Below, piece after piece: positions 1 through 64,000 of a stretch of DNA of 64,000 bases. The stretch spans positions 52,925,561 through 52,989,560 of the forward strand of contig NC_088775.1 of the NCBI RefSeq assembly GCF_954871325.1, written 5' to 3'. The translations under genes were made by a program, and so were the position numbers. The stretch comes from Gordionus sp. m RMFG-2023 (taxonomy: Eukaryota > Nematomorpha > Gordioida > Chordodea > Parachordodidae). How positions within the stretch are numbered: the stretch's first letter is position 1; the number at the start of each line of letters is the position of its first letter. The notes below the pieces were generated by a model. The model did not search any database. It saw only the letters and a program-made list of their open reading frames with translations, and was not told where the DNA came from.

Positions 1-147
1 GACAAAAAAATATTTTTTTTAAAATTAATTTTCTAAAAAATATAATCATCATAAAGTGTATATTAATTATTTCAAATAGCCTATACTTTTGGGATTCCGA
101 AGATGTTTTAATTATTCAGATTAGTCTATTAATATTTATTTTAATTA

Positions 148-931
148 TTAAGGTTTGAACGAAAAATGTCCAAACCATCCCCGGTCTCCCCTACCATTTT
201 CATATGTTATTAAATGACTGTCTTTTTTCCTATAGTAGGTGTTGGTTAAGTCAAGGTCGAATGCTTGCGCAAATTTCAGTACATGCTTTCCTTCATCATT
301 CCTTTCTCCGTACCCAAAATCACCATGATGCCTTTTGTAGCTATCTCTTGTTTTTCCCACATGCGCATTTAAGTCACAACCTATTATGATTAGGTCATCC
401 TTAGGGATTTCCATTACAGCTTCATCAAGGAATAGCTCTAAAGTCATCTTTCTCTTCTTCCTTGCAACCCGTTTGAGGAGCATATACTGAAAGGATGTGT
501 AGTATTGATTGACCAATGCAGAGTTTTATCTTCATTAGTCTATCAGAGATCCTGTTGACTTCTACTAATGAGGAGGTTAGATCTTGAATGAGGATGATGC
601 CGACACCGTTCCTATTGCTAACAATCCCATTATAGTACAATTTATACCCATCTCCAATCATTAAAGTCTTCTGGCCTTCTCATTTCGTCTCTTGTATGCA
701 CGCTATATCAACTTTTCTCTTGTTCAACATTGATGCCAATTCTCTTATCTTACCTTTAAGTGTCCCAATATTCAAACTTGCTAATCTTGTCTTCTTTGCT
801 TTGACCATTATTCTACTTTTCGCAGGATGGAGGTCTACACCCTGCGCGTCGCTTGGAGGGAACGCCCTAGCTTTCATATTCATATTTTCATTAGTTTCCT
901 TCATTTTGTTTATTGGACAAGTATCCTTCAC
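148..931 (-). pseudogene. LINE endonuclease relic (RTE/BovB, CFDP2-like)
   Basis: Three adjoining minus-strand reading frames read in order as an APE-type (exonuclease-endonuclease-phosphatase) domain of a non-LTR retrotransposon. The N-terminal part (about 931-690) carries ASLNIGTLKGK and DIACIQETK, the middle part (661-430) carries SNRNGVGIIL and SVYAPQ, and the C-terminal part (516-148) carries IIIGCDLNAHVG and SHLITYENG. These match the 'craniofacial development protein 2-like' endonuclease of RTE/BovB LINEs, an enzyme that nicks target DNA. The pieces are in different frames, so at least two frameshifts separate them. No reverse transcriptase follows before the window edge. This is a dead fragment, not a host gene. 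Confidence 0.85.
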
Positions 932-1034
932 CAGGCTGTCCAGGCCTGACGGTGACCGGGGTGTTATCTCTAAGCTCCGTAATTCATCTTACCATATGTC
1001 TTTACACATTAGTCATCGAAGAAAAACTTGAAAG

Positions 1035-1128
1035 TTTTTATGCTCCTTATCAGGATTGAACCTGCGTCCTCTGCGTCTTTCTGTTTCCAAGCATACATCT
1101 AACCCATTAGGCCGAATCATATATTCTA
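1035..1128 (-). other. tRNA-like Pol III promoter boxes (SINE head or LINE leader)
   Basis: On the minus strand an A-box-like stretch (GGCCTAATGGGTTAGA) is followed about 50 bases later by a B-box-like stretch (GGTTCAATCC). The outer ends do not pair as an acceptor stem, so it is not a working tRNA. It lies about 100 bases upstream of the endonuclease relic in the same orientation, which fits a tRNA-derived SINE head or a captured LINE leader. Confidence 0.4.
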
Positions 1129-1130
1129 AA

Positions 1131-2690
1131 ACTATTGAGGGGTAAAATGGTTATGGATCGCTTAGTCTAATGGTAAAAGTATATATTAATTAAAAGTTTG
1201 GTAGTTTATGTGGAATATTGCTACCAATAATTATTGAGTTAATGTATTGAATTGTAAAATTTGATATGGTAAAAAATATTTGTAGTTGAATGAGTTTTTG
1301 TTTTAAATTTTATAGGATTAAAATTCAAAAGAATAAATGAAGTAAAATATGGGGGTCAAGTGGTGTTAAAGTTTAACTTGCTTTAATTTTTTTTATTTAT
1401 CGTTGGTAAAAGAAGGTTGGAAGATAAAATGTTTATATGAGTTGAGATTGTAATGAGTTTGTTAATATAAAGTTGTTTGTTATAAAAACTAATTAATTAT
1501 TAAAGGATTAAGAAATAAAAGTAGTAGATCATAAAAAGAAAAATTGTAAAATTTGATAATTTTGATAAACGGTAAAGTTTAGTTTGTTTTAATTTTTTTT
1601 ATTTATCGTTGGTAAAAGAAGGTTGGAAGATAAAATGTTTAAATGAGTTAGGATTGTAATTGTCAATATAAAGTTGTTTGTTATAAAAAGTAATTAATTA
1701 TTAAAGGATTAAGAAGAAAAATTAGTAGATCGTAAAAAGAAAAATTGTAAAATTTGATAATTTTGATAAGCGATATTGGGAAGAGAAGAAACGTAAATTG
1801 CGAAAAGGCAACTGGTGGTTAAATGGGGAAATAATTGAAAATATAATGGTAAGAGAATAAAGAAATAATAAAATGAAAATAATAATGTTGTTGTTTTGTG
1901 TAATGGTTTATTATGTAAAAAAAAGGGGGTATTGTGAATATGTTGTTAAAGTGATTAAGTTCTTGTTATAAAAAAAAGAATAATAATTGTATCTGGGATA
2001 ATGTTAAAAGGAATGAATAGTGATTACACTTTGCATGTAATTTAAAAAAATCAAATTAACTCGTAATATTTCCTCCAATCAACTACAATGATTCGGCACA
2101 ATTAACTATAATAATGCTAGAGTAATAATAAGATAGAATGATCAGGACTGACCAATGATGCCATAGATCAATCAAGCTATGACTCATTAACCAGGATAAT
2201 TTTTGATAACAACCAAAACAATCGCTTAATCACATATCAAATCGTCGTATACGTTAGAAATGAACGATACAATAGTACAATAGTAAGATGACAACTAATA
2301 ACAATAACGTATAGATATCAAGAAAATATCAACGATGCGAAGTTCTCGCTCAACGTCGATATCAAGTGAACATCAATGATGTGAAGTTTTGGATCAACGG
2401 TAATGCTGTCAGGGATATTATTGATGAACATGGAAGAATTTTTTAAAAAATTATTAAATTATAAGTGATTCATGCATTAATTTTCGTACGATGATTAATT
2501 TTTATTAATAGTTACGGGAACATTGTTGGATGCACTACATTGAAAAGGGGGTACATGTTGTATTATAATAAATATTTATTTATTATATAAAAAAATAATT
2601 GATAAAAAAATAATTGATAAAAAAATAATATTGAAAAAATAAATATATATATTTTGTTAATTCTTCGATTTGTGTTATGTTTGTAAAGGT
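1131..2690. other. AT-rich stretch, no gene recognised
   Basis: I see no coding signal. Besides the tandem duplication listed separately, a degenerate ~44-base direct repeat with the core ATCAAYGATGYGAAGTT lies at about 2325-2400. Confidence 0.5.
1364..1776. repeat. Tandem duplication, ~207-base unit, two copies
   Basis: Two adjacent copies begin near 1364 and 1571. Each has TTATCGTTGGTAAAAGAAGG, then a GTTGTTTGTTATAAAAA segment and an AAATTGTAAAATTTGATAA tail. They differ by a few substitutions and small indels. No function is evident. Confidence 0.8.
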
Positions 2691-3282
2691 GGGAATTTAA
2701 AGAAAAATATTTAGAAGTGTAAAACAAAATCTATTCTCAAAATTCTATAATTCAGAGCTTCTTTAACAGATAAGTTCAATGAATGTGGATCTAGCCAAAG
2801 GTGAAAGACTCGAAATAAATTAATAATGGAGTTATTCACAAGAGGTAGATCTCAATCCTTCGGTTTTACAGAGATCGGAAATATTGTTAGGGCTGTCAAG
2901 GATTTTGCCCATTCCGTCTTTACTTTATTCAAAAAGGGATCGTAGACTGAGAGATGTTGGTCGATTAGTCTATGTGCCTGAAGATGGCTAGCAATGAACG
3001 CTCATATTGAGATCGACAGTGGGAATCTTATACCAAGTCCGCCATGTTTGGAAGGAAGTGTAGCTTGATGTCAAGCAATGTGAGTAAACTTGATATTTAA
3101 GCAGTCACTAATAATTACTCGTATTCTGGTTTCGAATCTTTTCAGATGCAACCTTTCTAAAAATAATGGGCTCGATTGTAGGGCGTAAAGAATTTTAGGG
3201 ATGTTAAATAAATTCCTTATTAAAAAAAAGACCTTGTGAGCAGAGAGACAGGGAAGAATGCGTTTTAAATTTTCAAATATAT
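2690..3282 (-). pseudogene. LINE C-terminal part (downstream of reverse transcriptase)
   Basis: The minus frame over 3334-3071 reads as the region following the RT active site of a LINE; SAHKVFFLIRNLFNIPKILY resembles the family pattern of a helix-rich stretch after the thumb. It runs on through other frames towards about 2690. It is the continuation of the LINE piece at 5769-7255: if the foldback element between them and one 9-base target copy are removed, the frame reads on through SDMNDIFENLKR. Several frame changes mark it as decayed. Confidence 0.7.
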
Positions 3283-3291
3283 CGTTCATAT

Positions 3292-5759
3292 AAGTCCGTG
3301 AAGTTGGCGGAACGATGTGAGAATCAATTAACAAAACCTATGCCAATATTTAGAGTCCTAATTGATCTTCAAACCAAACATCAGCGGAATCAAAGGTTAA
3401 TGAGTTATAAGCAAAATAAGGAAAGTGTGAAATTTTGAAGCTGGCGGAACGATTTGAGGATCAATTACCGAAACCTATAGCATTGTGTAGCCCGTTAATT
3501 GATCCTAATTGATCTTCTAACCGGAAAGCAGCGGACTGAACCGTTACTGAGTTATGAGCAAAATAAGAAAGTGTTGGCACTTTGCCAAAACCGAATAAAA
3601 TATAATGATCTGAAACTTGGCAATTATGTAGTATTCAATATGAACATTAATAATCTCCAAGCTGGATATCGGTAACACTAACCGCAACCGAGTTATAACC
3701 GTTTTAAAAATGTGAAGTTAGCGGAATTTTTTTTAAAAGTGAGGATCAATTACCGAAATTTATGCCAGAGTGTAAAGCGTTAATTGATCCTCTAGAATCC
3801 TTAACCGCATACCAACGGATTAAACCATTGGTGAGTTATGAGCAAAATAACAAATGTTGGCACTTTGCCAAAACCGATAATAAAAAGGAGTATGTTTTGA
3901 AACTTGGCAATTATAGTATTCAATATGTACGTTAATAATCCCCAAACCGGTATCGGTATCACTAACCGTAACCGAGCTATATCCGTTTTTAAAAAGTGTA
4001 GTTAGCAGAATTATTTTTAGAAAATGAGGATCAATTACCGAAAATTATGGCAACGTGTAGTTCGTTAATTGATCCTCCAGAATCTTTATACCAGCGGAAT
4101 GAACCATTCGTGAGTTATGAGCAAAATAGTTAGCGGCTTTTCTAGAGAAGTCGAAACCCTTCTCGGTAGGTAGAGTTACAATGTCAATTTCTATGTGTAT
4201 ACTGCAGAGAAGATAGAGATCCGAAAATCCCTATTTACCAACTTCATAGTATTTTCAATCCTATTCTTATCATATTATGTTTATATATATGAATAATTAT
4301 ATCTATCTCTAGAAATTATCAAAACGACTAAAAAAAGTTATTAATATAAATATAAGTCCAATTCCATTATGTGTTCGAAAATATAATTCTCAAGCGTGAT
4401 CTCTTTTAGTTTTTTTATCAACGTAACACTAAAAACTGATATAAATTTCATCTTTAGAGCATCCATAATTTTTCAGGTCTAAATTTGACTTTGAAATATT
4501 ATTTGTTGATAACTCACTACCCTTTCACTTATTGACATTCCGTTTAAAGAAGATAGAGGATCAATTAAAGCACAAAATATTGACTTTAACTAAAAAATAA
4601 TTGCTCGAATTTAAAAATTTGACAAAATGCCAAAACTTTTCTATTTTGCTCATAACTGAACGGTTTATTCTGCTGGTATACGGTTTAAAATTTCTGGAGT
4701 ATCAATTAACGGGCTAAACATTGGCATAATTATTGATCCTTTTTAAAAATTACGCTAACTTCACGTATTTAAAACAACGGTTATAACTCAGTAACGGTTA
4801 GTGATACCGATATCCGGTTTAGAGATTTTTAATGCACATATTGAATACTAAATAATTGCCAAGTTTCAAAACATAATCTTTTTTATTATCGGTTTTGGCA
4901 AAGTGCCAACATTTTTTATTTTGCTCATAACTCACGAATGGTTCATGCCGCTGGTATATAGTTTAAAAATTCCGGAGGATTAATTAACGGGCTACACATT
5001 GGCTTAATTTTCGGTAATTGATCTTCACTTTCTAAAAATAATTCAGTAAACTTCACGCTTTTAAACGGTTATAACTCGATAACTGTTAGTGATACCGATA
5101 TCCAGTTTAGAGATTTTTAATGCACAATTGAATACTAAATAATTTCTAAGTTTCAAAACATAATCTTTTTATGATCGGTTTTGGAAAAGTGCCAACATTT
5201 TTTATATTGCTCATAACTCACGAACGGTTTATTCCGCTGGTATATGGTTTAAAGATTCTGGAGAATCAATTAACGGGCTACACTTAGGCATAAATTTCGG
5301 TAATTGATTCTCACTTTTAAAAAAAATTCCGCTAACTTCACGTTTTAAAACGTTATAACTCGGTTTCGGCTAGTGATACCGATATCCAGCTTGGAGATTA
5401 TTAATGTACATATTCAATACTATATAATTGCCAAATTTCAGATCATTATCTTTTATATTTTTGGTTTTGGCTAAGTGCCAACACTTTCTTATTTTGCCTC
5501 ATAACTCAGTAACGGTTCATTCCGCTGCTTTCCGGATATAAGATCAATTAGGATCAATTAACGGGCTACACAATGGTATAGGCTTCGGTAATTGATCCTC
5601 ATATCGTTCCGCCAGCTTCAAAATTTCATACTTTCCTTATTTTGCTTATAACTCATTAACCTTTGATTGATGTTTGGTTTGAAGATCAATTAGGACTCTA
5701 AATATTGGCATAGGTTTTGTTAATTGATTCTCACATCGTTCCGCATACTTCACGAACCT
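3292..5759. mobile_element. Foldback element, 2.47 kb, perfect 9-base target duplication
   Basis: A long inverted repeat. The left end AAGTCCGTGAAG..GCGGAACG is matched in reverse complement by the right end AGGTTCGTGAAG..GCGGAACG. The direct repeat CGTTCATAT flanks it at 3283-3291 and 5760-5768. Both arms consist of about three diverged units of roughly 300 bases, each with GAGTTATGAGCAAAATA, a GGCACTTTGCCAAAACC block and a GATCAATTA block. The centre (about 4150-4560) is single copy. There is no ORF, so it must have been moved by another element's transposase. A 9-base target site suits Mutator-like or FB-type elements; the family is unproven. The inserted site lies inside a LINE. Confidence 0.85.
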
Positions 5760-5768
5760 CGTTCATAT

Positions 5769-7255
5769 CGCTAAAAAAAAGAATTTACTAACTCCTCACT
5801 ATGGGAGAGCCCAAATGCGATAAATTTTTCAAGGGGACATGCTTAAAGCCAAAAACGTTTAATGGAATTGTATTGATTTTACAATATTTGGTTTTGATTT
5901 CGTTGGAGATGACCCCATCATCAATGAACCATAAATGTAGAGGTAGCAAGCAATCATTTTTATTTTAGTGATCAAATCATGGATACCCAGACAAAATATG
6001 GAGCCTAGGGGATCACCCTGTTGAATACCTTCAGAAGAGGTTAAGATATAATGGCCAAATACCAAATGGGATGGTTTTTTATAGGATTAAAGGATATTGT
6101 TTGTAAAAGCTGGGAAATGTTTTATGAATTGTGAAATGATTAATTTTCTGTGAATGCTATTGTAAGAATTTCTAAAGTCGATTTTAACAAGGTGAGAGCT
6201 ATTGTAGCATTCTGAGAATAAATACGAGGTATATATGCAGCCGCTTTACATCCTGAGCTAGTTCCAACACCTAATTGAAGAGGAAGAAGTGTGTTAGAAA
6301 CTTGTGCAGAAATCCTGCTAGCTATAAGCTTGGAACATAATCTACTATATACAGTACCAAAGGCAATAGGCCTAATATCACCATTCTTTTTTCTCAGGGC
6401 GACAACCTTGGCTCCAAAAGAAGACCCTTACGAAATCTGGGACCTCACCATTAATGACATTGTTGCATAATTGAGTTATTTTATCCAATAAAGAGGTTTG
6501 ACTGTTGAGGATGGGAGTAGTTAATTCTTGAAGAAATAAAGGTTAAACTCCTTCAAATCCAGGAGCCGCGTCCTTCTGAAAAGATCTATCTGATTTAAAT
6601 ACTTCTTCCGAAGTGAAAATCGGAGAAGGGTTCTTAGTTTCATAAATCACTATAGCTTCCAGTGTCTGGGGATGCTTTTCTAGTAGTCTTTGGTATGACA
6701 CCGCGTCCACTGGAGCGAGTGTGTCAAAGGTACATAGTTTGAGAGCACCATTTATGTCCAAATTGTTTATTTTGTTATCGATTAGCTTCACCTTGAAATT
6801 TATTCGTCCTGTTTTTTATTGCAGGTGTGAGTTATGATATCAAGGGGTTCATAATTGATATTAGAAGATGCTAGTTTAATATTTATAGTAAAAGAATTAC
6901 TATTCACAGCAGGAATTTGGAAAGATTTGTGGCCGAATAAAAGAAAGGCTGACCATGCATCCTTAGAGGAGAAGTTCTTTAACAGCCTACCAATGTATTG
7001 AGTATAATTGGTTGAAACAACTTGTCTGGCCTATTGGAATTATAGAAATCAACGAGGTTAGGGCAGTCCAAAGAATTGGTCAATGAAAGAATTGGTGAAA
7101 TGAATATCAGGGATATTAGATTCGAGAATGCTTGATGTTGCAATATTCATGATTTGATGAGATAAAACAGATGACTGTGTTACAGGATTCAAGAATTGTT
7201 GGGGATTGTTAGGAGAGGAATAGAGGGGACTGAGCCAGAAAGGGGGCATCTTTGT
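5769..7255 (-). pseudogene. LINE reverse transcriptase relic (N-terminal and palm part)
   Basis: Minus-strand pieces read in order: an N-terminal region (7249-7058), then 6791-6543 ending FQKDAAPGFEGV (the family pattern is SFP.GSAPGPDG), then a run of frames to 6065-5859 with TSSEGIQQGDPLGSIFCLGI, the RT 'QGDPLG' motif. This LINE type is common in hydra, aphids and other invertebrates. The protein would reverse-transcribe its own RNA at a nicked target. Multiple frame breaks make it non-functional. It is cut off at its low-coordinate end by the foldback element and resumes at 3282. Confidence 0.8.
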
Positions 7256-7984
7256 CCATTCACACTATGGGCCCGCCATTCCCAACTATTAAAATAGAGT
7301 TTCTAATAGAGAACATAAACTTCTATATAACATAATATGCGGGTCTACCATTGGGTATTATAATCTGATGATCATATTAATATTTTTATTATATCATCAG
7401 AAAATGAAAACTGATCACCAGCGTCTACATGGCAGAAAATTTGATGGAGGCAAACCCCTCCAAAATCTACCCATACCCACCTAAAAAAAATCCTGTGGCC
7501 TTCGGCCGCAAAATTTACAGACCTACGATGGTATAGTGATTTTATTTAAAAAATCTTATCTGCCACCATTTATAACCTTACAACATAATTCTATTTACAA
7601 TCTTTCAAGCCTATTTAGGGAAAAAAAATTTAAAAATTTGTAAGTGATAATGAACTTTTATTTAAATAATGCAATCTTTTCATAATTTGGTATTCACTTT
7701 ATTTTCATAAAATATATATAAGTGAATTAAATGAGATAACATATTAATATTTCTATGAAAAAGATCTAAAATATTGTAAAAAATATAAGACGAATAAATT
7801 TAAAGAGGTATATTTAGCTTGATTCCACATAATTAAAAACATGTATTGTAAATAGAGCTATTATATAAAATATTAGAATAAAATGAATTATTATTTTGCA
7901 TTGAAATTATAAAATGTTAAATTAAATATACATTATTTAAAAGCCTATATATTCGCTGTGAAAAAGATACATTAATTATTTTAT

Positions 7985-10600
7985 TAATAATTTGGATAAC
8001 CTTATTGATGTTAAAGCAAATTGTGTTATAATATCATCAATTGTAAATTTTTCAAAAACATCAATTTCGCTGGATATTAACAGTAAATTTTCCAAAAATG
8101 GGTCCGAAATTTTATTCCGCATTCGAGTTTTGTTAATTTACTTTACTCATGGCTCTTTCGGCTGAACAGGAAGTTGTAGGAAGGGTTAATAAATATTTAT
8201 ATAATAAATTTAAATTTGAATAAGAATTTAATTGATTTAAAGGTCGGTATGGTAATATAAAAGAAAATTTTATCCATTTTTTTATTTTGGTCATGATTTC
8301 GCTGTTGATATTTTCTTTGGTAATTTGATCGTTTGCAATACCTTTAATTATATACAATTACACATAAAATATCAATAAATTACTTTCATCAATATATAAC
8401 GCGTCATTCTTTTTAACTTTTAAAAGATCTTCGCAAAAAATGATTGATTGAGACTCCAAATATAAAGAGCGAAAATCATTATATTCATCAACAATGTTTT
8501 GGACATCCAATTGATAAGTATTACAAATTTCGGATATTTGCCATCCTTCTATTTTTTCATTATCCATAATTCCAGCGGGAGTAAAAATGGATATCTGTGA
8601 TAAAAAATTTAAACAATCCTAATTAAATCGATCATTTAGGTGATTAATTATTGCATTTAGAACAGGGAAAAATATTTCCGTTCTATATCTATAATAATAA
8701 ATAATAATTTAAATTTTTTTAATTTATTCAACTTGTTTTTTTTTGTTCAACATAATTATTGAATTCTGTTTGATCCAATTTGAATATTGATTTCATATTA
8801 TACAAATCAGTTATTACATTATTCTTTTTCAAAAAACTATTAGATAAGGAATGTAATTTTAAAAATATATTGTCTCCATTAGCTATATTTTAAAATTATT
8901 TATAGAAATAGTAACAATATTAACCTTTTAGTTTTTGTAATTTATTTTTTGTATGTTGTATTAATTTGGTTACCAAAGCCAAATCATTACCAACTGCCTG
9001 CATTTCAATACAAGCCTCATGTGTACATTTCAATATTTCTTTCAAAATAAAAAGACTTAATATAAAATTTTCATCTTTAATTCTTGATAATAACCCATCG
9101 GCAATGGAAGAGGTGCTTGGGTCATTAGAATCTTTTAATTCAACTAATGATGCTAAAATATGTTCATAAACATCTAAAAAGATTTCTACAGATTTGTAGG
9201 ATGATGACCAATTTCTGAAAATATATAAGTTTCAAGTTTCATTAAAAATATTTTATTTACCTTGTTGTGTTTTTAATTCTTTTAAGACTTGGACTTTCTC
9301 ATTTGATATTTAACAAACACACCTTGACGTCTAACTCCATTCATAAATTATATAACTCATCTAATATTCCCATTGCCCTTTTCATTTCAATTTTGCATCC
9401 ACAAACATGAGCAACTACTAAATTTAGCCGATGTGCATGGCACCAAATATAGATGGCTTTTGGAGCCTCTTTCAATATTAAAGCCTGCATTCCTTTGTAT
9501 ACTCCTCTCATATTCCCTGCACCATCCATACTTTGTCCAACCAAATAATCAAGAGGAAGACCAAGATCATTAAACTTAGAAAAAACATGTTTCTTTATAT
9601 TTTCCCCAGTGGTTTCTGATGTTATAAAAACATGTATGATCCTTTCTACAGGATGTGGATGAAAGCTATGCATTCTTTTTTAGACACATCATATGTTCCA
9701 TCTAATATGATGCTATAGGCACGATTCTCTTTAATTGTTTGAATAATGCTTTTTGTTATTTTTATCTTAATAATTTCAGTTATTTTTTTCACGTGGCCAT
9801 ATGACAGTAAATTTATATAAGGTCTCGAAATTTTATCTGATTTTTTTCTCCGCAATTTTTCGTTGTTATCCATGTATGCACGTAAAGTTGGAACCGTTTT
9901 TGCCATTAATTTTATGAGACACATAAAATTACCTTCATTCGAATTAGAACCCCAAAAGGCTATATTACATTTTATAAGGTACATAATGGCATTGATAATA
10001 TTATGAACTATATTACGATTTTCCATGATTATATCAAGCTTATTTGATAGCAAATGATCTTAAATGCGTTTATTTGCAAGCCAAGTCATGTTTGCATATT
10101 CACAATCTTTATGAAGACAAGATGCTTCGTGTCTCTCTAAGTCACGCTTTATGTTTTTCCAATTATTTACCCCATGTTGAGTCCAAAAAGTATTGGACTT
10201 AGGGCCACCAAACATAATACAATATAGACAAAAGACTTTGTCTAAAGTAGTGCTATAAGATAGCCAATTGCTGGGGTTGAGGGAACCATCTATATTAACC
10301 TTTCTATAATAGGTTATATTCATGCTCCTGTTTAAAAAGTAAAAAAAAATATATTGGTATAGAAATAATGGATGGGTAAAAATTAATGAAAATAAATATT
10401 ATTTAAAACCTCTTGTTAGTAACAGGATATTGAAATTTATTTGTACATGGCTGACAAGGGCCTACAGCAATTATGAAATTTATCAAAATATTTGTCATCC
10501 TAAATAATATAAAGTGAAAAGGGTCATTTGGTTTCTTTTTTTTGTATAGCTGAATAAGACTTGGACTTTGAATATCCTCATAATTTATTCCCTTCAAAAG
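7985..10600 (-). pseudogene. hAT #1 transposase body (TTF finger, DUF4371, dimerisation domain)
   Basis: Cut-and-paste transposase read on the minus strand in several pieces. 10597-10403 is a linker exon. 10323-10060 has a TTF/ZMYM-type finger region (VFCLYCIMFGGP). 10053-9646 has SIILDGTYDVSKKE, the first catalytic segment. 9673-9341 has VGQSMDGAGNMRG and IWCHAHRLNLVV. 8567-8358 is followed by 8357-8133 with the hAT dimerisation motif LPTTSCSAERAMSKVN. The reading resumes in another frame from about 8125 to 7985 (RMRNKISDPFLENL, then DDIITQFALTS). Frame changes and stops between pieces, beyond what introns explain, show decay. The same domain order occurs in the copy at 21.0-23.2 kb. Confidence 0.85.
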
Positions 10601-10616
10601 TCATTATATAAATTTT

Positions 10617-11390
10617 ATTTAAATATAATGCCTCATGCAAAGTAAGTGCCTCACTAGAACCGGGGATTGGATGAGGAGATAATACAATTTGTGAATCTTC
10701 AATATTGGAGATTTGCTATAAATAAAGAGTATAATTTGTTTACTTGTGAAAATCTTTTTTAATATAATTTCAGCCAAATGGTCATTTTATTCTTAGCTAC
10801 ATTATAATTAAGTTAATCAATAAATGTTGGAAATATTTAAATGTCCTAATTTATTTTCTTCAAAAGTTATCATATAATTCGTATTTAAATTAAATACCTC
10901 ATCATGCAAAGTAAGCGCCTCACTGGAACTAGGGATTGGATGAGAAGATAATACAATTTGTGAATCTTCAATATTGGAGATTTGCTATAAAGAGTATAAT
11001 TTGTTTACTTATGAAAAACTATATTTTTAATAAAATTTTAGTCAAATGGTCATTTTATTCTTAACTACATTATAATTAAGTTTTTAATAAAGGTTGGAAA
11101 TATTTAATTAACCTCATAATCATAATTTATTTCTTTCAAAAGTTATCATATAATTCGTATTTAAATTAAATACCTCATCATACAAAGTAAACACCTCACT
11201 GGAACTGGGGATTGGATGAGGAGATAATACAATTTGTGAATCTTCATTAACTGAGATTTTCTATAAATAAAGAGGAGTTTAATTTCTTTCCTTATGATAA
11301 CTATATTTTTAATAAATTTTTAGGCAAATGATAATTTTTTTTAACTACATTATAATTAAGTTTTTAATAAATGTTTTAATTCTACATGAA
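10617..11390 (-). repeat. Triplicated ~270-base exon-plus-intron unit in hAT #1
   Basis: Three tandem units have anchor GGGATTGG at 10663, 10932 and 11208. On the minus strand each encodes a short conserved segment (SQIVLSPHPIP, then SSEALTLH), preceded by a good 3' splice site (TTTATTTATAG in the copy at 10.7 kb). The third unit is more diverged (NEDSQIVL, SEVFTLYD). The flanking intron sequence is repeated too, so the unit duplicated as DNA. Whether the exons were ever spliced in series is unknown. Confidence 0.8.
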
Positions 11391-11900
11391 TACATGATTG
11401 AGAAAACAGGTATTAAAAATATTATGAAGTCCAACATAAAGTTATCAGGTTACAATGGAAAGATGATACAAGTAATAGGTAAAGCACAAGTGAATGTAGA
11501 ATACAAAGGGAATTCACATATTTTGAACGCAATAATCATAAACATCAATATGACTTTGTTAGATCATGTAAAAACATTTTTAAAATATACTTGAAAGATT
11601 CATAGGCATGATAGATGCAGATTAATATAAAACTGCGATCACATGAAGAAATCATAAAACAATATTATAATGACTATAAAAATAAAAACAATATTAAGTA
11701 TAAATAAAATTGTGAAATTCATGATGAAAGTATATTATCTAAAGAAATTCTAATAGCTAAATAAAACAATGATAATAAACATACCTAATATAACACATAA
11801 TGTAAATAAAGGGGATGAAACTTATACAGATAACATTATGAAAATAGTTGATTCCAAATCATATTTTATAAGATTTATATTTAAAAAAAGTAAAAGAATT
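11390..11900 (+). pseudogene. Ty3/gypsy protease-region fossil fragment
   Basis: A short plus-strand frame (LSGYNGKMIQVIGKAQVNVE..) resembles the segment after the active site of a gypsy-type aspartic protease, where an 'IPVLGEVEVEVEY'-like strand pattern is usual. It is an old fragment inside the hAT, broken and without terminal repeats or other domains nearby. Confidence 0.5.
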
Positions 11901-12239
11901 TGAAGTCTTAATTCAATTAAAGATGAAAAGATTTAAATTTAAAAATTCCTAGAAATTAACATTACCTTATTTTACTACATTATATTAACTTAATAAGTTT
12001 TTTTAGTACTTTGGTTTTAAATTATTATTATTAACTTATTAAACATATTGTTAAATTGAACTTTATAAAGTATATATATATATATATATAAATAGTGTGA
12101 TAAACAGTTAAAAAACATTAAATAATAATATATATAATTTATTTTCTCTATACCCTGACTACTTTAATATTAATATTATTCTGGTAAAATTTTAAATCAG
12201 TTTCTATTAATTCACAAATTTATAGTTACAATAATAAAT

Positions 12240-12511
12240 AAAAATATTACTTTTTGGAAGTAAGATGTTATTGTCTTTTTTTGCAACTGGGTTTCAACTC
12301 CATTTGTGATATTATATGGAATATCACAATATAAAGATACCCAATTATTATTATCTCTTTTGATGGCTACCTTTGTAAATTTCATATCAGCTGGCTTGAC
12401 ATGAGGATGTTTATGTTTATAATGTTCATGTATCTTGTCACTTCTTATTTTAGAAGTTTTGCAATTTTTAATATTGCACTTAACTTTAAATATGGTTTTG
12501 TTACTTGGCAT
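12240..12511 (-). CDS. hAT #1 transposase first exon with zinc finger
   Basis: A minus-strand ORF starts MPSNKTIFKVKC and holds a Cys/His pattern (C-x4-C, then H-x3-H-x-H in HEHYKHKH) and a C-terminal KKTITSYFQK, typical of the start of ZMYM-like hAT transposases. The finger is likely to bind DNA at the element ends. It sits about 520 bases inside the right terminus, the expected position for exon 1 of a minus-strand transposase. The donor site was not fixed with confidence. Confidence 0.6.
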
Positions 12512-12889
12512 CTAGAAAGAAATAATTATTATAATATAATTTTTTACATATTATGTTTTTTATTATTCTTTGCTTGATGATATATGTTTTTATGCATGAC
12601 TCAAAAAATTACCTAAAATTTATCCTGCTAAAATCTATAAATTTATTAAAAAACATAATATAAATATATTAATCTCTAAGAAAAGTACCAAATAGGAAAT
12701 GTGTAAATATTAACTTGATAAAATGCTAAATGAAAATCGTTGACAAAGAAAATTTATATTATTTATTAATTGACAAATATCTTTACTTTAATTGACATTT
12801 TTCAGAAAATCAAACGATAACCATCATAATCGTATCAATTAATGGATTAAAAAAAGATTATAATTCAAATCAAAAATTACCCACCAAAA

Positions 12890-12985
12890 ATCAATACCTA
12901 CCCCCAAAAAAATAATGCCTACCCCCAAAAAATTAATATCAACCCCTTAAAATCGATACCTACCCCCAAAAATGCTAATATATTT
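12890..12985. repeat. Subterminal CTACCCCCAAAAA repeats of hAT #1
   Basis: About four copies of a ~23-base motif (AATACCTACCCCCAAAAA and variants) lie within 150 bases of the right terminus. The left terminus has a related CTACCCATACCCACC stretch. Subterminal iterated motifs are usual transposase binding sites in hAT elements. A run of C follows at about 13007. Confidence 0.6.
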
Positions 12986-13042
12986 TGGAGGCATTTGTCT
13001 CCTACTCCCCCCCCCCCCGGCCATGTAGACGCTGCTGATCAC

Positions 13043-13560
13043 GAACTTCTTTGAATACAAGCATATATTGTTGCATAAGAATCTATAATACTTTCATTAA
13101 TACCGATTACACATACAACAGTAACATTTATGTATTAAGTTAGTTTCATTAAAAATTATTAATATTGTAATGTAGTTGAAAAAATGTTAAGTTATTTCTT
13201 TCATATTAATTATATAAGGATGATATAAAAAATTCTATATATTAATATTGTAATGTAGTTGCATAAATGTTAGGTTATTTCTTCCAATAATATTGATCAT
13301 ATAATGACATTTTTATTGCATCTCATCTTCAGGTTTGCAGTTAAACTAGTTGTTCTATTGTATTGACAATCATACAGCTGTAAAACCGAACTCTAGAATA
13401 GAATATAACCTATTTGAAATAGAATACTTTGCAATTCATGAAGTCCTTTTATATATTTTCAAAAATATTTGCTATGGGGCGGGGGATTTCTTTCTCTCTT
13501 ACCCCCTCCCCCTCGCTGGCTATGCGCCTGGATGACCTTAGTTAGAATCAAAAGACTAGT
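13043..13560. other. AT-rich spacer with a short tandem duplication
   Basis: A direct repeat of about 88 bases (ATTAATATTGTAATGTAGTTG.. units near 13155 and 13243) is followed by a GC-rich spot (13470-13535). No coding region is recognised. Confidence 0.5.
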
Positions 13561-13765
13561 CAGTAGTGTTGTTAAACGGCTCGTTTTGAGCCGATTTTTA
13601 AAAACGGCTAACTCATTATTTCATCCAGTAAAATATTACGCAAGTCTGAAATTTTGCTCATCTAAGGAACAAAGGTCTAGACATATTTTATAGAATCTCG
13701 AGACTTAGCCAATATTTTTCTGGCTAACATATTGAGTTAGCCGTTTTAAAAAATCGGCTCAAAAG
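13561..13765. mobile_element. hAT terminus, CAGTAGTGTTGTTAAA type, with subterminal inverted repeats
   Basis: It starts CAGTAGTGTTGTTAAACGG. The following GGCTCGTTTTGAGCC can form a stem-loop. ACGGCTAACTCA at about 13605 returns inverted as TGAGTTAGCCGT near 13730. It precedes transposase remnants on the minus strand and is probably the 3' end of that hAT. The other terminus was not found. Confidence 0.65.
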
Positions 13766-13766
13766 A

Positions 13767-14980
13767 TTAGTTACGAGTAGATGAATGTTTCGTAGCCAAT
13801 GTAAGATAATCGAATTTTGAAGCAACTTCTGTCGTTTCACATTCGGTTAATTCGTCCGTGTAAGGCCATAGAGAGGTAGCGTGTTGACATAAAAATTGCA
13901 TCGGAGTAATATTTTTTTCCTTTAAATATTCATTTACTATGTTTATAGATTGAAATGAGGATCCAAAAGTGCTAACACCTAAGTAAAAAAAATAAAACAA
14001 AGAGAAATAATATAAAAAAAATAATTTATGTATTTTAAAATACTACCTGAAGATCGGTTATTGTAAATCTATGATCAAATTTAGTAAGCATATTTTGTTT
14101 AAGGGATGCATGGGAGGATTATCATATTCTTTTACAATTAAATGATATTTAATTTCACTACGAAATAATAAGAATAAATTTTTAGTAACTCCTTTTTGGA
14201 CGTATAAAAATTCAACAGTTTTTTTGAAGGTTATAAGAAAATTTAAAAGTTCATGCACCAAGTCCCAATCGGAGTTAAATAATTTGAGATCCGGTTTCTC
14301 CATTCTATTTAATAAATATTTATAGGATTTTTGTTATTGCAAGTCACACTTTCTAGCATTATTAAAATACTATGCCAACATGTAGGCACATTTAATTTTA
14401 AGGTGTTTTCTCATATGGTTTTTGATATTCACTATCATCATCAAACCCCAAACGATCTTCATAAAAAAATTTATTATTATCCAAATCTAAAATATCCGAT
14501 GTAAATGATATCGATTCAAAACATTTTCTATTTTCGATATCGTTTATATTTTCAAAATCCATTGTGTTGAATCTTAAGACAAATATAATTTCTCCCACTT
14601 TTTTAATAGTTTTCTATTTTATTTACTTTTTTTTAATTCCATCGACTGTCACTAATGTAATCCATGCCCCAAACATAAATGATGGTCATATTCTCCTAGA
14701 CGAACACCTTTCTTTACATTGGGTCCTGCATCCGTAACCATTTGAATTTTCTTAGACCCTAAATCAAATTCATTTTCAACTTTTTCTATCTTGGAAAGAA
14801 TAGTTTCAGCGGTATGTTTTTGAGTGACATGTGTGTCGCCAATGTATAAAATACAATATCTATTTCGTGAAATGTAAAGGTAATATAATTTCGCCGTCTA
14901 TATTTGTCGGTCCACATATCAAAAGTTATAACACAAAATTTAGGACCTATATTAATTTGTTGACATATGTATGCTTTCAT
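13767..14980 (-). pseudogene. hAT transposase relic (Ac/BED-like)
   Basis: The minus strand, in order, has 14980-14786 with CVITFDMWTDKYRRRNYITF (the first catalytic Asp region of Ac-like hATs), 14303-14058 resembling the alpha-helical insertion region (DWDLVHELLNFLITFKKTVE), and 14000-13767 resembling the stretch before the dimerisation domain. Frames change and segments are missing, and no start region was found. It lies just inside the terminus at 13561, which fits one decayed element. Confidence 0.65.
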
Positions 14981-15069
14981 TATAATCTACTCCGGCTGAA
15001 TGTTGTTCTATCTGGTAAATCTTTTGTATTTGAAATAATGCCATATTTCTACATAATAAAAAGTTAATA

Positions 15070-15435
15070 ATAAAAATATTATGCCATTAAATGTGGGATA
15101 ACAGTTTTATTTAAATATTATAAAATAATTAAATATTTTAACAGTTAACATAAAAATTAAGATTAAAATAATAAATTATATAATAATATCAATACCTTTT
15201 CTGTTTTACTATCCTAATCTTATCTTATCTAGCACGTTGCTCACAGACCTGCTCAAAATGAGCCAACGTGTATTATATGGATTGTTACAAAAATTTATAG
15301 CAAATAATATTTATTAATTTTAAAAATAAAATCACATTTTAATAATTCAAAAAATATTTAATATTATTTTTCTTCTAGTTACAATTCATAAATAATATAT
15401 AAAATAAATATTATTTTTAATAATAAAAAATATGT
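15070..15435. other. AT-rich spacer, nothing recognised
   Basis: No ORF or repeat of note was seen between the hAT relic and the GC-rich MITE fragment. Confidence 0.5.
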
Positions 15436-15560
15436 ATCACGCCGCCACGCCACCGAATATTTAAATCGGCGGCGGCGTAAGCGCCGATACTTTTTTGGGG
15501 GCGGCGTCGGCGTAGTCAAAAATTACCGGTGGCGCATTTGACCGGCGGCGCACATGTCTA
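15436..15560. mobile_element. GC-rich MITE fragment, ...GCACATGTCTA end
   Basis: A GC-rich island in AT-rich DNA, with repeated GGCGGCG and GGTGGCGC motifs, ends GGCGGCGCACATGTCTA. That end matches in reverse complement the start TAGACCTGTGCGCCG of the MITE at 63602, so both belong to one family. The left end was not located. Confidence 0.55.
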
Positions 15561-16490
15561 TCTATAATACATTATTTAGCTTATTTTTCTGACGCTGATT
15601 TTGAGATTTGTTATTAATCAGACTGGAAAAATATTTTTTTATTTTATTTTAGCGTTTACTTTTAATTTTTTTTGCTTTCCCTATTTAACAATTTTATTAA
15701 TTACTCCTACAACCTCATTACTGTCGAAAGGGTCATGTGCAAAAAAAACTAATTAGAACAAGACTTCGGAGTACTAAAGATCCGTTTCTTAATATAACTA
15801 TTTTATCAATGGAATAAAATTTATTTAGACAATTAAATATCGAAATTATAACTTATTTCGCTTTCCTTTTGGACGGGTTTTTTATGGGCATATTCTGCTT
15901 CTTTAGCTAAGGGAGTGTAGGAGCCACGGTGTGTACCCATGTTTCCACTATTCGCAATATGTGTATTAAATTAGATATTAAATGTGCATAGACTGTTTAC
16001 TTGGGTTGATTGTGAGAGCATTACTAAGCCACCAAAAATCGGTCAAAAAGGGAGAAAATCGAGTATTAAAAAATAAAGCAAAAATAGAGAAAATTTATTT
16101 AAATTTAAAAGGTATAGAAAAGAATATTGAAAAACTTAATTAAAATTTAAAGGTATAGAAAAAGTATTCAAACATTGGTTTTTCTGTTAATTTGCTTTTC
16201 GTCATTTTAAGTGCTTTTCTGAAATTTTTGCGCATTTAGAAACCTTGTGTACTATTCTGAAATTTTGCACTATTTTGTGTTGTTTATTTTTGCTTACTTT
16301 TTACGTAATTTATAAATTTTGCATGCTTATTAAGTCATTTTGGTAGTTTAAGAATGCCGAATGTGACTAGTCTTTATCTTATGATAAAAAATACACAAAT
16401 TACGTCAATTTGTATAAATAAATATTTGTGTTTTTATATTTATTATACATATCGATCCGTGAAATTCAAACATATATTTAATACTAAAAA
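15561..16490. other. AT-rich spacer, nothing recognised
   Basis: One short direct repeat (TTAAATTTAAAAGGTATAGAAAA units near 16090-16160). No coding signal. Confidence 0.5.
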
Positions 16491-16499
16491 ATTTATCAA

Positions 16500-18098
16500 C
16501 TCTTTTTCAATGATAACAGTATATGATACAATCTATTATCCCCGTTAAAGTTTGACTCACTGTAATATTGTGTGAAAATGTCCATCCAATCAAACTCTTC
16601 CATAATGATCTGTTTAGTTGGTGCATCTTCATTATTAAAATTTTTAATATTATCATCGGCGAAAGGCTCCTTTATTACAGTTGATTTGTCATTAAGGTTA
16701 CCGCGATTATCAATTACCATTTCTTTTTTGTTAGAATTCACTGCTAATATCCCTTTAGCGAGTTGTTCAGGTGTAATTTTACATTCTTCTTGTATAATAG
16801 CAGAACAAGGAGATCTTTCTTCTCCTTCGAAATAATTTTTTTTAAATAAAATAAAAATTTGATTCTTAAGCAGATTTATATTATTGAAACTGCTTACTTA
16901 TCGAGTGTAAAAAATTTTTATTCACTTATTATTAGAAAGTTCCATTCTAGTTATTAAAATTTTTTTTTAGAGAATTGTAATAATCACTAATAGAATTGGG
17001 GTAATTTTAAACCTTCTTCCAAATTTAGGTTTTCTTCATCTATTCCAGATAATTTATTTGATGAATGCTCCAGTTCAACATTTCGTTCATAACATGTTTT
17101 CGCGTAATTTCCACTTTCGGTCTTTAACTTTATAACCATCGATACCGTTTTTGGAAAACATCTATTCTTGAAAGCTACGATCAAAATAAGCAGAAGCTTA
17201 TCCAGCTTTTGGTTTAATCCCTCGATGCCTATTTCATAATATTTTTAAAAGGATTTGCTTATAATGTTAAGTAAACAATCTAAAGCGAAGTTTTTTATAG
17301 TAAAAGATTTAATTTCTAAGTTTCAGGTTAAATGCTGTTTTAAATTAAATATTTGTAGGTTTTATAAATTTCCCGAGAAAAAATTAAAGATTATTTTTTA
17401 CTTGATAGACATACAAAAAATATAGGTTCTAACCCGCCTGAAACCCGGTGGTAAATTTATTAGGTCTAGGGGTCCATTACATGTTGCGGACCGGCCAACT
17501 TTATATAAATGAAGAAAATATATCTTAAAATATTTAATTTATTGTCTATTTTTATGTTATGCGTTAAATTTAAATATTCAGCAATAACTTATAATTTAAT
17601 GATGTTTTTATGCATTTAGTATAAAATATAAGAAAAAGAAAATTCCTACCTGATTTTTTAAAATTTATTTAATTCATTCCATAATTCAGATATTCAATAA
17701 AGGTAAAAAGAAAGAAAATATAACATAAATTTTGGGTCAGGCGGCTTAAAAATTGATAAAATTTCGGGTTAAGCCTGGTTTGGGCCGAAAAATTGAACAT
17801 ATTCATAAATCACCTTTTCCGTTAAAGTCGAGGGTTTTGGAGTTCAAATGGATCAATCGCAAACAATCGAAAATACTGATCCTAGATTCGACCTAATCAA
17901 AAATAATAAATTTTAAAAAATGAAGAGTGGTAAAATAACGTATTATCATTACTGCTTCAGATAGATTTTGGGGGTCCTTATGAATGTTAGCTGGCAAATT
18001 GGAGTCCTCTAAAAGGTGTTGCCTTATTTTGTGATCGGGAATTATTTGAGGGGCTTGCACTAAAACCTTGATAATAGCGCTATGCATGTGGGATACGC
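16500..18098 (-). CDS. Unassigned exon-like ORFs, possible host gene fragment
   Basis: Three minus-strand open stretches look more protein-like than the background. 18098-17953 follows TTATTTATTCAG, reads MHSAIIKVLVQAPQIIPDHK.. and ends at a possible GTAATG donor. 17214-16987 follows a weak AG and ends KLPQFY. 16830-16500 includes ITPEQLAKGILAVNSNKK and DWMDIFTQYY. I recognise no family. The splice phases I can assign do not join these three into one frame, so they may belong to different genes or a decayed one. The stretch between them (17440-17780) holds a GC-rich, partly inverted repeat (CCCGCCTGAAACCC / GGGTCAGGCGG). Confidence 0.25.
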
Positions 18099-18109
18099 CT
18101 GAATAAATA

Positions 18110-19495
18110 AGCGAATAGTCAAATTAGAAGTATTAAGGCTCTAATAACAAAACACAAAATAATTTAGTATTGACCAATAAAAAAAACCAATCTAAATCGA
18201 ATATAAAACTAATACTCAATTATGGGCCCAAAACAATATAAGAATACTCTTTTGCTAATTTTGATTTTATTTGACGATCTCATTTTGATTTGCAAATATT
18301 AAAAAAAATGAAAGTTTGCTGAATTATTAAAAAGTTAATCGATTGATACTAAAACCCTGTATTGGACATATTTTTTTCAGTTACGCTAATCCGATAATTT
18401 TTTTCAAAGATCTAATTCTGATTTTTTTAAAAAATAGGTCAGAATCAAACCCGATTTTTTTATTGGACTGTTGAAAAGGTAGGATATTTCAACGAATGCG
18501 GAAAAATTATAAGCGCTGAAGGAAGTTATTCCTGAAAAAAATATTTATAAAAACATTAGGAAAAGACAATATTTTATATTTTGTCGAAGTTGGAGGTCTG
18601 GTGTGAAATAAATTTTAAAATCAATATCAGGATATGACAAAATCCGAGTAAATGTCTGTTCAGGTCCAGGGTTCTAATTGATATCATGAATCGGGGCTCG
18701 GAAAAGTTAAAGTAACGTTTTTTTTGGTTCATATATTTTTGTTTATTCAAAAACAATTGTTTTTATCACTCATTTTGTAATATGTTTATTTTATTAAGGG
18801 CCCTGATACAAGGTGCTGCATATTGATATCTTCGTTTTGAGAAGGAAAAGAGCGGAACGGAGTGTTAAGAGGGGTCCATGCGATGAATCCGAAGTCTAAT
18901 TAGCAATTAGGAAGAGAGATAGCTCAAGAGCGGTATGGGATAATGAGATGAGGCCAAGGCTGTTATATATTATTAGTTCTATTAAAAACGAATAGTGCAT
19001 TATTCGTTTTATACGGAATAGTTTTATTATTATTCGTAATAATATTTTACTATATGTCTGTATTCGATTTGAATTATTTGATAATTCGTTATTTTAAATA
19101 TTATAAATATAATTCATACGAAAATATATTGAGATTTTTTTAAAATTTTTTTATTGCACTTCCATTAATGAAATTTTATTCTAAATTTTAAATATATATT
19201 TCAATATTTTTTAAATTAGTATAATATAAATTTAATTGAAAATTTATATAAAGCAAGCTCAAATTATTAAATTCTTCATTTAAAAAGTAAAATGGCTTTG
19301 CTTCAACTTCCGCGCATCTTTATTCACGTTTTTGTTATTAATTTTTGCGTCTTTTATCGATTGAAATCCAAGTTCCTTTTTAGGGTCAAGGCTATAATAG
19401 GGAGCAAAATAGCCTAAGTCTATACTAATCACATGATGTCAAGGGGTTTCGGTCATTGAAAGTATAAAGCTGAATGATTGCACTCTATTATATTT
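18110..19495. other. AT-rich spacer, nothing recognised
   Basis: Short ATTCGT/ACGAAT palindromic clusters at about 18985-19095. No convincing gene or element boundary. Confidence 0.5.
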
Positions 19496-19499
19496 AGAG

Positions 19500-20847
19500 C
19501 AAAGTTGTTAAACTCTACTTTTAAAAGTAGCGCGCTACCGCTATTTGTCAAAAAAAGGTAGCGCGCTATTAGCTATTATTTTTTTAAAGTAAGGCTACTT
19601 TTTGTAAAAAAAATTTAGAAATAAATTTGTTTTATTTTTTGCTTATAATGTAATTGTATGATAGATAAAAATCAACATTTATAACTATTTAATTACAGTT
19701 AGTTTTGATTATAAAATAATTTATGTAAAAAGACTATAATTTATGTAATAAAAATAACTATTTATGGTAATATTCATTTCTTCTTTATTTTAATGCATTT
19801 TAATAATAAAATCATTTCTATACTATATCATTCCCAAGTTTAGAGCGACGATCAGAAAGTTTAAGTTCCGACAAACTAAATATTCTCTCAACATCAGTGA
19901 AAGTCATTTTTGTGGTTGTAACTAGGGCATCTTTGTTTGTTATGAGACTATTCAGCTTTACCATGAGCCTATCACGTGATCTCTGATCATCGGAATTGAT
20001 ATATGACCAGTTTAGCTTAAAATTGGGATAAATCATAAATTTTATTTGCAAGTATATCGTATGTCTGACATCCTATTATTTTTTTAAAGGGTTAATGCTA
20101 TATATCTTCTTTTTAAAATCTTAGGGTCTAGCCAATGACCTGTTTGCCAAATATTCACTAAAAATATTAATATCAGATCAATATATAAATATAAATAAGT
20201 TTTTCCCTTCTGTTATGTGTCCAAATATCTGCCGTGGTATATATATAGGATGTCTTTGACAACTCTACTATTAGAGAATCTTTAATCACTTCAAAGTTAT
20301 CTGCTATCTTAATTATTAGTGTCTGTTGACATAAAATAGGGGATAGAGTTTTAATCATCATGATAAATGAGGGATTATCAACCTTGGACATTGGCTGAGC
20401 TGTATCAATTATAATGACAATGACTTTATCAGCCAGTATCTGAGAAATATTGGCATGCATTATTAATCAATTTGGCTTGAATTGAATTGGTCTTTTTGGA
20501 TGTAGTCTCCCGTATACCAAAATTATTACGATGTTTTTCTATCACTTTAAAACTGTTGGCATGAACTTATAAAATATATGCTATTAGAATTTTAAAAAAT
20601 CACCTTTAGGTGTTATTTGAAGTTATAGCTTCTAGATTTATTTGAAGATATTTTTTACATTTTAAACTAATAAATTTGTAGCCACTTTTCGTTTTTACAT
20701 TAATTTGAAAATATTTTTCAAATTTTGGAAATGGAAAAGTATTATTGTTATCAAGAACATTTTCTTCCAAAGTACCTTCCATTTCATTAATATCATTGTC
20801 TGACTCATTGACATCGATTTGGATATCCACTTTAAATAATTTACACC
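19500..20847 (-). pseudogene. BED/Ac-type hAT relic with its 3' terminus
   Basis: The terminus CAAAGTTGTTAAAC at 19500 is followed by the palindromes CTACTTTTAAAAGTAG and TAGCGCGCTA. Inside, on the minus strand, 20460-20173 reads DTAQPMSKVDNPSFIMMI and YIYTTADIWT, the segment leading to the first catalytic Asp of BED-type hATs. 20051-19818 reads VERIFSLSELKLSDRRSKLG, the end of the dimerisation domain. 20847-20606 is an acidic N-terminal piece cut by insertion of hAT #2; its remainder lies beyond 23455. Middle segments are missing, so it is dead. The 63.2 kb MITE has the same ends. Confidence 0.7.
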
Positions 20848-23446
20848 CAGTGGCCCCTACACTTTTTGAGCGAATGAAGCAGAATACTCCCATGAAAAGT
20901 ATCCCCCCCCCTTCGAAAAAATGATAATTATGACACTCATAAATTTCAAAAATAATTTTTATTGCATCAATTTTTAATATATAATATAAATAAAATGCAA
21001 AAAATATAACTTTATAAATATTATTTTAAATTAATAATTTAGATAAATTAGGGGAAGAGAAAGCGAAAGAATTTATAATTTCATCAGTATTTAATTGTTT
21101 AAATAAAAATTTTTCCATTGATAATATGGTTAAATTATTGAGAAAAGAATCTTTCATGGTAATGCGCAGTCTTGTTTTAATTAATTTAATTTTGCTCATG
21201 ACTCTTTCGGCAGTACATGAGGTTGTGGGAATGGTTAATAAATATTTATATAAAATTCTTAAATTAGGGAAAGCAGAAAAATTTTAAAGTAAACGATAAG
21301 GTAAAATAAATGAATAGTTTTTCCAATCTGAATCGTAAGTCCCTGAATTATCATCATCATCAGAAGAAGCTAAATAATGTATTGGTAAAAATATTTTAAT
21401 TAAATAAATTTACAATTCTCAGAATCTGACAAATCTTTAGATTCTTGAACCTCTAGGTCATGAGTAATAATTACATCCCCATTTTGGCCATCTTATTTCT
21501 AAACTTCAACATTTCTTCGAAAATTTTACTTGAATTTAAATTGTAAATTCACAGATATCCTCGATATCTTCTTTAATAATTGATTTTTCTGCCATTCCCT
21601 TTGGCGTAAAAAATGATGTTTGATGTAAAGATTTCATGGTATCATCATTAAATCTTTCGTTAAACTGCATAATAATTAAATCGAGTGCAGCATAAAACAC
21701 ACCTAATCAAAAATGTAGATTTCTCTCCTTCATAAAATCTTGCGCCTTTGAAAAAACATCTAAAAATTCAGTGTTATTATCTATTAGATTAAAAAATAAT
21801 TAAGACAATAATTTTTATTATACTTCTCAAATTAATCAAGCAATCTTTTGCCAATTGAATTTGATTTATTGCATACCATATATCCTTCGAAATGGTTTGC
21901 AATTTTGTACAAGTCAAACTTGTTATCAACAATATTTTATCCAAAATACAAAGTGATAAGATAAAATCAAATTTTCCTATTCTAAAGACTATAGCACTAG
22001 CCATAGTGGAAGTGGCAGGATCTTCAAAATCCTTCTGCCCTCAAGGCATCATAAAGTAGAAAAAAATTTACAATAGCTTTATATGAGGATAACCAGCTTC
22101 TAAATAAAAAAACATTTTAAATCTAAATAAATAAGGTACTATTACCGAGTGGTATTATTGATGCGTAGAAATCGTTCGATTTTTTCAGATCATTACACTG
22201 AAATTTTTTGAGTACCTCATATCTTTTTACACCATTAAAATAGACATAAATCTCATTTAGTATTCCTAGAACATTTAGAAGTTCTTTAATTGATTGGCAT
22301 AATTGAACAACGATTAAATTTAATCGATGACAATAACACCAAATAAAATCTGCCTTTGGCGCCTCTGCTCTAATCAAGGCTTTCACACCATTGATTCTTC
22401 CACTCATGTTTGAGGCGCCATCATAACTTTGCCCAAATAGTTGTTCAAGAGGTAAATTCATCGAGCCAAGTTTGGATATTATATTATGCTTTTTATCGAG
22501 ACCTGTGGTATTTCCCTTACAATATATGTCAATCAGTTTTTCAACAGGCTTCGGCGTCTCACTATTTTCAATATATCTTACTATCAAAGCTATTGCTTCT
22601 GAATTCGAAACATCGTATGTGCATGATTGAAAAGCACCTGTTAAATGTAATCTCATTTTGAATTTTTTTTATAACTATATTTTTCATGGTTTCAATGAGA
22701 ATGTTTATGTTATTATATGATAATAGGTTTGAATATAATTTCGTTTTTAATCCTTTTTTCTTTCTTCATTTTGCTATATATACATTTTTAGTATAGGTTC
22801 AGAATCTGCAATACACTTAATAAGGACCATCATATTGATTTCTTGTTGCCTGTTACCCCAGAAGGCTTGGTTACGAGATATTAAATAATCTAAACATCTT
22901 ATTATAATTCTTATAATAGAACGGTTATTATCTACACATTCTTTCTGAGGTGTTATAAATTTTAATATCGAATTTTTATTATGAGAAAGCCTTCCATAAT
23001 AGGCCATCATATGTGCCTGTGAAGATTCATGCAGAATAATATCACGATTAATATTTTGCCATTTATCTAGACCTTCACATGCCCATTTTGAATTTGCGTG
23101 TGGACCACCAAATAAGAGACATATTAAGCAAAAAACTTTATACATTTTAATACTATAAGTAATCAAATTTCTAGGAATTTTGCTATTGTCAATATTGGTT
23201 AATATTTTTAGGCATATTTTAAAATTGGAAAAATAATTTATGACAAGAAATTTCGGATAACAAATTTACTAAACATCGACCAAAATTTCCCTCAATATAT
23301 TAAATTAAATATTAAGTAGGGGGTCTTATTGTTACATTTATAAACCAGAAATCACATGATCATGATGGATGTAAAAAAAAAGTACCCCCACTCAAATTTA
23401 CTGAAGCAGTTGCTTAGGACCCCCCCCCCCGTTGTAGGGGCCCCTG
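20848..23446. mobile_element. hAT transposon #2 (ZMYM/TTF type), 2599 bases, perfect 8-base TSD
   Basis: The ends CAGTGGCCCCTACA and (inverted) CAGGGGCCCCTACAAC are flanked on both sides by TTTACACC (20840-20847 and 23447-23454). It sits inside the coding part of an older BED-type hAT, so it is the younger of the two. Runs of C lie just inside both ends. The encoded transposase is the same type as in hAT #1 but the element is less than half as long, mostly because the exon-repeat and spacer region is absent. Confidence 0.93.
21030..23166 (-). pseudogene. hAT #2 transposase
   Basis: Cut-and-paste transposase on the minus strand. 23166-22774 has the TTF-type region (VFCLICLLFGGP..) and the helix that follows. 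22656-22123 is an uninterrupted 177-residue catalytic stretch with FGQSYDGASNMSG and FIWCYCHRLNLIVV. 22004-21789 is a middle piece. About 21260-21030 carries the dimerisation domain LLTIPTTSCTAERVMSK and runs to a natural-looking stop (SSPNLSKLLI). The gap between pieces at 21.3-22.1 kb and the missing N-terminal finger mean it is probably inactive, though better preserved than hAT #1. The start codon was not determined. Confidence 0.8.
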
Positions 23447-23454
23447 TTTACACC

Positions 23455-23584
23455 AGATGATTTAGGTTTATAATACAAATTGAAAATATAAATTTCAATT
23501 TCAAAATTAAATAATAAGTCGTAAAAATTATAATTAATTAAGATATTATATTTAAATTTTCATGTTTATAGTTCAAAGGTAAGT
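23455..23584. other. Short remnant of the BED-type hAT right of hAT #2
   Basis: The target duplication joins this segment to 20847, so it is the continuation of the older hAT. No terminus of the AACAACTCTG type was seen before the LINE begins. Confidence 0.45.
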
Positions 23585-24216
23585 AGGCTCGAGGTTTGAC
23601 GGAATGCCAGCAGATTTCAAGGCCCTGGCAATAGTATCATTGCATTTTGAATGTCTAATGAATCTGCCTCTACAATGCTTGCAGTGCAAATAGTGACGGC
23701 CTTTGAAGTTAACCGATGTTTGACAGATACAGTGATAGGATTTCACCATATCACAATTGAGTCAAAGACCGATGGCGTGATGTAGCTCATCGTTGCTTAG
23801 AAGCTGGTAAAAATTTCGCGATGGAAAAGCCTAGAAATTCGTACTCGATACCTGCGGAAATGGAGAAGAGTAGAGAATAGTCCTCGGGTTGGCTTCTCGA
23901 TTTAAGGTATGCAATGGAGTAGTTACTAGAGGCTTATCCAAGTTCTTCTGTAGTGCCGATGAGGGATGATCGACTAATGAGAGAACTTCTATAGAACAAT
24001 TGCCTGCAGAACAAGAAGTCAGGATGTTTTATGAGTGTGTGTATGATGGGTCGCATGACAGGCGAGAGGATATGAGCACATTACGGAAAGTAGGGAGGGC
24101 GACCTTATGCCAATGCCAACTAATTTGGTTGATAAGGTAGCCTGTAACCAAGTAGATCTCCAAATTTAAGATTGAGTGTATCTTCCGTGAGGCGTTTAAT
24201 CTCGAGCTCATGCGCA
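23585..24216 (-). pseudogene. LINE C-terminal domain relic
   Basis: The minus strand shows HYLHCKHCRGRFIRHSKCND and ARALKSAGIPSNLEP, matching the C-terminal region of the same invertebrate LINE type seen at 2.7-7.3 kb (family pattern GLHGLSC..GR..RH...ND...ALxSAGIPSxLEP). It is broken in several places. The 5.15 kb element at 24217-29368 separates it from the RT part at 29377-29747, since the flanking ATGCGCA repeats once on each side. Confidence 0.7.
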
Positions 24217-25242
24217 AGTGTTGTTAATTGGTTGGTTGTGTAAAACCCAGACCCGGGGTTTGGGTCTAAAAATCGACCAAACCAGCTCTGAGCACGAACC
24301 CCAAGCATAGACCCGGGGTTCAGGCCTATCGTTTAGACCCGGGGTTCAGATAAATGAAAAGTAAAAAAAAAAATCTCATTTTCATTTACTAATCTAAAAT
24401 TAAATCTTATTATACATTTTATTCTAATTAATTATTAAAGCTTTGTTTATTATTTTATTATACATTAATCTCATTCTCATCTCATTCTTACCATTTAATT
24501 TAAATATTTGTTTAAATTGGATTGGGGTGCTTTTGATTGGAATCTGTTAAATTCACATTCAGCATGCGTTTTTTTATATTTGTGAATTATTAATTATTAT
24601 TTTTCAGTGTTGTCTTGTTGGTATAACGATTTAATAAACATATTAAATTAAAAATAAAACCCATTGTTGAGATAGAAATATTTTGTTTGTAAAAATAAAT
24701 AAAATAACATAACACATTATTTATTTAATTTTAAAACTTGAAGTTGAAGTTGAAAGAAAATGTTAAAAATAAAAACTTCAGATAAATTAATTTTAATTAA
24801 ATTTAAAACTATATTTTATATATTTTGACTTCAGAATAGGCAGGAGAAAAAGATGCTTTTTAGAAATTGAACAAACCCGGCTAGAAAGTTCGCACCTCAT
24901 TCTGAACTAAAAATGATCATAGCGATACTAATTTATTAAGCCAGGGCATGCTGAAACACGTTTTAAGAAAGTTTCCATGGCCCCTCGACCTGTCTGTTGT
25001 TTTGAATCCTTTTTTAATACCGGAAATTATTTTAAAACTTAAAAAAAAAGAAAGGAATTATATTTTGATTTAAAAAATTTTTAAAAAAGAAAATAATTTA
25101 TGAATGAAATTAAGAAAAATTTACATTATTACTGGATATATAAAATGCAAATGTGTTATTCATCTGAACCCCGGGTCTAAACATAGTAATTACTTACTAA
25201 TTGCTGGTTAGCGAGAGGAAAATATATTACAATAATGTATTA

Positions 25243-25609
25243 TAGTGATCTGCATCGAGCCTAATTTTTCAAGCCCTGCCTGGCCCAAAAATTTTTTAAA
25301 AATATTTTCCGGCTTGAACCTGTATTTTTTACCGATCCGGCACGAATTTATTTAAATATAGAAATTAATTTTTATAATTACTCAAAATAAAGGATATATG
25401 TTATACGGCGTCTAGTTTCTAAAAATAAAATTAAATATTATTATTTTACATAAAAAATTCAACATAAAATTGATAAATTTTGATATATTTAAAAAAATTT
25501 CTAAGCCCCGACCCTAACTGGCCCGAATTTTTTAAAAAAAATATTAGGCTTGATCCAGCCCGAACCCGATTTATTTTAAAAAAATGGACCGAACTTTTGC
25601 AGATCTCTA
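25243..25609. mobile_element. hAT-type MITE, 367 bases, perfect 8-base TSD
   Basis: The ends TAGTGATCTGCA and TGCAGATCTCTA are inverted repeats, with ATGTATTA on both sides (25235-25242 and 25610-25617). Internal CCTGGCCC/GGCCCG motifs are arranged as subterminal inverted repeats. It is non-coding and lies inside the 5.15 kb element. Confidence 0.9.
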
Positions 25610-26070
25610 ATGTATTATACAATATGCCACACTCTCGTTGGAAACAGTTATAATTATAAATTATATAAAAATTATTTTATTTCCTTTTTTTGAAATTTCG
25701 GAAGAAAGGGAAGCTTTTCAAGAAGAAATATATTTTTTATTTATTAAATTTTAATTATATATTACTAGTTAATAACCCGCCAAGAATGACGGGATTGAGG
25801 GGTAATTAGTTTGTATATATGGTACTAAATATACTTTATTAATATATTTTATAAAAATATTAAAATTTTGGCGATTAAGAGGAAAATTTGTGAATCACGC
25901 CTCATAAGATATTCTTAATTTCTGATTCATCTATCATCGAAAGGGAGAAAAGTATGATGGCCCGTCTTTCTTGATGGGCAAAATGAAAAATATATAACTA
26001 AGAGTACCAGAGCGTTAGTCAGCATTGCTGAGTCTGTCAAAAATGACGGGGAATGAGAATTTTCTCCATA

Positions 26071-27645
26071 GGGTAATTCCATGACAAATTAACCACGATT
26101 CGGCCGACCCCCTTTGAATTTTATTAAATTTGGTAAGTAAAGAAAGGTTAGTGTAGTTAAGAAATAGCCAAAATTTTAGCCTCGTAACATTTATATTTTT
26201 TGAGATATTAGGGTTCAAAGTGGCAAAAATGACGTATTTTTACCATTATCTGCCTTAATTCAATTAAGCATATCTTAAAAACTACATAATTTTAAATAAC
26301 AAATTTAATATCAAAATTACGTACAAAGATTCTACTTTCAGATAAAAAAAAATTTTAAATTTTTTTCCAATTTCCGGTCACTTTATTTAATATGCAAGGA
26401 CTAAAAAAGATTTTTTGGAAATAATACAACCTTCAATTTTTATAAAAAATTTAAAAGACATTACTAAACTCTTCCTTTATATTTCTAAAAAAAATTAGTC
26501 TGGGACGCGGCCATCTTCATTCTCAAAATCGATAAAAATGTTTAGAAAAGTGTTTAAATATTTTCCCAAAAGGCGTCTTTGTATAAAATTATATATTAAT
26601 CCGTTTTTAATGGTTTTTCTTAAACTATTTGATATAATTAAAAGGATTATTCATCTTGTAAATGAAAATAACAATAAATGGGGCTTTCATTCAATTATAG
26701 AAATTATCTATCGATAAAAGAAATATGGCCGTAGTTATACATTGTTGTCACAAGAAAGTAAATGAGCTACCGAAAGATTAGAATCTTTTAAAAGTGAGTT
26801 ATTTTTTAAATTTATATTATATCAATTATTTTTAATATTTAGGGGGCCATTTATGAAATGCACAAGATTCTGATTCATATATTCAAAAACTATAAACTTG
26901 GTTGAATATATTTTATTAATATTCATTAAATATATGTTATAGGGGCAAAATTTTTTATAATAAATAAAGTAATAAATTGAATTTCTTTATCGATAGATAA
27001 TTTCTATAATTGAATGAAAGCCCCATTTATTGTTATTTTCACTTACAAGATGAATAATTCTTTAATTTATATCAAATAGTTCAAAAAAAACCATTAAAAA
27101 CTGATTAATATATAATTCTATACAAAGACACCCTCTTTCGGGAAAATATTTATATACTTTTCTAAACATTTTTATTGATTTTGAAAATGAAGATGGCCTC
27201 GTCCCGGATCAATTTTTTTTTAGAAATATAAAGGAAGAGTTTAGTAATGTCTACTAAATTTTTTTAAAAAATTGAAGGTCTTATTATTTCCAAAATATAG
27301 TTTTCACCTTGCATATTTAATAAAATGACCGGAAATTGGAAAAAAATTAAAAAAATTTTTTTTATCTGAAAGTAGAATCTTTGTACGTAATTTTGATATT
27401 AAATTTGTTATTTACAATTATATAGTTTTTAAGATATGCTTAATTGAATGAAGGCAGTTAATGGTAAAAATACGTCATTTTTGCCACTTTGAACCCTAAT
27501 ATCTCCAAAAATATAAATGCTACGAAGCTAAAATTTTGGCTATTTCTTAACTACACTAACCTTTCTTTGATTACCAAATTTTAAAAAAATCGAAGGGGGT
27601 CGGCCGAAAATCTCATTTTTTTTGCACATTTGACATGAAATGACC
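26071..27645. mobile_element. Foldback element with GGGTAATTCCATG ends, ~1.6 kb
   Basis: A left arm of about 650 bases (26071-26730) is repeated inverted as 26965-27645 around a ~230-base centre. Matching blocks include CGGCCGACCCCCTT near both ends, CACTTTGAACCCTAATATCT with its complement, and TAAATGGGGCTTTCATTCAA with its complement. The ends resemble those of the long-TIR transposon at 29748. It is probably a non-autonomous derivative mobilised by that transposase. Confidence 0.85.
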
Positions 27646-27699
27646 CCTTACTCTTATGATAGTTGTTGCCTGTTATTTTAAAATAATAAATTTATATTA

Positions 27700-28340
27700 T
27701 TTATAACCCCTCCCACTTTCAGGCCAGGTCCATTCCATTAAAACTAAGTTTATATGCTATGTTTTGAGTCAAAATATATTTAAAGCTTTTACTTGATACC
27801 CATATCAATATTATTTGTTAAAATATTAATCTTTGCCTATTATTTAATATTGAAAAAATTCCCAAGCAAGATCCAAGGCTATAATTTTTGAAAAAATTTC
27901 CCCAACCCCAACCAAAGATCATAATAATTTTGGTAGTTGAGAACTGGAATAAAATATTTAAAAAAATCATAATGAATTTAAAAATACAATCTTAATCAGA
28001 TTTTATGGGCCTTGGCTTAATTATTTTAGGTCAATGTCTGATCTATAGTTAATAATAAAAAAATTCACAAGAGTCCAAGCTGATAATAATTTGAAAAATT
28101 TACCCAAGCGTAACCCAATATAATTTATAAAAATATTTTCCAAGCCCAGCCCGACCCATTATAATTTAAAAAAAATTTTCTTAAACCTGGTCAACCGATA
28201 ATAATTTAAAATTTTATTCAGCTTCCAAGAAAAAAAATATTTTCCAAGCCCAGCCCAACCCATTATAATTTAAAAAAAAATTTCTCAAACCTGGTCAACC
28301 AATAATTTTGAAATTGTTTTTCCAAGCCTGGAACTTCCAA
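27700..28340. repeat. Degenerate tandem repeats, AAGCCCAGCCC motif
   Basis: Two clear ~104-base units start TTTTCCAAGCCCAGCCC at about 28137 and 28241, with weaker related units before them. Non-coding. Confidence 0.6.
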
Positions 28341-28429
28341 TAAAAAAGATAAATATTGATATATTTAAATTACTTTATCATAATATAGTTTCATATATAA
28401 GAAGAATTGTATTACAAAATTTAATATAG

Positions 28430-29284
28430 AAGGGGGGTGACTGGAAAGAACGTTTGTCTATCGAATGTTAAGTCAGTGGTTTGAATCTCGTTGATGTATA
28501 AAAAAATTTTTAAAAAAGTTTTCTTTTTTTAAAAAAAAATAATTTAACATTAGAGGTATATACTATAGTCTCCTTCGATTTATTTAACATTAAGATGATA
28601 GGAAAGTTGATACCAAAAATAAAAATTAACATGAAGATGATAAGAACGTTGATACCAAAAATAAAAATTAACATATACGAAAACGTTTATTTCTTGATTA
28701 CGGCGATTATATATATTAGATTAAAAAAGAAAGAAAAGTCACTTCTTTTAACAATATGTATATTTATTATTTTTTATAAAGAAATTTATCCCCCTTATAA
28801 TTTCCGATTACGTGAAGTGAAACGTGTATTAGTATTATTATTAAATATACAATAAAAGGGGGTAAACAAAGTAAGATTTTATTTTAATTTAATACATATT
28901 GAGGTAAGTTTTTTTCATCTTTAAAAATATATCAATTTAAATGTATTAAAAAATAAACCCGGGCCGGCCCCTGTTTTACAGATAAGATATATTTCTTATG
29001 CTACCCTGTCCTTGCTGATTATTGAGTTAGCCATATTTAAAATTACTAAATACATCGTGTAAAAACTTTTTTAGATGCTGATACATTTACAAATGTATCT
29101 CGATGCAGAAATTGAGCTATAAAATTTATTGAGTTAATATCACATCTATATAATTAAAAAATGATTTAGATTTTAAAATCGTGTACAAATCTTTTCTTTA
29201 TTGAAATATGGGAAGAAGCCAGAAAGCTGTGGAAAAAATTTTCAAATAAATTATTGCACACTATTATATCAGAAAGTTATAATG
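28430..29284. other. AT-rich interior of the 5.15 kb element
   Basis: It contains an isolated B-box-like GGTTTGAATCTC at about 28477, a ~39-base tandem duplication at 28590-28675 (TTGATACCAAAAATAAAAAT) and no recognisable gene. Confidence 0.4.
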
Positions 29285-29376
29285 ACACCCGGGTCTAAAC
29301 CACGGGTTCGTGCTCAGACCAGGCCCGAGCACTTAATTGGATCGTAAATTAAGCAAATTAACAACACTATGCGCAT

Positions 29377-29747
29377 CGAGGTTGACATCATATTGTAAGA
29401 TTCGCGTCAATCGGAGTGTATATAAAATTCTCGGAATTAGAAAGTAGTTCTTCAATAGAAAGCATGGTGAGCTGGGAGGCGGGATAATCTACCGTGCATG
29501 AGGGATATCTCTTATGAAGTAATGACAAGAAACTTGATAAAGGACTCGTCTTTACCTTTTGGAGATGCAAGATGTGTCAGAGTTCAATGGTGTATGATTG
29601 AACATAAGATCGTTTAAGGTCAATGATCCCAAGGAGACAATATTCACTGTTGTCTGGATTAATTCCCAGTCCTAAACTGATCTCGCTGGATTTTATTATC
29701 TTGATTGCCTTCATCACTTTATCAGGTGGCCCGCCTAGTATACCATC
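29377..29747 (-). pseudogene. LINE reverse transcriptase relic, from the catalytic DD onward
   Basis: The minus frame begins at the second Asp of the RT active site, DGILGGPPDKVMKAIKIIK.., then GLGINPDNSEY, the usual sequence after YxDD in this LINE type, and runs to 29388 in a second frame. The transposon at 29748 starts exactly between the two catalytic Asp codons, so the polymerase motif is split. The piece continues, after the 5.15 kb insertion, at 24216. Confidence 0.8.
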
Positions 29748-32700
29748 GGGTAATTCCATAGATAACGGCCGACCTTTTTAATTTCGATAAAAATCTGCAT
29801 ACTGAGAAAATAAGATTCTTAAAAATTGAGATAAGAAAAAATAATGATGTTAAAATTAAAATTATATATCATTTTGTAACTATTAGAGGCCTTTTATTAA
29901 ATATAAAGAATTTTTTTTAATATTGTTGTGGTTTTTATTTACGTTATAAACTTTAAACTCAGGTGTTTCGCTTTCCAAATTTTTTTGAATTTAATATTTT
30001 CTTATTCACTAACACTATATCTATTCAGTAAAAAATTTTAACTTGGGACAGCCATGGATTTTTTAGTTTTTGCGATTTAAAAAATCTAAAAAATAAATAT
30101 TTTTTTAAAAAATAGATGTCGCTCGTTTTGTGAAAATTATTTTTTTTTTAAAAACTTTTTTCCATTTTTAAACATAAATATTAAGATTTTCCAGCATTAA
30201 TATCATGAAAAAAATATTATTTAGATCGTTTGATAGGCTTACTTATTATTAGTACATATTGATAACTTGTAAAAATTAGTTGTTTTTATAATAAATGATT
30301 AAATCTTAGTTACGATTTCGATATCTCCTACAAGAAATATTTATAATGTATAAATATAAATGCGCAAATCCTTTTAAATCTAAACACTTTAATTATAAAA
30401 AAACTTGCGTAAAGTTATGACGGGGGTGACACTTTCCAAACATTGAGGCGGGACACAATATTTATGATAAATGTCGTAAACGTTTATCACAAAAAATATT
30501 GAAAATATAAATTCTGATAAGCGAATATGTAAATAACATCAATTGATACAATCAATATAACTTTAAACAAATTGGAATATCTCCTATTAAGAAAAAAAAC
30601 TAACCGAAAAAATTTATCAAAAAAAGGTAGCGAAAATATCATAAGCTATTTCAGATATAATAATTAACAATCCAGAATCGGATACAAAAGACAATAATGA
30701 TATACTCAATATAAATCACAATATCCTAATTTATCAAAAAATAAACAAATATCAATTGCTGACCATTCTACCTCCTAATTGGAGCGCAAATAAAATAAAA
30801 AAGGAATTCAACGCTACATATCATATGGCTTATAATTCCAAAATCATTTTAGAAGAAAAGGGGATTCTTTCAACTCCAAATCGAAAGCCTGCAAAATATC
30901 TCAATCAAAAAACAGTTGATATTGTTAAAAAAATTTTGCAGTGATGAAGTTAGTAAAAAATTGCATATCTATCATTGAAAAGGGGGAATGAGTGAACGCT
31001 CAAAAAGGTTAGTTCTTAATAATTTAAAAGATGTATATAATCTTTTTAAGGTGATTAATTCAAACATAACTATTGTATTTTCGAAATTTGCTAGCTTAAG
31101 ACCAAAAAATTGTATATTAGCAGTGGCTAGCTGAACACATAGTGTGTGCATTTGTAGCATACACCAGAATGAAACTTATGATTTTAGGCTGTGAATTAGC
31201 AACATTGACTAAAAATGGTGAGGATATATTAACAACTTATAGAGATGTTATAGGCAGAATGACTTGCAATCCCCCGTTACCCACTTGTTATATTGGTGAC
31301 TGCAACGAGTGTCCTGGCTCGGCACTCTTAAAAGAACGCATCGAAAAATTATTTATAAAAAATGATATAGCTCTTGTTAAGTTTAAACAGTGGGTTTCGG
31401 TAGATAGAACAACTCTGGAGACTATTTCTCAATCCTCAGACGAATTTATTAATTACTTTTTCGATAAAATGAATATTCTCATAAGCCATTCATTTATTTG
31501 TGAACAACAAAGTTCTTTTCACAATATCCTTAAAAATAGTTTAGAAAATAATGTATCTAATTATTTGTGACTTTTCAGAAATTATTCCTTTATTATCCAA
31601 GACGAAGTTCAGGGTTATCATTGGACAACTTCGCAAGTTATGTTGCATCCATTCTCGATTTATTATATAATAGGAGATCAAATAAACAGTCTAAGTTTTG
31701 TAGTAATATTGGAATCCTTAATTCATAATACTGTTTTATTCCATTTATTCCAATCACATTTGATTCATTTAAAAAAAAAAAATTCGACACTCCACCAGAA
31801 AAAATTCACTACTTTTCTGATGGTTCAGCAGGAATATAAAAAGAGGAAAACTTCATCAATGTTTGCTACCATGAAATCGATTTTGATGTTCAAGCAGAAT
31901 GTCATTTTTTTCCTACGGCACATTGTAGAAGTGCCTGCGACGGCATAGGCGGCACAGTAAAAAGATTTTATACTGATCAAATAATTACACCTTTACAATT
32001 TTATAAATATATGGAAGAGCATATAAAAGGTATAAATTTTTCTTATACCACCATACCAGAGTATGAGGAAGAAGAGATAAGGCTAAGTGAGAGGTTTAGT
32101 AAATCTATCTCAATACCTGGGACACAAAAAATTCACGTAGTGTTTCCGATTGGTTTAACTAATCTCAACACTAAACTATATTCTAGCAGACATTTATTAT
32201 GGAAAATATAGTATATCCACGTGAGGATCTTTTGATTGAGGATCTTTTAATCGATGAGATTAGAGGATATATAAACTGTGTGTATGAAAACGATTGGTGG
32301 TTAGGATTTGTACAAGAAGTGAATTTAATAAGAGAAGAAATAAAAATTAATTTCTTAACCCTAAAAGACCAGCAAATTCATTTGTTTATCCAGCGGCACA
32401 AGATCTCCTTTTCAAACCAAAAAATAATATCTTAACAATAGTTAGAGAATCAACGGCTACTGGGCGTACATATTATTTACCTCAAAATTATCAGGAGTCA
32501 AAAAAACTAAATTTAATGAAAAACCGAAAATAGGTATGATCTTTCATGAATTTTAATTTATCTATTATATTTACCAAATTAATAAAATATAAAAGAAAAA
32601 AATGATTATAACCGCAGCTAAATAATCTCATTTCATGAATCTAAAAAATCTTATTATTTATGTTAAAATGACATATAACTTATATTTATATAATCATTAT

Positions 32701-32897
32701 TTTTTAACTTATCTCAATCTTAAAAAATCGTATTTTCCGAAAAAAGATCATTTTTGGCACTTTTAACAATTGATATCTCAGGACCTATTAAAATTTTGAA
32801 TTCATTGCTTTCTAATGATATTCTCTCACTATGCAAAATTTTAAAATTAATAAGGTCGGGCCGAAAAGTTATCGCTTTGGTATAGAATTACCCATTC
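29748..32897. mobile_element. Long-TIR DNA transposon of unplaced family, copy 1 (~3.15 kb)
   Basis: The ends GGGTAATTCCATA and (inverted) GGGTAATTCTATA are followed by matching blocks (CGGCCGACCTTTTTAATTTC on the left, TTTCGGCCCGACCTTATTAA inverted on the right). Compared with copy 2, whose right end is fuller, the inverted repeat is about 490 bases long (left 29748 to about 30235); copy 1's right end seems to have lost 250-300 bases. It carries one plus-strand gene. No target duplication is visible, and the two flanks are LINE pieces in opposite orientations, suggesting recombination through the element. Confidence 0.8.
30580..32530 (+). pseudogene. Transposase-like gene of the long-TIR transposon, copy 1
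   Basis: A plus-strand gene in successive frames. 30756-30944 has PPNWSANKIKKEF, a helix-turn-helix-like start. About 31077-31130 has FSKFASLRPKNC; 31142-31570 has a Cys-rich stretch (CYIGDCNECPGSALLKERI) and FKQWVSVDRTTLE; then the motifs CDFSE, FSDG and CDGIGGTVKR; then 32011-32435 with ERFSKSISIPGTQKIHVVF and a tail. This order matches an uncharacterised protein family repeated in many insect and other invertebrate genomes. The spaced conserved Asp residues (DFSE, FSDG, CDGIGG) suggest a DDE/D-type transposase, but that is inference. Several frame changes show decay; some are shared with copy 2. Confidence 0.7.
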
Positions 32898-33165
32898 CTT
32901 TATTCTTGACGATATACTATCAAATCCCCCCTTAGATTCGATGCGACTCCCTCAAGCTGGCGACAGACTAGGGGGTCTCAAATGATTGAAGACCCTTCCG
33001 GTCAAAGCCTTGGTAATCTCTTATCAGATGAACAATAGAGAGTAACCATAAGTTTACGACTAGGATATGATATTGTTCAACCTGATAATTGTTTTGATTG
33101 CAATTCTTTGTTATCTCTAAGGGGAGGCATGGACTTTACTGTTTATAAATACCGTATCGCTTGAA
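32898..33165 (+). pseudogene. LINE C-terminal fragment, plus strand
   Basis: The plus strand reads LPQAGDRLGG, then ISLRLGYDIVQPDNC, matching the family pattern '..AG.WLNA.....RIAVGLRLG....PH.C.CG'. It is the same LINE type as at 23.6 kb but in the opposite orientation. It abuts the transposon end directly. Confidence 0.6.
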
Positions 33166-34320
33166 CAAACACGTTTACTATAAATTCAGGGTAAGAATAT
33201 TGTATTTTTTAATATAGATATTTAAATTATGAGTTTTTCAATCAGCTATATCAACCATAATCTTATAATTTTGTTCAGCAATTTGAAAAGCGGTTACTGG
33301 AACCTTTAAAAAATAATTTTAAAAAATATCTTCTGATTAATAAACAATACCTTAGCCAGTAATGTGATTGCCCCTTATGTGTTACTGACGGAGAGCAAAG
33401 TATATATTTAGAATTTTCATATATGCATACATTATTTTGAAGATATTTGTAAATCTAATTATTTATAAAATATTTCTGTTTTAAAATAAAATATTAACAA
33501 AATATATATTTAATATCGTAAAAAAAGTAAAACCATGAGAATCAATTTGAAGAGATGGTCACATTTGAAGGTCTAACGGTAAAAAATTTTTTTAATTATA
33601 TTATTTGATTACATTAATTATATCAAGTTATTTTATATTTTATCTTAAATATAATTAAATTAAAAATTATTTGATGAAAATAATTTATAAAACAAAACTA
33701 TGATAACTTTTTTAGCACAAAGAGTAAAGATTTCGCCATTTTTATTAATTCTAACATTAAACAATTATTTATTAAATACAACGCTACCATTCCTTCTAAA
33801 GAACCAGCTAAAAACTTATTCAGCATCGATAAAAATGTTTTTACTGATAGGAGGGGATTGATAAAAACTTTGAAAATGTTTTATTGTTAAAATCAAATAA
33901 TATTTAGCCTTGATGTTAATTTGTACCTATTGCTTTTATTATTAAATGTATTTGTTAATTATAAATAAATAAAATTTTAAAATGCATAATATCGAATATG
34001 GGGAAAATATATTTGCATAGACATCGTTGGATATGTTTAGAAATATTTTAAGTATCGTTAACAAGTTTTATCATATAAACATTTAATTAGATCACTTAAA
34101 TCTTTTTAACTTCTTAAACTTTCTTCTATATTTTTGTTTTTCTCGTCTTTCCTTCTCTTATATCATTAAAAAAAATAGATAATAACTTGATTCGGAGCAA
34201 GTTTGATTAATCGAAAATCCCACTTTGCACATCCACCAGATGAGAATTAGTAGATAATTGGTACTTTATAATTGATTTAGAAAATATTAAATTATTTATA
34301 CTATTTAAATAAAAAAATGA
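33166..34320. other. AT-rich spacer, nothing recognised
   Basis: No ORF of note, no repeat ends. Confidence 0.5.
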
Positions 34321-34949
34321 TATTTTCGGCCCGATCCCCTTCGATTTTTGTAAAATTTGGTAAGCAAAGAAAAGTTATTGTAATTAAGAAATAACCAAAA
34401 CTTTAGTCTGGTAACATTTATATTTTTGGAGATATTAGGGTTCAAAATGACAAAAATGACCTATTTTTATCATTATCTGCCTTCATTCAATTAAACATAT
34501 CTTAAAAACTATTTAATTGTAAATAACAAATTTAATATCAAAATTACGTACAAAGATTATACTCTTAGATAAAAAACTTCATTGATTTTTCCAATTTTCG
34601 GCCATTTTATTTAATATATAAGAACTAAAAACAATTTTTTGGAATAATACGATCTTCAATTTTTATAAAAAAAATTATACCTTCTTTTAAAATTATAAAA
34701 AAAAACCGATCTGAGACGAGGCGAGCTTCATTCAAAATCGATAAAAATGATTAGAAAAGTGTATAAATATTTTCCCGAAATGGGGCATCTTTGTATAAAA
34801 TTATTTATTAATCAGTTTTTATTGGTTTTTCTAAAACTATTTGATATAATTTAAAGGATTATTCATCTTGTAAGTGAAAATAATAAATGGGGATTTCAAT
34901 CAATTATAGAAATTGTCTATCGTAAAGGAAATTCAATTTATTACATTAT

Positions 34950-36420
34950 TTATAATTATTCAAACTTAACAATTAGATTTTCGAAATTTTCTAGCTTAAG
35001 ATCAAAAAATTGTATATTAGCAGGGGCTAGCGGAACACATAGTGTATGCGTTTGTAGCATATACCAATATATTAAACTTATGATTTTAGGCTGTGAATTA
35101 GCAACATTGACTAAAAATGGTGAGGATATATTAACAACTTATAGAGATGTTATAGGCAGAATGACTTGCAATCCCCCGTTACCCACTTGTTATATTGGTG
35201 ACTGCAACGAGTGTCCTGGCTCGGCACTCTTAAAAGAACGCATCGAAAAATTATTTATAAAAAATAGCTCTTGTTAAGTTTAAACAGTGGGTTTCGGTAG
35301 ATAGAACAACTCTGGAGACTATTTCTCAATCCTCAGACGAATTTATTAATTACTTTTTCGATAAAATGAATATTCTCATAAGCCATTCATTTATTTGTGA
35401 ACAACAAAGTTCTTTTCACAATATCCTTAAAAATAGTTTAGAAAATAATGTATCTAATTATTTGTGACTTTTCAGAAATTATTCCTTTATTATCCAAGAC
35501 GAAGTTCAGGGTTATCATTGGACAACTTCGCAAGTTATGTTGCATCCATTCTCGATTTATTATATAATAGGAGATCAAATAAACAGTCTAAGTTTTGTAG
35601 TAATATTGGAATCCTTAATTCATAATACTGTTTTATTCCATTTATTCCAATCACATTTGATTCATTTAAAAAAAAAAAATTCGACACTCCACCAGAAAAA
35701 AATCACTACTTTTCTGATGGTTCAGCAGCGCAATATAAAAATAATAGTGTTCAAGCAGAATAGCATTTTTTTCCTACGGCACATGGTAAAAGTACCTGCG
35801 ACGGCATAGGCGGCACAGTAAAACGGTTAGTTGCCAAGGCAAGCTTACAAAGACCTTATACTGATCATAAATTACACCTTTACATTTTATAAATAAACGG
35901 AAGAGCATATAAAAGGTATAAATATTTCTTATGCCACTATACCAGAGTATGAGGAAGAAGAGATAAGGCTAAGTGAGAGATTTAGTAAATCTATCACAAT
36001 ACCAGGGAAACAAAAAATTCATGTAGTGTTTCCGATTGGCTTAACTAAACTCAACACTAAACTATATTATAATTCGCATACATTTATTGTGGAGAATATA
36101 GTATATCCAGGTGAGGATCCTGTGATTGAGGATCTGTTAATTGATGAAATTATAGGATATGAAACATGTGCATATGAAAACGATTGGTGATTAGGATTTG
36201 TACAAGAAGTGAATGTAATTAGAGATGAAGTAAAAATTAATTTTCTTCACCCTAAAGGATCAGCAAATTCTTTTGTCTATCCAGCTGCACAAGATATCCT
36301 TTTCATACCAAAAAATAATATTTTAACAATAGTTAGCCCATCAACGGCTAATGGGCGTACATATAATAAAACGAAATTATCATGGCGTCAAAAAAACTAA
36401 ATTTAATGAAAAACCAAAAA
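34950..36420 (+). pseudogene. Transposase-like gene, copy 2
   Basis: The same gene as at 30.6-32.5 kb, lacking the first ~400 bases. FSKFSSLRSKNC-like sequence (~34978) leads into the Cys-rich ORF 35080-35277, the CDFSE and FSDG regions, CDGIGGTVKR (about 35805) and the tail ORF 36209-36400. Between 35074 and 35728 it is almost identical to copy 1 (one 5-base deletion and one substitution seen), including a shared frameshift between CDFSE and the following NYSF. Outside that patch identity falls to roughly 88-90 percent by eye. It is non-functional. Confidence 0.75.
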
Positions 36421-36748
36421 TAGGTAATATCTTTCATGAATTTTAATTTATCTATTATATCTTCAAATTATATAAAACAATTAAAAATTTTTATAAAAAA
36501 AAATGATTATAACCGCAGCTAAATAATCTCATTTCATGATATTGCTGGAAAATCTTATTATTTATGTTTAAAAATGAAAAAAAGTTTAAAAAAATAATAA
36601 TTATAACAAAACACGTTATTTTATAAAAGAGCGCCATCTATTTTTGAAAAAAATATTTATTGTTTGATTTTTTACTTCATAATAACTAAAAAACCCATGG
36701 CTGTCCCAAGTTTAAATTTTTTTTATGAATAGATATAAAGGTAGAGAA

Positions 36749-39700
36749 CAGGGTTGCCATGTCTCCCCCCATCAGCGGGAGACTTCCGCAATTTTTTAAT
36801 TTACACGCAGACATTTCTCTCCCGCAAAACTACCACAATTGGAAATCTCCAGCAAAAATCTACCGCAATTTTTTAAGTTCTCCTGCAATTTTTTTTTTAG
36901 TATTTTAACATTTTTAATATGTAAATAATAATTTTGAGAGACATTAATTGATTATTTTTATATTTTTAAAATAATTTTAAGTATTTATTCGAAAAACATG
37001 CCTAGTTTGTAAATTTCTTTCTATCCTGTTTTATTTTTATCCAATAATAAATCAACATCATTTCATTCATATAAGTCAGTACAGGGGAGTATATTAACAT
37101 CGATTGCAATACAAAAATATTCTCAAAAATAATAAATAATACAGATGCAACTACATTTGAGGAAATCGTATACATCTATCATGTAGTTCAACATTCACAG
37201 AGCTATATCATCACAATGTGGGTCGAATATTTTTCTCATAATATTTAACGACTCCAATATAAGTGCAAACCTTACTTGTGGCAGAACAAAAATGAGCAAG
37301 GCTATCAAAAGTGTTTTAGTACCTGAATCCTAGAGGTCAATTCTAGACTATTTGAAAGATGGGCATCCATATGCAATTCTAACAGATGCATCTAATAAGA
37401 GAAATATTAAAACATTTCCCTCGATCCTTCGCTATTTCAACAAGATTAAGAACATTTCAATAAAACTGTTAAGATTTTTTCCTCAGATAGTGAAAAATCC
37501 AACGATGTAGCTAACCACATAATGTTAAATATAGCTGATTCAGGGTTATCAATGATTTGCATGTCAGCTTTCTGCGCTGATAATGCCTCTGTAAATTTTG
37601 GCAAAAACCTAAGTTACCGATTTGAGGCAGCACAATAATGAATTAATACCAATTGGCTGTATATGCCATATATTACATTATTCTTGCAAGAAGGCAATGA
37701 ATATACTATCTGAGGATGTCGAATTAATTGTGATGAAATGTTTTAACGAATTTAAATCAACTAAAAGAGTTAAAAAATTAAAAGAGTTGATGGTGGTCTG
37801 AATTGGAATGGTGTGAGTTGTTGTGATATATACCTATCAGGTGGTTGTCATAATACCTGTCATCGATAGAATTTTAAAATTTTACAAACCTTAAAAAAAA
37901 TACTTCTTAAATAGAGATTTTAAAAGCTGTCCTAAAATTTTGAAAAATTTTTTCGAGTATGAAATGGCAGAAGTATATTTGGGATTTGTTTCACATGTAG
38001 GAAATCTACATAATGCAATTAATATTCCTTTGGAATCAGAATATTCTTTATTAAAAAAAGATTCACAAAATCATGCTACAGCTCTGTTCATCTCTACAGT
38101 TAAAAATTGATAATAAATTTTATGGCGCTATTGCTAAAAATATATTAAAATAATAAAACTCTAATTAATACATTTTTAAATGAAGCAGATATTTTTATTG
38201 ACAATTAGAATTTACAATCAAAATTTGATTTTAATAACTCTATTAACAAATGTATAAATATTATGACATTTGAACAACCATCAATTGATGGTTTTTATAA
38301 TTTAATAAATATATTAAAAATACCGAAAGACATTGATTTCTTGTTTGCGGAGATAAATACTCAAAGTTAGATGGTCTAAAAGCAGATGAGAAATGAGTAG
38401 AATTTTTTCGTAATAACGATAAATCTCCATGCTTGGAAAAAATATGCGAGTATGTCTTTTCCTTACCTCATTCTAAAGCCTTATCTGAGCGCATTTTTAG
38501 CCCGATGAGGACTGCCTGGAAAAAGGAGAGAAATCGGATTGCTTTAACAACATTAGAGGCCGAGCAAATATATAATATGTCATGCCAGGAATTTTATAAA
38601 TATCTCAATAACGACGGTAAACATTTAGTTCTATTATTTAAATCTCAAATAAAATATAATTAAGTTTTAGAATGGCGCCATAAAATTATTATCAATTTTT
38701 AACTGTAAAGATGAACACATCTGCAGCATAATTTTGTGAATCTTTGTTAAGATTCTTCTGATTGAAACTACTCATTAACAGCATGTAGTAGATATCCTAC
38801 TGTGAAATCATTCCTAAAAATACCTCTGCCATTCATTATTGAAAAATAATCTTTATTTAAGAAATATTTTTTTAAAGATTTATAAAATTTTAAAATTCTA
38901 TATGGCGGGTATTAGGAACATATCGCAACCAACATTGTGCAGACTCAATTCTGTAAATACTCTCTGTTTTTACCAAATTCACTGAGGCATTATCAGATCA
39001 GAAAGATGACATGCAATTTATTGATAATCTCTAATTTGCTCTATTTACCATTATATGGTTAGGTTAGCTATGTCTTTGGATTTTTCACTATTTGAGGGGA
39101 AAAAATTTAATAGTTTTATTGAAACGACCTTAATTTTGTTAAACTAGCGGAGGAAAAATATTTCCCTTACTAGATGCATCTGTTAGAATTGCATATGTAT
39201 GCCCATTTTTCAAATCGTCAAGAATTGACCTCCTGGATTTAGGTCCTAAAGCATTGGTGATAGCCTTGCTCATTTTTGTTCTACAATTATAGTTTTCATT
39301 TATATTAGAGTCGTTAAATAATATGAGGAAATTTACCAACATTGTGATGATAAGTATCTCTGTTACTACAAGATAAGTGATTACCATTGCCGCAATTGTA
39401 GTTGCATCTGTATTATTTGTTATTTTTGGAGTACCTTATTATGTATTTAAACTAGATACGTGATAATTAAGCGCCTATCCCTATAATGTTATACACACAC
39501 GATAGATTTCCAATTGCGGTCGTTTTGCGGGACATTCGCATAAAATATATTTTTAATTGTAAAATTAAAATCGTTTTTTTTATAAAATTTTTTCTTGTTT
39601 ACCTTTTATATTTAAAAAAAATCGTTGGTTTTTTTTATAAATTAATATTTTAATAAATCAAGATGTTATTTTATTTTGACCGACCTTGTATTATAAACTA

Positions 39701-39857
39701 ATTTTAAAAGATAATAGACGAATAATAAAATCAATTCAAAATCCCGGCCGAAGGCCGGCACTTTTGCAATTTTTATATTTCTACCGCAATTTTCATATTT
39801 CTCCCGCATAATATCAAATTTCTCCCGCAATTTGAAAATTTTGACCTGGCAACTCTG
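36749..39857. mobile_element. hAT transposon with large internal inverted duplication, 3.1 kb
   Basis: The ends CAGGGTTGCCA and (inverted) CAGAGTTGCCA carry subterminal TCTCCCGCAATTT repeats at both ends. The flanks GTAGAGAA and TTAGAATA match at only five of eight positions, an eroded TSD at best. Inside, about 37095-38140 is repeated inverted at about 38665-39440 around a ~520-base centre that encodes the dimerisation domain. It is inserted in the right inverted repeat of transposon copy 2. Confidence 0.8.
37250..38663 (+). pseudogene. hAT transposase relic with inverted partial copy
   Basis: The plus strand has MSKAIKSVL, then HPYAILTDASNKRNIK (first catalytic segment) at about 37290-37410, then CICHILHYSCKKAMN near 37650. 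The C-terminal dimerisation domain at 38433-38663 reads YVFSLPHSKALSERIFSPMR. The first region occurs again on the minus strand at 39387-39139 (MSKAITNALGPKSRRSILDD, AILTDASSKGN), so the N-terminal half has been copied in inverted orientation. Many stops and frame changes are present; it is dead. Confidence 0.75.
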
Positions 39858-40248
39858 TTAGAATAAGAAAATATTAAATTCAAAAAAATTTGGAAAGCGA
39901 AACACCTAGAATTTTTATGTTTAAAATTTATAACGTAAATAAAAACCGCAACAATATTATATTAAAAAAATCCTTAATATTTAATAAAAGGCCTTTAATA
40001 GAGTTACAAAATGACATATAACTTATATTTTTAAAATCATTATTTTTTAATTTATCTCTTTTAAAATCGTATTTTTCGAAAAAAGGTCATTTTTGGCACT
40101 TTTGACCATTGATATCTCAGGAACTATGACTAGCTAAAATTTTAGATTTGATGCTTTCTAATGATATTTTCTCAGTATGAAAAATTTATCGAAATTAAAA
40201 AGGTCGGGCCGAAAAGTTATCGATTTGGTATGGAATTACTCCGATATC

Positions 40249-40310
40249 AATTTAATATTGGAAATATCAGATCGGATCGTCCTCCAAAAAGTGGTATCGG
40301 TACACCCCTA
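40249..40310. mobile_element. Right-end fragment of the TAGGGGTGTACCGATA element
   Basis: It reads CCGATATCAATTTAATAT.. to GGTATCGGTACACCCCTA, about 62 bases matching the right end of the intact element at 42917-43615. Copy 2 of the long-TIR transposon abuts it, so that copy lies in or next to such an element. Confidence 0.75.
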
Positions 40311-42430
40311 CATAAAATAATAGATTTAAATACAATTTGATAAATATAATTTTTCTATAAAACTTGTTAAAGTCATAGGATGATTTTAATGAAGAAAATT
40401 GGAACAATATCAATGAGGGGTAATCTTCAATCCATTTCGTTAAACATGAAGCTATTAATTCTAAGGTATGATGTCTTTTCTCCAGATAATATGAATGATC
40501 TTTTAATATAGGGAGTGCATAATAAATAATATACTTATTTAAAAAATTATTAAATCTATATTATATTATCGTTGCAATGTAAGTAAGAAGGTAAATTGTG
40601 CTAAATGCCTGCAAGACAGGTCCAAAGTTCTTAAATTGTATCTCATTAGGTAGATTTCTATATTCATTTCTTTAAAAATATTAAATTTTTATAGCAGATT
40701 TTAATGACCTCTAATTTAATCAAAATAATTAAATAGCTGCCCCCTCCAAGTTATATATAATAGCTTTTTAAAGAATATCTAGTAAAATTATTAAAAGCTA
40801 TTTCAAAAAAGTAGTGTTAATTTCTGAATAAATAGTAATATTTTGTAATAATTAGGAAAAAAAAAATTAAATTTTTTTATTAGCAACTCAATAAATATTA
40901 GAGACCTGCTGGCCAAAACATTTTAAAATAAACATGCAGGGTCTAAAAATATTTTAATTTTTAATGAATATATCTAATTTTAGTATACATCAGCTATGAT
41001 TAAACCCAGACCTGTGTCCCGCTGGGTAAAACCAGTGATCGTGTAAAATTTTTAAAATGCTATTTAATTTTATATTAAATTTTGAATAGGGTCATTCTGT
41101 AGCAATCCTATCACGACCAGGCCAAGGTTAATATAATCTATATCTGGGCAAAATTTTAGCCTCTAGCTTTAAGATTTTTGGAGATATCTAAGGCCAAGGG
41201 ATAAGAAATCAACTTTTTTGGGAATGTTTGTAATAATTAAATTAATGATTGATTTTAAATAATGCAATTATATATAATAAATCTAGTATCAAAATAAAGC
41301 CTATATTTATTTTTAGAAAATGAAAGTAAAAAATTAATTTTTTAAAATCCACACAAAGAAAATTGGACATCACAGATTTTTATAAAATTTTACATAAACA
41401 TTACCTACCATTCTATGAGTATATAGCCAACTCCTGAGCCATTTTCTGGCTGATTCATTAAGCCAGATTAAGTCTGAGTCAATATTTATATTTTTGTTCT
41501 AAAATAGGCTAGAAAAAATCTTCAATAACATTTAAATGAAAGAATAAACAATACTATACAGCAAAGAAATACAAAGATTGGATCCAAACGGTCAAAAGTT
41601 TTATTTTCTAACTTAAGAGTATTCACGATAATGTGGACCGCAAGGCAAATGATTCATTCCATCCTAATATATTAAAAATATTGGAGAAAATGAAGTATAC
41701 AAGCACTCCCAGGCATTGTTCTTAAAGAAGAAGTCTCTATTTTGACCCCAATATGACATACTATCAAGATGATAAATTTGTTTATATTATAACTCTTGAC
41801 ATATTCGATCTTTTTTAAAAAAAATTGTATATAATAAATAAAATATTTCATCCTATCTTACCCTGAATTCATGATGGATCAATCAGCTGGATCGATCGCA
41901 GCGATTTTCATTCATAGTGCAAATCTATTTTATTAATTCAAAATGGTATCCATCATCAAATTATTATTTTTATACAAAATGATCTTGAAGATAATATTAA
42001 ACCCTCTTAAGGTGAAATTTTATAATTATATGAGAATGACCAAAGTATTTATTAATTCTATTTTATCTTTAATTCTATATTATATAGGAAACTTATATAC
42101 ATTCTAAAACATGTAAAATCATTTTATATACAACAGCCACAAATTTTATTAAATATCCTATAACCATTAAAGAAAACCTCGTTTCTCTTAAGTAATAATA
42201 AAGTACTTTATTATTTAAATAAATTTTTTATCTAAGTATTTAACCACTGACTGTAGGTATCCTACTTTACCCTATTCCTTCAAAATGTGGGTTTCAAATC
42301 TAAAAATTATTGAAAAACATGCCTATCTATATGGCAAACCTTAGTAAGTATTCATATGCCACCAATTACTCTCATTGACTTTGTGAGATTAGTAAAGGTG
42401 TAATATATTGTATATTATATTTATGTATAT
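40311..42430. other. AT-rich spacer with one small MITE-like end
   Basis: A short GAGACCTGCTGGCC..GCAGGGTCTA inverted arrangement at about 40900-40950 resembles the ends of the 25.2 kb MITE. Otherwise no gene was recognised, although missing 3' exons of the INTS15-like gene could be hidden here. Confidence 0.4.
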
Positions 42431-42434
42431 TATT

Positions 42435-42530
42435 ATTAAAAAGGAGTTTGAAATAAAGTGGAATTTACCTAACTGTGTTGGTAGTATTGATGGAAAATAC
42501 TTATTGCAAAATTTAATAGAAATTTATCAT
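42435..42530 (+). pseudogene. PIF/Harbinger transposase scrap
   Basis: The plus strand reads KWNLPNCVGSIDGKYL. WxxPxCxGxIDGKH/Y is the signature around the first catalytic Asp of Harbinger (DDE_4/HARBI1-like) transposases. Only about 30 residues survive, with no terminal repeats nearby. Confidence 0.65.
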
Positions 42531-42916
42531 GCTTATATTTATTCAAAAATCCTATATTATAGAAAAATATTATGTTTATAAATATATTTTTTATAAATTA
42601 AATATATTTAAATATCTTATTTTGTATTTTATATATTTTTTAATAAAAATAAATTTACTATTAATATAATCTAAACTCATTATAAAATATATATATGTTG
42701 AAATATGCCACTAAAAAAGCTATATAGTATATAATTTTATTTTTAAAAAAGCAAATAAGGTAGCAATATTTATGAAAATAGATTTTATTTCAAATATAAA
42801 TATATATATAAAATATCTCTTTCAAAATATATACAAAATTTAATTAAAGACATTTACTATATTCAGTTTTTTTATTTTTAAAAATCTAGTATTCTTTCCT
42901 CTTCTAATTTTATAAG

Positions 42917-43615
42917 TAGGGATGTACCGATATTTTATATAGGATCGGATCGGGCCGATATTTCGCTCATTTTAAAATATCGGTTATCGGCAAATATTAT
43001 AAAATTTTCCGATCCGATATAAAATGGCGCTTTTAACAAAATTTTAAAAAAATCTAAAAAACCATTTATTTTTATAAATAAAATCGAAATACATTTTTAT
43101 GTTTAATTTTTTTAATAGAAATAATTAGTTAATAAACATTCTGCAACATAGTTATTTTTTTTCGCATTCTGTTTAAATAAGTGTTCATTAATCTCTTCAG
43201 TATCTGTTTTTAGTGATGCTAGTGATATTAACAGTCCCATCACTGCCGACATATCTCTGATATAAAAAGAAATCTTCGATATATTAATTTTAAATATTAA
43301 TTTCAAATTTCATAATATATTTTTTTATTACTAATTATGTAAATAGATTAATGTTATTACTTTTTATATAAATAATAGCAATTGAATTGAATATAAACTA
43401 TAACTGACCATTATAATATATTTAAATGACATATGTTATGGTATAGTAAAATTATAGATGTTGTACTAATAAAAAGTATATTAAAAATTAAACCCGGTAT
43501 CTTTGCAGAATACAAAATTAGATATGATATCGGATCGGTTATCGGCCGATATCAATTTAATATCTGAAATATCGGATCGGATCGGCCTCCAAAAAGTGGT
43601 ATCGGTACACCCCTA
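42917..43615. mobile_element. hAT-type non-autonomous element, 699 bases, perfect 8-base TSD
   Basis: The ends TAGGGATGTACCGATA and (inverted) TAGGGGTGTACCGATA are flanked by TTTATAAG at 42909-42916 and 43616-43623. Subterminal ATCGGATCGG and GGCCGATAT repeats are present. The minus frame 43306-43112 has no family I recognise. Confidence 0.92.
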
Positions 43616-43654
43616 TTTATAAGTGTTTTAAATTCATCTATTTTAAATATTTTT

Positions 43655-45773
43655 ATAAAGCAAATAAACATAAATTACTAATGTCATTAAACTTTCTCTT
43701 AGGAGATTTATAATATGAACCACGAGATTCATCAGAAGATATAGATCCTTCAATATAAATAATATATTTTTAGACATTATTAATTACCAAACACAGTACT
43801 AAGCTTAATTAATGCAGGACTTTTATGAATTATATCATTCAATGTATTTCACTATCAATGAGATCATCTAAATAATAATAACAATGAGATCAGCTTAAAT
43901 AAATACATTATCAATTCGAATGCTATATTTTACATTCATTTATCTCCCTTTTCCCTGTTATTTCATTGACACCTCTGTTAAATCTAGTGATATAAATTCT
44001 CCTTCCTTGTATAATGAGGGCTTTTGTAATTTAAATGATAATTTTATCTTGATTCGTAGGTTTGATATCTTTAAAGAAAGTCAAAAATTGAGTAATTTTA
44101 TATTTTATTTTAAAAATGTAAAATATTTTGTGCTACATTCACCAAAGGCGATATTTAATGAAACAATATTCAAAATCGCGACAACAAATACAACATGATT
44201 TGTGTATTTAAAAAATCGAGGCAACTAGCATTTGCGAGTCAAATCGCGTGATAGGTAACTATGAATACAATATGATATTTACTGTATTTTGTATTTATCG
44301 CGTCTAAATCGCAATCGTGCCACTACGAATTCAGGGTTAATAAGCATTTAATTTTGCATCGCATTGCAAAATTAAAAACCATCATTATTTTTGATTTTGG
44401 ATAGTTTATTTACAATATAAAAATATTACTAAATCCAATGGGTAATTACTATATTATGCATTTATTTATGAACATTTATTGTTTTAAATATAGTTATTTT
44501 AAGGTATTAATAAACATAATGTTGTCCAATTTTAACACATTCCTTTTTTGCAAATGAATTTTGAGCATGAACATATTCATGTTTGCTAATGATTGAATAT
44601 TGTAAACAAATTCATTTTGGAAAATTTTTATAGCACTTGCTTAAAATGTGCGAAAAAAATCCTAACTGGGAACCAAACTAAGAATCCAAGCTGGGTAAGG
44701 CTTAAAAATATTATTATTTTTAATATCTAGGCTAGCCTAGAATTTTAACCTCTACAGGTCTCTAATAAATATCTATCTAATACTACTATGTTTAAATATT
44801 ATTACATACATTTCCACATGCAAAGAAGTATAACATCAGCAATAAGGTGAGCACAAAAAGATGCACATAGATCTGGTAACTGTTTAATAAGGTAGTTTTC
44901 ACTATAAATGTTGAACACAAAAAACTCCTCAATCAGTTTTTGCGATAAAATGCTGAATAGCTTACGATCTGTTATATTTTTCTAAATATAAATATGGTAT
45001 AAAAAAATAAGTCTTCAAAATTATTTTAAAAAAATTAGTGATAAAATGTTATGGATATTATAAATATTTTTAATAATGTTGGTATATCAAACTTGTAGCC
45101 AATGAGATGTAAAATAAAGAAGCTGATTGGAATGGAAAGTTATAGCCATACATAAAATCTGTGACAAGACTCTCATATGATAAGGTTCTCTGCCAATTTT
45201 TCCAAAAATGAGATCAAAAGCCATTTGTTTTAATTTCAATTTTTCAGATTTATATTTTATCAAATGATTGTAATAGATGTATGATTGTTCATACATAGAG
45301 AATAGAGGTTCAATTTTCTTACTGGTTTTGTTTATTGGCCTAATATTTTGATTCTTCCCAGGTTCATGGTTAAAATATTTAGATAACTTTATTTTTGGAG
45401 AATTAGCAAAGTAGGTATATAGTAATTCAATCAATTTAAGCTCCTTGGTAGAATTTAATACCTATTTTTTAATAGATTTAAAAATTTTAGGCTAACAAAG
45501 AGTAAATATTTTTAAAATGTTAATATGTTTATATACCGTTAATTTATTTCCTCGGACACCATGTTTCTGAGAAAATAATATGTCTTTTAAAAACAAAATA
45601 TCAGGTTCATTCTCATTTAATCGCCTTTTTTTTAATAAACGACTGGAACCTTTTTCTTCTTTTAAAATTTTTATGACATATACAAGATATAAATCTATCT
45701 CTTTTAAAGATTCTTCGACGTTTGCGGGGAATTCTAATTTCTCAAGCCGATAAAATTTTTCTTCAAAATTCAT
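43655..45773 (-). CDS. INTS15: Probable Integrator subunit 15 (C7orf26-like), 5' exons
   Basis: Three exons join in frame. Exon 1 is 45773-45537 (ATG start, 79 codons, donor GTATAT). Exon 2 is 45461-45093 (acceptor AAAAAATAG, donor GTTTGA, 123 codons). Exon 3 is 44981-44810 (acceptor TTATATTTAG, donor GTATGT). The introns are 75 and 111 bases, both phase 0. The 259 residues resemble INTS15: FLKDILF, then LNSTKELKLIELLYTYF; HMRVLSQILCMA with TSHWLQ; and LIKQLPDLCASFCAHLI. They match the human pattern LNSLQELQLLEIMCNYF / AASWLQ / LKQ....FCCQFI recalled from memory. Known INTS15 belongs to the nuclear Integrator complex that cleaves nascent snRNA and other Pol II transcripts. A possible exon 4 (43867-43788, DLIDSEIH then IIHKSPALIKLSTVFG) needs one frame shift; a possible exon 5 begins at 43747. 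The remaining C-terminal exons were not found. Confidence 0.65.
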
Positions 45774-46710
45774 AAAATTTAGAATATGTTGAATATTTCT
45801 AAAATCATATGTGTGACGTTATTTAGACAATGACAGCTCTCAGTTTACAATTTGGATTACCACTATAAATCTTATCTTTTACTTAGAAAATTATTTCCTA
45901 TGACTTATAATTCTGCAAATATTATTAAAGAAAATAATAGATATAAAATTTATTAAAATTCTCTTGGTACTAAATTTTTCCACCATACGTGGCAGATAAG
46001 GGTTTTTCCTGGTCTTCTATACTAGTGAACTAAAAATAATTTTAAACATAAAGTCAAATTGTTATATTCAGCGCCCGGTTTACTGGTTCCACAACCTGTG
46101 GAAGGGAAGGAATACTGAACAATTATTCTGAATATATTTTGTCATTTATTATATTATGCATACAAAATAAACTAGCATATAAATAATTAAAACAATACAA
46201 GACATTTCTAAAAAAAATAATTTTTAATACAAAATTTATTTATTACAGTATAAAATATTTTCGGATATAAAAAAAATTTTGCTTCTAGAGAATTACAGTT
46301 GATAAAAAGGTTAAATTTCATACATATGCCTCAATTTAATGGTTTTTAAAAACATAATATAATATAATTCTTAGCAACTTATTTAACAACAAAAGGTCAT
46401 GAAACTAATATAACTCTCTGTTACCAATTTAGAAAATGTTTTATATAATGGACTAATAAGGAAAAATTTATAGGCCTAACCAAATCAACAATTCTTGAAG
46501 AAGAGATTATAAACGTCCAATTCAAATCATAAAACTATATGGTGGTTAGAGCTTCCTCTTAGATGATATGATGGAACTAGATTAGTAATGGAGAAAATTA
46601 TTGGGAGATATTAAATTTTTAAAAGATTAACTTCCATTTTTAATAATATATAAACGACTACACAAGTTGACCATTATTGTTTATCTAAAATATGCAATCA
46701 TATGCTCTCA
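45774..46710. other. Upstream region of the INTS15-like gene, no feature fixed
   Basis: AT-rich. Too uniform to call a promoter; no ORF or repeat recognised. Confidence 0.4.
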
Positions 46711-46711
46711 G

Positions 46712-46885
46712 CAGTAGTGTTGTTAAATTGCCGGGTCGGGTCAGCTTGGCCGAAAATCCAGCATGGCTTGAGCCGAAAAAACGACCCTAAACCCGAGCCA
46801 ACCGATTTAGCCATAGATCAGACCCGATCCGACCCAATGCGGCTTGCTGGGTTGGCTAACTGGGTTAAAAAATATATATATTGAA
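46712..46885. mobile_element. hAT terminus, CAGTAGTGTTGTTAAATT type, GC-rich subterminus
   Basis: CAGTAGTGTTGTTAAATT is followed by CCGGGTCGGGTC, GGCTTGAGCCG and CCCGAGCCAACC blocks. The facing terminus was not identified; the satellite at 46.9-49.1 kb may be this element's interior. Confidence 0.6.
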
Positions 46886-46889
46886 AATT

Positions 46890-49110
46890 AAACCAGTTTA
46901 TTTTAATCCGGGTTCAATGTTTTTGATATTAGAAAGATGTTCAAAAATCTTTGGTTCTAGTAATAAATTGGCACTGTTATTATATCTTATTCCACGAGAT
47001 AAAAATAAATTGTAAAATTTTTTTAAAACATATCTTAAGCCTAGTTAAAAGTTTTAGATACTAGAAAGATGTTCCTATGTTCCTAAACCTTTTGGTCTTG
47101 TAATAAATGGACACTGCTGTTATAATTTAATCCGTGAGGAATATATTTAAGAATTTTTTTTAAGGCGTTGTTTTAATCCTAGTTAAATGTTAATGATATT
47201 AGGAGGATGTTCTAAAACCTTTGAGTCTAGCAATTAATTGGCACTGCCATTATATTTTGCTCCACAAACAAAAAATAAATTGTGATAATTTTAAAAAAAT
47301 TTATCTTAAGCCTAGTAAAGGTTTTTGATACTAAAGATGTTCTTAAACCTTTGGGTCTTGTAATAAATAGGCATTGCTATTATATTTTGCTCCACAAGGA
47401 AAAAATAGATTGTAAAAATTTTTTAAAATTTATCTTTAGACTAATTAAAAGTTTTTGATACTAGAACGATGTTCTTAAACCTTTGGGTCTTGTCATAAAT
47501 TAACACGCTGTTATATTTTACTCCATGAGGAAAATTTACGATTTTTTTTAAGACGTTGTTTTAAACCTAGTTAATTGTTTATGATATTAGGAAGATGTTC
47601 TAAAACCTTTGGATCTAGTATTTGCATTGCCATTATATTTTACGTTATAATTTACTCCATGAAGAATTTTTTTAAGACGTTGTTTTAAGCCTCGTTAAAT
47701 GTTAATGATATTAGGAGGATGTTCTAAAACCTTTGAAAATAAATTGTGAAAATTTTTAAAAAATTTATCTTAAGCCTAGTTAAAAGTTTTTGATATTAGA
47801 ACGATGTTCTTATCTTGTAATAAATTTGCACTGCCATTATATTTTACCACGGGGAAAAAATAAATGCGAAAATTTTTAAAAATATATTTTAGGAGTAGTT
47901 TAAGGTTTTTGATACTATGAAGATGTTCTTAAACCTATGGGTCTTGTAATAAATTGGCACTGCTGTTATATTTTACCCACGAGGAAAAAAATTTATGAAT
48001 TTTTTTAAGACATTATTATAAACCTTTAGAAATGTTTGTGATATTATAAAGATGTTCCAAAACTTAGGGTCTAGTAATTAATTGGCACTTCCATTAGATT
48101 TTACTCCATGAGGAACTAAATTATAAATTTTTCTAAAATTTTTATCTTAAACTTAGATTAAAGTATAGGATACTAAAAAATGTTCAAGAACTTTTGGATC
48201 TAGTAATAAATTGGCATTGCCATTTTATTTTACCTAAGGAGAAAAAAAATTATGAAATATTTATTAAATTTTGTTTTAAGCCAAGTTAAGTATTTTACAA
48301 TAAGATGTTCAAAACTTCTGGGTCTAGTAATAAATTGGCACCAGCATTTTAAATTACTCCACGAGGGAAAATTAATTATGAATTTTTTTTTAAATTATGT
48401 TTTATAATTAAAAGTTTTTGATACTAAAAAATGTTCAAAAATCTTTGGTTCTAGTAATAAATTGGCACTGCCCTAATATTTTATCCCACGAGCAAAAATA
48501 AATTATCTGGAAAAGATAAATTATATAATTTTAAAAAAAATTATTTTAAGCCTAGTTAAATGTTTGTACTATAAAGATGTTCTAAAACATCTGAATTCAC
48601 AAAGAAATTTCTAGTGCTAATATTATTTAACCCCCGCGTAAAATATAAAATTATATATTTATGTTTTGAATAAGGTTCATATAGTATTAACATACTGCTA
48701 TTCTGATTCACTCCACGAGGAATGTTAAAATATAAATATTTTTATAAATTTGTTATGAAACTAGTTAAAAGTTATTTATACTATTAATTTTTTTTTTAAC
48801 CTTTGATTTCATAAAGAGATTCCCATTGACATTATTTTTTATAATTCCCTACGTTAAAATTTAGAAATATTAAAAAATATATATTTATGTTTTGAACCCA
48901 ATAGTAAGTTTGGGTCTAATAATAAGTTGTCGCTATCATTCTATTTAATCCACGAGATAATTAAAGATTTAAAAAATTTTACAAACTTTGTTTTGTGCCT
49001 AATTAAAAGTTTTTGATATTAGAAAAATGTTCCAAGGCCCTAGTGTCTAGAATAAATTAATATTGCATTTTTTTTAACTTGAATCTAGTTTAAATTTTTT
49101 GGCAATAGAA
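46890..49110. repeat. Satellite array, ~128-base unit, about 16 copies
   Basis: The motif GGTCTWGTAATAAATTGGCA recurs near 46952, 47090, 47212, 47352, 47480, 47605, 47815, 47937, 48064, 48192, 48320 and 48440, then more diverged to about 49050. Each unit also holds a TTTTGATACTARAAAGATGTTC block and a CCACGAGGAAAAAT block. Units vary from about 118 to 140 bases by indels and diverge towards the right. Confidence 0.9.
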
Positions 49111-49389
49111 ATGAGTAGTATATCATTTGAAACTTTTAAGGATTGGTATTGGAAAAGAAAAGACTGGGGAAGTTGATAGGTCATTAAAATTTAAGTCATT
49201 TGGATATATTAATTTAGTAAAATGATCTTAAATCGTCCATCTATATGCTAATATTTTGAAATATTTAACTATTACAAATTTTTTATATCAAATTTGGAAA
49301 ATGTTTGTAAGACAAATAATTTTAGCAAAATTTGAACTATCGTAATTTGTGATTTATACAAAAATTGTTGGTGAATTTTACAAACATAT

Positions 49390-50340
49390 ATGATGTCAGG
49401 AAAAGTACGACAAAAATGGTTTTCTGATGGTACATTTAAATCGTCGCCACCTTTATTTACGCAAATTTATTCAATTCATGGGATTAAAAATAAAAACGTT
49501 TTACCTCTCATATATATATATATTGACCAATAGAAAGGATTATGAAACGTATAAAAGAATATTTACTGTTATAGGTGACAACTTAATATCAACTCCAAAA
49601 AAAATTATGACGGATTTTGAAATGGCCAGTGTAAAAGCTTTCAATGAAGTGTTTCCCAGTTCGCAACGCAAATGTTGCCATTTCCATTTTGGCCAATCCT
49701 TTTGGCGAAACATTCAAAAATATCCAGAAATATATAACAGATGTGGAATTTAATATACAACTTAGAATGATGGTTTGCTTGACATTTGTGCCACCCTTAA
49801 ATGTAGCTGAAACATTTGAATTACTAATAAACTCAGAATTTTTATCTAATAATCAATTGTTACTTCAGCCTCTAATTGAAACTTTTGAAAAAGCTTACGT
49901 TGGTAAAACGTTTGGAAGAGGCAGACTACCTGCTTTGTTTAATATTGAACTATGGAATTGTTAACAATCAACTCTGAACGGGGAAGCGAAAACCAACAAC
50001 GCGGTTGAAGGGTGGCATAGATGCTTTAGTTCCCTACTAACAAGTTACCATCCAAACATGTGAAAATTTAGTTATCTATATATCTATTATTTTAAAATGA
50101 TTTAAAAAGTATAAAGATTTACTAATAAACTATATAATTTATATTCTAGGCTTAAAAAAACAACAAAGGTTGACAGAGTTAAAAATTGTTCAATATTATT
50201 CTGGTGAAACACCCTCTACCACGAGAAAAAAATATCGAAATCTACATGCGAGAATAGTAACAATTGTTTCTGACTTCGAAAATCGATCAAGATTAGATTA
50301 TCTTAAAGGAATCTCTATTAATATAACATTGAATGTTTAA
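49390..50340 (+). pseudogene. MULE (Mutator-like) transposase relic
   Basis: Plus strand: RQKWFSDGTFKSSPPLFTQI (MULE domain start, first Asp), then in another frame LTNRKDYETYKRIF and PKKIMTDFEMASVKAFNEVF (second Asp), KCCHFHFGQSFWRNIQ (zinc-binding-like C..H), then the third-region NGEAKTNNAVEGWHRCF. This is the FLYWCH-associated MULE transposase of invertebrates, which excises and reinserts its own element. After HPNM the usual Trp codon is TGA. A GT-AG intron (about 50072-50150, acceptor TTATATTCTAG) then joins in phase to LKKQQRLTELKIVQYYSGE and the end at about 50338. Two frame changes and the stop make it dead. The N-terminal zinc finger and terminal repeats were not found. Confidence 0.85.
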
Positions 50341-52510
50341 TTTTTTAAAATTCTTATCTACAATAATAAAAATTTTATTTGTTTTTATATAATAGTCTCA
50401 AATTTTTTATATTTGCATTATTTTTTGTGACAAAAATATAGGAAGGTCTACTTTGGTATAAAATTTAGCTAGCTACATACAGATTCATTCATCAAGATAC
50501 AGATTTTATGAGAGTATTTACAAATTCTTTTATATGTGACGTAGTCTTTCTCTACCACATCAATCCCACAATTAAATTTCAAAAATAACTACCTTTCGTC
50601 ATGCATTATAAAATTATTTTAAAACTAATATTCCTAGCCCTTGAGTCATATAGTTGTTTTCCCTTACAAATATGATCATTTTTGATGAGCAACAAAATTA
50701 GAAAAATATTATTATAAAATAACACTCAAGTATTACACTAAAGGGCAAAGTTTAAAACGAGGATTACATTTTCCTTTTATTTATTAAAGCATGTAAATTT
50801 TTTTATATTGGGGTGTATTTGTCCGATGTTTTTTTCCATGGTTATTTTTAACCAGTTTTTGTCCAAATTAGTGATTCTTTTAAAATTTTACACTTCAGTT
50901 ATATATTTCACAAACAAACTATTGGTTTAGACGATATGATATGGCAATGCTCTACTTCCTTCACATATTCAATAAATAAAAAAATCATTTTTTAAAAAAC
51001 TTTTTATAATGAAATTTATTTTGTAAGGATATTTATTCTATATATAAATTAGATATAAAAAAATATGACCTAAAGGGATCTATTAAAATAAGAATACTTG
51101 CTATACCATTTCCTATTTTAACTTAAGAAAAGGACTGAGGAGAATATAATCAGGGGCTTGTATACATATCTATAAATGATAACAACCCTCTCAAAACTTT
51201 TAACCTCCTACCAAATATAAATAATTAAAAAAATAATATACCATTCATCCCTTTCCAATTTTATTCAAATAATGATAATTATTTCATAACTAACTATCCC
51301 CCCTCTAATTTCAATGATACTCCTTTAATGAGTTCGCAGTTCAAGTTACGATATTGACCTTGATATAAAAATTTGGGAAAAAATTGGTTGAATTAATTTT
51401 GTTATATTATAGCTCTAAAATTCCTTAAGGTTATTAATTATTTAAATATTGGCATTTGGTTAACTTTTTTTAATATTTGATTTGATAACAATGTAATTGA
51501 GCTTGGGTGGCTTCATGTCATGTCATGAATAATAAAAATAAAACTAAAATTAAAATACTCATTTTTTTTGGTTATATTTTTTTAAAAATTATTTTTATTT
51601 TTTTTACGTCATTAAAAATAATCTAATTTTTTTTATTAAACAATAGCTCACTAAAAAATTTTACAATTTATAAAATGAGAAAATTGAATAAGACACAGAC
51701 AGACACCTATTTAATCAATTGAAATATAGCCACATTTTATAATTATTTTTTATTATCCTTCATTTATATACTTTTTTCAAAATTTAGAAAATGTTTCTAA
51801 CAAACCCCCACCCCTTCATCCTTGTCGTGGTAAAATATGTAAGAGTAAATAAATAAACACTCCATTTTGCCCTGGTTTCCCGATATTGGAATATCTTTAT
51901 TTTCTTAATTTGGAACATTTTTCTATTTATTTTCAAAAAATACTGATTTTTTTAAAAAAAATAATAAGTAAAAGTGCTTACAAATTGAGTAGAAGCGTTT
52001 AGCGGTGTTTTCATAAAACCGCTGTGATTTAAATTGAAATGATATTATTAATGATGAAAACTATTTTACGTTTTTTAATTTTTATATTGTTTAGTTAGAC
52101 TTGTGAAATCAGCAAAAATAAAAACTAAAATAACTGAAGATCTAATGATTTATATCCATAATTTATTCTTCATAAATATTACAAATTTATGTAATCCAAT
52201 AGAATATTTTGAAATTTTCTTTTGATAAATCATAACTTTGCAGTTATTTCTATTTATTAAAATACGAAAAGAAGAAAAAGGAGAGATCAAAATATTCAAA
52301 TGAATTAGTTACTATTATATCAGAAATTTATATCGATGTGCATTATCTAAAAATTGTAATTAGGAGGTATTAATTATCAGTAAAATCATCTATAATTTTT
52401 AAAAATAATCTGAGAAAATCAATAAAAAATTCTTAGCTTTCAGTATATTTTTTTATCTAGATTGGAAAATAAGTATTTCATTTAAATGACATAAAAACAC
52501 TTTAAAATTT
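50341..52510. other. AT-rich spacer, nothing recognised
   Basis: No gene, terminus or clear repeat was found in this stretch. Confidence 0.5.
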
Positions 52511-52515
52511 TATGT

Positions 52516-52534
52516 GGGGGGGGGGGGGGGGGGG
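52516..52534. repeat. Homopolymer run of 19 G
   Basis: An uninterrupted G run in strongly AT-rich DNA; length may be unreliable in the assembly. Confidence 0.8.
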
Positions 52535-52735
52535 TTAAAATATTCTGGTAAAAACTTAACCCAAAATGTCCCCTCCATATTTACAACCATGAGTGAGTGA
52601 GACCAGAAAGACTAATATATTTTCTATCACATCAGATAGAGGTTACATGCTTATTAAAAACAATACGTAATAAAAAATTCTTAAAACATTCGCGTTTATG
52701 ATTTAAGAAACTAATATATCAATTTCACTTAAAAT

Positions 52736-53331
52736 GAATTCGCAATTTTCGCGGTCATGCGCTCGCTATAATAATTTCGCGCAAATACATTCGCGGTAGA
52801 AAATTCGCTATAAATGGTTCGCGATTAAAGTTTCGCTATAACGAGTTCGCGATCAAAGTTTCGCTAAAATGTATTCGCTCTAAAGTATTCGAGGTTTAGG
52901 TTTCGCGGAAATAAACTATAATGAGTTCGCGATCAAAGTTTCGCCAAAATGTATTTGCTATAAAGTATTCGCGGTTAAAGTTTCGCGAAAATAAATTCGC
53001 TATAACGAGTTCGCGATAAAAGTTTCGCTAAAATGTATTCGCTATAAAGTATTCGCAGTTAAGGTTTCGCTGAAATAAATTCGCTATAACGAGTTCGCGA
53101 TCAAAGTTTCGCTAGAATGTATTCGCTATAAAGTATTCGCGGTTAAGGTTTCGCGGAAATAAACTAGCGATAATAAGTTCGCGATATTGTCTTCGCTATA
53201 AATGTTTCGCGGAAAAAAATTTGCGGAATTGGTTTCGCGATATTACCTTCGCTATAAAATTCCTTCGCGATAAACGACATTCGCGATAAAAGTTTCGCGA
53301 AAAAGTGTTTCGCGATAAAAGTTTCGCGGAA
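52736..53331. repeat. CpG-dense TTCGC minisatellite
   Basis: TTCGC or TTCGCG occurs about every 13-15 bases for ~600 bases, separated by AT-rich linkers (ATAAAG, ATCAAAG, AAAATGTA). A higher-order unit of about 83 bases beginning GAGTTCGCGAT is seen near 52844, 52925, 53008 and 53091. Both arms of TTCGCGAA palindromes occur. No reading frame or family was recognised. Confidence 0.9.
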
Positions 53332-53445
53332 TTGACCTGATACGGACTAATTTAATTGCTAAAGTTTTTAGTCGATTTTTTCTACTAAAACTATTAGTTA
53401 GTCGTCTGTTAGTCGACTAAATTTAGTCGATTAACAACACTACTA
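53332..53445. mobile_element. hAT right terminus, ...AACAACACTA, with TTAGTCGACTAA palindrome
   Basis: It ends GATTAACAACACTA, the reverse complement of TAGTGTTGTTAATC. Just inside are TTAGTCGACTAA and related AGTCGA motifs. The facing left end was not identified; the TTCGC array adjoins it. Confidence 0.6.
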
Positions 53446-53724
53446 ATTTGCATAGTTTTTCGCCAATTTTTCAAGACAAGATCAGACCATAATAAAACAC
53501 TATTAAATTTGATAATAAAAATTTAAATAATGGAAATTATCTTTCAAAAATAAAACTTTTATGATTGTTTATAGCAATATTTTATTATTATAAATAAATA
53601 TAAATAAAATTTAATGGTGCCAGCCAGGCCAAACGGCAAAAAAAGTAAGAAAAAGATTTAATATTATTTTTTTTGGAAGTAAATAATAATAATATTTATT
53701 CATATTTCATTTGCATATTATAAC

Positions 53725-53885
53725 TAGTGTTGTTAAAAAGTTGAGTTCTTACGACTTGCGACTCGAGTCGTAGTCGTAAAAAACGGTTCCGACTCAAGCC
53801 GATCAAGGAGCCGCATGAGTCGGCTCTCTTAGTCGGCTCACTTAGTCAGCTCGCTTATTCGGCTCACTTAGTCGGCTCAGAGGGT
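53725..53885. mobile_element. hAT left terminus, TAGTGTTGTTAAAAAG, with 13-base tandem repeats
   Basis: TAGTGTTGTTAAAAAG is followed by the palindrome CGACTCGAGTCG and, at about 53820-53880, four and a half copies of CGGCTCACTTAGT. It points rightward; the opposite end was not found before the satellite and LTR element. Confidence 0.65.
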
Positions 53886-54490
53886 AGCTTGAGTTTATTT
53901 TAAATTTAGAGCCAAAAATTATTTTTATGTTATTGAGAAATTTTAAATAATAATGTAGAATTTTATTTATTTATTTTTAGTGAAATAATTTATTTTATTT
54001 ATATTTTATTTAATGCAAATAATATGTTTTGATTATAACAAAAATGGATTTATTTATTTGATTTTTTTTTTTAAATAAAAAAAAATTAATATTTTTGAAC
54101 TAAAAATTTTAAGCAAAAAATATTTTTTGAAGTACAAAAATATTTTTGAAACATATTTTGCTGATTTTTTGATGAAATTTTATTCATTTGTTTTTTTATT
54201 CTTTTCTTAATTATATCATAAATAAATAATCTTTTAGGTCAAATCTTCTATAGTTTTTTTATATTATTTTTATAAATATATCTATATTTTAAGTTTATTA
54301 TTAGAGGTGGCTTTTTCTAAATAATTTTTTTATAAATATATTTATATTTTAAGAATATTAAAAGAGGTGGTTTTTCTTTTTCTAAATAATTTTTTTCTAA
54401 ATAATTTTTTCCTAAATATATCTATATTTTAAGTATATTAAAAGAGGAAATTTTTCTAAATAATTTTTTTATAAATATTTATGTCAATAA
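53886..54490. other. AT-rich stretch with short tandem repeats
   Basis: At about 54230-54480 three to four degenerate units (TAAATATATCTATATTTTAAG, AGAGG, TTTTTCTAAATAA) follow one another. No coding signal. Confidence 0.5.
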
Positions 54491-54605
54491 TGCGACAATT
54501 GTCATATGCGTTATTTTTTAAGATTTTTGAAATTTTTGGACACAAAAAGGTTATAATATAATTTATATTGTAAAGATATTATTGTTCTAATATGTATAAA
54601 ATATA
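54491..54605. repeat. Single unit of the GACAATTGTC satellite, left of the LTR element
   Basis: GACAATTGTCAT at 54494, then AAGATTTTTGAAATTTTTGGAC, matches the units at 60.9-61.4 kb. The LTR element therefore lies within this array. Confidence 0.65.
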
Positions 54606-54940
54606 TATATATATAAGCCTCAAATGTCAATCAGATAGATTGTAGACATCTGATTGGAGAAAAAAAAATATTAATTATTATAATTATATATTTTTTTGAA
54701 GATATATTTTTTTGAATTATTCATCATTTTAAAAATTTTGTAAAATTTAAAAAGAAAAAATATAATTATTATGAATTTATTTTTTCGATATATTTTTTGA
54801 TTGAAAATATTTTTTTTGTTTTTAATGAGTACGAAATAAAGTTTTTAAAGATTGTAAAATTCGGGAATCCAAGGATTAAAATTGTACCAATAAGGAAAAT
54901 ATATTCAGGAATCAAAAGATTTTGTGTTAATACTTAAAAA
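54606..54940 (+). repeat. 5' LTR of the Ty3/gypsy fossil
   Basis: It matches 60355-60730. It begins at or just before a TATA-like TATATATAAG, followed by a hairpin (54627-54657), and ends TACTTAAAAA. It seems to lack most of a U3, so the true left end may be lost. Confidence 0.8.
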
Positions 54941-54944
54941 GTGT

Positions 54945-54972
54945 TGACCGTACTCCCAGGATTCGAACCTGG
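54945..54972 (+). promoter_or_regulatory. Extended primer-binding site, complementary to a tRNA 3' end and full T arm
   Basis: Four bases after the 5' LTR, the sequence is the complement of a tRNA 3' end: TGA for CCA (one mismatch), one discriminator base, a 7-base acceptor strand (CGTACTC) and then the whole 17-base T arm (CCAGG-ATTCGAA-CCTGG). Similarity to a tRNA stops there; no anticodon arm or A box follows. The position and the boundary support a primer-binding site, not a tRNA gene. The primer tRNA was not identified. Confidence 0.75.
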
Positions 54973-55209
54973 AAATTCAAGGGTATTCATTATTTTAAGG
55001 TAAAAAAAAACTCCTTTTTATTTTACATATTATATGTTACCTTAGGACACAACGCAATAATAACGTTTTTGTTGTTTGATTTTTTTTTTTGAATTTTAAT
55101 TAACAAAATAGTTTGAAAATTTTTTTTTAGGTTAGTTCGATTAACACCCAGGCTTTATAATATAATATAACTTTTTGTGATAACGTAATTTTAAATTTCG
55201 TAATATGCG

Positions 55210-55985
55210 ATGGTTGTGTATTTCGATAAGTATTCTGAGCCTACTTTTATTAATAAAATTGCCGTCTTTAAGGATATGGGTTATAAAATATTGTATCAGA
55301 ACCTTAATGAATTGGATATAGGTCATCACTTAGTTACATTAGAATTAATAATAATTCTATATTTAATATATATACTTTTGAAATTTTTATGTGGAAAATG
55401 TACTTTGGTTGCGACCAAGGTATATGGTAATTGGAAAAAGGACACTCTGGTGTCTGTTAATTGTTTTAAGAGAATTTCGGACTTGGAAAGTAGTTTAAAT
55501 GGAATTTTAAATGAAATCAAGAACGGCAAACCAGGAATGGTTGAAACGATGAAAGATAATAACGATGATCGTTTGGAATTTGTGGAGAGATCAGTGGTTA
55601 TCCTCCAGGAATTAAAAGATATAAAAGAATCTATTAAAGATATTTATAGTGATGTATCCAGGTTGATTATTATGAATAATCAGGGTATAGGAAGCAATTC
55701 GGTGATGGAATTATTTCGAATGGAAAGAGTTTTCCAAAGATTATTGCTGACATAATTTGTAATAGGTGCGGTTACAAGGGTCATTATTCTAAAACCTGTA
55801 TTGTAAAGGAACAGAATTTTAGAATGGGTTTTCCATTGCAAAGATCTAGTGGAGAAAATTCCAATGTAAGGAAGATTTCAGGCCTAGATGTAAATAAAGT
55901 TGATTCGTTGAAATTTGGATGGGTCTCGTATATGTTTTAAATGTAAAGAGACGGGACATATAGCTATAAATTGTGATTTACACTG
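55210..55985 (+). pseudogene. gag region of the Ty3/gypsy fossil with CCHC boxes
   Basis: A 181-residue frame at 55210-55755, helix-rich and without recognisable motifs, is followed by two zinc-knuckle motifs, CNRCGYKGHYSKTC (about 55758) and CFKCKETGHIAINC (about 55927). Two CCHC boxes are characteristic of nucleocapsid regions. The region is broken. Confidence 0.75.
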
Positions 55986-56176
55986 ACTATATGATAGCAA
56001 ATGTAATCATATAGCAGTTAGAATACAGGGAAATAAAAATTTTAAGAAAGTATACTATAATAATAAAAAGAGATGGGATTCTCATAATTTTAATGGTTTT
56101 AATGAAAATGTTTGTTATCATGAAGATATAGTTAAAACGGTTGATTATAGTTTTAATGTGAATATAATGAAAAATA

Positions 56177-56830
56177 ATGCTTTTATGGGAAAAATTTCCT
56201 GGTAGCATTGTGAAATATACAAATAGAAAAAATGTCGATAATTTTAAATGGGAGAATTATCCTCGGGATATTATTAAAAAATATAGTTATATTAGTAAAA
56301 AGCCTCGAAATTCCGAGTTGAATTTAGGAGGAAATTTAAATTCTAATGAAATGCATATTTCAGAGGAAATATATAGCGATCAGCCCCTTAAAACTTGTGA
56401 AATTTTAAGGACTGATGGAATAAATAGACTGGATCAATGTCCTAGGGTTAACTTGAGAATTGACTGCTGGTATATTGATATGCTATTTGACACTGGTGGG
56501 AGCATTTCGATAATGTCTTGTGAAAATTTTTATAAATATTGGCCTAATGGCGTGATTATTAAGGAAAATATGTGTTTAAAACAGTTCGATGGTTCTGAAA
56601 TTGAGGTTTTGGGTAAAACTCAATGGTATGTGGTTTTTAATGATACTATCATAAGTTTAGATTTATGGATAGTAGGAAAAGCCGTGGAAACTATTATGGG
56701 GTGGGATTGGATTACCACAATTGGACCCTATAATAATTATTGGAATTTATTTATTATTGATAGCGAATTGGCTAGTGATAATGTTAAAAGAAAATTAATG
56801 ACGGATAATATCCGAAGTGAACTTCAGTAG
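56177..56830 (+). pseudogene. Aspartic protease region of the Ty3/gypsy fossil
   Basis: It carries the retropepsin signature MLFDTGGSISIMS (about 56480-56520) and, about 70 residues on, IMGWDWITTIG, which resembles the ALIGxDxL region of such proteases. Part of the same fossil. Confidence 0.8.
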
Positions 56831-56844
56831 GGATATCTAAATTA

Positions 56845-57696
56845 TTGAACGATGGAAATAGGATTGTCGTTAGTAATAATTTTATTGAAATTCCCGAAAA
56901 GGTAGGGATCAGTTCTGATCATACAGAAATAAATGGTAAAATTGATAGGGATCAATTTATGGAAATTGAAATCAATGGATTAAAAAAGATCGATCTGGCT
57001 ATACCTATTTTGTTTAGAAAATATGGTATAATTTTTGAAGAAAAATTAGGACGTTTAAATGATTATCAAGTAGAAGTTAAACTTAAAGAGGGTTTTTCAC
57101 CCATCTTTTTGGCTTGCCGAAGAGTTCCTTTTGAGTGGAAAAGGGAAATCGATGAAGAATTGGATCAATGGGTTAGAGATGGCATCATTATTCCTGTGGA
57201 ATATAGTGAGTGGGCCACACCATTGGTACCTGTTAGAAAATCGAATGGAAAGTTAAGGCTATGTGCTGATTTCCGTGTAACCTTAAATAGATGGGTAGTG
57301 GAGGTAAAATATCCATTGCCTAGGATTGAGGAGATTTTGGCCAGTTTAAAAGGTGCCAAGTATTTTCCCAAAGTTGATTTTTCTTCGGCTTATTTGCAAT
57401 TGCCTTTGAAAGAAGAAATTCATAAATTATTTACTATAACGACTCCGAAAGGATTATTTGCCTTTTGTAGGCTACCGTTTGGATTAAGTGTGTCAGCGCC
57501 GATATTTCAGCGCACTATAGCATCCGTTTTCCAGGGCCTGGAAGGAGTTTATTATTATATGGATGATGTGTTGGTGACTGCTATAACACCAGAGCAACAT
57601 AATCAACGTTTGGAAGAGGTTTTCAAGCGGATTCGTGATAAGGGTCTGAGGGCCAGCAAGGAAAAGAGTGTTCTTGGGGTAACGGAAGTTATCTAA
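56845..57696 (+). pseudogene. Reverse transcriptase region of the Ty3/gypsy fossil
   Basis: RT motifs appear in order: the KLRLCADFR region, KVDFSSAYLQLPL, FCRLPFGLSVSAPIFQR and the active site YYYMDDVLV. This is the Ty3/gypsy arrangement. Part of a broken element. Confidence 0.9.
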
Positions 57697-57717
57697 TTAG
57701 GACATCGGACAAATGGA

Positions 57718-58260
57718 ATGGAGGTGAAACCTCTGGAAAAAAATTTAAAAAATATAACAAATATGAATCCGCCAACCAATAAAGCGGAATTGCAATCATT
57801 TTTGGGTATGGTAAATTATTATCATCGTTTTGTGGAGGATTTTGCAAAAGTGGCATCTCCATTGTATGGTTTATTAAAAAAAGGCGTTCATTTTGTGTAG
57901 AAAATTGAACAGAAAAATGCTTTTGATATTTTAAAAGGAAAGATTGGTGAGGAACCGATTTTGGTATGTTTTAACAATGATTTAGAGATCATATTGGCAG
58001 TTGATGCATCCAACAAGGGGGTTGGAGGTGCATTGTTACATTTAATGGATGGTGTGGAAAGACCCATCATATTTTTTTCGAGAGTTTAAAGGGAAGTGGA
58101 AACTAGATATTCGGTTATTGAACAAGAAGCCCTAGCGGTTATCTTTGGATTAACCAAATGTCCTGAATATTTGATCGGTAAAAGATTTATAATTTACACG
58201 GGTCAAGCCGTTAATTCATTTATTTAAAAAAGATAATAAAGAGTTAATGCTGTCTCCCCG
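57718..58260 (+). pseudogene. RT thumb and RNase H region of the Ty3/gypsy fossil
   Basis: It contains LQSFLGMVNYYHRFVEDFAK (the link between RT and RNase H), then LAVDASNKGVGGALLH and FFSRV, matching RNase H of gypsy elements. Broken. Confidence 0.8.
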
Positions 58261-58269
58261 GTTGCAACG

Positions 58270-59352
58270 TTGGTGTTACTGGTGGGAAGTTTTAATGTGG
58301 AAATCAGATATCGCAGGGGCAAGAAAAATTGTTTGCCTAATATTTTATCTAGGTTAGGATCCAGTGAAGGGGATCTTGACGGTAACAAAAGTATAATGGT
58401 GAATGAAGACAGGGTATTAATTTGTTCTTTATCATATACGTTAAAGGGTGGTCCTACGATTTGGGAGGATCTTAAAAGCAATACCTTAAGGGATAAGGAA
58501 TTGGGTCGAATAAATTATTTTTGACGGGACAAGAGCCGTGGAAAAATAGTAGTAAAGTTTATAAAAAGATTGAAAAGGAATTGTCCATAGTGGATGATTG
58601 TTTGATGCGGGGTAATAGAGCCGTAATTCCGTTGAAATTACGGAGTAAAATTGTACGATTGTTGCATGCAGGACATCAGGGTCGAGATTTGGGCTCGTGA
58701 GTATGTATGGTGGCCTGGAATGAGCAATGATATTGAAAAGATTATGAGGAGTTGTGTTCCATGTAATTCGTGTGCCGCTATGCCCCGGAAGGAAATAGGC
58801 AGTTATTGGCCGAGACCTGAAAAGCCGTGGGAGCGTATTCACGTGGATTTCTTTGACTTAAACAAGAAGTCGTATTTTTTAGTTGTTGATGCATATTCTA
58901 AGTGGATTGAATATGAAGAAGTTCATGGATTAACCACTAGAATTGTTATCAAATTATCACAAAGGTTATGGGCTAGATTTGGGATTCCAAAGACAATAGT
59001 GTCTGATGGAGGTCCGGCCTTTGTAAGTGAAAGTTTCAGAGATTTTTGTAATGCATTGGAAATTAAACACGTATTAGCTCCACCATATCATCCCAGTTCC
59101 AATGGACAGGCGGAGAGAATGGTAGCTATCGTGAAAAATTGGATTAAAAAGGCCAAACAAGAAAGTAATGATGTTTGGATGGCCCATTTATATTATAATA
59201 ATTCCAGAAACCGAGTGGGAATTACTCCGGTGGAGTTATTTTTGGGAAGAAGGACCAGAATGCCGTTGGATTTCTTAAAATCCAAAGATGAAGCGGGTGT
59301 ACCTTCGGTTGATAGGATTGTAATAAAATATCCTGTGGGGAGAATTATATAG
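58270..59352 (+). pseudogene. Integrase region of the Ty3/gypsy fossil
   Basis: An N-terminal zinc-binding region (LLHAGHQG, then CVPCNSC) precedes the catalytic core with HVDFFDL, IVSDGGPAFVSE and PYHPSSNGQAERMV, the D,D(35)E pattern. Integrase after RNase H places the element in Ty3/gypsy, not Ty1/copia. Broken. Confidence 0.88.
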
Positions 59353-60354
59353 GCCTGTTTGTTTGATAACAAAGGGAAGAAATGGGAAAAGGTCGTATAG
59401 TAGAAAACCTTGGTTCCAAATTAAATGAAATTTTGCTAATAAATGGAATTACGGTAATCAGACATAATGATCACGTAAGGTTAGGAGAAAGTAAGAAAGG
59501 ATAAAGATAATATGGAAATGCTTAAATATTAATCTTATCTGATTATTTTTCCAGAATCTTAGAGTATTGGAATCATATAGCATAATATAAGATGAATAAT
59601 GAAAATTTATTGTAGTAATATAGCATAATATGTTAAATATGAATAATGAAAATATTGATTCTTTTGGGATACTCTGATAACGATACTTGCTTAGTATTGG
59701 GAGTAAGATACTATCATAAAGATAGGGGTAGGCTTATTTGTGATTAAGTGTTAATGGAATCCATTAAAGGATGCTTAATTGAAACTTTGAAAAGCCTGGA
59801 AAATAAAGGGATTTTATATTTCGGAGGGAGAACTCAACATCCTATAATTATACGAGCAGTTGTTTTTTTTTTCAAGGAAAGTAGAGAAAAAGTTAATAAA
59901 AAATGTAAATTTTTGTGATGGATGGTCAGTGGAAAAAGAAAAAGAAAGTTATGTTTTTTTGTTTTCACGGACGGTTTACTTTGATGTTGCTATGGTTATA
60001 AAGAAAAAAAATTCAAATTGTGTTAGACAATAAAAAGACTATAAACTTTGACCTTATGGTTGAACTAAGACTATAAACTTTGACCTTGTGATTGAACCAA
60101 TGGGATTCGCAAAAGTGAGAAGACAATTCTGGAAAAATTTTCGGTCGTTTCAATTGATGTTATGGAGGGCCAGCGTTATTCAGATCAAGCCAACGATTAA
60201 ATGCTGACTATCGTTATTCAAGTCAAGCCTGCAATCGCATGATGATTATCGGTACAACTAGTAATCAAGCTCAAGAGTATATAAATATGGAGTAAAAAGG
60301 GACAACTGGATATCCGTATTTTTCCTTATGAATACATTCTAAAGAAAAAAATTC
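59353..60354 (+). other. Non-coding 3' region of the Ty3/gypsy fossil
   Basis: No ORF. A purine tract at about 59931-59948 (GGAAAAAGAAAAAGAAAG) and another just before the 3' repeat (about 60341-60350) are both candidate polypurine tracts. There is a 32-base tandem duplication at 60037-60100 and a degenerate ~40-base duplication at 60165-60245. None of this region is found at the 5' end. Confidence 0.55.
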
Positions 60355-60730
60355 TCTATATATAAGCCTCAAATGTCAATCAGATGGATTGTAGCCATCT
60401 GATTGGAGAAAAAAAATTATTATTATTTAATGTAAAAAAAATAATAATTATTATAATAATATATTTTTTGAAGATATATTTTTTTGAATTATTCATCATT
60501 TTAAAAATTTTGTAAAATTTAAAAAGAAAAAATATAATTATTATGAATGTATTTTTTCGATATATTTTTTGATTGAAAATATTTTTTTTGTTTTTAATGA
60601 GTACGAAATAAAGTTTTTAAAGAGTGTAAAATTCGGAAAATATATTCAGGAATCCAAGGATTAAAATTGTACCAATTCGGAAAATATATTCAGGAATCAA
60701 AAGATTATTTTTTGTGTTAATACTTAAAAA
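60355..60730 (+). repeat. 3' LTR of the Ty3/gypsy fossil
   Basis: It matches the 5' LTR, with a short AT-rich insertion and a small internal duplication. TATATATAAG at about 60356 is followed by a 12-base-pair stem-loop at 60376-60406. Confidence 0.8.
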
Positions 60731-60737
60731 ATTATAT

Positions 60738-61400
60738 TGGAAAAATGATAATTATCATAATAGGAGGTATTTTTAAACATATAAGATTTTTTTGTGATGC
60801 TAATGGGCAAAAAGATGTTTTTTTTAGCCTAAATAGGCTAAAATAGGTATTGCAAACATTTAAATAAAACTTCAGTGAAGATGTACCCTAAAAAAGTGAC
60901 AATTGTCATAATTGTTATTTTTAAAGTTTTTTAAATTTTTTTGACACAAGTATGCATAAATATAGATTGCTATTATGTTAAATTAAAAATTTAATGAAGA
61001 TGTACCCTAGATAAATGACAATTGACATAATATTTTTAAAGTTTTTTAAATTTTTTTGACGTAAATAGGCTAAAATAAGTATTGCTAACAACATGGCTAA
61101 ATAAAACATCAGGGAAGATGTACCCTAGAAAAGTGACAATTGTCATAATCATTATTTTTAAAGTTTTTAAAATTTTTTTGACGCAAATGGGCATAAATAT
61201 AGATTGCTAAGATGATAAATTAAAAATTTAATGAAAATGTACCCTAGATAAATGACAATTGTCATAATAGTTAATTTTAAAGTTTTTTAAATTTTTTTGA
61301 CGTAAATAGGCTAAAATAAGTATTGCTAACATGTTTAAATAAAACTTCACTGTAGATGAACTCTAAAAAAGAGACAATTATCATAATTGTTATTTTTATA
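60738..61400. repeat. ~118-base satellite with GACAATTGTC core
   Basis: At least five units have cores near 60897, 61016, 61133, 61252 and 61371, and a diverged one lies directly after the LTR. Two unit types alternate (one with TAGGCTAAAATAAGTATTGCTA, one with GCATAAATATAGATTGCTA), giving a ~236-base higher-order repeat. Each unit has GATGTACCCTA and a TTTAAATTTTTTTGAC block. GACAATTGTC is a perfect palindrome. Confidence 0.85.
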
Positions 61401-61409
61401 GGTATTTAG

Positions 61410-62040
61410 ATTTTTAAATTGTTTAAATTTATTAAATAGTGAATGATAAAAGTAATAAATTTAAAATATAATTGTACCTACATATTATCATCACCTTATG
61501 CTTATAGCCCAGCCTACTTTTACATGTGTTTTATCACTTGTTTATTTATATTTACAGGTAAATATATTAAAAAACTCTACTATACCCTCTACCCTAGCCC
61601 TATATTTTAAAAAAAATTTGACATAAAATTTTTGTTTTAGATGTCTTTACATATTGTGAAATAATTTCTATTTTTAATTCTTATAAAAAACAAGACGCTA
61701 ATATTCTTCTGTATAATATAAGTTTCTAATTCATGATAAACAAACTTAGAAAACATTCGGAATTTACTAGTCTATAGACTCAAATCAATTGAATAAGATT
61801 TTACTTTTTAAAAATTAAAATTCTTTTTTTAGATTTTTTATTTATTTATATTATATAATTTATTTATTTTTTTCGCTTGATTTATTTATTTAATTATTAT
61901 TTTTATATAAATCATGTTCGCCTTCGCTTATGCCATTATAAATGGAAATAATTAATAAACATAAAGAGAAAGTTAATAAATAAGAAAATTATTATTAAAA
62001 AAAATAGACTACATAAAAATAATTTTTTTTAAATATAAAA
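61410..62040. other. AT-rich spacer upstream of the BED gene
   Basis: No repeat or ORF of note; may include the promoter of the gene starting at 62041, but no clear element was seen. Confidence 0.4.
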
Positions 62041-64000
62041 ATGGATTTTTCTCTTTCTAATTCTCTGAAGATTTCCAATCGACCTCACAGTCGCAGCAGG
62101 AAATTGAGGTATAATTATGTATTTAATTTTTTTGTTAATTATAAAATATAATTTTATTTTGGTATGCTTGAAAATGAACTTATTCTTATTTGAGCAAAAC
62201 TATAAATACTAATATCAGAGAATCTCTGACTTGCAGTATCATATGCACGGCCCGGCCCGCATCTTTTTTAAAATTATATTCGCGGCCCTAATTTTTTAAA
62301 AATAGATTATAAATATTATTGATTTTTATAACTAATAATGGCGATTTCAAATATTTGGTTTTAAAATATACGGCCCGGCCCGATTTTTTTATAAAAATTT
62401 TTCAGAACCGGCACGGTCCGGGTATATTTAAAAAAATTAAAATACGGCCCGACCCTAAACTAATGATGGGCATATTAAATGATATAATTATATATATAAA
62501 TTCTGTGGCAAAATAGGAAATTTGCAATTCAACCAGGTTTCTATTTTTCAAATTATTTTGCTTATGATTTTTTTTTTCAAAATTTACAGAAAAGAAATAA
62601 TTACGATTATGTAATGTAATAACATTTACTGAGTTAGAAATTTTTAAAATAAAATAAGTTTCTATTTTAAGATTATAGTTCCTGTTGTGTTTTCTTAATG
62701 AATTATATATATTTAAAATTATAATAATTACAAAGAAAATTTCCTGCTAATTATTTTGATAGGATTTTTTTTCCGGCTAATTATTTACTAGAATTTATTT
62801 TTCCTGGGATATAGTTATTTTAAAATCTAAAAAATGGGGAATTTATTTCCGGAGAATAATTTTATATGGTAATTTTTTTCCGATAATTATTTTTTTTATT
62901 TTCGAATACCATTCGAAGAGCCAAATTTTTCAAGATAGACCCGCGAATTATTTTTTAAAATAATTATTTATTTTATATAGACTTCTACTGAGTCATTAAG
63001 GTGTAGTTCAATGTTGGAAATGAATGGGGATGATTCTGTGAATAGTTCTGATATTTTTAATATTAAGAATTATTTCTACCATACTCCAAAAAAGACACAT
63101 AGGAAATGTTCTTTATGCCAGAAGATGTATCGAGTTAGTACGGCGATAAGTATATATTTTTTAAATAATCATTCATAATTTTTACAAATATTTTATGTGT
63201 GTTAATTCAATAAAAATACCAAATTACCAGAGTTGTTAAACCATATTTTTATAAGTAGCGCGCTACCGCTGCCCATCAAAAAAAATGTAGCACGCTATTA
63301 GCTAGTATTTTTTTTTAAAATAACTTTGGTTACCTATTAATATTTTTATAAAAAATATAAATTTGTTTTATTTTTTGTTTATAATGTAAATGCATAACAT
63401 AATATATAATACATAAAAAGAGAAGTTTTTATGGTTCTAATTATGGCCTTTTTGTCTGCTATCTAGCGCGCTATCTATCAATCAATAACAAAAAAGATCC
63501 AGCTACTTAAAAACTCTGATTAAAATAAATAATTTTAATTTAATTAGATTCTCGACATTATGTAAGCCTTCATTAGATGAATCTATTAATAATATAAAAT
63601 TTAGACCTGTGCGCCGATCTGATGTCTCAATTTACAGCGGCGGTATTTTATGTTTGCCACCGCGAGTAATCAATTATCTTATATATCCTAGACATTTTAT
63701 TTTTAATAATCATTTTATTTAAATTAAACTTGAGTAAATCAATTATTCCTTCCTTTATTGTTTATCACGGCGGGGCACAGGTCTAATAATATCTAATAGC
63801 TTATTAATCAGAATAGGTTTTTATATCATCTATATCCTTAATATTTCGAAACTTTCAATAAGTTTTACTCCCCAATCACATTTTATAAATATTTTTAGCA
63901 AATTTACGAGGGCATATGAAGTCTATACATCCGGGAGAATTATCCACCAAATCATCGAAGTCCCTGATTCATTGTTCGGAGCCAGAAAATTATCTGATAC
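62041..64000 (+). CDS. BED-zinc-finger gene, 5' part (runs off the window)
   Basis: Exon 2 (63001-63149) encodes DDSVNSSDIF, then KKTHRKCSLCQKMYRVSTA. A phase-1 GT-AG intron (63150-63898, donor AGTATAT, acceptor ATTTTTAG) joins it to TNLRGHMKSIHPGELSTKSS at 63899-64000. Together they give a BED finger: C-x2-C, then H-x4-H. A possible exon 1 (62041-62108, MDFSLSNSLKISNRPHSR..) ends at GTATAA in phase 2 and fits an acceptor CATTAAG just before 63001; alternatively translation starts at the ATG at 63011. BED fingers bind DNA and occur in hAT transposases and in genes domesticated from them; which applies here cannot be told. Two MITEs lie inside the intron. Confidence 0.65.
62245..62475. repeat. 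GC-rich repeat with CGGCCCGGCCCG motifs
   Basis: CACGGCCCGGCCCGC near the left and CGGCCCGACCCT near the right, with another CGGCCCGGCCCG in the middle, sit in otherwise AT-rich DNA; a MITE-like relic in the first intron of the BED gene. The ends are not well defined. Confidence 0.5.
63228..63518. mobile_element. hAT MITE, CAGAGTTGTTAAACC ends, 291 bases
   Basis: The left CAGAGTTGTTAAACC and right (inverted) CAGAGTTTTTAAGTAGC ends carry TAGCGCGCTA near the left and TAGCGCGCTA inside the right. It shares terminus and subterminal palindrome with the BED-type hAT at 19.5 kb and is probably its deletion derivative. The flanking 8-mers do not match. Confidence 0.75.
63602..63785. mobile_element. 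MITE, TAGACCTGTGC ends, 184 bases
   Basis: The left TAGACCTGTGCGCCG and right GGGGCACAGGTCTA ends are inverted repeats. The flanks ATAAAATT and ATAATATC agree at six of eight positions, an eroded TSD. Same family as the fragment at 15436-15560. Confidence 0.75.

Follow-up and report, generated by a model that had tools for sequence, protein, structure and literature searches.

The locus raises two questions: whether a decayed repeat near the middle of the window (the whole stretch of 64,000 nucleotides that was analysed) is a transposon moved by the protein that it encodes, and whether that protein belongs to a named transposase superfamily. The first-pass annotation had placed a transposon with long terminal inverted repeats (TIRs) at 29748..32897. 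Based on exact termini and on alignment to complete copies elsewhere in the genome, the element, here copy 1, is real but decayed, and spans 3146 bp (29748..32893, + strand), so that its right limit lies at 32893 and not at 32897. The 13-bp left terminus GGGTAATTCCATA matches exactly at 29748 (+) and the right terminus GGGTAATTCTATA matches exactly at 32881-32893 (-). Within the window the terminal 13-mer with up to two mismatches was found 9 times against 6.1 expected, which is not above chance, and the proof of the ends of copy 1 therefore comes from the other copies. Copy 1 is flanked by CATC and ATTC and thus lacks an exact target site duplication (TSD).

Both TIRs of copy 1 are eroded. 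Aligned to L044, a copy with a TIR of 610 bp, the left TIR covers 29748..30215 (+, inner edge approximate) and has lost about 96 bp after 29812. The right TIR remnant at 32664..32893 (-) corresponds to the outer ~247 bp of the TIR (positions 3371-3617 of L044), and next to it about 370 bp are reduced to about 75 bp (32589-32664). The right TIR has lost over half of its length in this way, mostly from its inner part. Because of these losses at the two ends, the inverted matches within copy 1 itself are short, the two longest being 73 and 44 bp at 82% identity. The inverted repeats had been estimated at about 490 bases from a comparison between copies; they are indeed long, but reach about 600 bp where a copy is well preserved (L039, 610 bp at 99.3% identity; L034, 602 bp at 98.7%).

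We searched the 287 Mb assembly (267 contigs) at the DNA level using a well preserved stretch of the gene (31169-32350) as query. Of 298 candidates 40 were scored; they yielded 44 matches, and copy counts are therefore lower bounds. After merging by place there are at least 40 loci with the gene, namely the two copies in the window and at least 38 others; all 40 were studied, the 38 outside the window as regions of about 6 kb. Both element ends were recognised by script in 24 of the 40 loci, and over these 24 copies the element measures 3.1-4.6 kb. An exact 4-bp duplication flanks 18 of the 24, copy 1 being included in the count, compared with 0.7 expected when left and right flanks from different loci are paired. 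For lengths of 2, 3, 5, 6, 7 and 8 bp, identical flanks were found at 5, 2, 0, 0, 0 and 0 loci (expected: 2.5, 0.9, 0.04, 0.2, 0 and 0). The duplications have no fixed sequence: the 18 fall into 15 different tetramers, and none is TTAA; the first base of the left flank is A in 16 of the 24 two-ended loci. The six loci without an exact duplication are copy 1, L023, L027, L030, L037 and L045, and the flanks of L030 and L037 differ by one base. A longer version of the family's end occurs at 220 places genome-wide (up to two mismatches), against 0 for the control. Among the 100 exact end places listed, 12 pairs face inward at a distance of 2.5-2.7 kb, a spacing that suggests a uniform shorter derivative.

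The gene of copy 1 is a pseudogene at about 30346-32533 (+), delimited by tblastn of protein P0001 and by translations. It consists of six pieces over three frames that match residues 172-787 of P0001, and its N-terminal Cys-rich part is degraded. Three of the segments that had been noted in the gene are present in the remnant: CDFSE at 31566-31580, FSDG at 31813-31824 and CDGIGGTVKR from 31936. Each holds the codon of a candidate catalytic Asp, at 31569..31571 (D458 in P0001 numbering), 31819..31821 (D543) and 31939..31941 (D584), all on the + strand.

Another locus, L009, has an open frame of 596 codons and is of the same subfamily as copy 1. Its 572 residues from the Met retrieve at least 745 homologues at E ≤ 1e-3 (7991 candidates scored). 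Many of the best 120 are 750-800 aa long, and precomputed Pfam domains are absent in all of these 120; three carry a name given at source, two as 'hypothetical protein' and one as 'transposase'. No Pfam family was matched above cut-off by the window pieces or by L009. Across an alignment of 59 of the best 120 homologues (A1), weak matches are scattered over 65 families that are mutually inconsistent; the lowest E among the 25 of these 65 that were listed belongs to Toxin-deaminase (3.5e-4, in 5 of the 59 members). We took these weak matches as chance on account of their scatter and lack of agreement. These searches thus gave no protein-family name for this widespread protein. A sequence search of the PDB gave no relative, a single row at E 0.85 being taken as chance. 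Literature searches for the peptide CDGIGGTVKR, and for a description of the family under transposon superfamilies, new superfamilies and Sola, found neither among the papers listed. Pattern scans for relatives of A1 returned 91 matches in viral contigs and 56 in genome contigs, none of which was confirmed.

The three Asp, which had been put forward as candidate catalytic residues, are conserved in 58, 59 and 59 of the 59 aligned homologues. Structure prediction had been suggested as a check on whether they meet in an RNase H fold. The core of the AlphaFold model is RNase H-like, and the three Asp occupy its predicted catalytic positions: the first two stand at the ends of strands 1 and 4, and the third lies in the helix that follows strand 5. 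Each of the 50 VIA structural rows listed belongs to an integrase, a transposase or an Argonaute. The absence from these 50 rows of solved transposases of the hAT, P, RAG/Transib and piggyBac groups excludes nothing. A Foldseek search of viral proteins yielded two matches at E ≤ 1e-3, both without a name, and after them RNase HI, terminases and unrelated proteins. The predicted core and acidic triad, together with the TIRs and TSDs, correspond to the class of DDE/D RNase H-like transposases.

Related families of elements are present in the same genome. With P0001 as query, 57 of 3350 candidates were scored and at least 60 matches were obtained. Several of these lie in open frames of 737-767 aa that are free of stops in the match. 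The ends of families A, B and D are related to the GGGTNATTCCAT ends of the window family. Family A is represented by L047, with a stop-free frame of 753 aa, and by L048, whose match holds one stop; the two are 99.2% identical; its ends are GGGTTATTCCATGTCAAAT, the TIR of L047 is 580 bp at 93%, and both copies have a 4-bp duplication (TTTG and CATA). The family A element is about 4.2 kb long, and the transposase frame of 753 codons is its longest frame. Family B (C2:9447457, L053/L054) encodes a stop-free protein of 767 aa between ends of type GGGTCATTCCATGACAAATC; its TIRs align over 787 columns at 89%, and its one copy has the duplication CTGC. This copy lies in a palindrome-like target, with TAAATTATTCG before the CTGC duplication and GTAATTTA after it. 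Family D, a single copy, has B-type ends and long TIRs; a 4-bp duplication was found in 0 of 1 copies. The two copies of family E (L049-L052) have ATAT on both sides if the terminus is placed at GGTGAATTCC; they have further flanking bases in common and are not independent, so that ATAT was not counted. The motif GGGTNATTCCATRNCAAAT, common to the families, occurs 787 times genome-wide, compared with 0 for the reversed control. Relatives of the gene with terminal inverted repeats are thus found within this genome, in the stop-free families A and B and also in D. The proposal that such proteins are transposases is supported by the long TIRs and 4-bp duplications of A and B and by the RNase H-like core predicted for the protein.

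The window contains further elements with these ends. The body of copy 2, a transposase pseudogene that lacks its 5' part, lies at 34958..36748 (+; blastn to copy 1 and L011). It is split by a hAT element at 36749..39859 (unstranded, edges approximate), which is delimited by the insertion edges, contains a Dimer_Tnp_hAT Pfam match at 38397-38663 and has CAGGGTTG-type ends. The right end of copy 2, with the terminus GGAATTACTC, follows at 39860..40241 (+; blastn to L011 3454-3844). A fold-back non-autonomous element with ends of families B and D occupies 26071..27646 (unstranded; blastn of B and D ends at 87-90%, inverted arms), and its flanks CATA and CTTA differ by one mismatch. Part of a further B/D-type end of the fold-back non-autonomous kind, at 34311..34960 (unstranded; blastn at 83-86%, inverted repeats I2 and I4), adjoins copy 2 on the side where its 5' part is cut off. 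When copies 1 and 2 are aligned, five successive 100-column blocks are 100% identical, one of them with 5 gap places. Because this identical stretch of about 500 bp (31249-31748 in copy 1, about 35151-35646 in copy 2) lies between blocks of 85-96% identity, gene conversion between the two neighbouring dead copies is likely from the alignment. Elsewhere in the window there are repeat arrays at 3294-5757 (units of about 280 bp, direct and inverted), 46869-49048 (about 130 bp), 52748-53250 (steps of 14-28 bp) and 60861-61391 (about 119 bp), and GC skew is strongly positive (0.29-0.36) across the 6 kb from 54001 to 60000.

We are highly confident that copy 1, now dead, belongs to a cut-and-paste DNA transposon and that the gene of this transposon codes for a DDD transposase of about 750-790 aa. 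Cut-and-paste is the most likely mode of transposition. Binding of the long TIRs would fall to the N-terminal Cys-rich finger together with a helical region, and the RNase H-like core, with D458, D543 and D584 of P0001, would cut at the GGGT ends. From the fold and the duplications, the cut ends are expected to be joined to the target with a 4-bp stagger, the repair of which would leave the 4-bp duplications. Excision would be double-stranded. Copies without an intact gene were probably moved in trans, as the ends in common suggest, for example at 26071-27646.

Two other accounts of the element were weighed against self-encoded transposition. The gene could be a passenger, with another transposase moving the element. 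Long-TIR elements can carry other genes, and catalysis by the present protein is predicted from a model; yet in the family A element of about 4.2 kb no frame exceeds the 753 codons of the transposase, the gene occurs in element families with differing ends, and the predicted RNase H-like core carries a conserved acidic triad. We regard a passenger gene as very improbable. The repeats could also have been spread by recombination, as fold-back or segmental repeats, a reading to which the ~500 bp of complete identity between copies 1 and 2 lends something, since it suggests gene conversion. Against it, 18 of 24 copies have exact 4-bp duplications, and these differ from site to site; spread by recombination alone was rejected on this ground and is the least probable of the readings that we considered. 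A host gene was likewise rejected, given the repeated copies with duplications.

Once TIRs, 4-bp duplications and a catalytic fold are attributed to this family, many genes now labelled 'uncharacterised' could be annotated as transposases, and gene counts and studies of gene duplication would be cleaner for it. Assignment of the family would also point to open copies for activity tests, and the terminal motif serves to find non-autonomous copies.

Among named systems, Kolobok resembles the window family in its 4-bp TSD and in its 5'-RR ... YY-3' ends (GG ... CC here). Kolobok duplicates TTAA, according to PMC9587614, whereas none of the 18 exact duplications of the window family is TTAA. It also has a C/DxxH motif between the second D and the last triad residue; its presumed counterpart in P0001 reads A569-E-W-H572. 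Kolobok was rejected on both counts, and piggyBac on the same 0 of 18 TTAA duplications. Ginger1 and Ginger2, with a TSD of 4, or 4 to 5, bp according to PMC10045372, share the 4-bp TSD and an integrase-like fold. Ginger carries a Gypsy-type integrase according to PMC10741241; an integrase-core Pfam match was found neither in L009 at E up to 10 nor in the window pieces, nor is this domain among the 25 of 65 weakly matched families listed for the 59 homologues, and Ginger was rejected for lack of such a match. An 8-bp TSD, as in hAT, was found in 0 of 24 two-ended loci, and hAT was rejected for the window family for that reason; Dimer_Tnp_hAT is absent from the element pieces and L009 and present in the nested hAT element.

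At the level of the fold, retroviral integrases and the Mos1 mariner transposase are among the best structural rows and have the RNase H-like core in common with the window family, with no sequence match to it in the PDB. The third residue of the integrase triad is Glu, in contrast to Asp in the window family. DUF7869 (PF25273) has 11 matches in the genome (L057 and ten others). Around the second and third Asp its segments look similar to those of the window family, with SD followed by Q-x-K-N, and then GH before an Asp; kinship by profile comparison is weak, with an hhalign probability of 2% (E 0.021; 1.5% and E 0.035 on rerun), and the Pfam model has no match in the window pieces or L009. 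The DSC-x-x-QN-K/R-N and GH ... EVD segments of the L057-type proteins resemble the triad segments, and on this resemblance DUF7869 proteins are perhaps another unnamed transposase.

The family may be a separate superfamily of DDD transposases, distinct from all that Repbase names, a reading to which we give somewhat less than even weight. Such a superfamily would be defined, equally tentatively, by long TIRs beginning with GGGTNATTCCAT, by 4-bp duplications that are tolerant of sequence and by a DD40D transposase of 750-790 aa encoded in a single frame. Its protein, on a similarly guarded estimate, would carry a Cys-rich finger at the N-terminus and a second Cys-rich stretch inserted ahead of the catalytic core, and would close with a beta-rich domain at the C-terminus. 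If true, it would rank among the commoner transposases absent from Pfam. In favour of this reading, no Pfam family reaches cut-off for the window pieces or L009, the weak matches of the 59 homologues disagree, the PDB holds no sequence relative, the TTAA specificity of Kolobok is absent and the DUF7869 profile match is very weak. Against it, the tested features equal those of Sola, the comparison with named superfamilies is one of described properties, and one named homologue is already a 'transposase' at source, so that a model may exist. Nearly even chances, slightly better than those of a separate superfamily, can be given to the family being a group of the named Sola superfamily (Sola1, Sola2 or Sola3), with only the entry in the protein-family library missing. 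Sola elements, as described in PMC10741241, have a DDD transposase, a 4-bp TSD, a size of mostly 2-9 kb and TIRs of 11-1124 bp. The window family corresponds in its predicted DDD triad (58, 59 and 59 of 59), 4-bp TSD (18 of 24), TIR of about 600 bp and size of 3.1-4.6 kb, a likeness of described properties, in features that are not specific to Sola. The first-pass annotation knew no named superfamily for the protein, in agreement with the absence of a convincing Pfam match, but Sola has the same DDD triad, 4-bp TSD and long TIRs. Thus, we conclude that the element is a DDD transposon of Sola-like properties, and that an unnamed superfamily does not follow from the negative Pfam results.
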